DNA of 64,000 nucleotides. It comes from Undaria pinnatifida. Taxonomy: Eukaryota > Sar > Phaeophyceae > Laminariales > Alariaceae. Under the pieces are notes generated by a model. It worked only from the letters and a program-made list of their open reading frames with translations, was not told the origin of the DNA and searched no databases. Shown here piece by piece: positions 1 through 64,000 of the stretch. The translations under genes and the position numbers were made by a program. The DNA lies in assembly GCA_012845835.1 (NCBI GenBank), contig JABAKD010000026.1, positions 9,868,699-9,932,698 on the forward strand, written 5' to 3'. Position 1 is the first letter of the stretch. Each line of letters begins with the position of its first letter.

Positions 1-307
1 GCCTGAGGCCGAGTGGAGCTCGGGAGTCGCCGCTTTTTTGGGGGGGTGTTGTAACCAAGATATTTTTCAAAGATCCAAAACGTCACGACCATCCTTAGCG
101 TATTATATAATGAGGATGTGCGTACACACGTATATCATAGGCATGCTCGTGCTGCTGCTGTTGGGTCCCACCATCTACTGCCACACACCTCAGGCCTCAC
201 CACGTGTCGATGGGATCGAATAGTGATGGTGACTACTACGAGGGCCTCGCCGCACTCCTCGCCAGCCGCGATTGTAGCACTCGTCAAGCACAGACACACG
301 CTACAGA

Positions 308-536
308 TACTACTCCTCCTCCTCCTACTGCTGCTGCTACTACTACTGCTATTGCTACTACTACTACTCCTCCTACTACTACTACTACTTCTACTTCTAG
401 TACTACTACTTCTATTACCACTTCTTCTTCTACTACTACTACTACTACTATTCATACTAGCACTACTACTACTAACATTACTACTACTATGCTACTACTG
501 CTACTACTGCTACTACAACTACAACTACTACTCCTC
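308..536. repeat. CTA/CTN trinucleotide microsatellite
   Basis: About 230 bases of imperfect three-base repeat, mostly CTA/TAC with CTC, CTG and TTC variants. All three forward frames stay open and give poly-Leu, poly-Thr or poly-Tyr runs, and the reverse gives poly-Ser. The frames are a product of the repeat, so I do not call a gene here. Confidence 0.95.
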
Positions 537-540
537 GTAT

Positions 541-1270
541 TTGCCGAGGACGAGAACAGGTGTTGACTGAGATATGTCGCTGTTGACGCATGCACGAGAT
601 CGAAGGGAGCTAGGGAGAAGATAACCCTTTTCGCGTGAAGCGCACACGGCGTGCTTTCCCTCGTCCCACCTACAAAGATTCATCTGCGTGTGCGCTGAGA
701 CGATCTAGTGCAGCCAACTAGTGCAAACATATACATCGTCGAGCGATCGCCGATGTTGATTAATTTTCGCGGGATTTTTGTTACAGGACATCCTGTAAAT
801 TCCGGTTTCATTATATGGGTCGTTGATCCGATTCAGCCCGTCTGATTCTGCTGTCCGAAAATCAATCTCACTTTATGTTTCGCCTACACCGGAAGTGTAA
901 AGTTCGGCGATGCATGGCACTAATTTAATCCTCTCCACGATCAACGGCGCAAGTCCGTGTTAGACTTCGTACAGGTACAACCTTTGGGTTAGTGACAGAT
1001 AAAAACTCGAAATCGGCTTTTTTCGGGGCGGGTTTTGTAGGCATTCATCTTATCACCATACAATTCGTACCTGGTTCAAGCGACTCGAATAATAAGCTAA
1101 GTTTGCGATGATTGGCTTCCTTCGATATATTACGTATTTGTACCTGTGGCCCTAGGTTGTTGGTAACCGGTGAGGTTTGGCTCGAAATGTCCCTCCTTTG
1201 TCCATTTCTGCCACAGTTTTATACCAATGTCAACCATCGTCGCTGATATAGGTCTTATCTACCCACTCTG
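541..1270. other. no gene recognised
   Basis: Mixed-composition DNA with no long open frame and no repeat that I could pair with another part of the window. It sits between the triplet microsatellite and the 41-bp minisatellite. Confidence 0.6.
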
Positions 1271-1274
1271 GCTC

Positions 1275-2340
1275 TGTCGGCTTGATTCTGGAACTACTTC
1301 GTACTGAACGACGATTTTGGGATAATGCGATTTCGTACCAATGTCGCTCTTTCGCGTATCTCTTCTACGATCTCGTTCCATGTGTCGCTGTTTATGCCTT
1401 TTTCTGGTACAATTTCGTACCAATGTCGCTGCTTTGCTTGTTTCCGGTACGGTTTTGTGTGAACGGTGGCTGTTTTTGTCAATGCGTTTTTTCAAGATTT
1501 CGTACCATTTTCGCTGATGAGTTTGTATCCTGTACCACTTCGTACGAAAGGTCGCTGCTTTTGATTGTTTTCTTGTACCATTTTGTACCAGTGCTCGTAC
1601 CATTGTGATGTTTTGCTTGTTTCTGGTACGACTTCGTACGAAAGATCGCTTTGAGTTACTGTTCCTGGTACAATTTGTGACAAAAATTGTCGTTGTTTGT
1701 TCGCTCGTTTTCGGTACAATTTCGTACCAAATTCGCCGTTTTTACTTGACAATTGTATCTGCTTCTGGCATTTAATACGATTTTGTACCGATACACAAAA
1801 GGTCGCTGTTTTGCTTATTTCCGATGCTATTCCGTGCCGAAGGTCGCTGCTTTCGACTGTTTCTGGTACGATTGTGTACCAATGTGGATGTTTTGCATGT
1901 TTGCTAGTACGATTTCGTACCGAAGGTCATTGGTCGTTGCTGTTTCTAATACCGTTTCGTACTTGTGTCGCTGTTTTGCTTGTTTCCGGGACAATTTCGT
2001 ACCGAAGGTCTGTTTTTACCGTTCACGCTACGATATGGTACCAATCTAACCGGTTTGCTTGTTTCCGGTAAGATTTCGTTCCGAAGGTCACTGATTTTGA
2101 CTGTTTACCGTACGATTTCGTAAATGTCGCTGTTTTGCTTGTTGCCGGTACGGTTTCGTACCAAAGGTCGCTGTTTTTTTTCTGTCTAGTACGATTTACC
2201 AATCAATGTCGTTCGACCTGCCTGCTTCTCGCTCGATTTCATACCAACGGACCTTGTTTTTTCATTTGTCTGAGGCGATGTAGTTCCAATGTCGTTCTAT
2301 CCGCCTGTCTCCTGCACGATTTTGTACTGTTCGCAAATTC
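1275..2340 (+). repeat. degenerate ~41-bp minisatellite with GTAC palindromes
   Basis: Tandem array with a period of about 40-42 bp. Each unit has a GGTACRATTTCGTACC-like imperfect palindrome followed by a spacer. Two spacer types roughly alternate: one reads like AATGTCGCTGTTTTGCTTG, the other like GAAGGTCGCTG with a different tail. GTAC-to-GTAC distances such as 1406 to 1446 and 1866 to 1907 give the period. Units are diverged, so the array is old. The many short open frames on both strands here come from the repeat. Confidence 0.85.
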
Positions 2341-2610
2341 TGGTGCGAGGTCCTCCAGAAAGAGGGGTAAACCAAAAACGTTTGGTACGAAACGTACCGC
2401 AAGTGGATGTAAGAGACGGCATTGGTGCCAATACCTTTTGGCATCAATTGCCGAACAGTACGAAGTCGTACAAGAAACAGCCCCACAGACCAAAAATTGG
2501 TACGAAACCAAATAGCGACATCGTCAAAAAAGCATACCGGAAATTATAGACAAACAGCGACAAAACGATAACGAAAGCGGCATCGATAGGAAATCGTAAG
2601 TTAAATAGCC
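2341..2610 (-). repeat. inverted block of the 41-bp minisatellite
   Basis: The same repeat appears in reverse orientation: CAAACAGCGAC here is the complement of GTCGCTGTTTG to the left, and GGTACGAAA blocks replace TTTCGTACC. The array therefore switches direction near 2340, forming a large imperfect inverted repeat. Units here are more diverged than on the left. Confidence 0.7.
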
Positions 2611-2934
2611 CCACAGGAACAGTTCGTGCCATCAGCGATGTTGCTGTTTGGCGATGCTCTTTCGATAATATTTGACATCGATTCGACTTCGTTCTCGGCA
2701 TATAGGACGTCGTCACAACGAACGATGGTTCCCCTGTGTGTGGTGCGGAATCGTACCAACTATTATACACCGCTGATTTGCTCCACCCACGCACAAAACG
2801 GCACTTATTAAGTCTATACTCGTATGGTACATGTCTGGACTACATAGATAGTCCAATGCGCCAACGTGATTTTTTCTGTTTTTTCAACCAACGCATTTAA
2901 TTTTGGGTGGTTTACTGTGTATGCTTAATTTGTT

Positions 2935-3065
2935 TTGCGGTCCACCAGCAGGGTGATCCACAACCAGAAATTTAATATTTTGCGATCCACTAGCGCCGTG
3001 ATCCACGAGTCATTGTTGTGGATGTCAACCCCAAAGCATGGTGACCCACTAGTGCCCTACTGCGG
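2935..3065. repeat. short degenerate repeat around GATCCAC
   Basis: Three related pieces (near 2937, 2984 and 3038) share a pattern like GCGATCCACTAGCGCCGTG. They are about 50 bp apart and diverged. The surrounding 2611-3680 holds no gene that I can support. Confidence 0.45.
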
Positions 3066-3681
3066 TACCGCTAAAGATGAGGTGGGCCTGATAAAATCGA
3101 CGTGATTGCCGCTCGAGGCGCGGCAGCAGCATGGCAGGTACCGGTGGCATACGGGCCGCAGGCTCGATCGGCCCGGTGTGATGGGGCGCAGCCATCGCCT
3201 ACGTGATGGTACCAGTGTCCATACCGGTGCAAGCGTGTTGTGTGTGGGTGAATTTTGTCCACCACGAATTATACTTTGGATTTCGACACTTTATCGGGGG
3301 TAATTCCGAAAGGTGCGGTGTTCTACGTAATCCCGATGATAACGTGACGGTCGAAAGAGGATTACCGAAATATACCCCCGTGTGTGTCATTATGTTGGGA
3401 GGTGCAATTTACGGGGCGCGCGGTAACATCCGCGTCATACCGTGGGTACCAGACAAATATGTGCAACAATCGTGTTGCTAATACCGAGGATGACAATAAT
3501 CGGCACCCACGCTACACGCAAAAACCTACCAGGTATATATCATATTATCCGGTTACAGTTCTTGCTAAGCATCCTTGGTCCCTGCTATTATGTTCCCCTG
3601 TAATAGAGGTGTTTCAGTATTCCACGAATATTTTATAGCGCTTATGCAAAGTGTACAGCAGTAGGTATCTTGTCCAAGTAA

Positions 3682-4230
3682 AGAGCGTCAGCAGACCTGA
3701 TAGGAAGTGACTTCGGGGGCATCATAGATCTGGTAGACGGTCGCAGTGTCAACAAAGTCCGGGGAATACCAAAGTGCTTCAACGGCGAGACAGCATATCA
3801 ATGCGAGGATATGCGTATCGTAAAAATTGATTTTGGCGTTAGGCGTGATATCTACCACATTTCGGCACGACCTGGCACAACCCAAAGACGAGGAGCGAAG
3901 CTTGTACTGAGCGTGATCGAGGTCCAGATGGAAGGGGATTCCATCAAGTCTTGTGAAAAGGTATTTTCGTCTCGATCAAGCTGACCCGGCAGCTAAAGAC
4001 GCGTGGCAGAATATCTCCAGTTTCAGATTGGCAGAGAGGTGTACGGTCTGAATAAAACGCTCTATGAACCTATGGCTCGCACCTTAATTTAAGTCGCGCT
4101 ACGATAATGATGATCGCGATGCCGTAGAAAACCCCGACGCGGACACGCTGCTGTACAACGATAACCCACTCCAGCCTCAGCCGATACAATTTGCGTTCCA
4201 AGCTCTATTGTAATAGAGTCAACTATCCAA
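3682..4230 (+). pseudogene. unidentified coding-like remnant
   Basis: From 3682 to 3984 the plus strand is open for about 100 codons without an obvious start. It has a natural-looking amino-acid mix, including pieces such as DLVDGRSVNKVRGIPKCF, KIDFGVRRDIYHISARPGTT and LVLSVIEVQMEGDS. Coding-like signal seems to continue weakly to about 4230 (for example DADTLLYNDNPLQPQP). I do not recognise the family, so no function is given. It could be a decayed host gene or a piece of a mobile or virus-like element. A chance open frame is possible but less likely, given the composition. Confidence 0.4.
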
Positions 4231-4449
4231 GGAAACGGGTGTCGATCCTGGCCTGCTGTGTATCGGGCTGCGAAGGACATGGGACATGACAATAAGGGAA
4301 GGCTCGTTATTCTTGGTCGGGAGCTTATTGGCCCACACACCGGCAAAATAAAAACGCAGCGGGACAGATTCTACTTTGCACTGGCCAATCAAAACATCAT
4401 TTTTCTACCTTGCATCCTGTGACAGCAAATCAGAGCATCTTAATTCTAC

Positions 4450-5170
4450 CTTTCATTGGCTAATAAGCTACGCAGATTACCATGCACGACTAATCACATC
4501 TCTTCACGCACCACCAACACTTTTAAGTCCCCATTACGCCGCATGCCGGTGTGCCCGAAGAGAACAAGAGCAGTGCAGAGATAAACCAGGGAGCAGAGGG
4601 CAGAGAGCAGATAAACAGAGAGCAGAAAGCCGAGAGCAGAGAGAGGGCCGCTTCAAATGACATGGTGCAGGATAGCAGGCGACCTGCAGGTCGGCAGCGG
4701 GAACTGGACCGACTGCAACAACACGATGAAGCGGTCTGACGCAGGCACCCGTGCTACCACGGCATCTGTGAACGCCTCGTGGGCGCTTGATCCCGGCTCC
4801 ACGACCGGAGGGCAAGCGTACGCCATGTCTACTGTAAACCGTTTTTATCGTCATGGTCGACATGCGCCGGCCTGTGGTTTGCGGGTTCTAGTCTACTCCA
4901 CGATGATCTCTTGCAATCGAAACATCGACGGGGATACCGGGCCGCAAAGCTCACTGATGGCGAACACAAGGACACGTCTTCGTATGTGTGCAGCTGGGCG
5001 TTCCTCGACAGCTGCATCAAGGCGTCCCCGCGTCTATCCTGTGAGATTCCGGAGCACGTGAGTTGTCGACTAGGAGAACTACTCGCACTGACGTTCCAAG
5101 TATTGAAGGCCGTTTTTGTTGTGTACGCTGGTATGTATACCAGGTACAAAACTGCAGGACATGCCGTACA
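4450..5170 (+). repeat. dispersed repeat A, copy 1
   Basis: Aligns by eye with 8745-9480 along most of its length. Shared landmarks are the AGAGAGCAGA-rich stretch, GCGGGAACTGGACC, CACGCCATGTC-like and TTATCGTCAT blocks, CGTATGTGTGCA, and GCGTCCCCGCG followed by TCCTG.GAGATTCCGG. Identity looks near 70%. No shared open frame is evident, so it is a non-coding or long-dead repeat. Confidence 0.8.
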
Positions 5171-5189
5171 AGACCCCTCAAATGAAACA

Positions 5190-7985
5190 GAAGACCGCCG
5201 CAGGTAGGGTTTCTTATTTGGGGGAGGGTGCGTTCTACAACAGTCTTTCAACCTTGGTGTATCGGCTGCCGGGTTTCTTGTATTTCTGTAAATTCAAGCC
5301 TGCCAATCGTCGACCTAGTTACTCTGTTTCTTGTTGGTATGCTATTTATTACCCGTACTGTACAGCAGTAGGACACCTATAATACAGAACCCCTGCCGAG
5401 AAAACGAGCTAAGAAAGCCAGGCTGAGATTGACACGTGAATAAAAACCCCGGGAGCTGATACACTGACGACATAGTATATAATGACGTTGCAGTACAGAG
5501 CTCACTCTCCCCCAAGAAAGAAGTCGAGCCCGTGTCTATATTTGCGTTTTTTCATTACAATAGGAGGTGATGTGTACAGTACCAGGTACGGGATATGATA
5601 CCGTGGTACCTGGTAGATATCGAGGAACACGTAAATTGTTAACGCTGACCCAACCTGGATTTCTTATTTGGGAAAGGGTGCGTTTTTGCACTAATCAGTA
5701 CAACCCATTCCGAAGTTCTTATCCCTTCTTGCTGCTCGTTGTGCTTAGAAAGAGAACTACTGTAGTGCATACACCTGCCGCCTGGTGATTCGAGTTTTAT
5801 GGTAGCCATGGCACCTGGTAGACGCGCCCGTCCTTGGTTTGAGCACTTGAAGATACTCGTACAGCACACACTACACGCATTCGCTCCCACGCTAAGGTAT
5901 TATTTACCACTCCAGCAGGAGGTACGCAGCATGTATGCGTTGGTGCTATTGACGTACGGTCGTCGTCACTAGTGTGCTCGTTCTGCAGTACCCCTTCTTA
6001 GTGTGTCTTTGGTATATTGCTGAAGCTCGATTTACTCCCTCTATGTCCGCCAATCTTCTAGGTGGTGAGCGATGGCTGACATCCACAGAACCGGACAGTT
6101 AATGGAAAGCACTACAAATTTGAGGTCATACACGTTCGCTGCTTGGAACCCAGCTGCACTGCAGCTGCTTTCGCGGGATCTGGTGAAGCTGTTCCTAGCG
6201 GCTGTTTCAGGTGGTTCTGCCCTATGTAGCGGCGGGGATCCTCACCCGTATTCAACTGACTCTGGTGACCTTCATTGATCTGGCGACATTAGCGAACGAT
6301 GTTCGTGAGAACCATACGAATCATCACATTGATCTTCAGATCAGGCGAGCACCCGTTTCGTCGGCGCGCGTCGTTGAGAGCAAAGGCGCTGCAGTCCAGT
6401 ATCAATATTGCTGATTGCTGTCGACGTGCGCGTCTATCACTCCTGCACTTGAACAGTCAGCATACTCGTAGATTCAGGCTCGAACGGCTTGACAGAGTTT
6501 TGTCGTGGTGCGGGCGATGCTAGGTAAGCTCCAGATCATACAATGGGAATAAAGATCGAGGCTCTCTTGCGAAAAGGAGGAGAGGAGCGCGGTCCTCGTA
6601 TACTCGTACAGAATATGCATAGAAACAAACATATGTCACAATTCCTCCTCAGGATTTGTATTCTCAACATCACTTATAGCCAAACCAACACCTTCTCGCG
6701 CTTGGCAAGGATTGTAGCCTACAAGCATCAATCTCCTTTCGCGGGAGCGAACTGCTGCGAACCTTCTCCTGTTGAGCGAAACAACGAGACCGCTTGCAAT
6801 GGAGCGCTGGCATTCTTCGAGGGAGTTCAGCAATGGTGGTACTATGGGCAGAAGCAGATGGGGGACGACACAAAGTATTGCTGAGGGGCATAGGTGTTGG
6901 TATGAGTGCATATCGTACCGATCGAGGTAGATGAAAGCGAAGAAGGGCGTGCTACGGGAGTAATGGCGGACAACATTCTTGGCAGTGCTACGGCCGCAGG
7001 GGATGAGCTGCGGGTGCCACCAGCTGCAACGGCGGCAGGCGACCCGGCCTGTGTTACCGATTCAGGGGTTGTCGTTCCCTTTCGGCAGGCATGCCCTAGT
7101 CTTTGCTTCTGTCTGTTTTGGCATTTGTTTAGTTCCCACATCTTGATGCTCTGGGCACCTTCCATTCCCCCTTGTGCGTTTCCCTTTTGTCGTTAGGAAA
7201 GAGGCATACGTCGCATATACTTTCTAGTACACCGAGCATTGGCATTAAGACTTGCCTTCTTGTCATTCCTTCTTTTTTGGCCTTGCCGTGCTTTGTTTCT
7301 GTTTGCTTCCTTGGATGCTTCTTTGTTTTTCTCTCTTCTGCTTCGTACGAGTGCTTCCCTACAACCTGCCTGGCTTTCTGGCTTGTGCAGGTTCCGTTGT
7401 TCGTACTAGTACGTGCATGGCCAAATATCCTTACGGTGTGTGCGATGTACATTGCGCCCGAGCGTCCACGATATGATTTCTGGCCACATTGGTATATAAA
7501 GACGCGGGAAGGCTGCCGAGGGAGCCGCGACCATACCGGATGCGGCAAAACACTCCACGCCCATGTATATTGCTGATCTGCAGACGCTGTACCTAATACT
7601 AATTGTTGTGTTTCATTTAAATGGTACCGATAATTTACCCATCGGCGTCCAGGGCATCCAGTGCCCGTGCCAATTCTTCACCCCCAGAGGGTTTAAAGCT
7701 CTGTGGTCACAAGCTATGACACAGCGATATTACATAGTTAGTTAGTGATGGTGGATGGTGCAAACCTCGAGTGTGCAAGGTGTCCCAGGAGATGCACAGA
7801 AAAGCTCACTTTCCGAAAAAAACGGGAAACAGCTGCATCCGCTGTACTCAGCAGGAGGACGGCGGCCTGGAAGAAGCAGCGAGAACAATATGTTTCCTAA
7901 CATTGATACATGTTTTCTTTCATGCTCGACTTGGTGCGGTTTTATTGACAGTTAGGCGTAGTCCTTTCCACGGGTAGATGTGATT
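5190..7985 (+). repeat. dispersed repeat unit B, copy 1 (least interrupted)
   Basis: A 2.8-kb stretch whose successive parts align, in the same order, with 18690-19345, 20335-21033, 27656-28489 and 29315-29890. Landmarks include AACGCTGACCCAACCTGGA (5641; 19111), GCATTCGCTYCCACG (5876; 20350), ATGGTGGTACTATGGG (6833; 28075) and GAGTGTGCAAGGTGTCCCA (7769; 29719). It gives the empty-site version used to define three insertions in copy 2. No long open frame is conserved between the copies, so this looks like an old non-coding transposon or duplicated segment of unknown class. Confidence 0.8.
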
Positions 7986-8505
7986 ATCCCTCCCCGCTGG
8001 GACTACCCGTTATCTTTTGTCGCCGATAGGTTTCAAGATACCCCCTTCTTGTCGACCTCTAACGATTAGAGCTAAGTTACTCTCGCGGTTTTGAGAGAAA
8101 AAGATGGAGGAACAACGAAAAAAATTAGAGACGAAAAATCCAGGGAGAGTCTTGTGTAATAATATGTGTGGAAACAACGGCCTCAGATGCTACATCTATT
8201 ACCAGACATATCATACTTTCTGGTCTAAGACACGGGGAAATAATGCAAGGAATCCAACGCAAAAGCGAGTGTTCACATTAGAGACAATTTCGAAGAGTTG
8301 TGGCAATTACAGAACAACTGATACCATAGGCAAGCCGCTGTCGAAAACGGCGGCAGCACACAAAAATACGTTCAAGATTGTTATCAAGGGGGTTTTATAA
8401 AATTCGCGCGGGCTTCGCACTCGTCATTTAATTCATTAAAATCTGTCCCGGTACGTCTAAAATGTGTCACCCTACATCCAATATTATTCCACCTAGCCAT
8501 AGACT
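7986..8505. other. no gene recognised
   Basis: An AT-leaning stretch after repeat unit B. One 98-codon frame (8104-8400, plus) has no recognisable motif and no counterpart in the sister copy. I see no clear repeat partner in the window. Confidence 0.5.
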
Positions 8506-8509
8506 TTGC

Positions 8510-8720
8510 GGTCCCCTTTTCTTTCTCATCCCACTTATTATCCTCGGACTACTGTAGCGCTCTCCCAGGTGGTAACTTAGGTCCGGGGTCATATAGCCGG
8601 CCTGCTTCCCCCCCCCGCCCGACTACACCATACGTGCCATAATATATATATATATATATTTGTCGAGAGAATAAACCAGCACTTGCTTTCTACCATCATC
8701 CACCCGCGTCGAATTGTACT
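8510..8720 (+). repeat. dispersed repeat C, copy 1
   Basis: Matches 50620-50815. Shared blocks are TCATCCCACTTATTATCC, CGGGGTCAYATAGC, ACGTGCC and CGACGAATTGTAC-like. It contains a short (TA)n run near 8642-8660 that is absent from the other copy. Confidence 0.7.
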
Positions 8721-8744
8721 TCCACAGCCAACCAGTCATTGACT

Positions 8745-9480
8745 TCTACGTTGCATTGATGAATGTGATACGGAGCGTGCTGTGCACGACCAATCACACC
8801 ACTTCGCCATCTACTACAGTACAGTAGTCCCTATATCGCCGCATGCTGGCGCTAGACTGAGTAGAGGGGCGGTCAGAAATCATAAATCAGAGAGCAGAGA
8901 ACAGAGAATAGGGAGCAGACAGCCGAGAGCAGTGATCAGAGAGAGAGGGCAGCTTGAAATCGCGGGGTGCAGGATGGAGCGCAACCGGAAAGTAGCAGGC
9001 GGGAACTGGACCAATTGCGACAAGGACGGCGGAACCGCCAAGTGACTTCACGAAAGCACATGCTACGACGACTGCCCCGCACGGGTCGTGGGTACTCGGT
9101 CTCGGCTCCATGATTGAAGGACAAGGGCACGCCATGTCCGCAGCCAGCCGTTATTATCGTCATAAAGGTGGCCGGCATGCGTCGGCTTTTGTATCGCGGC
9201 TAATACCCCGATGGTCCCTTGCATTTTCGTTTTTTTCTACGGAGATACCGGACATCACGAAGTTCACCGATGGACACGGGAACGCCTGTCTTTGTATGTG
9301 TGCATCTATCTGGGAATCCCTCGACCCACGGCGTCCCCGCGCCCATCCTGCGAGATTCCGGGGCACGATTGAAGTTGTTGACTTGAAGAGTTACTTGTAC
9401 AAGCCTCAAATTCCGTGTATTGGTACGTATACATTACACCAGGTACAGTACAGCAGTAGCAGGGCTTACATGACAATACA
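8745..9480 (+). repeat. dispersed repeat A, copy 2
   Basis: Diverged partner of 4450-5170 with the same order of landmarks: CATGCTGGCGC, AGAGAGCAGA-rich tract, GCGGGAACTGGACC, GGCACGCCATGTCC, TATTATCGTCAT, TTTGTATGTGTGCA and GCGAGATTCCGGGGCACG. The end, GGTACGTATACA.TACACCAGGTACAG, also resembles 5140-5170 and 18620-18660. The 159-codon open frame across it is not conserved in copy 1. Confidence 0.8.
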
Positions 9481-9484
9481 CCTA

Positions 9485-10440
9485 CTTCTAGTAATGAGAC
9501 GCGCGAAGCGCGCAGCGCTCGGCATTTTATTCTTGGTTTTTCAACGCAATGAAAGTCTCTTCATATCGGATCGCATACGAGGGCAATAGGGTGCCTTGAA
9601 TGACTCTGCTTTTGTGTGCTTGTGTGTGTATGTGTAAGCAAACTTGTGTGTGTGTTTATGTACAAGTATAAGAAGTCAACATTTTTTTCGGCCACGGTTG
9701 TTTGTCTACCCCATTCATCAAACACGGCACCATAGCCAGTCCAGACGGGTCCCGTTCACGACACAAATACGAACAAGAAACAGATAGATATCTCTTCTCG
9801 AACTGGTTTCGCTGTAAGTCAATTGATAGTTCGTCGAGGCAGGTCTGGTAACGTGTGTTTTCACCGCCACCACAACTTGGTTCCTATCACTTCTTTTTTC
9901 GAATATTCAAAACATCGGTTACTACCGCTGACGTTAGTTTTTTTTTATCAAAAACATCGTTCAGGTACCATACATATCATAATTGAGAAACACTGCTGAA
10001 CCGCGTCATCTGTCCAATAATCGACAGCAAGTGATGAAACAGCATTTTTTGCTTTAAATTAATAAAATGAAAACGATAGCTATGAGTACGGTCGATTGAA
10101 TTGTTGAACATTACTTTGCGAACTGCGTGGTAAATCCATACTTCGTTGATACTAGTAATTGCATAAAATTTACGGAAGGTCGTTCGCGCGTGTTATATAT
10201 TTGATCATGAAATAATTTGTATCAAGTTTTTTAAAAGCAATTGAAATTCGTCGGCTGTGAGTACGACTGCTTGAATGATTGAAACTCAATTTTGCAGGCT
10301 GTGAGGTACAACTATGTTTCGCTAATTATAGACTACAGCATTAGCTTCACAACATTTACGGAACAGGTGGTAAAAGAGTACGGAAGAATCTTTTTTACCA
10401 GGGAAAAAAAAGTAGAGTTGGTTCCGCCGCACATATAATA
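9485..10440. other. no gene; AT-rich with a diverged internal duplication
   Basis: Low-GC DNA with a GT-rich tract at 9610-9665. Two diverged direct copies of about 75 bp lie near 10065 and 10245 (shared pattern: GAAA..CG, CTRTGAGTACG, TTGAA, TTGC, TACAACT/ATCCATA-like ends). No coding signal. Confidence 0.5.
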
Positions 10441-10459
10441 CCCGACTAACCGCCGCACG

Positions 10460-10565
10460 ATATACCGACAAGCCCACAAGCTCGTCGATAATAATGGCAC
10501 ACAACCCACAAGCCCACAAGCTCGTCGATAATACTGCCACAATGCCCGCAAGTTCACAAGCGCGT
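10460..10565. repeat. short tandem repeat ACAAGCYCACAAGCTCGTCGAYAA
   Basis: Three imperfect copies about 45-50 bp apart, each with CACAAGCTCGTCGATAATA or a variant. They lie directly beside the CAA microsatellite. Confidence 0.7.
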
Positions 10566-10570
10566 CGACA

Positions 10571-10734
<164 letters not shown>

Positions 10735-10975
10735 GCAACATAACTTCTCCGGGATCATATGCCCTCTTCGTTCGGAATACCAGTAGCGGTGATGTCGGAC
10801 CTCAACGTACGGGCACACCCCACACTCACTTCGAATCGACGTGCAACGCCCTCGGCGACATGCCGGCAATCCATATGGGTGGAAGCGCCGGGTAAATGGT
10901 TACGAGAGCAGCCTCAACAGAACGGGTCCAGAGCCAATCTACCGCAGGAGCAGTTATTGGTTCTTGGACGCGCTA

Positions 10976-11461
10976 TGTCGGGCGTACTCACTCCATTGTC
11001 AGATTGCAAACAAAAATCCGTCGAAAAGATGGATCGGAGAATTTTGGGGGTTTCGTATATGTGTGGGACGGACTTTCACAACGAGAGTTTTTATGTGCCC
11101 GAATAATATCGCTTTACTCTTCGACTATATTTTTCCCTCTATCTTGCGTCTATTCTGTGTATCGTCTACGGCTACCACGACAAGGGCTACCACGCCCCAT
11201 CTATATTGCAAGGGCTATCACGCCTTCACCACTGCACGGCTACCACGCCTGTGTATTTCCATCCCGGCTACCGCGCCACAGTTCTGAGTTCCATTTCTGG
11301 GTGATCATACCTGAGCTATCACGCTCCACCACGCACGCAAATCGGGATATCTCACCCGCCTTAGTTAATAGCTTCTAGTTTACCGATCAACGGCTATTAC
11401 ACCACATTTCTTTTGCACTTACACCACCACCGGGGCGCCACACGTACCAACCTACTCCACA
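10976..11461 (+). repeat. Copia 5' LTR
   Basis: Begins TGTCGGGCGTACTCAC and ends near CTACTCCACA. It pairs with 18067-18567 along its whole length. A run of 'GGCTACCACGCC' blocks near its middle is conserved in both LTRs. Confidence 0.9.
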
Positions 11462-11829
11462 CGCTAGCGTCAACAATCTCCATCGAACAAGTGGATTGTG
11501 CGTTGTTAAGCGCCAATGAGGAGAACCGATACAAGAACTTCGTCGAGGAAAAGGTAAGCACCCCTCCCGGCGGAGTAGACAACGAGGGAGAGGGATGCAA
11601 GTCCCACTCCGCCAATGCACAACACCATGGAGGAGAGGGACGCGAGTCCATCCCCCTCAACTTACAACGTCATGAAACGACAGCAGCTCCATCAGCAACT
11701 TCATCGAACTTGATTGCGGACCTAGCCAACGCCCTTCGCCAAGTGGTGCAGATGACCAATGAGTGAGGGCTAACCGCCCCAACAGGCACGTACGAGTCTA
11801 GACCCATAGAAATTCGTCACAAAAATGAA

Positions 11830-12900
11830 ATGCTTTCTTGGTCTGGAAAATTTGAGAGCGGGCAAAGTGTTGCATCAGCTTTCCGTGTTTTCCGAGGTTC
11901 TGTTCTTTCCTGGGTCTCGGCGGAAGGGTTAATGAACGTATTGAAGGGAGAATCGATACCACTAGGGCCTCCGGATGTAGACCTGTCACGCGTCAGAAGT
12001 TACTTCGGGCAGAAGAGAGTTGATAAGTCGCTCAAGCTAAGGTCACAACTGATCGCAAAAATCACAGCCCAACCTGTCCGAGAAATAATGTTTGCTGCGG
12101 GGTCACCCCAAGAAGCGTGGAGGGTGTTTGAGTCCCACTACACTGTCAAAAGTGAACATGAGAGGGAAATAGTAGAGGATGAATGGAATGAACTGGGGCA
12201 GAAGGAGGGAGAGAACATCATGTCGTCTTACGGTGGGGGGAAAGCCATAAGGATGAAGCTAGAATCATACGGAGATGAGCGACCAGACGCATCTATGTGC
12301 AAACATATTGCCCGTGGAGTGCTCCCATCTTTCAAGCTATGAGGTGACCACGTGCTTCTCCCTCCCGATCTTTAGAGTCGTACCATGGAAGACGTGCTCA
12401 GGAGAGCTGCTCACGAGCTGGATGGCAATGGGAGATCAGGAGAAGAGAGAGAGGAGACAAGGGATGCCCTGACCGCAGCCGGCGTGGGTCAGGGCGACCG
12501 GGGTGGGAGGAATGCTGGTGGTCGGGGGTATGGGGAGCGCGACCATCGTACGCCTACGGGGGGCACCACGGCGAGGGGGAAGGCCACAACACCCGCGAAT
12601 GCATCGACATGCGTCGAGAATTCGACAGATACTACGGGGACTTCCACGAATACCTGTAGACGCGGGGACTCGGGCCGTACGCCGGACGCGGAGGAGGGCG
12701 CGGGGAGGGAGGTAAATATCGACAGCAACCGTGCCCAAACGACTCGGGTGCACGTTGGAGTCGGGGCCACCCGCCAGAGCAACAGAAAACGCCTCCGCCA
12801 GGACACGGACCCGGGCCTGGCGGGTATGCGAACCTCTTCCCCGGAGGACGTGGCCACGACCGACATCATCCTTCTGGCCGGCGCGGCCGAGGCAGTGTCG
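11830..12900 (+). pseudogene. Copia gag region (fossil)
   Basis: The first part (11830-12342) encodes a gag-like capsid segment with pieces such as KFESGQSVASAFRVFRG and GSPQEAWRVFESHYTVKSEH, the length-and-helix style of Copia gag (UBN2-like). Further on, a zinc-knuckle-like fragment (GHNTRECIDMRREF) and an Arg/Gly-rich stretch follow. The region precedes the integrase, as expected. It is part of the broken element at 10976-18567. Confidence 0.6.
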
Positions 12901-14355
12901 AGGGCTTCGGGCAGGTGCCACGGCCAATTTTTCCGTCGAATTCGCCAACAAAATGTTCGCCTAATTTACCGCCTGGACAACTTCCCAACGCACCGCGGCA
13001 CGCTTTTGCGGCAGATTATCCCTACGAGAACGAATACATGGGATACTCGGGGTGGGGGGCAGCAGCGGGGCACTGCTCACCACCACCGACGGCGGAGTCG
13101 GGGACTCCCGAGCAGCAGCAGCAGCCCCAACAACAGCAAGAGAGCACGCCTCCTGCCACGTCTACCTCTGCTACTGCAACTCTCTCTTCTCCGGCTCCCG
13201 GCGCAGCTCAAACCAGCGGAGCTCCCCTGCAGCTATTCATCGTACGTAGTGCAAAATAGGTATTCTGAGTCTGGTGATTCTGTTGCTGTAGATCGTGATG
13301 GTGTGGTGCGTGGTAGCGTTGTAGGACGTGTTGAGCCAGCGTTGATTACACGTGTTGCTACCGCCCTCCGGTGTACCCCGGGGCAACCTAGGCCGTATGG
13401 TAGCGAGGAAGGAGATGCGGACTCAGGAGTAAGTGCCATGATGTCCAACAACAAAGAGGGCATGTACAACATTCGCCACCCCACCGACCAGTACATACAG
13501 ATAGGCGATTCAGGGTTGATCAGAATGGAGGCAATCGGGGACGTGAATTAAGTATTTCACCAGCTAGATGAACACGGAAACCCGGAGGACGTTGTAGCGT
13601 GTGTGCAAGATGTGATTTACACTCCGTGGCTTGGTTTCAATCTTTTCCCGATTTGGAAGGCGGCGCACAAAAGCTCCTGTTCTATAAACCCCACTGGTAC
13701 ACAAGCGGGAAAGTTCCGCTCCATTCGGGGATCGTCGAACGACTCCCGCTACGCCACCCGACTCCCCCCTCCTCCGTTGCCAGTGGATGAAGTGAATGAG
13801 AGTGCCCCCGAGTCTTCTGCTTGCAACCCACCGACGGAAGTTCGTGCTTCGCGTGAGAGTTCATTCGTGTCCGCTGCCTGCATGTCCCCCCTGGTTCCTC
13901 TTAGTGACAACAACCTCGTACAACGTTCGAGCGTTGTAGTGGCTTTCCCCATGGAGTTGTAGCTTGGGATTGAGACTGCTTTATCCCACCCCACTCCGTG
14001 TGATTCAAATACGGCATGGATTTATCAACCTTATAGCATTTCGAACGTGAAGCCTGAGGCGTATGCCGTAGAATGGGACATTTTCGACCGTATGATGCGA
14101 GATAGAGAGGGTGATGAGTGTGCATTGGCCATTTTGGCCCCGGGAAAAACCCTTTCCATGTTGGCAACGATCGCAAGCGAGTCGATATTCACGTGTTCCA
14201 TGACCGCGCCGGCCGTTTGTCCGAACCTATTTTGAGGGAATCTGCTCGGCAGCGAGGAATCGCCCTCACCGGACGGATGGAACCCTGTCTTACGGACATA
14301 CCGGCGAAGAGAGGGATGAGCGGGGAAGGCGCCTGGCGATCTCCTATATATCGAC

Positions 14356-14997
14356 ATGTGCGGCCCGTTCACCACCACTACAGGCGGCAACCACTACATG
14401 GTCTTTGCTGTCGATGCTGCAACGGGCTACATCGCGAACTACGCCCTTCGTCGCAAGTCTGAGGTCGTGGCCGTCTTCCGTCGGTGTATCGTCGACCTCG
14501 CCCACAAGGCGGTGACGGGAATACGGAGTGTTCGTGGCGACTGCGATTCGCTCTGGACCAGCAAGGAATTCCGTGACTTCTGCTCCACCATGGGAATCGC
14601 CGTGCAGCACTCCCCCCCCGGAGCGCAGCAATACAATGAGGTGGTGAAGAATGCAATCCAGCGTTGCAACCAAACCGCCATGGCGTCTCGCCGCGCCCCG
14701 GAGCGACGCTTGAGGCCGGGGGCGTTCTCGTGTGTTCGCGGCTTGGATGCTCGCAGAGACAAGCTCTGGGCGGGATCGGCGAAGGATGCCGCGCAGAAGC
14801 TTAACGAGGCTGCTTTCCCCTCAAACCCCGGTCGCGCGCCGCCCCAGGAGCTGTTCATCGGCGAGAAGGGTGCTTTCTTGGGGGTGCCGTTTTTTCGGTA
14901 CGGTTCCACGTACCGGCAGAAGAGGTCGAAGCTGACGACAAGGCAGTGCTGTGCTACTTTCTCAACCCGGGCGACAACCCTGCCGACTGCTGTGTAA
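14356..14997 (+). pseudogene. Copia integrase core region (fossil)
   Basis: Integrase (rve-type) core: the first Asp lies in VDAATGYIANYALR, the second in VRGDCDSLWTSKEF, and the Glu neighbourhood in PPGAQQYNEVVKN. The text MCGPFTTTTGGNHYMVFAVD matches the usual entry into the core ('D..GP......G..Y......D'). It catalyses cDNA insertion in living relatives. It is followed by a Pro/Ala/Ser-rich linker of about 330 codons (14946-15944), common between integrase and RT in Copia polyproteins. Confidence 0.8.
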
Positions 14998-16000
14998 AGG
15001 TACTCAGGGCTGACACAGGGCGCGTGTGCTACTCCCGCAACGTTGCATGGGCGCCGCTGCCACAGTCGGGGGGGGGGTTCTGTACTGCCCCTTCCGCGCC
15101 AGCACTGCCCACGCCGCCGGGGGTGTCATTCAAGATTGCCTCGACGCTCACCGCAGTTGCCGGTACCCACCCTGCCGCCATCGCCCTGCCGCCGCCCGCC
15201 ACTGCCGGTATGCCGTCTGCATCAGCCACCTGGCTGCTGTCGTCGTCGTCGCCCTCTGCGCACTCACCCAGCGCTCACACCTCGCTGCTGCCAGGACCGA
15301 CTGGTGTGCCGCCCGCCACTGCCGGTTCCCCGCCTGCGCACTCGCCCAGCGCTCACACTCCTCGCTCGTTGTTGCCCGCCTCCGCCGGTACGCCGTCTGC
15401 AGCAGCCACCTTGCCGCCACCAACGCTGCTGTCCTCCGCGATGCCGTCCGAGCACTCACCCAGCGCTCACACCTCGCCCCCGCCAGGACCGATTTCTATG
15501 TCGCCTGCCGCTGCCGGTCTGCCGCCTGCGCACTCGCCCAGCGCTCACACGCCGCCTGCCGCATGTTCGCTGATGCCGGAGTGGTCTCCCTCTTCTATCG
15601 ATGACGCCACCCCGACGACATCGTCATCTCAATCGCCGGCGGCGTCACCGGCCCCGCGGACGTACAGGAGAAAGCAGCCGCCGCCGGTCGCCGCGGCATA
15701 TTCCTCGCTACTCACCCCCCACGCAACGACGATGCTGAGCGAGAGGGGCGACGAGCGCGTGTCGAGCAGGACCAGGTCGGAGGGCCGTCACCTTTCAGGC
15801 GTTCCGGAAGAAGCCGTCTCAACCCCGGTGCCGGAGGCGACGTCGTTCGACCACTGGGTAAGACTCCTATCTCATGCGGGGGAGGATGTGCTGCTGTCGC
15901 TGCTGGCCAACCGACGGGCCCTGAACGCCCAACGGATCTGGTAAGCTGGGGGGCGGAGGTAAGCAGCACGCGGGGTCAGGAGGCGTGGAGGAGAGCAAAG

Positions 16001-17075
16001 GTGGACCGCCACACGATACCATGGGCGGGGGGGAGAGCGGGGGTAGCTATCCCGTCGCTAGGGCCGTCGGGGCGGGTGCCGCTTGGCCTTGTGTCGCGCC
16101 TCGCCACGGGGGAGGATGTCGACGCAGATCTTCGCGAGATGCGCCCCTCTCACCTGCGGCCCGACATGCCCCACTGCCACGCTAAGGACCTCCGGGTACC
16201 CAAGACGTTTAAGGAGGCACGTGACGGTGAGCATGGTGTACAGTTCATGGACGCGGTTAAGCGTGAAGTGTTCGATTTTCTTGAAGCAGGGGCGTTCGAA
16301 ATTGTTGACGAGTGGCAACGAATAGACAACGTGATCAGTAGCAAGCTCATTTTTGGTTGGAAGGTTGATCAATTTGTTTGGCTTACGAAAGCGAAGGCGA
16401 GACTGGTAACTAGGGGTGACATGCAGAGAGAGTACGTTGACTCTGGAGATTTGTACGCGCCTACTGTTGCTTCGTCCAGTGTCCGTTTGTTGGCTGCGTT
16501 GGCGTGTAAGCATGACTTAGACTTGTGCCATTACGATATAGACCAGGCTTTTATGAGGGCAGATTTTGCCAGCGATGACTTCATGTGCGATTGCCAGATG
16601 GTTGTGATTCGTTGTCAGGGAAGGTTGTGAAGCTGAGCAAGAGTCTTTATGGTTTGAGACTGGCATCCAGGCAGTGGTATACATTACTGAGGAGGTGTCT
16701 CTTGGCTTTGGGGGTTGTGCAGTGCTTGGCTGATTCGTGTGTTTTTCGTTTGGTTGAAGGGGGGAAGTAGCGATGCACCTAGTGGTGCATGTTGATGGTA
16801 TTTTTGACGTGGAAAAGAAGGAAAGGTGTGATCAGTTTATTAAGGATCTCGGACGTCTCGTTCCATTTAAGTCATTGGGCGAGCTCAAGTGGTACTCGGG
16901 GTGCTATTACGAGAGAGACAGGGAGGCAGGGAGGTTGACTGTTTTGCAACAGACGTGCACGAAAGAATTGGGAGAGAAGTATGGTGTGGAGTGGGGCAAC
17001 GCTATCCCGATTCCAACAACTTGGAGGCTTTGGAATGTTGATGTTGACGAGCCGAATGTCCTGCTTTCTTTCTGA
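16001..17075 (+). pseudogene. Copia reverse transcriptase region (fossil)
   Basis: RVT_2-type reverse transcriptase: the FKEARDGEHGVQFMDAVKREV entry, KARLVTRGDMQ, APTVASSSVRLLAALA, DIDQAFMRADF, LSKSLYGLRLASRQWY and the position of the YVDD box (here HVDG) appear in the correct order. This is the pattern of Copia RT, not Gypsy or LINE RT. The region belongs to a broken copy and would not give a working enzyme as it stands. Confidence 0.85.
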
Positions 17076-17215
17076 TAATTGATCGGTGCGCTTTTGTGGA
17101 TTGTCTTGTTGACCAGGCCGGATATCGCCAATTCAGTGAGGTCAGTAGCAAGGTATTGCAGTGTGCCGAAGCTGATCCGCTAGAAAGCGGCACGTAGTAT
17201 ACTAGGGTTTACAAT

Positions 17216-17733
17216 GAGGACGAGTTATTTTGAGATTTCCTTTCAGAAGGGGACGTTGACGGGGATTAGTTTGATTTCGTTCGCAGATGCCGACTGTGCT
17301 TCGCGTAGAACGGACAGGAGAAGCGTGTCCGGGGGGGTAGTGATGTGTGCGGGGGGGGCTGTTTCGTGACACTCCAAGACGCAGAAGTGCGTGACTCTCT
17401 CGACTACTCAGGCGGAGTATGTGGCTTTGTCGGACATCGGGAAGGAGATTTTGTTTTTGAGGCATGTTCGGTGTTTTATGTTGCCGAGGGCAAGGATGCC
17501 GTGCATTGCCATGTATGAGGATAACGAGGGTGCCATCCAAGTTGCACCCGATTTCGAACTCGGACTCGAAGCACGTTGACGAGAGGCATCACTTTTTGAG
17601 GGAACTGGTAGAAAGGAAGGAGGTCAAAATTTTCCACGTAGCGTCGCAGTACCAGCATGCTGACTTTCTCACTAAGGCGTTACCTGAAGGGGAGTTTGAA
17701 TTTCACAGGGGGATAGTGATGAATTTGATGTGA
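17216..17733 (+). pseudogene. Copia RNase H region (fossil)
   Basis: Contains TLSTTQAEYVALSDIGKEILFLRHV-like text, EDNEGAIQVA, HVDERHHFLRELVE and HADFLTKAL, the standard closing landmarks of Copia RNase H. It ends shortly before the 3' LTR, as expected. Confidence 0.85.
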
Positions 17734-18066
17734 TTTCTCTCTCGGATAGTGTTTGATATTCTGACTTTATAGTTCTTTTATGTTTCTTTGTTTTGTTTTC
17801 TGATGTATGATTATGAGGGTTCAAGGACTTGCATTCAAAGTGATCGATGAAAAATACTGAATAGTGTTTGAGTTTAAATGATTATGGATGTGATGAAAAT
17901 GGGTTTGAGTGTCTTTGCAAATGGAGGGAATTGAAATGTTTTTGCAAATGCAACATTTTTTTCTGGACGTGAGTCAAGAAAAACTCTGCAGTATTTTGGT
18001 ATTTGGGAATGTACGTTCTATCAAAGTAGTCAGGATAGATCATGACATCGTTGCGAGTAGGGGGGC

Positions 18067-18567
18067 TGTCGGGCGTACTCACTCCATTGTCAGATTGCAA
18101 ACAAAAATCCGTCCAAAAGATGGATCAGAGAATTGGGGGGGGGTTGTATATATGTGCGGGGTGTGTTTCCACAACGGGATTTTGGATTGTGGGTTTTTAT
18201 GTGCCCGAATAATATCGCTATACTCTTTGACTATATTTTTGCCTTTATCTTGTGTCTATTCTGTGTCTCTTCTACGGCTACCACGCCAAGGGCTACCACG
18301 CCCCATCTATATTGCAAGGGCTATCTCGCCTTCACCACTGCACGGCTACCACGCCTGTGTATTTCCATCCCGGCTACCAGGCCACAGTTCTGAGTTCCAT
18401 TTCTGGCTTATCACACTTGAGCTATCACGCTCCACCACACACGTAAATCGGGTTGTCACACCCGCCTTAGTTAGTAGATCCTAGTTTACCGATCAATAGC
18501 TATTACGCCACATTTCGTTTCCACGTACACCACCACCGGGGCGCCACACGTACCAACTTACCCCACA
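18067..18567 (+). repeat. Copia 3' LTR
   Basis: Partner of 10976-11461: same start (TGTCGGGCGTACTCAC), same GGCTACCACGCC blocks, ends CCCCACA followed by CGCTA. About one base in ten differs by eye, with a few small indels near its 5' third. Confidence 0.9.
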
Positions 18568-18599
18568 CGCTAGGTGTCAATACATTGTAAAGAACTCCA

Positions 18600-19345
18600 T
18601 ATGTATGTGATGCATAGCAGGTGCGAGTATGACTACTACTGCTGCAGGTATTGATGCCGCGCCTCGTTACCACCGTTTACTAGTATAGTGAAAGAGAAAA
18701 CCCGCGCTAGGCTCGGTTATATATGGGGGTGTTCTGTTAGTAGTACATTATCCTCGGTGTACCGGGTCCCGTAATTCTCGCATTTATACAAATAACTGCA
18801 GGCCGGCCGACACTCTTTCTAACTGGTGTCCTGCACTGTGCAGTGGTAGGACGCCTACGAAACAAAACCTCTAATTAATACTACAAGGGAGAGCCAAGAA
18901 AGGCAGGCTGAAATAGGCACGATAACAAGAACGCCGGGAGATACACTAATGCAACGATGCAGACCTCACCCGCTCTCTGCGAATATAAGTCCAATCTGTG
19001 TTAGTATGGGTGTTCCTTTCTGCAGTAGGTGTATCTTGTGCTGTGTGCCGGGTACGGTATATGGTACTGTGGTGCCTGGTAGAAAATTAGTCACGTAACT
19101 TTCTGTAGTAACGCTGACCCAACCTGGACTGCCGTTCTTCAGAACGGATGCGCTCTAAATTATTTTCAGGACAACGCCTCTCTGGTTGCTTATTCCTGCG
19201 GATGTCGGCCTGCCCTTCCTGCTGCCCGTTTTCTTTGTAAGGGTCCTGTTAGTGTGTACACTTGCTGTCTGTGGTGGTATGCGGGTTATACCCATTGCAC
19301 ATTGTAGGCGCCGCCGTCCCCGGCTTGAGCTCTCAAACATGTAAA
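18600..19345 (+). repeat. repeat unit B, copy 2, segment 1
   Basis: Aligns with 5110-5850: GCAGTRGTAGGACRCC, AAGAAAGSCAGGCTGA, GGTACGG.ATATG.TACYGTGGT.CCTGGTAGA and AACGCTGACCCAACCTGGA. The match stops near 19345 and resumes near 20335, which defines an insertion of about 1 kb in this copy. Confidence 0.75.
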
Positions 19346-20334
19346 TCCTTCTTATGGAATACCGTAACGCATCGTATTAGACTAGTTGTTTTAGTAGTCG
19401 TCGACGTCTTATTATGGATGTATCAAAAGTTTGGTTTCAGTACTCATTTCGCATGACCCGCTCTACCTTTCGCCACCCGGTTCCAAGAGACCCCGCGCCG
19501 CGCCACGCCTGCCTCCCGCGCCACCCCTCCGTGTCCCCGGCGACCCAGCGGACGACGGGTTCCAACTCGGCCGTCGGGCAGCGTCAAAAGTCCTTGCCGG
19601 GGACGGCTCGACCACTTCCCGGGCAGGCGGAGAATTGTAAAAAAGAGGAAATTCCCATCCAGCTGGGGTGCGTACGGCCAAACTGCTGTCCCGCCTTTGT
19701 GGATTAGTCGGTAGGTACTGCCCCACGGCTGTTGTACTGTTGTGGTTGTTTAGCCGGTTGATGAGGGGTGGGTGCTGGGTGCTTGGTAAGTGACGGGTCG
19801 CTTGCGATCCCCGACATCGCTGGGGTTCGTAACAAAAACGAACATCCCCGCGTCTTTTACAAGGCTGCGCGGCCTCATGACTCCAAAACCAACCAAATGC
19901 TTCTCGCGTATCCGTACATTTCCGGAAGTACTGCTGCACTGCTTTACTGCTGTAGTCGATGGGTCGGTGGGTGGTGTGTAGGTGGAGGGTGCCTGGCGGA
20001 TTAGTGGGTCGTTTCGTACGTTTCGTGCTATGGGGGTGGGCCCGATTTTGGGTACCGGTTTACCACCGCACGTACTAGTATTGCCCTGCTGAGCTACCGT
20101 GTGGTAGTATCGTTTCACTGCCGTGCTTACTGCTGCACTGCTGTACACGCTGTAGTGGGTTGGTCGGCGGGTGGTGGGTGAGTGGTTTGTTGGTGTTGGG
20201 TGCACTGGGTGGTGCCTGGCGAGTTCGTGGATCCTTCCGTAAGTGGATTATTTTTTTCGTGCTGTGGGTTTTAGCAATATTTTGATTTTTTTTTGTTTTC
20301 TCCGCAATACGGGCCGGCAACTGGCATACTTCGG
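19346..20334. repeat. insert with ~200-bp GTGGGT-rich tandem repeat
   Basis: Absent from copy 1 of unit B. The first part (19460-19640) is GC-rich. From about 19700 to 20290 there are three diverged copies, at about 19740, 19950 and 20148, of a roughly 200-bp unit containing ACTGCTGTAG, GGTCGGYGGGTGGTG, GGTGCCTGGCGRRTT and GTGCTRTGGG. I found no clear terminal inverted repeats or target duplication, so the class of the insert is unknown. Confidence 0.6.
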
Positions 20335-21033
20335 AAAATATACAGCGCATGCATTCGCTTCCACGGTAAAGTCTTACGTAACACCAGTACGAGATACGCA
20401 CCATGTGCATGTGCATTGACGCTTACTGATTGTTGTCAAGAGCTCTCGTGCCGCAGCAAGTACCCTTTCTTCCTGTGTCTTAGGTATAATGCTGGAGCTC
20501 ATGTTTCTGCCTCTACGACAACATTTTGGGTGGTGAGAGATGCTGGTATCAACAGAACCGAGCAGGCATGGGCATCACTACCACTTTGACTTCAATGGCA
20601 AGCAGTATCGGTGCAAACACAGTGGCCGGTGCATCCAAGAGGGCAAGGCTTAAGCATAGAAAAGAAGAACCGGCATCACATACACATACATACACATTCG
20701 GTGCTTAGAATTAAGGTGCGCTCCCTCTGCTTTCGCGGCATCTCGTGGAGCTGTTCCTGACGGCCGTCTTTGGTCCCTCTGCTAGACGTAGCTGTACTGA
20801 TTTTCACCCGGATTAAGCCGACTCCTATTATCTCCATTGTTGTGTCGGTACTGGTGAACAATATTCGTGAAAACCACACACATTACCACGAGGAGCTTCA
20901 GATGAGTTGAACATCCGTTATTGCGGGGATCAACATGATCGACGGGAAATGCACTGCAGTCTAGTATTAATGGCAATGATTGCTACGGACTTGCACGTTG
21001 GCTGTTCCTGCACTTGAATAGCTAGTCGGTATA
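20335..21033 (+). repeat. repeat unit B, copy 2, segment 2
   Basis: Aligns with 5870-6470: GCATTCGCTTCCACGGTAAAG, GGTGGTGAGAGATG, CTTTCGCGGCATCT, GTGGAGCTGTTCCT and TGCACTGCAGTC. It ends in TATA exactly where the long inverted-repeat transposon begins. Confidence 0.8.
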
Positions 21034-21684
21034 AGCTACTTGCATTAAGGATTTAAACCGTAATTTGGCCTGTGGGGGGAAGATAATCGAGAAAATAATA
21101 ACTTTGTTAATGTAGGGTGATATCCCAGTAAAAAAACACATAGTAGAATCCCATATAAAAAAATGATCAATCGACCAGGCAGCCAGGACACCAACACATC
21201 GAGGCACACATCATCTTCCACAGGGCATCTCGGACACACCAGACGGCATCCTCAACATTCAAGCACTCTTCCGAAGAGTCTGCCAGGTTTCTAGAGGACC
21301 CTCTGCGGGATTGCCCTCGGCAGACAAGCTGACGCGCCATGAAGAGTGCCTCGAGCGACGCAAATTCTTTGCTACGAACACGGAGTAGCCAGCAAACAAT
21401 GAAAATCAGAAGGCTCTCGTCTCACGTTCGTTAGAGACCGACGAGCTGTGGCCCACACACGAATGCAACGCGCCACAAGCACTCCACCCACGCCAACGCC
21501 ACTGGTGCGGAAGACGCTCCCGGCTCACCAACGCCTGTTTGCCGCCCACCAACAGCAGCAGTAGAGTGGCCTTTCGCCGCTTTTCAATATTTTGAGCAGT
21601 CTGCTTAAGAATAAAAAATAAATTCAAAAGCTCGAAGATCGAAAGACAGGACGACACCAAGCAAGGCAGACAAGAGATACGGTG
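21034..21684 (+). repeat. left terminal inverted repeat of the 6.6-kb element
   Basis: Pairs as reverse complement with 26933-27655. Well-conserved blocks are the outer ~85 bases, GCCACAAGCACTCCACCCA around 21473, and CTCGAAGATCGAAAGACAGGA around 21630. Arms differ by small indels and substitutions (roughly 80% alike), which suggests considerable age. Confidence 0.85.
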
Positions 21685-21749
21685 CCTCCTTTTTAAGAGA
21701 AACAGGCTCACCCCGAGTACGATCAAATCGGAGTCTGGGTCGCCTATAC

Positions 21750-23236
21750 GTGACACGTCTTGCCCATTCGAGTGAACATCGTTTCCATCACATTGATCTG
21801 TGTGTCAGCTTCGACGGGGGAGATGTAGCAGTCTACGCCCTCGATGGCATTGCTGAATTTTTTTCGCAATTATCGCCGTGACCGAAGAACTGAAGCATAC
21901 GGCCTTCGCCACCCAGTGTGGTACATGCGCTTGCGGTTTACATGCGCCTCCTTGCAAGAACTATTTCATCTCGCCGTATCCTGCGGTCTTTCCTGGGAGG
22001 TTCTCTGCTTGCCCGGTGGCGCCGCTCTGTCGAGCACCAACGAGCGGCTTTAGCTCGGCGGCGCAAATATTCACGCAGGCATATCGTAGTTTTCCTGAAC
22101 GAGAGCTTCTGCAGCGTCATCCGTGTGCTCGACATTTGTGCACGAGAACGTGGCTGTCGACAGGAACGACGCTATGGCGCCATCATCACAGCAGTCTCTT
22201 GAGATCCACCACCTCTCGCGTGCGACCTCCTTGAGTAGACGCGAAAGCCCACGCATGCCCATGTTGTCTTCAAAATTTGAATATTTCGAATTCTCACGAA
22301 CGAAATCCAAAGCCAGATTAATCTGTACCCAGTCATTGGACTGATCGCTGTCATTGGTCGTTATCCACCCAAAGCAGGAAGTGATCGGTCGACGATGTCA
22401 CGCATGAAAAAAAAAAACTCTGTCGAATCCAAGGTGGATGTCATGCCAGAGGCCTGCCAAGACGGTGTGCTCGGCGTGGGCGCCCACTGTCTGTTTTTTT
22501 GTGTGTGTGGAGTGTAACTATCTCACAGACATCTTGCGTTCGTAGAGTCCGCGCTTGCGCTCCACATTGCTGTGACGAAACAAATTCAATGCGGCCTTTG
22601 CTCGCTTGTCCCGAAAAAGCAAAAAACTATCGTTTATGTACAACAAAAACAACACAGCACCCCCTTGATCGCGAGCTGGGTAAAGAAAGACAGCGCTTTA
22701 CTGTGGAAGGGGCTCGCACGGGTTTCGATGTACTGCTTGCGCCGTTGACTGTTCCCAGAGCTGTTGCCCCTCTCATCTAAGCCGAGCCTGCTGATTGATC
22801 AAGATATTTATGACCAAAACAAAATGCCGTCGTCTTGAGTGCGTTGTTGGTTGGTGGATGGCAGCCGGTATGCAGTTCGTCGCTTTGTTGTCACACCGCT
22901 ATAATGCGTGTTGCTTGTTCATCTACATGAACATTATAAGGAAGTCTAGACGTTCGTAACGCCTTCTGCTCTATACTGTGTAGTCTATGTTGCTACAACT
23001 TTCATTCTGCAGTCGGACGACAGCATGAAGCACAAAGAGCTGATACTCGACCGAGTGTAATAATCGATTTTTTCAGAACACAACAATAGGCATTCAACAG
23101 GAGTGGCATCAGCCGCGTCGATGGTTTGATGAATGATGCCACAATCTCGTGGTTCTGAGCCCCGGTGTAATAGCGTCGCCATGAGCGATTACCACCCTTA
23201 ACAAAATGCTTTGCATCGAGGAATAATATATTTTAT
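21750..23236. other. interior of the 6.6-kb element, no recognised gene
   Basis: Small frames occur on both strands (for example 22071-22310 minus and 21844-22053 plus). I see no transposase motif such as a clear DDE/D context. It may hold remnants of a decayed transposase that cannot be named by eye. Confidence 0.4.
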
Positions 23237-24706
23237 GCATTGGTCGTGCGCCGATTGCAAGAACTCAGACGAGCTAGGAGAATCACTCCGTTCATGTTAT
23301 TCGTCGATCTCCAGATGTCATAGACCTCCGTCGACCGAAAGCGACTGTGGGCGGTGCTATCACGTTTCCGCGTATCCGAGACGACTTTGATCATTGTTGG
23401 CCAGTGCCACGAAGACATGCAAGCTCGCGTGCGTACGGACGACGGTAAACACTATGAATGGCATGACATCACTCAGGGGTTGCGGCAAGGATGTGTACAG
23501 TCGCCGCTTTTGCTTTTTCACAATACGTTTCGCCGCACAACGATACATTCCGTTCCGCCAAGTTTCAGTGAGGACCCAGACATTTTAAGGGACTTCGTGC
23601 ACCTCGACGAGGACCTCGGGGAGGGCGGGTTGGAGGTTGAGCCACTGACATGTGTACGGAGGTCAATCTGTGGTATGCTGTACGCCGACGATGCCGGCAT
23701 TGTGTTCAATTCAACGGAAAACCTTGCGAAGGCGAGTTTCATTGTGACTGTTTTCGAATCAGCATATCTCACCGTGCCCGAAACGAAAACAGAGACAATG
23801 CTTCTCCTCACACTCAACAAGGTCCTCCCTGCCCCACCGCTCGTTGTCGAAGCGGCAGGCCAGAAATATATATGCGGACGATGCATTTGCTGTACCTGGG
23901 CCGGGTCTTATCAACGCAAGCGCCGTCATCTTTCAATAAACTAACGACGGATCCGACTCGCGTAGGCATGCTACGATCGTTTCAAGCGCCTGCTACGGAC
24001 CGAGGTGATGGGCACCCTGCTGTACGGGCGTGTGGCTCAGAATCTCGGCCAGGGGTACTTCGTTGACCCACCAACGGCACTCTTAAACGTCCTCCTAACG
24101 GGTATTGGCTTCCAACGCCGACAACGCGCCGACCACCAAATATCGACCGCCAAGACCGTCAGCACAATGTGAGAGCGTTGAGACGACCACCCGCGAAAGC
24201 CACTCCCTCTTTGCGGGAGGCGTACGAAAGACGACAAACGAACGGCTGACCCATCGCGTGATGTTCGGGACGATGGGTTTTGTTGAGACAACCCGGGACC
24301 AGGCCGACCAGAAAGGAACTGGGCCCAATTTCCAGCAGACGCTTTTAAAGCATTCAAAGCCACCGAGGGGCCAACGGACAACCCCTCTTTGCTGTCAGGA
24401 GTAAAGAGTGTGCTAGGTTTGAGGGCGGCTAACAAGCGTGGAAACGGGTACCGGGGGGTTGTCGACGCGGCGGGCCGCTTCATGATGAAATCGCATATGA
24501 CCGAGGCGGATAAGAGCTGCCTAATCCACGCAACAGTGGACACCAAAAATAGCAACAAGGGGAAACAGGATGGGGGGCGTACCGATACAGCTGTGGATGA
24601 ACGCCGAATCGAAATGGTACATGGTGTGGCAAGCTACCTGTTTGACGGATATGTGGAGCGTGTTCAAGTACCTTTGTATAGCCCTAAACCCTTTAGTGAA
24701 CGGTAG
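23237..24706 (+). mobile_element. 5'-truncated LINE (reverse transcriptase tail)
   Basis: A non-LTR retrotransposon fragment. It opens in mid-RT with VVRRLQELRRARRITPFML followed by FVDLQ (the F.DL..A.D box) and VDRKRLWAVL. It continues with DITQGLRQGCVQSPLLLF and the catalytic box GMLYADDAGIV in the frame 23354-23944. Past that, in other frames, lie LLYGRVAQNLGQGYF, CESVETTTRESHSLFAG (a decayed RKRR-LFAGF box), NERLTHRVMFG, and a C-terminal part at 24389-24706 ending near GGRTDTAVDERRIEM. The 5' half (endonuclease and start of RT) is missing, as is usual for LINE insertions. Reading-frame shifts divide it into about four pieces, so it is inactive. Confidence 0.85.
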
Positions 24707-25059
24707 TGTTTTGCTTTGTTTGTATTCATCGAGATCAAACGGGGGAGCGCGAACGCGGCGGAAATGAAATTTACTTGCCGTCTTGCTTACTGTGTTCGTT
24801 TTTTTTGCCGCATTTATCTCTGTATTCCGGCGTTTTCCCTCCCAACCGGCCTTATGCCGGTATCTTCCTCTTCTTCCTGATGTTTCGTCCGTGCGATAAG
24901 TAGCTGTTCCCCTTCACCAGCGCGTAGGTTGTTTCTCTTGCAGCCGTTCTGGCTTTCTTGCATCACATTCTACAGAGCCCCTGGTGTTTTCTTTTTTAGT
25001 TTCCATTTTTTCCAGGGTAGTCCTCGGGAAAATTCCCGAGGTAATTTTCCCGTGCTGTA

Positions 25060-25240
25060 CGTCGGTCCCGGTACTCGGCGGAATACCGTCATATTTGGGC
25101 AAACCGTGTACCGCCGAAGGCGGTACCGTCAAAAATCGAAAAACCGTCAACCGTTTAAAAACTACCGTCATTTTGCAGCACCGCCATAAAAGTACCGTCA
25201 AATAAGCGAAGTACCGTTTCCCGTTTAGAAAAACCGTCAT
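25060..25240. repeat. TACCGTCAAA minisatellite, block 1
   Basis: Degenerate short-period repeat with units such as GGTACCGTCAAAAATCGAAAAACCGTC, CTACCGTCATTTTGCAGCACCGCC and AGTACCGTCAAATAAGCG. Spacing between ACCGTC motifs is about 15-30 bp. Confidence 0.8.
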
Positions 25241-25539
25241 ATTCAGAACCGACAAAGATTGTAGGGTGATGGTTTTCATTGAATGTTTTCATGTTTTAGG
25301 TTTTATTGTTTTATTGTTCACAGTAGTAGTACTGTTTTATTGTCTTATTTTGGTGCTAAATGTCTAAATGTTGTCTCGCGTGAGGCTGGTGAGTTTGTCA
25401 GCTTGACGGTTCGACGAATAGTCTAGCCTCTATTCGTCCGTTCTATATAGGTATGCAGGGACATCAGCGGGGTGGTGCCGGCATGCTTGATCGCCGCCCG
25501 GCAGGTACTGTCAAGTATTTCGTCATTCGTAATTATGTA

Positions 25540-25850
25540 TTTCTCAGTGGCGGAACCGTCATATTTCAGTACCCTCAAAAAAGTACCGTCAAATTTGGCA
25601 GTACCGGGACCGGTACCGTCGTTTTGCAGTACCGCCAAAAAAGTACCGTCAAATATCGAAAAACCGTCTACCGTCTAGAAAATACCGTCACTTTTCGATA
25701 CCGCCGAAAAAGTACCGTCAAATTCGGCGATACCGTGTACCGCCAAAAGTGGTACCGTGAGAAATCGAAATACCGTCAACCGTTTGAAAAGTACCGTCAT
25801 TTCGCAATACCGTCCGATCTGGTACCGTAAAAAAAAACGGTACCGAGGAC
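25540..25850. repeat. TACCGTCAAA minisatellite, block 2
   Basis: More copies of the same motif family as 25060-25240, including GTACCGTCAAATTTGGCAGT, CCGGTACCGTCGTTTTGCAG and GTACCGTCAAATATCGAAAA. The 125-codon open frame over this block is repeat-encoded and not a gene. Confidence 0.85.
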
Positions 25851-26308
25851 TACCTTGATTTTTTCTTACGTTATGGTCTCGCTCGTTATATTGTGCTGTC
25901 GTGCCCGGTACGCCGGCATTCCACTTGCTTTATATTAATTCGTCATCGAGATTGTTTAGGTTACCCTGTATCACACATACTTTGTATTACTCTAGGATGA
26001 ATAATGAGCACGGACGCAGGATGTACTCAACACACATAACGAACGATCTACTGGTCATGCTACCGGCTGTGCTGTAGTTTTTTTCATGATGCTGGGAAGT
26101 TTAGGAGTATGAACAAGAGGTATTGTTGCAGAACGGAAAATTGCACCGCAGCAAACATCACCGCATGGTATCAGTACACATGGCAGGGAGCCCAGCGACC
26201 GGTTCCTACCCTCGACGCTGACTACCGACTGCGTAGAGGCTGCTCTGCTGTTGCTGCTTCTGCTGTGTGGGTGACTGCGGCGCGATTTTCTGTCACTCTT
26301 TCTCGTGG

Positions 26309-26374
26309 GTTGATGATGTGCTCAACTGCTGTTGATCATGTGCTCAACTGCTGTTGATGACGTGCTCAACTGCT
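26309..26374 (+). repeat. 22-bp direct repeat x3
   Basis: Three nearly perfect head-to-tail copies of GTTGATGATGTGCTCAACTG plus CT, differing at only one or two bases each. A recent local expansion inside the 6.6-kb element. Confidence 0.95.
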
Positions 26375-26932
26375 GGTAGCGACAAAACAGTTTGAAGGCT
26401 CTGATTACAATAATGTTTGCTGTATGTGGAGAAATTGGTTAGATTGGGTTTAATGCCATAGCAGGGGCAGACGGGACGGAGATTAAAAACAATATTAAAC
26501 GATTTATATTGCACACCTAGGACGGGTCATCGATTACCACGTCATGATGTACAGCAGCAATAGATATTTAAAAGCAAAATCCGTGTTCCCGATCTTGTCG
26601 ATCTTGTGTGTAATTTGATGATAAATTATGAAATTCTCGAGTCTTTCCGTGAGCACTCCTGGTCATCTGAGCGATGTCTGGCGAACCACAAACATCCGGC
26701 TGTATCGTCTAGTTGCAGACCAAGGGTTGCATCTGTGCCGTCATTTTTCCAAGCCCGGAAGTGGCCGATACACCGATGGTGTGACATGGGAAACGGCCGC
26801 GAAAGCAGGCCACAAGGAGGGTTTGGGAGGAGGGTAAATGGAGTCTTCAAAACGGTGGAGACCGGCTTCTTCAAGAGTGGTGACCGGCTGCTTAAGGGTT
26901 AGAGACGGGCTGATCCCAGGTGAAGAAAGACA

Positions 26933-27655
26933 CACCGTGTCTCTGGTCTGCCTTCCTTGGTGTCGCCCTCCTGTCTTCCGATCTCCGAGATTTTGAAATT
27001 CAACCTATTCGCGGGTTTTCATGTACCGGTGTGGCTTTTTTCGTCATTGAGCAGACTGCTGAAAAGATTCAAAAACGCCGAAAGGCCACACTACTACTGC
27101 TGCTGTTGGTGGGCCGCAAACAGGCTTTGCTGCGAGCGAGGGGTCGCTCCGGTAGAGTCTTCCGCACCTGTGGCGTTGGCATGGGTGGAGTGCTTGTGGC
27201 GCGTTGGGTTTGCGTGTTAGCCACAGCTCGTCGGTCTCCAAAGAACGTGAGGCGAGCCTTCTGATTTCGAAAATTGTTTGCTGGCTGTCACGTGTTCTTA
27301 TCGAAGAGCTAAATTTGCGCCGCTTCGGGAACTCTTGATGACGCATCAAGCTGTCTGCCAATGGCAATCCCGCAGAGCGTCCACCAGGAACCTGGCAGCT
27401 CCTTCGGGAGAGTGCTTGAGTGTTGTGGATGCCGTCTGGTGTGTCCGGGATGCCCTGTTTAAGATGATGTGTGCCTCGATGTGATGGTGTTCTGGCCGCC
27501 TGGTCGATTGATCAATTTGTTTCTATGGGATTCTACTATGCTATTTTTCCCTCGCAAACAAGGCCATCACCCTACATTAACAAAGTTATTATTTTCTTGA
27601 CGATTTTTTCCCCCACAAGCCAAATTACAATTTAAAATCCTTAATGCAAGTAGCT
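26933..27655 (-). repeat. right terminal inverted repeat of the 6.6-kb element
   Basis: Reverse-complement partner of 21034-21684. It carries TAACAAAGTTATTATTTTC, TGTCCGGGATGCCCTG, GCGTTGGCATGGGTGGAGTG and CTGCCTTCCTTGGTGTCG, each the complement of blocks in the left arm. The last bases are GCAAGTAGCT, then TATA. Confidence 0.85.
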
Positions 27656-28489
27656 TATACTCGTAGATTCAATCGCTCGTTGATCGATAGAGATTTATCA
27701 TCAATTAGGCGATGCTTTGCGTGTATAAGAGTATACAGTGGGAACAAAGATCAAGGTTATTTTGCGAGAAGGAGAGGATGCGGTCCCCGTATCCCCCTCT
27801 GATATTTTTGAAGATGTGTTACAGTGCCCCCTTCGACGACTGCAACCCTTGCGTAACTCGTAACCGTTGCTATTAGTAAGCTCAAAAAAACATCTTGCCT
27901 AGCATCATCGACGTTCGCAGGTACCCTGGACGTTCGACGAGGATGATTATTCACAACGAGCGGTCTCCTTTAGCGGGATCAAACGAGCCATTTAGAACTA
28001 CCTCCATTGCGCGGTTTCGACGATGAGGCGGGTTAAAACGGAACGCTAGACCGTTCTTCGAGAGCTTTCAGCTATGGTGGTACTATGGGTAACAGCAGAT
28101 GGGAGACTGCACAAAGTAATGCCTTGGGACTAGATGTTGGAACTAATTAGTATTGCGCCGATCGATGTATCGGCTAGAGGGGAGCGAACAAGGACGTACC
28201 GCCAGAGTAACGGCGGACAGTAGTAATTGCATTGCTACAGCCGCAAGGGATGACGAGCGATCCGGCATATTTTCGTGGTACTGACTCAGGCTTGTTGCTC
28301 CCTGCTTTCAATACTCTAATCCCCCAATTTTTGCTTCGGTCTATCTTGGGGCTTGTTTTGATTTCTAATTGGTACTGTTCTGGGTACCTTTTTTTTCCCC
28401 TCGTGTTTCTTTTTCGTTGTTAAGAAAGAGGCATAAGCCGCGCGTGTATAATCTTCGGCCCCAAGTACTGGCCGAAAAACTGTACATTT
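27656..28489 (+). repeat. repeat unit B, copy 2, segment 3
   Basis: Continues the alignment with copy 1 at 6460-7235: ACTCGTAGATTCA, GGGAACAAAGATCAAGG, ATGGTGGTACTATGGGTA, GCAGATGGGAGACT, AACGGCGGACA and GAAAGAGGCATAAG. It is interrupted at 28490 by a MITE. Confidence 0.8.
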
Positions 28490-29314
28490 CGCGGGTTCCA
28501 CGCTAAAGATGACTATTTTTTGAGGGGGTTCCGCGAAATTTCACCATAACCCCCCCGACCGTCGAAACGTTTGGCGCAGGATCCTGCCATGAAGTCATGA
28601 TGCTGGGGACAATTCAAGGGGAATATTCCTTCGTCTTGCCCGGGTTTCAATGAATGCAACATAGTATTTTCCGGTAGCTATGAATCGTAACGCAGAACCC
28701 GGGGATGGTGTTCCTGGTTTTAAAAACGACGAGTTTGAACCTGACAATTTCAGGCCATGGTAATTTTTGGGCGGGGATGACAAACCCAGTGTCAGATCTT
28801 AATAAAATTAATATAGTGCAAAGCTATAGCGACTAATGTCGCGTGGTGACTTTGCCACCGCGCCGCGGCGAAAAACGTCGAAGGGCACAACATGTTTACA
28901 ATCGCCTGCACGCCAATACTTACAGAAAAACACGAAACTTCGACAAAAGCTTGTCACACACCACACCCTGCCCGCCCTACCCCGCTTCAGGTACACTCGC
29001 CTTTCGCGGTAACCGCTGGGCCCTCCAGGCCCCGGCCGCTCACCATACTTCAAGGCACCGTCCGGGCACGAGTTTTGGTCTGACTAACTTTCTAAGTGGC
29101 TCTACCCCCTCTAATTCGGCCAAGCGGAAACGAATGGCGAAATGACCTCGAAAAAAATGTTCGGGAACCCGGCGAAGGAAAACTTTTTTCTTCTTGTCTG
29201 TTTCTGGACGTCTTATTTTGAGCGTTTTGGAACGATACACGGGGTCGGTTTTTTATTTCATGTTTCTTCGAGCCCGGAAAAGACTTTCATCTTTAGCGCG
29301 GACCCCCGCCATTT
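28486..29314. mobile_element. MITE-like element, ATTT target duplication
   Basis: An 821-bp element (28490-29310) with terminal inverted repeats of about 28 bp. The left end is CGCGGGTTCCACGCTAAAG; the right end, complemented, is GGCGGGGGTCCGCGCTAAAG. ATTT flanks both sides (28486-28489, 29311-29314). Joining the flanks gives GTACATTTGGCAT, which resembles copy 1 of unit B (GTACACCGAGCATTGGCAT). There is no coding potential, so it must have been moved in trans. Confidence 0.75.
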
Positions 29315-30504
29315 GGCATATATTTCTGTTTCCCCTATGATTGTTTTTTTTTGGAGTATCTTCTTCTCTTTGCGTCCTTTTCTGTAGTTTATGTTTTTCT
29401 TCGTTATGCTTCGTACGAGTATGTTCCTACACTTCGTGTTTTCAGGCGGGTACACGTTCCGCTTCGTGTATCCAGTACGCGCATGGCTAAACGTCGGTAC
29501 GTGGTTTGTCATGAATATCGCCGTCTCGTCTGCGACCACAAAGCTTGTATGAGTCGTATGTTATGAGGGCGATCAACCGGCTCGGGCACTGGATGCTTAG
29601 ATGCTCATGGTTGAAGTATAGCATATAATAATGTGAATAAAACACTGTAACTAGCGATAGGAAAGGCATCTGCTCCGCCATCCCCACCAGCCATTGGTTT
29701 GGTGGACGCTACAGATCGCGAGTGTGCAAGGTGTCCCAAGAGATACGCAGAGAAGCACACATTCTAAATAACTGGAGAAACCGCCACATCCGCTTTATTC
29801 AGGAAGATGACTGAGCCCTGTAATAAGTAACGCGAAGGTTGTTTTTCCCCAACACCGGTATGGTTATCATGCACTTTTTATTTCCCGCCCATCATGTTGA
29901 AGTTTTCCTCACAGCTAGGTCCTTCCACCGCGGCCGAAATTCCTACCCGCCGCGACCTCAATAATTTATGGCGGGTAGGGTTCACCATGATCCGTGCTTG
30001 TCCACCTACATCTAATTCATCCAACACGCGCTTTTCGCGCTATCTTCAGAGACGGAGGAAGAAGACTCGTATATTTCGCAAATTGTTTTCATCAAGGTTC
30101 TGAAATTCCGTAAAAAAAAAATGAAAATAAACATGTACTAACCAGTGACATGATACGAGACTACCAGATACACTGGCAAGGAATCTGATGAATCCAACCA
30201 TATGGTTTGTCGGATGGGAAATAAAATGAGGAATTATGACGTTCACTGTTTGAACAATACCATACAAACGCAGCCCGCTGCCAAACAGAAATCACGTTCG
30301 AGTATTATAGTCGAGGTATTTCTTTACAGGCCTATATTTTTGCTCTTTAACCGAGAGAAAACATGCCCCAAATACGGATAATCAAACACACACTTGTATC
30401 ATTAATAGAGATGGTACCTATGGTCATCAATACGCTTCTTGATAACACTTAGAAGTAATCTCGTAGTATATACATTGCGAGTCACTAGTACAACAGACAG
30501 TTTT
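29315..30504 (+). repeat. repeat unit B, copy 2, segment 4 and following DNA
   Basis: 29315-29890 aligns with 7240-7960 (CTTCGTACGAGT, GTACGYGCATGGC, GAGTGTGCAAGGTGTCCCA). 30340-30504 aligns with 60360-60515 (TACATTGCGAGT..CTAGTACAACAGRCAGTTTT). No gene is seen in 29890-30340. Confidence 0.7.
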
Positions 30505-30692
30505 ATTTTGGCTCAAGAACTGTGGAATAAATTTACGCAGTAAAATGATGCCTGTAAGGCACCCACATGGTACAATGGGATAACCTACTCCCAGAACTGA
30601 ACATGGAAAAACACCCTTCGGGCTAACACGCTACGTTTACGTTTCGGCCCCGTACCGCCGAGAAAAACGGAAACCCTGGCCCCACTTTTCTG
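30505..30692 (-). repeat. PAT/Ngaro-like terminal repeat B2
   Basis: Matches B1 at 31010-31198 with about four differences. It runs from ATTTTGGCTCAAGAAC to CTGGCCCCACTTTTCT. A (C)n tract of about 20 bases lies in the 30693-30780 spacer. Confidence 0.9.
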
Positions 30693-30780
30693 CTACTATG
30701 TTACACTTATATTATACTAAAAACCTTACTGCCCCCCCCCCCCCCCCCCTCTCTTGAGCGTTAGGGTGGGACGGTGGGGA

Positions 30781-31000
30781 AAAAACGATCAAACCCGAAA
30801 TATGAAACCGATGCTCGCTGCACCTCCCCTTGCGTCTGCGTGTTGCTCTGCAGTTCGTTTCGCTGCTTGCATGGAAGTGTCAAGCTCCCACGGCACTTTC
30901 ACCGAAAGCCTTCCACTATAATACAACCCCTCTCCCCTTCCACATTCTTGCCTCCTCAAATTGCACAAACTCCATATTCGAAATGAATTTGAATATATTT
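30781..31000 (-). repeat. PAT/Ngaro-like terminal repeat A2
   Basis: Matches A1 at 37169-37388 with only two or three differences. It contains CCGATGCTCGCTGCACC and ends GAATTTGAATATAT. Adjacent to B1, as the circular-intermediate model for these elements requires. Confidence 0.9.
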
Positions 31001-31009
31001 ATTTGTTAT

Positions 31010-31198
31010 ATTTTGGCTCAAGAATTGTGGAATTAATTTACGCAGTAAAATGATGCCTGTAAGGCACCCACATGGTACAATGGGATAACCTACTCCCAGA
31101 ACTAAACATGGAAAAACACCCTTCGGGCTAACCCGCTACGTTTACGTTTCGGCCCCGTACCGCCGAGAAAAACGGAAACCCTGGCCCCACTTTTCTCC
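31010..31198 (-). repeat. PAT/Ngaro-like repeat B1
   Basis: Partner of B2. It sits between the tyrosine recombinase region and A2. It includes AAGGCACCCACATGGTAC and TTTACGTTTCGGCCCCG. Confidence 0.9.
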
Positions 31199-31251
31199 AT
31201 TGGGCAAGCCCGAATATCTCTGAAACTTATCTTGTTACTTCTCTTCCCGCC

Positions 31252-32286
31252 TTACCTTCTTAGAGCTTCTGACCCAAAGTCTGCCCCCTCCCCTCCCGCT
31301 CTTACGTAAACCATGAACGCCAGAGACTTCCACCTCCCCGCTCTTTGGATCTGAATGTCCGAAGCACCTTGTGCCGCCAACTGCGTAGCCCCACCAATCC
31401 TACCTGAGTGTAAGGCGTACTGCGTCGGGTCTCTCCCCAAACTACTGACCATCCGCCTCAAGGCCTTCGTCGCTACCGCACGCGAGATAACCTTTCACCC
31501 GCTTGCCGTGCGTGTCTGCATGAGTGGTGCTGACCCGCTCAATTCGGGGTGAAGGTCTAGCAGGTCCAGAATTATTTCCAGGGCCCCGTAACCACTCACA
31601 CCCCTCGTCGCTTGATCCTTCCCTACCGTTACGCTCGTCCTGGTAACCGTTTCTCCCAAACTCTTGTTGTCTGACTTGGACGCGCGGAACGTCACTTCTA
31701 CTCTGTCCGCTATGCGCCTGTCATCCCACGCCAGTTGCGACGCTCCCGCAAAAAAAACCAAGTCCCTTCTCGTCAGACGAAAGTCCGGGTGTACCAGGCC
31801 ATTACCAAACGCCCAAATTTCCGAGGCTCTGCACAATAGATGAAACGACAAAGCGAGACCGCACCACACTACCCACCCTTCGGTCTCTACACCGGCCACG
31901 CACCCCCTCCCCTTGGTTAGCAGTTCCCACGACAGAGGTTTCCTTACCTTGGGGCGTACCTCCGACTTACCGTGTGCTCTGTCGATTCCTTTCCCTACTG
32001 CTGTCACCATGCAGTGTGAAGTGGGCAATTCCCAACCCTCAAACATTCTGTGGAAATACTTGATCGCTGTTAGGTAACCCCGAACCGTCTGACTCTGGTT
32101 TTTGAAGCTAAAGCATCGCAACGCCATGAATTTCGTCAGCTCTGTAACTGCCGCATCGACTCCGTCTCTTTCTAACAGCCACGCCCCCTTCCCTTCTATC
32201 GCCCTGAGACGGAACCACGTTTTCCATTGATTCCAGTACACCTTTTGCGTGCTTCCCCCCACCGAGGCCAACGCTAGGGTCTCCAC
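31252..32286 (-). CDS. tyrosine recombinase region of the PAT/Ngaro-like element
   Basis: Phage-type tyrosine recombinase. The N-terminal part has SAM-like text (YWNQWKTWFRLRAIEGKG and FKNQSQTVRGYLTAIKYF). The catalytic part includes a core Arg neighbourhood in LLCRASEIW and the box HSGRIGGATQLAAQGASDIQ, followed by RAGRWKSLAFMVYVR with the candidate nucleophile Tyr. In living relatives this enzyme inserts a circular cDNA. It lies last in the coding order, as is normal for PAT/Ngaro. Part of an element with about one break. Confidence 0.85.
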
Positions 32287-32359
32287 CAGTCTTTTCGCCT
32301 CGTCCTCATTCCCTCCCTCTCCCGCGTATTATCCTGCTCGGAGGGGTTTGAGCAAGTGG

Positions 32360-34201
32360 TCATGATTCTGCTGTTCGTGTCGTCGCATCCCATACATCGT
32401 CATCCATGTACTCTGTGGGAAAATTGGGCTGTAGAATTGTCTTGAAAAATCCGCACCCGCTCTGACCTATACTTTGCTCTCTCCATTCCCCGTGTACGAG
32501 GGGCTGCAGGTTGCGCGCGATCTGTTCTTTTGGCCATCTTGAAATGCCGTCAGCCACCACATTCTGCACACCGGGAATATGTTTTGCGTCATGGGTCCAA
32601 CCGCTCGTGATTTCCAGTCTACCCAGTAATCTCATGGCTAGGGCCGCACGTCTGTTACGTGATCCTCCACATCTGTTAATCCACGACACTGCTGCCACGT
32701 TGTCTCCTCTCAACAGTACTGGATCTCCTGGCGTTTTCGGCCTATCTTTCAAAAGGACTTGTGTCACGTACGCTGTCATTACCATGCCACACAGTTCGAG
32801 CAAGTTGATCGTTATTGCGTCCTCGCCCTTTGTCACCACCTGTTTTCGCAGAAGCTCGGACAGCCGGTGGTTCAGATCGTATCTCCAATACACCTGGAGC
32901 TCTGGGCAAAACCCCCCGACTGCAGTAAAGCTTGCGTCTGAGTAGTATCGTCGTAAGGCAGTTCGTTGTACGTGTGCGTAAAAAGGTGCTCCAAGCGACT
33001 CCCCGGCGTTAACCAAGTTGTGGTCGATTGCCCACTTCCAGAAGGCAATATCATTGTGGAACTCCCAGCCCAGTTTAACTACTCTCCGCGTCCGTTTTTT
33101 CGACTTAGCTATTTTGTGAAGATCGGTCAAACGTAAAAGCTGCCAGACAAAGTATCTTCCCGCTCTGACGACATACGTGAGGTTCCATAATTTCCCGGCC
33201 ATGCTGAGAACGGCCTGCGCGCCTGCATGCGTTTTGCTACTCGGCCACTCAAGTTCTAGGAGTAGTCTAATCGCTTCTATCATTTCCTTAGTGACAGAGA
33301 TTCGCATGGTGTGGGTGCTGATGGTAAAACCGAGAGCATCTACAGTTGAATTCCAATTCGTGCTCTTCTTCGGGGCAAGAATTGGAGTTTCACCTTTTTC
33401 GCCTGGTCCAAATAATCTTACGTTATCTGATGCGAGAGAAGCCGACGCTATGAGGGCTGTCTGATCTGAAGCGTTGAGCTGCACGCTGGCCATAATATAA
33501 TCATCAACGTACACGGACGTTAGAAACGGTTCGCTTGGCCCGCCCCTTTTCGGGGAGTTAACTCTTACTCCGGTCGGAATCCGGGTTGGACTTCCGTTCT
33601 CCCACGGCTTCACGATTTTGACGTGTGACATCATGGCCTTTCCTTCTGGTAGGATAACGGCGCTATTTACCGTAGTGTTACAGTGGGCGTGTTCGGCCGC
33701 TGCGGCCAAGAGGCCCCAGTACCCTGGCAAGGCTGCCCATCCAAAGGTGAGTCTGAAATCCGATACCAACACATCGTCTACCACGTAACAAAAGTTCCGT
33801 GCCTGGTGCGGTGTAATTCTAACATTCCTGAAAGCGTCAGTTACGTCTGCCTTTGCCAACAGTATACGACAATTGGGGAACCTTATTCGAAGGTGTGTTA
33901 GAGCCTTTAGAAGTGCGGGGAGGGCGTCACCACAGAGACATTTTGGTACCTCTTCAGTTTGTGTGTCTCTGTTCAGTCCCCCCTTCTCCCCCCTGGCCGC
34001 TCCGGCCTCAAACGAGTAGTCGTTAATGATTCTGACCTTGTGTGTGACCACCGCCCCCAGAGGTGCCACCCGCAGCCCTTTTAAAGAGGCAGCGGATTCT
34101 CTTTCAAACACGAGCACTCGATTTTGCCTAATATCTTCATACAGTTTTGTCCAAACTAGGTCCATGTGTTCTGCCACGGTGCCGTGATTTCCATACTGCA
34201 T
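32360..34201 (-). CDS. reverse transcriptase/RNase H of the PAT/Ngaro-like element
   Basis: Open frame of 613 codons. RT landmarks in order: VRIINDYSFEA, LLAKADVTDAFRNVRI, FGWAALPGYWG, the catalytic box SVYVDDYIMA, and LGFTISTHTMRISVTKE. RNase H follows with YYSDASFTAVGGF, INLLELCGMVMTAY and LLRGDNVAAVSWINRCGG, then HIPGVQNVVADGISRWP. The VDD form and the RH pattern are typical of DIRS-order elements. I see no separate methyltransferase-type domain, which favours PAT/Ngaro over DIRS1 proper. Confidence 0.9.
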   Translation of the reverse strand: MQYGNHGTVAEHMDLVWTKLYEDIRQNRVLVFERESAASLKGLRVAPLGAVVTHKVRIINDYSFEAGAARGEKGGLNRDTQTEEVPKCLCGDALPALLKALTHLRIRFPNCRILLAKADVTDAFRNVRITPHQARNFCYVVDDVLVSDFRLTFGWAALPGYWGLLAAAAEHAHCNTTVNSAVILPEGKAMMSHVKIVKPWENGSPTRIPTGVRVNSPKRGGPSEPFLTSVYVDDYIMASVQLNASDQTALIASASLASDNVRLFGPGEKGETPILAPKKSTNWNSTVDALGFTISTHTMRISVTKEMIEAIRLLLELEWPSSKTHAGAQAVLSMAGKLWNLTYVVRAGRYFVWQLLRLTDLHKIAKSKKRTRRVVKLGWEFHNDIAFWKWAIDHNLVNAGESLGAPFYAHVQRTALRRYYSDASFTAVGGFCPELQVYWRYDLNHRLSELLRKQVVTKGEDAITINLLELCGMVMTAYVTQVLLKDRPKTPGDPVLLRGDNVAAVSWINRCGGSRNRRAALAMRLLGRLEITSGWTHDAKHIPGVQNVVADGISRWPKEQIARNLQPLVHGEWREQSIGQSGCGFFKTILQPNFPTEYMDDDVWDATTRTAES

Positions 34202-34275
34202 TGCTCTGGTTGGGTCGAGGTCCGTGGCCGATGTTTTTACCGGGACGCCATTCTTGATAATGTCTACGAGCTCCG

Positions 34276-35385
34276 TTATTGCTGGGAAGCTCTTAATAAG
34301 CCCAAATAGTGTTCCACTTGGCTGAGAGAGAAAGGAGGTGACACCAAGGTGCCTCCGATTCCAACAGCCACGTCTCCCACACTACCATCGCGTACATGTA
34401 ACAGCTCTGTGCCTATTTCTGCCATCTCTCGAATGACTCGTTTCGTTCTAGCAAGGTTGCGGTTTTCGGCGGCCATCGACACCTTTGTTTGATTCCATCT
34501 TCCGTTCAGCTCAGCGATTTTTGCTTTTCTGCTGTTGCCATTGTTGGTTACATTGCATGTCTGAACTTGAGTGTTGTACGATTCTTTTCCATCTAAAGGG
34601 GCTACTTGTCGCCCCGACTCGGGTACATATTTTTCTTTTACGTACTCGCTTAAGTTGGTTGCCTTTGAGAACTCTCGCCAGCCTTGCGCGGACTGGACAC
34701 GACCAACGTCAGGCAACTGGCCATGACTCTGGAATTTATTTTCCGCCCGGGACTCATGATCCGGCAACTGGTCGTGACCATGCCGCCCCTGCGGTGCTTT
34801 TGAGTACTCTCGCAAGCCTTGCGCCGACTGGGCACGACCAAGGCCAGGCAACTGGCCATGACCTTGGTAACGCTGTCTAGATTTACTGCTATCCTGTTCC
34901 GTCTCGGAACGATCAAAAGCAGGCAACTGGCCATGCCCACAGTAAATCTGTCTTGCGTTATTGTTTTTAGACAGTCCCAACTGGGGACCGTCACGGACAG
35001 GCGACTGGCCATGCCAACAGTAATTATGCACCGTGTGATTGATTTTTTTTTCGAAACTACCAGTGTTCGGCAACTCACCTTTCTCCTGGCAACGCTGTGT
35101 GACGCTACCGCCACTCTGTTCCGGCTCGTTACCAACCGAGTCCGGCAACTGACAACCATCATTTCTAGCGTTGCTACGTTTCTTACCGCTATGTTGGTCA
35201 GCAAAAGTTGTCCTACTGTCAAGAACCCACTCGGCACATTTACGGTCACACGACGCACCCACGAACACCGCTTGCGACACCGATCCCGGTTGGGGCGCGC
35301 CAGTCAGTCCCACCGACTTACTGGTGTCCACGAACGGCGAAACCCCACCCTCCGCATTGCGCCACTTGCCGTCCGGCCCCGCCAT
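34276..35385 (-). CDS. second gag-region frame with HGQLP repeats
   Basis: Open frame of 369 codons between the gag-like frame and RT. The middle carries about seven degenerate repeats of a (G/S)HGQLP-like motif (CGHGQLPAFDRSE, QGHGQLPGLGRAQ, HGHDQLPDHES, QSHGQLPDVGRVQ) spaced 20-30 residues apart. The C-terminal part (AAENRNLARTKRVIREMAEIGTEL) is probably helical. Its stop lies just upstream of the RT frame. I know no enzyme with this repeat. It may be a structural or nucleic-acid-binding part of gag, or a leader to the polyprotein. Confidence 0.6.
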   Translation of the reverse strand: MAGPDGKWRNAEGGVSPFVDTSKSVGLTGAPQPGSVSQAVFVGASCDRKCAEWVLDSRTTFADQHSGKKRSNARNDGCQLPDSVGNEPEQSGGSVTQRCQEKGELPNTGSFEKKINHTVHNYCWHGQSPVRDGPQLGLSKNNNARQIYCGHGQLPAFDRSETEQDSSKSRQRYQGHGQLPGLGRAQSAQGLREYSKAPQGRHGHDQLPDHESRAENKFQSHGQLPDVGRVQSAQGWREFSKATNLSEYVKEKYVPESGRQVAPLDGKESYNTQVQTCNVTNNGNSRKAKIAELNGRWNQTKVSMAAENRNLARTKRVIREMAEIGTELLHVRDGSVGDVAVGIGGTLVSPPFSLSQVEHYLGLLRASQQ

Positions 35386-35529
35386 CAGGCGAGGCCTGCC
35401 CTGTCAATTACCACCACCTCTCCCCGCCCCGGGTCCCTGCCTGCCCTGAGCTCCGCCACCTCTCCCCTGGTTCTGCCCGTGCGAGACGCTGAACCTCGCG
35501 ACGGCCGCCGGAGGCTGCTGCTGTTGCTG

Positions 35530-35578
<49 letters not shown>

Positions 35579-36770
35579 TGTTGCTGTCGCTGTTGCTGCT
35601 GCAGCTGCTGTTGCTGCTGCAGCTGCTGTGGCTGCTGCTGGTGTGCTGCCGCTGGTACCTCGGCGGCGGCGGCGGTGGTGGCGGGCAGGGCAATCCCGGG
35701 GCCCCCGTACCGTCCTGAACGAACGGGCCATGCGAGTATTGACAGTTGGTTCTGTTGCACTGTTGCCTCCGCCACGCGAAATGGCAAATCCCTTCCGGCG
35801 TCCGCATCTGCTGCAGGCCCGAAATAAAAGGCCAACCCGCCCGCGGTCCCCCGTCCGTACGCGGCCGCGTAGCTGGTGGGAGAATCCCTCCTGTGTTCGC
35901 CTTTCTCTTGACCGGTTTTGCTGCCGCCGTCGAGCCGCCCAGCCTGGGCACTTCCAGTGATGTGTCTATCCGACCCAGCAAACTGCAACTTCCCCGCGAT
36001 GTCAGTTCGCGGAGCATCGTGAAGGCTGGGGCATTTATCGCGGCGCACTCCCCTTCCGGCGGGGCGGAGTTGGGAAAGGCAGTCTTCACCGGAACCGCGG
36101 CGTCTAAAATCAGTCCGAAAAAGTCGTTGATGTCTCTGTTGGCCGCGAAAATCACTCGCTCGCGAACTTGCTGCTGCCTTGGCAGTAGTGTGTTGTAATG
36201 CGTGTTCATGTACGCGGTGAGAGTCTTGGACATTTTCTGCCATTCCCCGATCAGCACGTCCCGCCTGCCCTGCGACACGCCCCCTGCGGACTCCGCTGCT
36301 CCCTGTTGGGTCACTTTCACCAGAACTTCGACGAACGTTTGGAAGTGCACCTCTGCGGCTCGGGGCACTGCCGCGGTTCCCGGCTCGACCGGAGGTAAAA
36401 ACGCGCCTATGTCGATGTTTGCTATCGGGGGAGTAATCATGTCGATGAGCCGCTTGTTAGGGTCGACGATGAACCTGAGCACATGAGACAAATCGCTAGA
36501 CGACAATGGCAGCACAAACAGACCACCTCGGAGCACAAACATCGATGCTGCTCCTGCTTCCTGCCACATCCTGATTTTTCGCTTGGTGGAGTCCGCCGAG
36601 ATGGTACGGGCTTCTACACTGCTGCCGTGCTCCATGCTCCCAAATTGGTAACTGCGGCTCGATCTGCTGAAGCTGCTGTGCTGCGGGCTGCTGCTGTGCT
36701 GCGGGCTCAGCCGGGGGTGCTGGTTGGAGGTGTTGCTGCTGCAGGAGTTGCTGCTGTACTGCGGGCGCAC
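35385..36770 (-). CDS. gag-like protein of the PAT/Ngaro-like element
   Basis: Open frame of up to 461 codons. A start at the Met near 36636 (MEHGSSVEARTISADSTKRK) would skip a low-complexity head. It contains a helical middle (FQTFVEVLVKVTQQGAAESA; VIFAANRDINDFFGLILDA), then a zinc-binding signature ICHFAWRRQQCNRTNCQYSH (C-X8-C-X4-C-X3-H, CCCH type). A Ser/Asn-rich run follows, read from the CAG/CTG triplet tract at 35515-35640. A CCCH finger after a helical body fits a nucleic-acid-packaging gag protein. It overlaps the next frame by a few bases, which suggests coupled translation or read-through. Confidence 0.7.
35515..35640. repeat. CTG/CAG triplet tract in the gag-like region
   Basis: About 125 bases of CTG with TTG variants. 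A second, less pure tract lies at 36650-36880. Depending on frame they encode Gln, Ser or Ala runs on the minus strand. Confidence 0.95.
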
Positions 36771-36891
36771 CCGGGGGTGCTGCTAGGTGTTGTTGCTGTT
36801 GCTGAACGAGAGGCGCCTGCTGCTGCTGCTGCGGCTGTTGTGCTGGTTGCTGCTGCGCTGGCTGTTGTTGCAAGACTTTTGTGAGCAGCAA
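36496..36891 (-). other. Gln/Pro/Ala-rich open frame upstream of gag
   Basis: 131 codons, very rich in Gln (LQQQPAQQQPAQQPQQQQQ and similar). It overlaps the head of the gag-like frame in another phase. It may be a leader part of gag or just a product of the triplet tract. Confidence 0.4.
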
Positions 36892-37168
36892 AACGGCTTC
36901 CAGCAGCTGCTCATCTGGCGTCTGCCTGCTGCCGCTGCTTCATAGCGGCTCGTCGACTCGAGCTACGCCGCTGCCGGAGCCCGTGCCCGAGCCTGCTCCG
37001 AGATCCTCTCCCTCGGTGCTGACGGTGCCCTCTCCGTCTTTCTCCTCTTCGCCTCCCCTTCCCTCGCTGATGCTGGCCCTTGCTTCTTCGCGGTTGCAGC
37101 CTGTGTCGGCCTCATTCGCCGCAAATAAGCGAGCCCGTCGCTTGCCTGCGTTGCTCATCTTGCCCGCG

Positions 37169-37388
37169 AAAAACGATCAAACCCGAAATACGAAACCGAT
37201 GCTCGCTGCACCTCCCCTTGCGTCTGCGTGTTGCTCTGCAGTTCGTTTCGCTGCTCGCATGGAAGTGTCAAGCTCCCACGGCACTTTCACCGAAAGCCTT
37301 CCACTATAATACAACCCCTCTCCCCTTCCACATTCTTGCCTCCTCAAATTGCACAAACTCCATATTCGAAATGAATTTGAATATATTA
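37169..37388 (-). repeat. PAT/Ngaro-like terminal repeat A1
   Basis: Start of the element in its own orientation and partner of A2 (30781-31000). Ends GAATTTGAATATATT at the outer boundary. Confidence 0.9.
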
Positions 37389-37439
37389 ATTTTCAACGTG
37401 ATATATGATATTTATAGATGCAGTACAGTGGGGGTCACT

Positions 37440-37600
37440 CTGCAGTGCGGGTATGTGCCAGGGGATTTCGCCCGCACTGTAGCGGGCATCCGCACCATAT
37501 AAATAAGCGCCTAAATAGTGCCCATACCCGCACTATTGGGGTTCCCCAATAGTACGGGTATGCGCCTCCCCAATAGGGCGGGTATGCGCACTATTCGCGA
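37440..37600. repeat. subterminal ATAGTGCGGGT motif cluster, left
   Basis: At least five copies of CCCGCACTAT, ATAGTGCGGGT or a close variant in both orientations. They mirror a similar cluster at 39985-40130. Possibly transposase-binding sites (inference). Confidence 0.65.
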
Positions 37601-38217
37601 TATCATTAGGATAAAAAGTCGGACGTAGGCAACAACGACGGTTATGAAGGTGGCACTGTAGTGGATGCAACGAGCCAAGGGTTGAATAGATATCAGTGCC
37701 GCCACGCGGATAGAAGCCCGAGGCCGCTCAATGGTAGGAAGACAACATGCAGGTTGGCGCAAATACAGCTGTGCAGTACTGGTGTACTGCGCAGCGGTGA
37801 AAACCAAACCCTGGACAGCCGAGAGAATAGTTGGTCCACGAAATGTTACGCAATAAACGCTGAGTCTCCCAACAGGTGTGTCTGTGCACGCAGCCCGATG
37901 GTTGTTGTTTCATTATGCATCGACGGTTCCGTGGATATTGGAAAAACAATCACAAGGGAACACCCTACAATGAAAGCTACAGAAAATTATCCCAACATTC
38001 CAAAAGCGAACACGTGAGTCCACCTACACAAAGAGACACCTTTTCAACAAATCCCAGACATCCACAGACAAAAAGCAGGGGGGAACACGTTCAACAAAAA
38101 GAGCACAGGCACAATAATGACCCAGGCTAATGTCCTTCAACCACGCTCTCCCTCAGTTTCTCGAAGAACACCCCACACTACACAATGCCGCCCACGTTAT
38201 TGGGGTTAACGTGAAGT

Positions 38218-39061
38218 TACCGTAACTGACACAAGATAACACACCCCGGTGATAACGTTTTGGGATTTGATACCATTGCTACCGGATGTGGTATCCTGTG
38301 GGAGGAATGATATCTTGTGTAACCCGTGTGATAAAGTGCAGCTCGCAGGGGGCCCAAGGGGGGTGTGATAAACCAGGGGGTGTGATAGAACGTCCGAAAA
38401 CCCACAAGGTGTGTTTGGAGGTGTGATAAATGAGGAGGGGTGATGAAAAGGGGTGGTGATAGCACATCCGAACACCCACACGGTGTGTTTGGGGGTGTGA
38501 TAACAGTTGAACAGCTGCTGCCGCACACTTGAAGGGGTGTGGTATGCCTGCACGAACACTTGCAGCTGCCCCGCACTCCTGCTGTAGGTACCTACCTGTG
38601 ATACCCGGTTGTGGTAAAACAAAGGGGCCCAACCCGAGGTGACGAAACTCCTTAGCACATGATCTCGGTGATGACTCAACCCCCTCAACGCCGAAGAAAG
38701 TTTCAAACAAAATACGGGCTTGGATTGGAGATTACAAAATAAAATATACCCGAATCGAAGGTACCCCGCCCGATATTATACGAGGCAGTGGCTGCGCCAT
38801 CCGTCCTCCCCCCACTCAAAAGTGGGCTGCTGCTATCTACCTTGCTATCGGTACGACCGAAAAAGAGTTACGCAGAGACACCACGACCAAAAATCACAAA
38901 CCGCAAATATACACTACGATGTCACCGGGGTGTGTTATGTTTTGTACCCCGGGTGGTAAATCGATGGTTTGTAAGAAACGTCGAAAATTATCACCGGGGT
39001 GTCGCATCTTGTGGGGGTTGTGATTTCGTGTGTACTGTGATATCTTGTGTCAGTTACGGTA
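38218..39061. mobile_element. nested MITE with GGTGTGATA repeats, TA target
   Basis: An 840-bp element (38220-39059) with terminal inverted repeats CCGTAACTGACACAAGATA, flanked by TA. A second inverted block, CCCCGGTGATAA, follows, offset by ~36 bp between the ends. The left half has a run of GGTGTGATA, GGGTGTGATAA and similar short repeats. No conserved coding frame is visible; the 166-codon minus frame simply reads the repeats. Confidence 0.75.
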
Positions 39062-39293
39062 TTACGAAAAAAAACACCAAGAAGCAAACCCCGAAAAAAA
39101 GCGACTCATTCAACACATGTGCAGCAAAACGGCTCTCATTGGATGTACGCGTCAAAATACGCCCGGACATCAGTCTGGCAAGATGGCTTTCATGCATGCG
39201 CTTCGATCATCAGCACCCGTGCCCTCTTGAGCTAGTAGATGGCCTCGTCCAAACCACACCCTGCCGCGTAGTTTTCTAGGAGGACGAAGTGTT

Positions 39294-39723
39294 TTAGGAA
39301 AGTTCCGCGTGAGCCAGTGGCTCAGCACGCCCCCCTCTGATGTTTCCGTCCTCGTCATCGTCCTCCTCCTCCTCGCTATCCGAAGACTCCCACCCCTCCA
39401 CCGACAAGCCCTTCAAGGCCGCCGTCACGCCATCCGCCTGATCCAACCGCTGCTCCTCGACGACATATTTCTGGTCTTCGATTGATGCATACGTCTTGGC
39501 CGATTGATGGAGGTTTGAGAGAACCTCCATCTTCTGGTCCAGGCTCAACCTCGTGCGCGGTGCACTTCGGTTCGCCTTTTTTGCATCCCACCGCTTTCGT
39601 GCGTTGTGGGATGCAGCCCGCTTCTTGCGCCTTGCGCTTTCCCGTGGCAGCAGTAGCGGCCTGTTGAGAAGACAAGCATGTATGACAGATGCGATTCATT
39701 TCGCTCTCGCCTTCCTCCTCCAC
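39294..39723 (-). pseudogene. possible transposase C-terminal remnant
   Basis: Two overlapping minus frames (39294-39548 and 39376-39723). One ends in a strongly acidic tract (SSDSEEEEDDDEDGN), and the other has KRKAQEAGC and paired Cys (ICHTCLSS). Acidic tails are common in pogo-type transposases, but no catalytic core is seen. The assignment is weak and rests mainly on location inside the TA-target element. Confidence 0.25.
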
Positions 39724-39984
39724 CTCGCCTCATATGCTGTGCAGTCTGCCGCCGCATCTTCGTCGGCATTGGTGACGGTCAGGGGCTTTAGGTGTGCAGG
39801 TGCTGAGATCACAGAGTTCGCCTGCTGCACATGGCATCGTGCGCCTCTGCCGTGCTGCTCTCGTGGCTAGTAGGTTTATCCCGCTGCTATGCGGTAGGGT
39901 AGGTTTGTGTATGTATCTCGGGGACTCGTCTATGGGTTTGACCGCGAATCTAGGCTGTTATGACGTCAGACCCGCACTATAGAG

Positions 39985-40130
39985 GGTTCTAATAGCGACC
40001 AAACCCGCACTATACAGGCGTGCCTCGAATAGTGCGACACCCGCACTATTGAGGGGTCTAAGTTGTCCCAAGCGATTTCACCCACATTATACCGGGAAAC
40101 CACACTATATAACCCGCACTATAGAGGGAC
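39985..40130. repeat. subterminal ACCCGCACTAT motif cluster, right
   Basis: Copies near 39987, 40015, 40048 and 40112 of ACCCGCACTAT followed by AGAGGG, ACAGG or TGAGGGG. Mirror of the left cluster. Confidence 0.75.
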
Positions 40131-40138
40131 CCCCACTG

Positions 40139-40470
40139 TATAGTCTATAGCATCCAGGAGTTTCGGCAATAATATCTCAGGTATACGATACACAGCAATT
40201 TGCAGGCAAGTCGTATCCAGATACCTGTTACATGTAATACAAGGGCTCCGGATGGGCGCCGGCATTCGCCGGCGCCCATGCTTCGGGTAGGGCAGGGCAG
40301 CACTTCGACAACTCAAGGTGAAGCTGTCCGATTTGGCATGCATTGAACTTTAAAGTAATGCCAAGAGTTTAATACGAACATGGGATCACGAAAGTCATTT
40401 TTTGACAGAAGAAAAGCGTAATATTATATAACAAAGAAGGCAAGGATATGCAACGACTGGATAAATATAT
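40139..40470 (+). repeat. outer repeat, continued, with a perfect hairpin
   Basis: 40140-40235 aligns with 60545-60640 (ATCTYAGGTATA.SATACACAGCA). At 40254-40277 there is a perfect 10-bp stem GGGCGCCGGC with a 4-base loop. The rest up to the Gypsy LTR holds nothing recognisable. Confidence 0.6.
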
Positions 40471-40890
40471 ATTTTAGACACCCGTACCCAAGTCTCCAAT
40501 CTCTTGTCCCAACTCTCTCACCGCTTCTGAGTTTTTTTCCTCCATGTCTACCTTCGGGCTGATTCCTCCCGTCTTCTTGTTGGAACAGCTGCCTGCAAAC
40601 ACCAGTCTCGTCTCACGCAGTCCTCTTCCAAGCGCTCGTACAATATAACAGATGTTGTGATGAAACCTCCAAATGTGCCTCACGGTAACGTTCGCTGTAC
40701 TCAAGCTCGGTTCGCAGTCACTCACACACGTGTCAGATCAAGTTCATGTTCCTTTTTCCCTCGTTTGGTTTTGTTTTTTTATGGACTGAGGCCGTGAGCG
40801 GCACGCTTTCTAGACTGATCGGCGTAATATAGACCTAGGCAGCATTCCGCCACGGGGTTTCATGTGACGTCATGTCAATCCGCCGCAACA
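40471..40890 (-). repeat. Gypsy 3' LTR
   Basis: In element orientation it begins TGTTGCGGCGGATTGACATG and ends GGGTGTCTAAAAT. It pairs with 49595-50012 over its full length. Confidence 0.9.
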
Positions 40891-41664
40891 CCCCCCCCAG
40901 CACGGCTTCCCAGAAGTACCGTGCTAACCGGGCTGCGGATACACTGGAGTAAGAGTGAGAGCCATTTCCCACACTTAGTCGTGTCTCGATTACCATAAGG
41001 CTCGAATAAGTGGCGTCTAACATTTTCATGGATTGGCGTCTCTTAGGGGGTAGGGACCCTGGGCCTCGCGCTTTCTCGCATTAGGTCCCAAATCGGTACT
41101 GCTGGACTTGCTAGTATTTCTCATCAAGCGCACCAGCTGAAAGCCTCTTATCCACCACTTCCCGGCTTTTACCATTAACCCGGGTAGGCCGAGGCTTTGA
41201 TCCTCCTCGCTGGTCGATCTTCGGCCTACGTCTTCTCCCTTTCTCCATCAGCCTCCACTTCACGTTCCACGTTTACAAGAACCGGATTGCAAATTTCCGG
41301 TCCTCCTACCTTTCAGGATTTCATGTTCGTTGAGCTCCTCCCAATCTCTGCCTGCGTACCGAACCCGCCAGTACGGTTACTTGTAGTCGAAGACCTTTGA
41401 AAAGTGACGCTTCTTGTTTCCTCCAGCGTCCGCGATTTCCCTCTAGATCACGGTTCCCACGGGGTGTTGTTTCAACGCTTGTTCGCGGTCGATCCCATCT
41501 CTTTCCTTCCGCGTTAGCGTCGAAGTTGGTGTTGCCCGGCACTCCGCTCCGTGATACGTTTCCCACAGCGCGTGGAAAACGTCCAGCTGTAAAGGGGTGA
41601 AACTGTCTCGTGCCTCCTCTTCGGACAGCTACTGCGACTCTGTGCCATCCACGAATCGTCCCTT
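40891..41664 (-). other. Gypsy 3' region between integrase and LTR
   Basis: No recognised domain. It begins (element orientation) just after the integrase frame and ends with a G-rich tract against the LTR. Confidence 0.6.
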
Positions 41665-42950
41665 TTATCGCCACCTCCAAGCGTTGCCTTGACCCATCAC
41701 AGCCTTTCTGTCTATTAGGGTGTACATAGGCGACGCTAAAATCGACGGCTCCGCTTGTCCGAAGTCAACTCCCCATGCCAGGTGAGCAAATTCGTTTTCG
41801 AAGTCGTGACGGAGGTCGTCCGGACGTAAGTGAAACGTCTTGATCTTCGATGCTGACGCCCGTCGTCGGCGAACCCGTCGCCCATTCATCGTGACGATGT
41901 AGCTGAGTCCTGGTAAGACAACTGCAGTCACCTCCCAAGGGCCGGTCCAGTGCTCGTGGGCTATTTTATTATGTATCCGTTCCCTGGCCATCACAGACTT
42001 CGCCTCCTTCACCAGCACCTTATCTCCGACAACAACAGGAGTTCCCACCGAGGTCCGACCGATTTTAACATTCCGACTCTCACGACGTTTCTGCCTGTCT
42101 TCATGTCTTTTCGATAGAGCCATCCGTACATCCCGTACCTCCTTGTACGCTTGACGTTTGTCGGCCACGTAACTGTGCATCCCGCCTCTAAAATCACCAC
42201 CATCTCTCTCAGGGTGCGTATCATCAAGTTGCGTGCATGCATCACGACCGAAGAAAAGACGGAAGGGAGTTGGCTTCCCCGGTAAGCGCAGGTCCGGCGT
42301 GGTATGATGGATCCACAGTGCCGGTTGTACGTACTCGTCCCATCTGCGAGGCCAGGTCTTGCACAGTTCTCCTAGTGCTTCGTGTAGCCACCCCCCCAGT
42401 CTCTCCACCGTCCCCTGTGCACGTGGATGATCGGCAGGCCCATAGGCGATGGTCACGTACAACCACTTACATAAGTGTTGCATCACCTCTGCCGTGAACT
42501 CGGATCCCGGATCACTGCGAACATACAGCGGTAGCCCAAAAGTAAGCATCACTTCGAGCAGTTTCCTCGCTACTCCGATTGCTTCTTTCGTAGGGATTGG
42601 AAAGGCGAACAATAACTTGCTGGCTTTGTCGACTTCTACCGTAGAACTTTGTTGCCTGCGTCTGACTTTACCCCCATGTTCTGGATGTCGACTTCGAGAA
42701 CTTCCCCGGGTCATAGAAACCTCGACGGTAGCATGGCAACCCGTTGACTCGCTGACCGCTTGCGACGTCTGCACCCACACAAGAGGACGTGGTTTCTAAC
42801 GTCCTTTATGAAGGTGGGCCAGCAGTACCGATGACAACTCAAGGCTGTTGTTCTCGCCGTCCCCGGATGCCCATAGGTGCTGTGCGCCAGCGCTATAATC
42901 ACTGGAACGAGATCGGGGAACTGAAAGTCGTGGGATCTTTCCCCGAGGTG
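41665..42950 (-). pseudogene. Gypsy integrase region (fossil)
   Basis: The H2C2 zinc-binding head lies at about 42740-42890 (LAHSTYGHPGTART, then WPTFIKDVRNHVLLCGC). The rve core follows: a first-Asp neighbourhood in TVEVDKASKLLFAFPIPT, YVRSDPGSEFTAEVMQHL for the second Asp, and HPRAQGTVERLGGWLHEAL for the Glu. The C-terminal part contains an SH3/GPY-like module (GDKVLVKEAKSV and HWTGPWEVTAVVLPGLSYIV). This order is typical of Gypsy integrase. No chromodomain is seen at its end. Confidence 0.85.
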
Positions 42951-42959
42951 CTACCCACA

Positions 42960-43380
42960 AGAGGCCGTTATCATCCATCACATATTCGCCACCTCCTGAT
43001 CCTCGGTTTCCCGCTTCCTGGATTTCTTTCCGAATATTGCCAAGTACCATATCTTTGCACTGCCTCTGCATCAGCTGTGGCAAATCCTGGAGAATAGCTG
43101 TCACTCTTTCCAGCATGGATGGCTGTGACCGCTGGGGTCCCTTGGCCTCTTTCCCTGATCCGCTTGAACGGCTGCTGGTGTCCTTCGGTGATTCCTCCAA
43201 CGGATTACGTTGCCGTTTCGGTCTCGGGATGGGCTTTCTCTGTCCCCTGCGTTTGCGTGGGCGATCAACTTCCACTGGTAGTTCGGTAGTAGTGACCATC
43301 TGCGCCGTTGCATTCTCCACCTCCTCCTCCTCAGGTAACGGCGGTTCTGCCTCCCAGACAACCTCCGGTGCCTGGGAAGT
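42960..43380 (-). other. basic linker between methyltransferase and integrase
   Basis: Minus frames encode a Lys/Arg-rich stretch (RPRKRRGQRKPIPRPKRQRN) and a short helical piece (MLERVTAILQDLPQLMQRQ). Such a basic region may act in nuclear entry or nucleic-acid binding (inference). It leads to YVMDDNGLLWVAPRGK, the usual lead-in to Gypsy integrase. Confidence 0.5.
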
Positions 43381-43383
43381 GGC

Positions 43384-44400
43384 CTATGCCTGCGATCTCG
43401 TGACCGCTCTTGTCACCTCAAAGGCTTTTGATGCTGCGAGGTAATCCTCAAACACCATGCAGGCCAATCCTTCTAGTTCCGCGACCTTTGGTATCGGTTT
43501 TCCCAGTAAGCCTTGACCAGCTAGTTGAACTAATACTGCTCGTATCATTGGAGGAGACGTAAAATCTGCGATGACGTTTGCCGCGGCGCTTTTGCTGACC
43601 GTCTGCGGGATCACGCAGTGTTCCTGCCCGGTGGTGATTATGGCGTAGCCGTTGGAGTGCAACTCTTCGGGTTCTTCAAGGCGTGCCGCATCCGCTGCGT
43701 GTGCGATATACCCTTCGGTTGGCTTTTCCCCCATGATGTGAGCACGGTTCAAATAGATGATGGGTTCGTTGAACCAGAAAATCGCTCGCCCTCCGTTACC
43801 TCTCTTTAGGAAGTATGCGCCTCTTCGTCATAAAAGTTTCCCTAATTCCTGAACTGGTTGCTTTACCTTCTCCAACCTCCGCTTCCAAACAGCTAACTTC
43901 CCTTTTGTGGCAAGGCCTCCCTTGATTCCTACCACGAAAGTCCGTTGCCTCCTCCACGGAATCCCTACTTGGCTCGCTAGTATCTCCGCATTGTCCACGA
44001 TGTATGACTCTCGTTGCAAAGCGGGGAGAACCTCGTCGTTCCATTCCGTCGTTTGCAGAAGGTTGGCCAAACATTCGAGTATGAAAACTCGCGCGTCTGA
44101 AGCGATTGGGCTAAGCTACTCGCTCCGGATATTCCCTCCTTCTCTCGTGTCCCTTCAAACCTCCTGCAGGCATCACCGACCACCACGTCTGGTTTCACCT
44201 CTCTCAACATGGTTAGGCATTCATGCGACCCTGTTGTCACCCTAAGTAGCTTCGCACCGTTGTCCAGTCCGTTTGCTCTGATGCATTCCAGTGTTCTCCA
44301 GTCCTGGTCTACTGCTCCTCTGACCGTTAGCAATTCCTCTGATGCAAGGATGCTGCCTCGCCCCCCACAGTCGAGCATGACCACCCTGGAAGCTCCGGTG
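43384..44400 (-). pseudogene. cytosine-5 DNA methyltransferase region inside the Gypsy element (fossil)
   Basis: About 1 kb, the length of a C5-methyltransferase catalytic domain. Landmarks in order are: a motif I-like SAM-binding start (VVMLDCGGRGS); a motif II/III-like AVDQDWRTLECIRAN; a motif IV-like KPDVVVGDACRRF; a long gap; then VDNAEILASQVGIPWRRQRT + FVVGI, which matches the motif IX pattern (GVPQ.R.R.F..G); and a motif X-like segment, VIADFTSPPMIRAVLVQLAG. This spacing and order fit the DNA_methylase family. In living enzymes it methylates cytosine C5 using S-adenosylmethionine. It looks degraded here. Retroelements that captured such enzymes have been described in dinoflagellates and a charophyte alga. 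Confidence 0.8.
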
Positions 44401-44429
44401 CGATGACAATTTGGGCCTGTTGAGTATCT

Positions 44430-46075
44430 GCCTCGGATGGGTCTGCGATTGTGAGTGCGCCGGCTGCAAGTACTGCAAGATTTTGAGTACTAGATCCGTC
44501 CACATCTTCTACTCCTACGGTTTCGAGGTGTACGCCGTCGAGCGCTGGCCCCTGTGATCCTTTGTAAATGTTTGGCAGCGACTCGTCTCTTGGAAAAAAG
44601 TCGTCCAAATCTTCGATCACGATGCTCTTGTTCGGTAACCGCGACATGGCGTCTGGGAGCTGATGTTGTGTCGCCGGTCTCCACTTCAAGGTTATGTCGT
44701 GCTCCGTCAACCTCAGAGCCCAGCGGTGATATTTCGGTGTGAGAGGTTGGCGTTTGAAGAGCCAAGTCAACGCCGAACAGTCCGTGATGAGCGTGAACGG
44801 TCGCCCCCAAAGATAGGGTTGGAATTTGCTCACTGCCCACATGACCGATATGCATTCACGGTCTGTTGCTGACCTTTTGGAGTCTCCTCTCGACCATCGT
44901 TTGCTGCCGTACGCGATCACGTTCTCCATTCCTTCGATGCATTGTGTTAGCACCGCTCCTGCTCCTATCTCTCTGGTATCGGTGGACAGCGAGAACGGTT
45001 CTGTCCACACCGGCAGGGCTAGGATTGGAGGTGACGTCAAAGCCTCGATAAGCGCATTAAAAACTTTGTTCTTCTCTTCTCTCCGCGGGACTTTCTCTTT
45101 CTTCGCTCTCTTGGTTCCGAACCTTGGATCTCTCAGCAAGTCGGAAATGGGCGCCACAACTGTGCTATACTGGGGTGCGAATTGCCGTAAGTACCTTGTC
45201 ATGCCCAGCAACACTCGCACTTCCTCCACCGTGTTCGGCCTTGACAGCTGCGTGATAGAATCGACCTTTCTCGGGGCCGGCCTGGTACCAAGTCTATCCA
45301 CGATTATGCTGACGAACTCCATGACCGACTGACAGAAATGCGATTTCTGAAGATTCACGGTTAATCGTCCTTGCCGTAGACACTCTAACGTTTCTCGCAG
45401 CAGTCCCCATTGATCTTCAAGGGTTTCGACGGGATGGCGATGTCGTCTAACCAGTTCCTAATTCCCCTATCCTTTACGGTTAACAGTGGCCTCCAACGTA
45501 GTTGGCAAACGCCGAAGGCACTGTTTTCAACCCGAAGCCGCAGCGAACGTATTCGTACAGCTTTCCGTCCGCGTCTCGAAATGCCGTCAGGTGTCGATCG
45601 TCCTCATGGATCTCGAGCTGTAATAATCCTGAATCTAAATCGATGCTGAAGAAACACTTCGACCCTTCCATCTCATCCATAATATGCTGCAAGTCCCCAA
45701 GTCCACCACTCTGTGATTTGAGAAGGGCATTGATACCTCGAAAATCCTACACGCCCCGCACTGTCCCATCTTTCTTGCGAACCGTTGAACAATTGGCGGC
45801 CCACTCGGAAGTTGATTCCCGAATGAATCCATTCTTCAGGAGTTTCACCGCCTTAGTCTGAAGCATCTCGCGCTGTTCCGGGCTGTAGTGTCGAATGGGC
45901 GCCACGTATGGCCTGACGTTGGAATCTTTGAGCTCCAGTCGCATGGGCACTCCTTTGCACGCTGGTACGCTTTGGAGCTGACCGAGAACACGTCGATGTA
46001 CTCGTTGAGAATGCCCATCAATGTGTCCTTTTCGCTCGGACTGAGCTGTCCGAAGTTGGCCTCTCCCAGGTCCAC
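44430..46075 (-). pseudogene. Gypsy reverse transcriptase/RNase H region (fossil)
   Basis: RT landmarks: LLKNGFIRESTSEWAAN, VRKKDGTVRGV, CFFSIDLDSGLLQLEIHE, GFGLKTVPSAFANY, and FCQSVMEFVSIIVDRLGTRP with VRVLLGMTRYLRQFAPQYS. RNase H: PFSLSTDTREIGAGAVLTQ, SATDRECISVMWAVSKFQPY, FTLITDCSALTWLF and QHQLPDAMSRLP. The order and spacing are characteristic of Ty3/Gypsy pol. The methyltransferase region starts right after RNase H. Confidence 0.9.
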
Positions 46076-46499
46076 CTTGGGGGCTTCGCTCGGAATCTCT
46101 GCGATTTCACCCCTTTTTGTTGCATTGCTCCGGTGGCCTCCCTTTGACTTCTTTTTTGATCCCCTCGTCCTGTTTGGGGCTTGTCGGTTCCTCCGACACC
46201 GGGTTTATGAGTGACTTCATGCGTTCCCGATCGTAATTTTTAACAGCGTAAACAGTCGCAATCACCAGCCCCCCCTGGATCTTCACATTATCCTGGGTAA
46301 CAATCGACAACTTACATTGAAGTGGTTTACGCGGGAACCACCACAGTGCCCCCCTTGGCACTCATAGATCCACTCCTAGATTAAGATCGTAGAGGTTAGT
46401 TGGTTCTACCACTACGAGCTGCTGTACTTGAGGTTGAGGGCCTTTGACAAAGGCGTCTACCTGGATACTGGTATCACCTTGAACCTCTACGTCTTCCGC

Positions 46500-47090
46500 A
46501 ATGCGTAATTTCCAGTGCAGAGTGCCTTCGTCCTCCTAAACAGAGCTTCCTAACTCCATAATCCCCCCCGGGATCTTCGGTTCCTCTAATTCTTCCGGTT
46601 CTCGCTCGTCTGTCGATGGCTTCACCCCGCAATAGTGGTCGCATTCGGCACACATCGCTCCTGCTGCGGCCTCTCCGACCTCCGTCGGGGCGAATGGTAC
46701 CCACGAAATGGATGGTGTCGGCCGGAAACCCTCCTCACCATCGAAACTGATGATACTTCCATTGTCCGTCATGAACGCGACTCCAAGCACCATCGCATAC
46801 GGAAGTCCCTTCACCACCCCGAACTTCTCACGGAGGATTTGGTCGATCGATGCAAAGACTAGTGGTAGCAAGCGCGAGCCTACCACTTCCATCGGGGGTA
46901 CGGCGCTATTCTTTGGGTTTGCTGCGCGGAGTAGGCCGTCTCCCGTTGGATTTATCAGCGATATTCCCCAACCATCACGTTCTTCAATGAGTTCGATGAA
47001 CTGCCATGATACATAGTTTCCCCCACCCGCCTCAGTATCCACCAGCACCGCAATCGGAAGTCGCCGGTTCGAGCTCGTTGCATGCCACAA
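46500..47090 (-). pseudogene. Gypsy aspartic protease region (fossil)
   Basis: A retropepsin-like start appears in PIAVLVDTEAGGGNYVSWQF (the D-(S/T)-G-A neighbourhood), followed by ILREKFGVVKGLPYAMVLGVAFM, matching the second half of retropepsins (the 'ILG.-F' part). The Glu/Pro-rich tail leads toward RT. Confidence 0.6.
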
Positions 47091-47119
47091 CTTTGCATGA
47101 ACCCAACCTGTGACGTCTT

Positions 47120-47960
47120 AGTTTGCAGTGCTCCTATTTTCGATCGGTGAGAGGAATTCTTTGAACCCTGGCTGCTCTTGACCAGTGAACCCTGACTGCC
47201 GTTGGCCAGCTGGCTGTTGTTTGATCAGTGAATCCTGGCTGCTGTTGGCCAGTGAACCCTGGCTGCTGTTGACCAGCAAACCCTGGCTGCTGTTGGTCAG
47301 CAAACCCTGGCTGTTGTTGGCCAGCGACCTTGGCGCCATCGGAGGTTCCCATCGCGATCTAGGGTTCGGCGGTTCTCTTCTTGGGATTGTCTGTGGACCC
47401 CATCGTCCTCTGATTTCAAACGGTGACGGTAGGGAGGGAGCGGACATCTGATTGTACCCGCCTCCCGTTCCTACATGATTTGCCGGTCCTGCTGCCCCTT
47501 ATTCTGCACCACCCTGTGGACCCCATCCAACCGGGCCGCTCGATGGTGGGCCTCCATCCTGGCCGCCCTGAGACGGGCCTCCCTGTGGTGGGCCTTCCAT
47601 CGGGTGAGGTGCACCAAAAGGTCCCCAAAAAGGTACCCCTCTTCCTGCCATGTTGTTTTCTTCAATCACTCTTCCCCCCCCTCCCCGGGACGCCGCCCGT
47701 TTCCCTTTGATGAAACCTCTCGCTTTGCTGTCGGGTAGAGTAAGATGAACTGGACGAAGTTGTGCAGTACACGACGGACTCGACGACGCTGTGTTGTATC
47801 CGACGAATGGAGCTGTGCAGTAGGAGCTGTGCAGTATGCGACGGACTCGATGAGGCTGCGTGGTATACCATGTACTCGACGCAGCTGCGTCGTATAAGGT
47901 GAAGATGGTATCCAACGATGGCAGGCTAGGGAGACGAGTGGAGTCCAGGGGATCGATGGA
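47120..47960 (-). pseudogene. Gypsy gag-like region, repeat-rich (fossil)
   Basis: Gly/Pro/Gln-rich. About six (D/G)QQQPGF(A/T) repeats are read from 47170-47330, and a GPPQGGPSQGGQDGGPP stretch lies near 47560. No CCHC knuckle was found by eye. Position and composition suggest the gag end of the element. Confidence 0.45.
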
Positions 47961-48215
47961 GTCTAGTAGCACCAAGTTTTCCGCATCAAACGGGTATAAA
48001 CAGTGGCTTGGGACAAGGTGGGTGGGAAAGAAAGTTGGTGAAAGGTTTCGAGTACATGAATATTTACCTTCCTGGTTTGTTGAAAGTTGTCCTCTTATCA
48101 TAATATACATGAAATCCTTCGGAAATGCTGCCCTTCGAAAGCTGGAGTCTTCACCAACAGAATAACGTATGGAATCCCTTAGGTATCCAAGACACATCAA
48201 TCCATTTGTAGGCAT

Positions 48216-49594
48216 TAGCTACATCTGTCATTGTTGTACATCCTTCATGCACATTTTTTGAACGAATTTGGAACAGAAGAATAAATCATTTTGTAAACAT
48301 CTATCGAAGTATAAGCGTCCATACGTAACACAACAATCGATGAAGTTTCAAGGTCTACATATATTCATACATAGCTATTAGTAGTAAATTACTACGCGCC
48401 TTGAAAGGACTTGTATAGTATCTCTCCATGTAGCTCCACTGTATGCAGTAGTTCCCATGTCGGGTATAGCTCCACTGGCATGCGAAATGTTTTTTTGTTC
48501 TCATTAATTAATATTAATGCGTTCTTACAATCCTTACAATTCCAACGTACTTATCTCACTTCCCCTCCATTAATGCATTATTTACAATCCTCAAGATGCC
48601 AACCTACTTATCAAGCTTCCCCCTTTCCCATTCCAATAAGATAATGTTCCTAAACCATGTTTCCAATTCCGGTAAGTTCTTAACATGACAAAGAGCAGCT
48701 ATAGAAATGCTTAGATTCCCCATATAAGATTAAAAACCAGAACCAGTTTGCAGTATCACTACTCTTGAAACACATGTGCGAACGACCTCGCAGTACCTAT
48801 ACAACCTGCGAAGACACAAAATCCCCATCACAAAGGCCAAAACCAAATTGCTTGCAAAACAGACCCTTGTCTTATGGGTGTCTCACAGCATGCAACAAGT
48901 GTAGATCAACAAACAGACCCGAACTCATTTTCAACCCGTATGATGAACGCAAGCACGTTCCTACTGTGGCTTATCACGTATGAACTTACTCGTCATTGAA
49001 AGCAAAAATGCAAGCTTTGCGGAGCAATTTACAATTAATGCATACCAATGTTTCTTCTGCATCGCATACAAAAGAAACAGTGAGTCAGTCAAGGCGGGGA
49101 GAATCTTGTTTGCTCTCTGTATATACTGTTGTGCGTAGCATGGACTGAGTGACTCCTCATCATGTATAAACTATCAAGCGTCTCATTCCTCGCCTCCACT
49201 GTCTAGAAATGACGACCACTGATTCTCATCACTCATGCGGCCTGCTGTACCCCTGCTTCTATTTCTGCGGTGTCTGCCTGTGGTTATCCTGCAACGTGTG
49301 GGGTTTGTGATACTGCTTCAAGCGAGATTTTCCTACACGAGCAAGATTTTTACCATTATAATATACAGTTGAACTGCCATGAAATTCTATTCAACATCCT
49401 GTAAAATTGATTCATGTTTAGACTACTCCTTTCTTTCCACACTCTATTTTATGCATTCTTTCACCAAAAATGGCCTGGCATGCTGCTGTACTTCTACCTG
49501 CGCATTTACGACCGTACTTCTACCTGCGTCAAGCGAGACTATCAACCCACACGGATCCCAGCTAAAGCCCTATATAACGAACGGAAGAAGAGCT
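48216..49594 (-). other. Gypsy 5' leader region, no gene seen
   Basis: AT-rich DNA between the gag-like region and the 5' LTR. It contains small repeats of TTACAATCC. No open frame of interest. At ~1.4 kb it is long for a leader, so it may hide another insertion. Confidence 0.5.
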
Positions 49595-50012
49595 ATTTTA
49601 GACACCCGTACCCAAGTCTCCAATCCCTTGTCATAACTCTCTCACCGCTTCTAGTTATTTTCCTCCATGTCTACCTTAAGGCTGATTCCTTCCGTCTGCT
49701 TGTTGGAACAGCTGCCTGCAAACACCAGTCTCGTCTCACGAAGTCCTCTTCCAAGCGCTCGTACAATATAACAAGTGTCCGGATGAAACCTCCAATAATG
49801 CCTCACGGTAACGTTCGCTGTACTCAAGCTCGGTTCGCAGTCACTCACACTCGTGTCAGATCAAGTTCATGTTCTTTTTCCCTCGTTTGGTTTTGTTTGT
49901 TTTGGGACTGAGGCCGTGAGCGACACGCTTTCTAGACTAATCGGCGTTATACATATCTAGGCAGCATTCCGCCACGGGGTTCCATGTGACGTCATGTCAA
50001 TCCGCCGCAACA
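49595..50012 (-). repeat. Gypsy 5' LTR
   Basis: Partner of 40471-40890, sharing CGCTCGTACAATATAACA, GTAACGTTCGCTGTACTC and GCCACGGGGTTYCATGTGACG. Differences are mostly single bases and short indels. Confidence 0.9.
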
Positions 50013-50615
50013 TATAGGCGAAACACACTATGGTAAATGCACCGCCAAGGAAAAGTTGGCGTCTATCAAACGAAAATACCGAAAAGAGTGATGAGAACCT
50101 CGTCGCCTCTAGGCGAAACAAAAGAGGCCTTGGCATTAATGAAGAGACTGCATTGCTGTCCCCGTGGCAATGGAGGTTCGAAGTCGACAGGATGCAAAGT
50201 CGGTTTGCATCAAACGTCGACATGGGGCCATGCCAGCCGGCGAGGGTTTGGAAGAAGATTGCTTTGTTTGTTACGTGAAGGTTGTCGTATTGATTGGTCC
50301 GCGTGGTCGCGGGCGAGGAAAAAAACGAAGAAGAGGAGGGCGATCTCTCGTTGCGGCGGCGTTGTCTAAGATAGGTGCGGGGGCGGCTTTGCTCGTACGG
50401 GAGGTTGGCGTAGCGCTTCTTCTCTGTTTTTTCTCGGGAAGGCGGGACATGTGTGTCTCCTGTCTTTGCTTCGTGGGTGCTTTCACGTTGTCGAAATCGG
50501 ACGCGTCCCCTCAATACGTAATATCCGGAGTGTCTCTACCATGACGAATGCTGATAGTGCCGTGCGTATTTCCTAGAGACTGACATATTATTTGCTGGTA
50601 GTGATAATGATATTG
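50013..50615. other. no gene recognised
   Basis: Overlapping frames occur on both strands (the longest is 185 codons, minus, running into the LTR), but there is no recognisable domain and no clear repeat partner. Confidence 0.4.
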
Positions 50616-50619
50616 ATTT

Positions 50620-50815
50620 GCAACATATTTTTTCTTCATCCCACTTATTATCCCCGCACCACTCTCGCGCCCCCTTCCAGCAGTAACTCAGATCAGGGGT
50701 CACATAGCGGGCCCTCCTCCTCCCTCCCCACTTCGGCACGTGCCTTCATTTTTACCGCGAGAAGAATCCAGCATTTTCTGCCCTCGTGGACTCGCGACGA
50801 ATTGTACCTACTCAC
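50620..50815 (+). repeat. dispersed repeat C, copy 2
   Basis: Matches 8510-8720 through TCATCCCACTTATTATCC, AGGGGTCACATAGC, CACGTGCC and GACGAATTGTACC. Confidence 0.7.
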
Positions 50816-50884
50816 GCTGCTAGGCGCTCTTAGCAGTTGATCCCTTTTTCGTTTTGCATTTTTGCAAATAAAGTTGGCAATATT

Positions 50885-51310
50885 TCAGTCAGTTGTTGTT
50901 GTTGTTGATCTCACATTAACTCGCATAATCAAGTCGGTGGTCACAGGACAGGCTCCAGTCACTCTGGAGCTGAGCAATACCCTAGGGAAAAACACAAACA
51001 ACCCAAGGTGGAACATGCATAAATTAAAATGGTGGGAATCAAAGAGATGCTAAAGCTGGACCGCTCCGCAACTAATGCACAGCTGACGCGATTTATGCTA
51101 TCACCAGAAACATGCAAAAAGTGAAATCGGGAGTCAGTCTACGATGTGCCAGGTCCATACCGGTGCATGCGTCTCATTACTCGCGCCTGGAAAAAACGAC
51201 TATACTGCTTGCCACTTAAGAAAGACTACCACGCATATAGTACACGTAGTATCACTACGCATACGCACAACAGACGCAAGTCAATGGGAAAAAAGAAACA
51301 AAGAACAAAG
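50885..51310 (+). repeat. dispersed repeat D, copy 1
   Basis: Aligns with 54255-54640: (GTT)n, AACTCGCATAATCAAGTC, CTCTGGAGC, GCGCCTG.AAAAA.CGA and TGCTTGCCAC. Followed by an A/G-rich tract. Confidence 0.8.
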
Positions 51311-52780
51311 AAGAGAAGGGAACGGAAATGGATGCATAGGACCAAGAAAAAGAAAAGAAGAAAAAAATCGGGGGGTCTACTGGCGAGTCTGCCATCAGAA
51401 CGAGATGTCACGTTGTTTTTCGACGGTCTACAGCAGTACTACGAACGACTTCCGATACACCCACCGAAGCAAGGACTACCGGCCAATTACGCGATCGACA
51501 GATGGCCGTGGTTGTCACGAGCCCCTGTGTTGGGGGCCCCTGTTCCCTGCCTCTTGTTGGCTCTTGTTTGGGTAAAACATGCGGTGTGCTCGATGGTCTC
51601 ACGGCAGCAGCATACCAGAACGTCCGCTCGTACGACGTATCATTCTTACAGGAAATGAAATATACTTTTCTTCATCAATATGAACATAAATCGGTTGTTA
51701 TATTCTGGACAGAGTGATGCGTGTACGACTAAACTTTCCAACGGCAATCGTACTGCATTCTGAGCTATTTGCTGTGGTTCTGGTTGCTACTAGTTGATGC
51801 AGTATGTGCTAGAAGTTTCGCCCTTCGGCTGCTGCTGCTACACCTGCTGTTGTGTGTTTGCCAATGTCGTCAGTTGGCGTTCATGCTCGTGGTACATACT
51901 GCTGTTCTCACCCAGTACGTACGGGTTTCCTCGTACCTCAACCGTACGACGACGAGCTCAAAACGTAAGGGAGGTGGCATGAAATGGCATGGACAATGGC
52001 CACATAGAAGCGAGCACAGCGGGTTTTTTCGCTGCGAATCAACCGCACTCGTTCATACACACAGCAGAGGCTGCTTGGAGTGTCAGCGGCCGTGCTAAAG
52101 TCAGGGCCAAAGGCCGAAGAGACGGCTCTACCTGCTTGGTTTTGTCTCGAGATTCTGTTACGTGAAAAATCATGATTTGGGAGTTATTTCGTCACGAAAC
52201 GTCTTGCCGTCGGTAATTTGTGTCACTAAGTTGTTGGATATCGTCGGTAATTTGTGTCACGTTTTAGGTGAACCCACACAAAAAAATCGCCTTCCCTAAG
52301 GACAAACGGAGCAAAAACGAAAACAATAAAGACCGGGCAAGAAACCAAACGAGCTCGTAAAAAAGTACATCAAAGAAACTAACGCGCAAGAGTATGCCAC
52401 CGCCATATTCAAAACATTATCAAGTACCGTTTGGAAATGATGCCAATTTTGCAAATCATCCAGACCTTGCAGACATTAAGATTGTAGCAAAAATTCCGCA
52501 ATTCCTCCTCAACATGCGGTATTTTAGCAACTTCTCGCTTGTCTCGCTCGGCATACGTCTGCTTTCACGTCGATGTGCGGAACGGACACGGCAAGGCGAG
52601 GGGCATTGGAGCCGCCCCCCGAAGGCGGCGCTCAAACGAAACTATATTCGACCGAGGATTCTAGTTCCGCGAATCGCATACTTCGGCCGAGACAAACGAA
52701 AACTCCTGACCAAATCCCTGACACCAAAGAAGGATTTTATATAGATTTATGTACTCGTACACTTTGTGAGGGACAGTCTA
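51311..52780. other. no gene recognised
   Basis: Contains an A/G-rich run (51290-51370) and a short direct repeat of GTCGGTAATTTGTGTCAC (52211 and 52243). The 116-codon frame at 52394-52744 has no motif that I recognise. Confidence 0.4.
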
Positions 52781-52784
52781 TGGC

Positions 52785-53390
52785 ATCCTCTTAGAACTGG
52801 TAGCAAGGTATTTATGATGGGAGTTGTTGCTGAAGCAACAATTTAGGCTACGTAGGGTCATGATTACGTACGCTGAGATACGAGTTGTTTAGACAACAAA
52901 GCTGTAAGGTTTGTATTACTGTGCGGTCTTTTGCTTTCTTGGGGTAGTCTAAACTAATACAAAATATATATATATATACATATTTTTACCTGCGCTGAGG
53001 GTATAGTCTATTCGTCGTTGAGCTACGAACATCGCATCGCGCGTGCACGCCCCTCGCGTGGTCACTCCACATCGACACATCATATATCTACATCTGAACC
53101 TTTTGCTCACCATCTGCTTTCATGTGCAAAGCAAAGCAAGTCGACTGATCAACACATCGGCTGGGGCTTGCTGAACAACATCATATTCTTCTCTTCTGTA
53201 CATTGGTTGGAGTCTTCTCCTGCAGGCTCACCTAACCGTGACCCGCGTTTTCTTCAAATCATATACGAAGGCTCTGTCTTCATCGGATCATCCGAAAGCG
53301 AGCCTACGAGCGTACACCAGCTACGAGCTGATACGTGCCACGTGCCATCCCATATATAGGAGGTTATAATAGTTAATGACCCTCGTGTTG
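52785..53390 (+). repeat. dispersed repeat E, copy 1 (uninterrupted)
   Basis: Aligns with 60695-61140 and then 62429-62535. Landmarks are GGGAGTTGTTGCTGA, GAGATACGAGTTGTTTA, TGGTCACTCCACATC, CAGGCTCACCTAACCGT and GAGCGTACACCAGCTACG. It gives the empty-site form for the insertion at 61141-62423. Confidence 0.85.
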
Positions 53391-54250
53391 AACCATCTCG
53401 AGGAGCGGCAGTAAGGTTCAACATCACTGAAAACGACTTCTCAAGACATATACTGCTACTTACACGAGCTTCATGACGAGCAGGACGAGGAAAAGATCAG
53501 AGTTCAACGTACTACGGGTTCTTCGTCGACGCGTGAGTGAGCGTGTGCTAAGGAGGTCGTCCACAGACGTCGATAAACAACTGCTACTCCAGTTAAGGAG
53601 GAATTGACCGTGCGAGACACACAGAGAACATCGTCGCTTCGTGAGAAGGTTGGTTGTATCCCTGTCAACCAACTTCTCATTCTGCGTCTAGAAATATTTA
53701 GACGCGGACCTGCCTGCGGTACGTTTTCCATCCACTACCACCACGATACCAGTACCGCCGAAGGTTAGGAGCTCTGTTTTGCGTGGTCCATATCGTGTCC
53801 CGTCAGCCTCTGGACGCCGCGAGCAGCAGCTGTTTTGAAAGCAACACCCGGCCGTCCTGCTGCATTGTAAAAAGGTCACTGATTTTCCTTCCCAAACTGA
53901 GCCGAACCAAAGACGTTGAAACAAAATCATTTTCGGATGTTTTCTCAGCATCTACGAAGAATTCGGACCGGTCATACCTGGTACATACGGAGATATAACA
54001 ATTTCGATGACTACGTACCAAGGAAATTATTGAAGTCCTGCTACTGCTGTGTCACCCGGAGTGGGCAGCTAGACTCTACGGTATCATACAAGACATCTGA
54101 GTGAACTGCCCCCTAGTCAACACTGCTTATCATCATTATAGGGGACGTCAACACCAGCATCATTCTCACCAACGTCATCACAAGACTGCGAAAGTTCGAT
54201 GAGCGCAGCCCAGCCGATTTTTTAGATTGGTATGAACGATTGGTGGCTGT
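53391..54250. other. no gene recognised
   Basis: Unique-looking DNA with short frames only. No repeat partner seen in the window. Confidence 0.4.
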
Positions 54251-54254
54251 TGTT

Positions 54255-54640
54255 GTTGTTGTTGCTGTTGTTGCTGTTGTTGTTGTTGTTTTTATCACAT
54301 TTTAACTCGCATAATCAAGTCTGTGGCGACAGGAAAGATTCCAGTAACTCTGGAGCCGAGGAATGCCCCAGAGAAAAACACAAACCACAGGTGGTACACG
54401 CATATGTCACAGTTGACGCAGTTTCTGCCTCCGCAAGAAACATAGGAAACGTTCAATCGAGGATCAGCCTACCATGTTCCAGGTCCGTACTGGTGAATAC
54501 GTGTCACTACTCGCGCCTGCAAAAACCGATTATACCGCTTGCCACCCAGGAAAGCCTACCACGTATATATTACACGTCGTACATATATCTTCGCATACGC
54601 ACGTGGAACGCAAATCAATCGGAAAAACGAAACCAGGAAA
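54255..54640 (+). repeat. dispersed repeat D, copy 2
   Basis: Partner of 50885-51310. It opens with a GTT/GCT triplet run (54243-54292), which probably grew independently in the two copies. Confidence 0.8.
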
Positions 54641-54813
54641 ACAAAAGAAACTGAGGGAAAGGTTAGGAAAGGAAAAGAAAAAATAGAAAAAAAAGCGAAA
54701 AGGGAAACAAAATGAAAAAAAATTCAAGAAAAGCAAGAAAAGACAAGACAACTACGAGGAAGCAAGGAGAGAAGAAGAGAAAATTTTGTACTAGAAGACC
54801 CGTAGGAACTGAC

Positions 54814-54927
54814 TAAAGACGGCATTAGGATCATGGACGGTATCAAGTGCATCAATAGCACTGAGGAGAATAAAGACGGCATTAGGCTCATGGACGGTAT
54901 CAAGTGCATCAATAGCACTGAGGAGAA
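54814..54927 (+). repeat. 57-bp tandem duplication
   Basis: Two head-to-tail copies of a 57-base unit starting TAAAGACGGCATTAGG that differ at one position (GATCATGG vs GCTCATGG). A very recent event. Confidence 0.97.
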
Positions 54928-55045
54928 AACGTAACAACGCCAAGAAGTCACGGTGGCCTCACGCTAGCTTGTGACGGCGATTGCTATGCCCACAAATTTC
55001 AAGACGATGATGGCCAGACCCGGGCTTCAATCCCTTAGGCGGAAC

Positions 55046-55140
55046 ACCCCCCCCCCCCCCGCCCCCCCCCCCTACCCTCTACTCTTGCCCTCCCGCCGTC
55101 CCGCGCTCTTCTCTCCCCCCCTCCCCCCCTCCCCTCGGCC
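55046..55140. repeat. cytosine-rich low-complexity tract
   Basis: Long runs of C broken by T and G, next to the 3' end of the minus-strand LINE. Confidence 0.9.
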
Positions 55141-55216
55141 GCTAGGGGATGCCGGCGGTCGATAGCGCTGCCGCGGCCTCTTCGTGTCGCTCTGGAGCTC
55201 CGCGTCACTCCGTCTC

Positions 55217-56840
55217 ATGCTATTCCCGCATGAACAACTTGGCTCTCTCCTCTACCTGTCTAACCCATCTGCCGGCCTTCTGAGCAGACGTTTGCCCCCC
55301 TTCGAGTTTCATCTTAACGACAGACATATCCTTCTTTACATGCACCAACTAGTCCTTCTCTTGCCCCCCTGAAAAGCCCTTACCCCCAACAAAATCCCCA
55401 AACAATATCCTCCGTTTGTGCACTATCGCCCTTATGCTCTCTGAAGCCATCTTGGCAAGCGCATCGGCGTATGATGGGGTGTTGTCGTCGCGCTTCCGCT
55501 TCCGCCGTCCTAGGCATCGGAGGAGCATGGGGTGGTGAACCCGTCGTAGAATGTCATAATCGGCATCGTTCGAGCTCCACGTCATGCAACCGTACCGTAG
55601 TGCCTCGAACACCTCGGATTTCAGCAAACGCACCTTCAACCGTAAAGCGCACACCCGGGCGGTCATGGATTTTTCTCTTGTACAGCCGGAAGCACGCCCA
55701 GGCCTCTGAAGACGCCCCAATATTTGAATGCTAAGATGTGATAGTCCCGCCCAAGTACACAAACTCGATAGTTCGTTTGTATACCTGGCCGGATGCATTG
55801 ATGGTGAACGACACCTTCTCCCCGCCTTCGGTTTGCAGGCACGTGACATCTGGTTTCGCCTCGGAGACCGCAAGCCCGAACGCCGAGCACGCAGTCACGA
55901 TCACTGTCATCATCCTCTCCAGCCCTTCTGGTCGTCGCGATACGATGCCCGCATCATCAGAGTAAAGCATAGCCCGTAATCTTCGCGCGTCCTCCTCCTC
56001 CTTCCCCCTCCGCCCGTCGACCTTGCCGGTGCGCAAAATTCCCTACTTCTCGCCTTTCTCCTTCTTTCGTTGGAGCTGCGCCATGTTGTCCGTGGTGGCT
56101 GCATCAGCGAAAAAGCGTTTGCCGGCCACACGCAATGCCGCCGGGCGAAACATGTTGAACGGCATCGGCGCGAGCGCGCATCGTTGCCTGAGACCTTGCC
56201 CCACGTCGAACGTACCAGAAGAGACATTCCACGATAGAGGTTGCACTGTATGCGCCAAAACGTCCCTGAGCGGTTGGGTTCCTCATGTGAGGAACTGCCA
56301 GTCAATAAAGTATTTTCACGAGTACGTTATATTTTTGGACTAAGGCATAGAAGCGTGGTCGGGTTGCGCCAACGAACGCCTTCGAAGTCATTTTTCGGGA
56401 GAGATATTGAATTCCTCATGTGAGGAGCTAAGGTGACGTTCTTCTGCAACCCTACCGTGGAATGGCTTAGAAAACATTCTATCATCCAACCGCACGCATG
56501 CTTGCATGCCGTCGGGGAATTTGCGGATGACGGCGAGCGTTCTCTGTAGCACCCCTAAACGAGCAAGGAAATCCCGCAGAAGGGTTTGGTCGACGAAGTC
56601 ATATGCTTTGGTAAGGTCGATAAAGCACAAGTACAAGGGGGTGTCCTTCTTTTAATCTAGTACCTGCAGTCGTCGTACTACGAACATCATGTCAACCGTC
56701 AATCGTTGGGGTTTAAGCCGACAATGTTCCTTCGGCAGAATGTTCTCGCGTTCGCAATAGTTACTCAGCCGACCCGTGATGACATTGAAGAGAACAGAGT
56801 ATCGAGGCGCGACATCGTAAACCTCATCAAAGGTCATACT
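55217..56840 (-). mobile_element. 5'-truncated LINE, minus strand
   Basis: Same LINE clade as 23237-24706. Entry is within RT: VITGRLSNYCERENILPKEH, RLTVDMMFVVRRLQVLD, LYLCFIDLTKAYDFVDQTLL and FPDGMQACVRLDD. Then come TFDVGQGLRQRCALAP and LYSDDAGIVSRRPEGLERM (the YADD-type box), FVYLGGTITS, LRYGCMTWSSNDADYDILRR, LLRCLGRRKRKRDD, PSYADALAKMASESI, HKRRILFGDFVGGKGF, and the terminal AQKAGRWVRQVEERAKLFM near 55217. The 5' half is missing. Several in-frame stops and frame shifts, plus a nested MITE at 56225-56464, show that it is inactive. Confidence 0.9.
56225..56464. mobile_element. 240-bp MITE inside the LINE
   Basis: It interrupts the LINE between ACVRLDD and TFDVGQGLRQ, where related LINEs are continuous. 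Ends are inverted: CATTCCACGATAGAGGTTGCA-like on the left and the complement of CATTCCACGGTAGGGTTGCA on the right. Each arm also carries the palindrome TTCCTCATGTGAGGA (56279, 56412). Target duplication unclear. Confidence 0.75.
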
Positions 56841-56949
56841 CGCCCGGCCGAAGCAGCGGTTGGGACGGTATCGTCACCAGCACTTGTACAAGAAATCGCA
56901 GCTGATGAAAAGGAAAATCAAGATATATACCCCATTTTATTATTACTAT

Positions 56950-58170
56950 GGAGAAACCGGCGTCTTTAATAGTCCTCAAGCACAAGGATGCGACTGGATG
57001 ACCGGTAAGGAGCAAATTCTCCTACAAGAGCTTGTTGCGATATTCATCAAGGTCACTGACCATGTGATCCGGGAGAAAATCGAAAAGCTCGTCAACTCCA
57101 ACATAAAGCAAGGAAATGACCCGGACTCTAATTTAATCGAAAAGACGCTCGCGCGCTCTGAGCTCCAGAATATGGGTGAGACGATTTCCGACCGCAGAGC
57201 TAAGGACATGTGTTCAAGGATTAGCGGCGCAATACAAGCATGTCAAAATGATGATGTACCAATACCCGACTTTCGACGTCACTCAGATTCAAAGCACGAC
57301 GCGCCATCTTTGTTGGATGATCTTTCGGGCAAGAGCGATACCAAGATCACTGGTCGTGGCGTTGCCATGACTGCGGCATCGACTTGCAGTCATTGAGGGA
57401 AGGAAAGACCCTACGCCCGGTACTGCTGGAACTGGAAGGATGAAAACGACTGCAGACCTATTGGCGCTCGCGAAAAGCAGAAGAACAAGGAATCTTCAAA
57501 CGGCAAGGCAGCATCCAACGTTGAAGTTAAGCACACGTGGTGTTCTGTACACAAGACTACTTCTCAAGTCGATAAGAAACGCCACAGCCAAGGAACACCA
57601 CGCTCATCGCCGAGTGGACGCGCTCACACTGCATCTTTTGTACAAGGCGCAAACACACACCTCCTACAGCGACGAAAAGGCGTCCCTTAATTTCGACGAT
57701 GACTTCGTGGAAGGGTTCCCGTTTGAAGGACTGCTAGTTGGTAGCGGCAACAGGGGTTTGACCTCAACAGCGACAAGTACACGATGATTGTGGACAGCGG
57801 CACGTCAAAACACTTGATACACGAGGAGCTGATCCAAGAATACGGAAAAACATAAGGCATTACAAAAAGCTAAAGGATCCGACGGTCATCATGACTAACG
57901 GAAGCAAGGAGGTATTCGCAACAGAAACAGGCACAATCTAGGGATACATCATCGACCAGGCCGGCCAGCGTGTTGCTGTTGGCATCTCGACCATGTCCGT
58001 ACCTGGACTGGGACGCAACATCTTCTCCTTTATCAAAGCAATGCAATAAGGGGTAAGCACTGTCTTTGAAACGGGAAACCGCCACTTGCACGTCAACAGA
58101 AATAATTCACTTCCTCTCGCCCGACCGTCAAAGCAAAAGGCCGTATGCTTTTACATGGAATTTCTTCGCA
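56950..58170 (+). pseudogene. Copia gag/protease remnant (fossil)
   Basis: Second Copia copy, from a different lineage than 10976-18567. Gag-like pieces are ETISDRRAKDMCSRISGAIQ, MMMYQYPTFDVTQIQSTTRH and ITGRGVAMTAASTCSH (the lead-in to a zinc knuckle). About 0.4 kb on lies a protease start, YTMIVDSGTSKHLIHEELI, then GISTMSVPGLGRNIFSF. No clear integrase, RT or LTR follows. Degraded in many places, so old. Confidence 0.7.
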
Positions 58171-59700
58171 CCCTGGGCGGCACGGCTGATACGTCATCAA
58201 CGCCTGCTGTGATTCCGGCAGCACAGGCAAGCAACGACGCCAATCCAGGCGATTACACCTCGGACGAGACCCACGAATTCTGCACCAACTCCAGAATAGC
58301 CATGAAGCACACCACGACGGTAACGCCCTAACGGGAGAGGGTATCCGCCGGGTATCGGCAGAATCATGCGGCTGTGAAGAAGTGCACAGGAACAGGCGGA
58401 TACAACACGCCTGGAGAGGCTACTGTTACAGAGACTGGGTGCCAACATGCGCAAATCCCGGACACCACGCTCGAGGAAGCCAGTCACTGAGACGGAACGC
58501 TCTTGTGCGCTAGCCAAGGACATGCTACACTACTACTAAAACAACCTTCTGGAAAGGGAAAAGTCATCGACAACAGCCGGAGCGTCATCGACGGGAGCTG
58601 GAGCATCCTCATCAGACGATGAAGCGTCATCGTCGCCAAATATTGAACAATCGCAATCAAGGGCGGAGAACTAATGCAAGAAGCTGGAGTCTCCTTGTAA
58701 GAATATACGCCTACCATTACGCCCGGAGAAGTTCATTCTACTACGGCTGGGGCCGCATCGGATGCACCGCATCACGAAACCGCCACACAAGACCGAATCC
58801 AAGAGTCGAGGATACATTCGACACCACGCACGCAACAGGAGCATTCGGGACAAACCCACTAACCAAGTGTGTAGGATTCACCTACACCAAGAGAGACCCT
58901 TCCCGGATCTCGGATGAGCAACCCCCCCGGTGATTAAGATCTCCATCGACACACCAAGATGCCATCCACTTCACGGATCAGCATGGTCTGGAACTAGGGC
59001 CAATCAAACATGTTCGCATGGGCTCTTTGGAGCAGCAGCATCTGGATCACCATCGCATACCGAAGCAACTGCGACGAGAATCACAGGATCAACTTCATGT
59101 TGGGTCACGGGAACACCAGCTGAACCAACGGCATTACACGGGACCGTTGGAGTCGCTGGATCATCGCCATCTAGGACCACTGGATCACCAGGTGGGCCAA
59201 GGGTCGACGGATCGACAATGTCTGCTACATCCGGGATTGCACCAGTTATGTTCGATCCACGCCTTGGAGGCAAGCTCAACAACGAAACATAAAGTCAGGG
59301 GGAGGTTTATACGCCCACGACAGAAAACGGACAGCGGCGAGTAAACCCGGCCACAAGATCTGCAAAAATACAAAGATGACCTAGAGCCACCGTCGACATC
59401 TCCGGCTTTCGTCTACACCCGCAAGCCAACCTCAGGCTTCCTCTCAGTTCCGAACGAAGAACCCATAAGCATCGACGTCAAGACACAGAACCTCTCTGCA
59501 TAAGTATCAGTCGAGGCGAAGCCAATGACGGCAATCACTTTTGAGGGAAATGATTTAACAAACCTCTCCAACTTCAACATGAAGGTAAGCCTGTAGTTCG
59601 AAGCGACGGACAACGCACGAAGCATATCTAACGACGTCTCCAGCAATAACGTCTACGTCGGTAACTTTTACACTACCAAGGTCGAGCCACTGGAGTTGTG
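58171..59700. other. possible tail of the Copia remnant, unrecognised
   Basis: Frames are open on both strands around 58930-59340 (Thr/Ser/Gly-rich), but I recognise no domain. It may be linker sequence of the same decayed Copia element. Confidence 0.35.
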
Positions 59701-60225
59701 AAATGCGTTATCTGTTGGCCAATATTGTACGTAGTGTGTCGCATGTTCTCTTTGTACGAAGCGGGCAGACACAACAACCAGTGTTGTGCACGGTTTGGGG
59801 ATTGGAGAATATCGCAGTTGGTACCAAATAAGAATACAAGGCGAATACGCAATTTCGACTGCACACCTGAATACTGCAATTGACTACGCATCTTCGGTAT
59901 TTCAACCCATACGTCCGGAAAACTCGCAACCTGGACACGTACACGCGGAAGATTAAGGTACACGAGAGTTGATGGTTCTCTAGAATAAGTGGTATTTCTT
60001 TAGCAGTGCGTCGCTGGTAGTGCCCCTTTGTTCCTATAATTGTGGGCGGCAGGAACACTGGTAGGCTGTTCACTCCTGAAATTGTTGCGGAATGATGACC
60101 AGATTCACTGTTTCAGACCTCTGCACAATCGTCTTTTATCTCTTCGTTGTTGATTAACCGAGCGGAATATGGTTAACGTCTGGTGATTGTATTTCAAAAT
60201 TGTGAGCTAGTAAGTTAACTTACAT
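59701..60225. other. no gene recognised
   Basis: Short frames only; no repeat partner seen. Confidence 0.4.
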
Positions 60226-60229
60226 AAAC

Positions 60230-60660
60230 AAGAAGCATGTATAATAGTGTCAGAGCGTGTCCGCTTATTTTGCATTCACCCCTTAGATATTTAGCACGAT
60301 GAGCCTGCTCTACGCAAAACATTTCCCCCAACATTTATCATTAATGCTGCATGTATTTCCGTAATGGAGTTTTTCGCATACAACGCAGAGTGAGCAAATC
60401 TTAACATAACGGGGTTAGGTAATAAAAATGATACATATTGTCAGTAACCATCATGTCGTTAATTGATAACACTGAAAGCCATCTGGTATACATTGCGAGT
60501 TTCTAGTACAACAGGCAGTTTTCAGCCTGGTGGTTGTCGTTTATCGATGAGCCTTAAACATGCAGAGGTCTCAGCAGTAACATCTTAGGTATATCATACA
60601 CAGCAGTGTACAGGCTAATCGTATCCACAATCCGGGTGCATGTCGTACGTACTCGTACAC
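60230..60660 (+). repeat. outer repeat, copy 3 (uninterrupted)
   Basis: Aligns with 30340-30504, then 37389-37425, then 40139-40235. It therefore shows what that locus looked like before the PAT/Ngaro-like element and the TA-target transposon inserted. Confidence 0.75.
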
Positions 60661-60694
60661 GTTGAGAGGTACAGTCTTCGGTTTCCCTCGTAAA

Positions 60695-61140
60695 ACCGGT
60701 AGCAAGATATTTGTTATGGGAGTTGTTGCTGAGGCAAAAATGTAGGCTACGTAAAGTCTTGATTACGTACCCCGAGATACGAGTTGTTTACATGACAAGG
60801 ATGTAGGTTTTCGTATTGGGATCAATCGCTTTCTTGGGATCATAGCTTGTTTCACATTTGTTGTTTGTACCTCATGCTGAGGGTTTATTTGCCTTTGATC
60901 TACGAGCAGCGCATCGCGGGTGCACCCCCCTCACATGGTCACTCCACATCTACACATCATTAAATTTACATCGGAACCTTTTGCTTACCATCAGCTTTTA
61001 TCTGATGTGCAAAGCAAGTCAATTAATCATCATGTCGGCTCAAGGTCGTCAAACAAAATCATCATTTCATTTTTCAATAGTTGGAGCTTTTCCCCTACAG
61101 GCTCACCTAACCGTTGCCTGCGTTTGCCTCAAATCATTTA
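60695..61140 (+). repeat. dispersed repeat E, copy 2, left part
   Basis: Aligns with 52785-53255, stopping at CAAATCATTTA where an insertion begins. Confidence 0.85.
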
Positions 61141-61148
61141 AGCTGTTG

Positions 61149-61535
61149 TTAAGGACTTTAGTGGGGTATTACTCCGTTTGACCACTTGAAAAAGGTTAAC
61201 CAATAGCTTACCCAAACTAAGCCTTATAACACTCCCCCCCCCTGAACCGGCGGGATAGAAGGTCGGCCGGATATACGGGCGGACCTGTCAATATGTCCAA
61301 GCCGTTTCATTTCATGGGTATACCGGGGAGAGTATTTTTCAAGTTCGCCATGGGAAAATCTGAAAAAGTTTATTATTGTGGATGTGGGGATCGAACCCAC
61401 GACCCAAAAACCCATGGTCTGTCGACGACGCCATTTGTCAAGGAATTTAGTGGGGTATTAGTCCGTTTGACCACTTGCCACTGGTCAACCAATAGCTTAC
61501 CCAAACTAAGCCTAATAACACTCCCCCCCCTGAAC
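61149..61535. repeat. direct ~95-bp repeat pair with tRNA-like segment
   Basis: 61149-61240 and 61438-61530 are near-identical (TTTAGTGGGGTATTA.TCCG, TTTGACCACTTG, CCAATAGCTTACCCAAACTA, ACACTCCCCCC). Between them, on the minus strand at about 61376-61400, GTGGGTTCGATCCCCAC has the form of a tRNA T-arm (B box), and TGGCAAGTGGTCAAACGG near 61483 resembles an A box. This could be a tRNA-derived SINE or a decayed class II tRNA gene. The acceptor stem does not close, so I do not call a functional tRNA. Confidence 0.5.
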
Positions 61536-61554
61536 GGCGGGGCTGACACAGTAT

Positions 61555-62079
61555 GTGCTCAACAAATTTTCCAAGAAATCCCCGCCGTACCACGTCACTC
61601 AAGAAGACGTTTCGACTCCCCTCCAACGGCTGGAGGTGGAGCAGATCAGTAGTCATCCGTCGGTACGGGGGCGAGGTGGCGTCATCGCGGTGCTATACAA
61701 GACGCATTGGGCGGGACTCCCCGAACCGTCCTGGGAGCGGGAAATGGACCTTCACCTCTCCCGCTCTCACATATTGCGTTATTGGGCCGGAACCCCGGAC
61801 CAGCACCGCCAAACCACCCGCCTTTACCGCCGAATGCGGATCGGGGCGGCACAGCGTGAGCTCTCCCGCAACAACGGGGAACGTTTCCTAGCGCCGGGCT
61901 ACGCCTGTGTTCCCCGCACCGATTATCTCCGTCGCTACCACGACACAGCACTCCCTAAGGGGGCCCACGTTTGGTACAAGGGAGACGATGGTTTATGGTG
62001 GCTAGAAAAAAATCAGCGCGAGCACTACCGAGGACAAGGTATACCTGGTCCGCTTTCTGGACGACCCGGGACCGATTAA
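61555..62079 (+). pseudogene. chromodomain at the end of a Gypsy integrase (fossil)
   Basis: The piece EVEQISSHPSVRGRGGVIAV + LYKTHWAGLPEPSWEREMDL fits a chromodomain (aromatic cage-type V..I..HR, YLVKW.G, SWE....L). In chromoviruses this module guides integration to marked chromatin. It is followed by a basic stretch. Confidence 0.7.
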
Positions 62080-62272
62080 ACTCCCTCTTCCCCCGGCGTT
62101 CGTAGAACCGGAGTTTCCCCGAATCTCGCATATTTCTGCATATGCGACTCATCAGGGTGGGCTAGTGTTAAGATACGGCCTCGAAAGGCCTGTAGGTTAT
62201 CGAATTTGAGATCATATGGATGGGTTTCGTATGATAAGGTTGGCGGTTTATATTCGGGGAAGTTAGGAATTA

Positions 62273-62296
62273 GATCGGAGGCACGCGCCTCCGATC
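62273..62296. repeat. perfect hairpin GATCGGAGGC
   Basis: 10-bp perfect stem with a 4-base loop (ACGC), within the probable LTR-like tail of the Gypsy fragment. Confidence 0.9.
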
Positions 62297-62428
62297 TCAG
62301 AAGCTATCCCGGGCTCTGGTGGAAACGAATAAACCTACATCTCTACGAAGGAACGAAAGTGAGTACTCTACGAGGACCTGCTCAATTGGCAGACCTGCAG
62401 GGGGCACTCTGTGTCCCCCACCTATTTA

Positions 62429-62535
62429 TTGCACAGAGTGTCTTCATCGGGTCATATGAAAACGAGCCTAGGAGCGTACACCAGCTACGCGAGCTGATAC
62501 ACGCCACGTGCCATCTCAATTATAAAAAGCTACTA
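62429..62535 (+). repeat. dispersed repeat E, copy 2, right part
   Basis: Resumes the alignment with 53265-53355: GTCTTCATCGG, GAGCGTACACCAGCTACG, GAGCTGATAC.CGCCACGTGCCATC. Confidence 0.85.
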
Positions 62536-62829
62536 CCAGGTATTATTTATATAACAACCGTAAAACGATGTCGTTCATGGTGTTGACCCGAAACTCGGTA
62601 CCAGGTACAAGAAACCCAGAGGGGAGAAGCTGGATGTAGCAACACTTCTCGTACGAGATCGTGGTCGCGGACCAAACGTTGCATGTGCGGTAGCTTGTGT
62701 CGCACAACAAGACAACGTGAAACAACGGTTACAGTGATTTTCCCGACGGGGTGTTGACGCGGTGTTTTTATGGCTGTGTATCGGTAGCACTTAACGCTAC
62801 TATTGAGATAGAATATATAATATAAAAAA

Positions 62830-64000
62830 AATTAAACAACCCTTCCCCCCCTCGCCGCTCCGTCCCCCGATTCTCCCCCCCCCCCCCTTCCGCCTAGTCT
62901 GTCCAAACGCCCCACTCACAATCAAAATCAGCCTGAGTAATAAACACCTATACGCAGTTGATATCACGTCATTATCGTTCTGACCATCCATGACGTAGTT
63001 TTCAATTATTTTCCCCCCGACCCCCCCTCCCCTCTAACGCCCCCTTTTCTCCGACCACCTGCACGATCGCCTAGACCTAGCACCACGCGTATAACAAGTT
63101 GCTACATATCTTTGATCTCACAGCCGAAGTGTATTTGAATATTATTTGTGACCTAAACCTCCTAAAAAATCCCCCCCCCCCCCCCCTCCCTCCCCTCTTG
63201 CTCTCCCTTACTCAAACGCCCCACCAAATATCGAAATCCGACACATTAACAAACACTTCACGCACAGGATATCACCTCATTATCTTTCGAGAGCCATCCA
63301 TGCCGCTGTGTTCCCCCCCCCCCTCCCCCCCCCCCGACTCGAACGCCCCCTTCTTCCCCATCACCCGCACCATCGCCTAGACCTAGCACCACACGTATAA
63401 CAAACCCCTCACCTGAAGCCCTCCCCCCCCCCCCCCCCCCCTCCAACGCCCCCTCTTTTCCGACCACCTGCACGATTGACTAGACCTAGCACCACGCGTA
63501 TAACAACCTGCTACATATCTTTGATCTCACAGCCGAAGTGTATTTGAATATTATTTGTGACCTAAACCTCCTAAAAAATCTCCCCCCCCCCCCTCTTGCT
63601 CTCCCTTACTCCAACGCCCCACCAAATATCGAAATCCGCCACATTAATAAACACTTCACGCACAGGATATCACCTCATTATCGTTCGAGAGCCATCCATG
63701 CCGCTGTGTCCCCCCCCCTCTCCCCCCCCGCCTCGAACGCCCCCTTCTTCCCCATCACCCGCACCATCGCCTAGACCTAGCACCACACGTATAACAAACC
63801 CCTCACCTAAAGCCCTTCCCCCCCCCCCCCCCTCCGCCCCCCGCCCCCACCCCCCACCTTCCCCCCCAACCCATCCCAACCCCACCCCCTCGAACACTCC
63901 ACCCTCTCTTTACTCACTGATTGCACGACTTACTCCAGGATATACATGATAAACTGATGTATTATTTCCAAAACCGTCACATTTATCCCCTCAAAATAAT
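62830..64000. repeat. cytosine-rich satellite, ~410-bp period
   Basis: At least three diverged units run to the window edge. Landmarks recur about 400-410 bp apart: CTAGACCTAGCACCACGCG (63071; 63480), TTTGATCTCACAGCCGAAG (63111; 63520) and AACGCCCCACCAAATATCG (63210; 63612). A shorter sub-repeat, ATCGCCTAGACCTAGCACCA, occurs about four times. Long C runs of 8-20 bases separate the parts. Open frames here are low-complexity artefacts. Confidence 0.9.

Follow-up and report, generated by a model that had tools for sequence, protein, structure and literature searches.

A methyltransferase-related domain in the Pol region of a Ty3/Gypsy retrotransposon family with a decayed copy in Undaria pinnatifida

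Retrotransposons with captured methyltransferases

Few retrotransposons are known to carry a cytosine methyltransferase, and the sections cited here of the 2018 paper by de Mendoza et al. place them in dinoflagellates and one charophyte (PMC5890265). Those sections assign the Symbiodinium elements to the LINE and DIRS types (SymbioLINE-Dnmt and SymbioDIRS-Dnmt3), with enzymes of the Dnmt3 or an orphan lineage, and the element of Klebsormidium nitens, KnitGypsy-Dnmt3, is a Gypsy with Dnmt3 in Pol and a Ka/Ks under 0.2. The abstract of that paper attributes de novo CG methylation to the retrotransposon DNMTs. It is worth adding that PMC12344493, which cites this work, in the relevant passage attributes Dnmt3, for streptophytes and dinoflagellates, to DIRS elements and to LTR elements of the Copia type, where PMC5890265 itself has Gypsy instead of Copia. 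Algal Gypsy elements with other captured domains are also described: the Ectocarpus families carry a chromodomain, Tudor or NADAR domains, and the cited part of PMC12477816 reports no C5 methyltransferase in them, although it does report a Sola1 transposon with an enzyme of N4/N6 type.

Here we describe a Ty3/Gypsy element in a stretch of 64,000 nucleotides from the brown alga Undaria pinnatifida (hereafter the window), in which a domain descended from a cytosine-5 (C5) DNA methyltransferase lies between RNase H and integrase. It resembles KnitGypsy-Dnmt3, as far as the cited description of the latter goes, in being an LTR Gypsy family of several copies whose Pol reading frame includes a C5 methyltransferase domain. 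The Klebsormidium element differs in having a Dnmt3 domain with its key residues retained, a low Ka/Ks and DIRS-like repeats, whereas the present family has a far more altered domain and ordinary direct LTRs. The Symbiodinium elements share with it that they are retrotransposons bearing C5 methyltransferases. The first-pass annotation of this DNA had named Symbiodinium and Klebsormidium as precedents, and both are borne out by the text of PMC5890265; however, the Klebsormidium element is already a Gypsy, so that a methyltransferase on a Gypsy element is in itself no novelty. The present family may plausibly represent an independent capture. Among the literature matches listed, a set with most subscription journals outside it, the titles and abstract openings showed no Gypsy element carrying a C5 methyltransferase of bacterial type.

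Structure of the element and location of the domain

The element is on the minus strand and is decayed, its Pol being interrupted by stops and frameshifts. The features of the window are collected in Table 1.

Table 1. Features of the window, with those of the Gypsy element given first and in its own 5' to 3' order.
Feature	Position in window	Strand	Basis or remark
Ty3/Gypsy element	40452..50012	-	9.6 kb
5' LTR	49576..50012	-	alignment to 3' LTR; first letters TGTTG
gag end, Gln-rich tandem repeats, then putative aspartic protease-like stretch	46720..47670	-	read by eye, three frames
Reverse transcriptase, interrupted by stops and frameshifts	45483..45959	-	PF00078 5.8e-6 (26.6 bits, cut-off 29.6; one frame piece, stop written X)
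RNase H	44702..45079	-	PF17917 7.6e-27, PF17919 2.3e-24
C5 methyltransferase-related domain (about 300 residues, limits approximate)	43432..44384	-	PF00145 and C5 profile matches; tblastn with relative
C5 profile match 2	43980..44489	-	profile 3-88
C5 profile match 1	43831..44115	-	profile 106-164
Motif IV Cys codon	44166..44168	-	hand-derived from frames
Frameshift in domain	near 44103..44112	-	domain split over two frames
Motif VI Glu codon	44074..44076	-	hand-derived from frames
In-frame stop in domain (one)	43828..43830	-	
Basic linker, methyltransferase-related domain to integrase	43050..43431	-	P0010 and P0008 extend through linker
Integrase zinc-binding region (H2C2), frameshifted	42777..43050	-	tblastn with P0010
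Integrase core (rve)	42433..42639	-	PF00665 4.3e-4, below cut-off
3' LTR	40452..40890	-	alignment to 5' LTR; G-rich polypurine tract before it on the minus strand
Copia-type element	11767..16630	+	gag PF14223 3e-6, rve 2.3e-9, RVT_2 1.5e-10
Reverse transcriptase fragment	23324..23941	+	RVT_1 3.9e-5, below cut-off
Long open frames	31495..36782	-	673, 465, 375 and 277 aa; no Pfam domain reaching cut-off
CAG/CTG-type repeats	35.5-36.9 kb		accompany the long open frames
Direct and inverted repeats	37424..40140		around ACCCGCACTAT

The two LTRs are direct repeats that agree at 402 of 439 aligned positions (92%), with 2 gaps; the target duplication is ambiguous, in TATA-rich surroundings. With direct LTRs and the order reverse transcriptase, RNase H, integrase, this is a Ty3/Gypsy LTR retrotransposon, an assignment in which RNase H is far above its cut-off and the reverse transcriptase and integrase core are each below their own. 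A gag end and an aspartic protease-like stretch are suggested by eye, with no Pfam match to gag or protease in the two pieces tried from that region. The zinc-binding region is recognised through the relative P0010, whose residues 375-423 match PF17921 in Pfam (1.2e-12). P0010 is a cluster of 133 members and may stem partly from transcript or library data; its last residues resemble what we take to be translated sequencing adapter.

The first-pass annotation had placed a C5 methyltransferase in the segment between RNase H and integrase, to be recognised by PF00145. When three pieces of the window segment were compared with this model, the middle piece did match (1.8e-4), its 21.5 bits falling just below the curated cut-off of 22, and the first and third pieces gave nothing up to an E-value of 10. 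A C5 profile was also built from 23 ordinary C5 methyltransferases and run, with filters off, against the six-frame translation of the window, in all 1,979 fragments of at least 20 aa. It found exactly two matches at E <=1, both in the segment and co-linear (1.2e-5 for match 1 and 0.0029 for match 2), these E-values being relative to a null model and the profile rows having been picked in part for likeness to the relative P0001.

P0001 is an uninterrupted relative of the window's domain, 323 aa long, and was compared with several collections. PADLOC gave a significant match to the Type II methyltransferase model PDLC03270 (1.7e-12), with residues 54-265 aligned on 54-266 of 309. The match to PF00145 in Pfam was again marginal (1.5e-4, 21.8 bits, cut-off 22), that to TIGR00675 in NCBIfam was far under its cut-off (0.0023), and a methyltransferase PHROG was matched at 4e-4. 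In tblastn against plasmids the best E-values were 2e-6 and 6e-5, and 29 of the 30 records listed (out of 50) are annotated C5 methyltransferases, the other having no annotation at that place. Against phages the best E-value was 1, which is uninformative on its own, and no relatives were found in the viral and prokaryotic contigs scanned with P0001, P0023 and an LTR pattern.

The C5 profile scores P0001 at 59.3 bits, compared to at most 4.2 bits across 2,000 shuffles, and two other profiles score the whole protein at 47.2 and 41.9 bits, the top shuffles being 9.2 and 14.5 (3,000 each). The signal is in the catalytic half, which alone scores 37.3 and 43.0 bits with two profiles (shuffles at most 6.7, 3,000 each). 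The C-terminal half, which should hold the target recognition region and motifs IX and X, gives by itself 5.5 bits or nothing, and its 3,000 shuffles do as well. The support thus extends over motifs I to VIII, whereas motifs IX and X, which the first-pass annotation had also read, are seen only within an end-to-end alignment. The window scan and the PADLOC match together uphold the placement of the domain, and judged from its sequence we conclude that this part of the Gypsy Pol is a predicted PF00145-type domain of C5 methyltransferase descent; we make no claim that it is a full enzymatic member of that class.

Structural comparisons were less helpful. Among PDB chains up to an E-value of 10, neither P0001 alone nor a family-only profile found a methyltransferase; the top match was a sporulation response regulator (1.2 for P0001, 0.018 for the family-only profile). 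A fold predicted from family members only had a pLDDT of 40.7 and was useless. A second, from an alignment that included ordinary methyltransferases, reached a pLDDT of 48.2, moderate in the catalytic half and poor in the remainder; the 50 structural matches listed for it are C5 methyltransferases, a result that is conditioned on the input alignment and so not independent.

The family and its sequence motifs

Public data contain many relatives of this Ty3/Gypsy family, of which the window has a single copy that is old and broken. Among 4,106 candidates, 37 protein clusters match the window segment wholly or partly at E <=0.01, many of them fragments. They are 74-92% identical to it within the aligned part, which covers no more than 14-16% of the query in three cases. 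A search with P0002 gave 19 of 6,252 at E <=1, all within the 37 and including P0002 itself. Nothing intermediate between the family and ordinary methyltransferases was found in the length ranges covered, which do not take in Pol proteins of full length. By sequence pattern, the RNase H end is present in 8 of the 37 and the H2C2 region in 4. Pfam at E <=0.1 found RNase H (PF17917) in 5/37, H2C2 in 3/37 and PF00145 in 9/37, with no member above the PF00145 cut-off among the matches listed; of six members compared with Pfam, three matched PF00145. The position of a methyltransferase-related domain between RNase H and integrase is a family trait of these Gypsy relatives.

Ordinary C5 methyltransferases have the motifs PPC (IV, with the catalytic Cys), ENV (VI), QRRxR (VIII) and GNxVP (X). 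In the family, the Cys of motif IV is kept in 13 of the 17 members with a letter there (the exceptions being Arg in three and Trp in one), the Glu of motif VI in 15 of 16, and the two arginines of motif VIII in 18 of 18 (Arg149) and 17 of 18 (Arg151). The residues around them are altered. Alignment with bacterial enzymes shows PPC(Q) replaced by DAC(R), one residue shorter and with the prolines lost, ENV by ECL, and QRRxR by WRRKR. The GNxVP of motif X is absent, P0001 having ADFTSPP and no GN at a place where the alignment is weak on its own. These four changes are common to the members seen.

The host genome was also searched with PF00145 (511,146,479 bases in 68 contigs). At E <=0.001 it has two matching places, both on the same contig and about 0.27-0.28 Mb before the start of the window, in a search that misses the window's own element and ignores introns, and is therefore neither a count of the family nor evidence that further such enzymes are missing from the host. 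The two places (L016 1312-2068 on the minus strand and L017 415-1932 on the plus strand, on C33 near 9.584 and 9.595 Mb) are about 11 kb apart and hold fragments of C5 methyltransferases in which canonical motifs occur, GGFPCQ among them. They might be the remains of an inserted virus.

Origin and possible role of the domain

Taken as a whole, the reading that a methyltransferase-derived domain is present family-wide in the Gypsy Pol is in our view probable; we infer within it a single capture, a bacterial-type source and an action on cDNA. One capture would predate the spread of the Gypsy family. Its source would, tentatively, be a bacterial-type enzyme, acquired directly or via a virus, rather than Dnmt3. 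Bacterial Type II enzymes gave the best alignment among the sequences compared, a set without Dnmt3. In PADLOC, P0001 scores 45 bits against PDLC03270, compared with 27 against the second-best model, but this collection consists solely of anti-phage defence models, so that the ranking discriminates among bacterial classes and is silent about Dnmt3. PDLC03270 is also the top model for a HindV-type E. coli plasmid enzyme, a Calothrix enzyme and P0152, but does not rank first for the enzymes of Acinetobacter and Rhizobium. P0001 aligns with P0152 end to end at 24% identity; given that its C-terminal half does no better than shuffles, the affinity to HindV is a lead only. The HindV-type enzymes differ from the domain in being stand-alone, the E. 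coli and Citrobacter plasmid genes adjoining a HindVP endonuclease gene. In a tree of 26 sequences, again without Dnmt3, the stem of the family measures 2.94 changes per column and attaches outside the HindV group (100/99). A topology that unites the family with this group withstands the AU test (p-AU 0.288), and the place of the family in this tree is not fixed.

Against this background it has to be considered whether the domain is instead a eukaryotic Dnmt3, or another DNMT, blurred by fast evolution. The same long stem, which keeps the family from being placed, would fit such a history, and the comparisons contained no Dnmt3 sequence or Dnmt3-only model. A mixed profile of P0001, P0003 and four bacterial enzymes nevertheless finds HaeIII (2.4e-48) far above 4onq (1.4e-5) and 4onj (1.2e-4), a ranking on which the bacterial rows weigh; the last two are presumably plant DRM, a Dnmt3 relative. 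The PADLOC ranking, within its limits, also points to a bacterial class. The closest published architecture, as PMC5890265 describes it, is precisely a Gypsy Pol with Dnmt3; even so, we consider a Dnmt3 origin unlikely. It is hardly credible that the segment is a second RNase H or an unrelated spacer with a chance resemblance to the motifs. Extra domains are known at such a position in Pol, and Tat/Athila elements have a second RNase H, but no RNase H match was found in the segment pieces or in P0001, and Pfam, NCBIfam, PHROGs, PADLOC and the plasmid tblastn agree on a methyltransferase. The Pfam results, the window scan and the shuffles rule out both the chance match and the second RNase H.

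If the domain is a captured methyltransferase, it would ride with reverse transcriptase and integrase on new cDNA and act there, and that it still methylates the cDNA or the target DNA is close to an even call. The CpG observed/expected ratio of the element is 0.95, compared with 1.01 for the window, so that the element bears no sign of CpG decay; neither this nor the altered motifs argue for the self-methylation proposed in the first-pass annotation. Both observations would suit a domain that is now without catalysis and serves Pol by binding DNA or steering the integrase, although the nucleophile Cys, the Glu of motif VI and the two arginines of motif VIII are mostly kept, and we regard such a module as a tentative possibility. 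The domain may also be a passenger without function, tolerated and retained because the integrase must be read through it. Its conservation is a little below that of RNase H: in pairwise comparisons of up to 8 members the identity is 83% for RNase H (643/776), 80% for the linker (2454/3054) and 78% for the domain (2711/3466). At sites shared with 20 ordinary enzymes the variability within the family is lower (0.084 vs 0.102) but not significantly so (p 0.10), and hence no present selection on the domain can be inferred. The retention of the key residues in most members with a letter there speaks against a relic, which we think rather improbable. The most detailed form of the captured-methyltransferase reading is itself doubtful: that a methyltransferase of bacterial restriction-modification type entered the Gypsy Pol once, was reshaped family-wide in a host with few other C5 methyltransferases, and is now a Pol module marking or gripping the element's own DNA before integration.

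As an addition to the few retrotransposons of this kind, a family that has many relatives and whose domain is strongly reshaped indicates that such captures recur. The family also allows the purpose of the enzyme to be tested, by asking whether selection acts on the domain as it does on RNase H, and whether the DNA of the element carries methyl marks.
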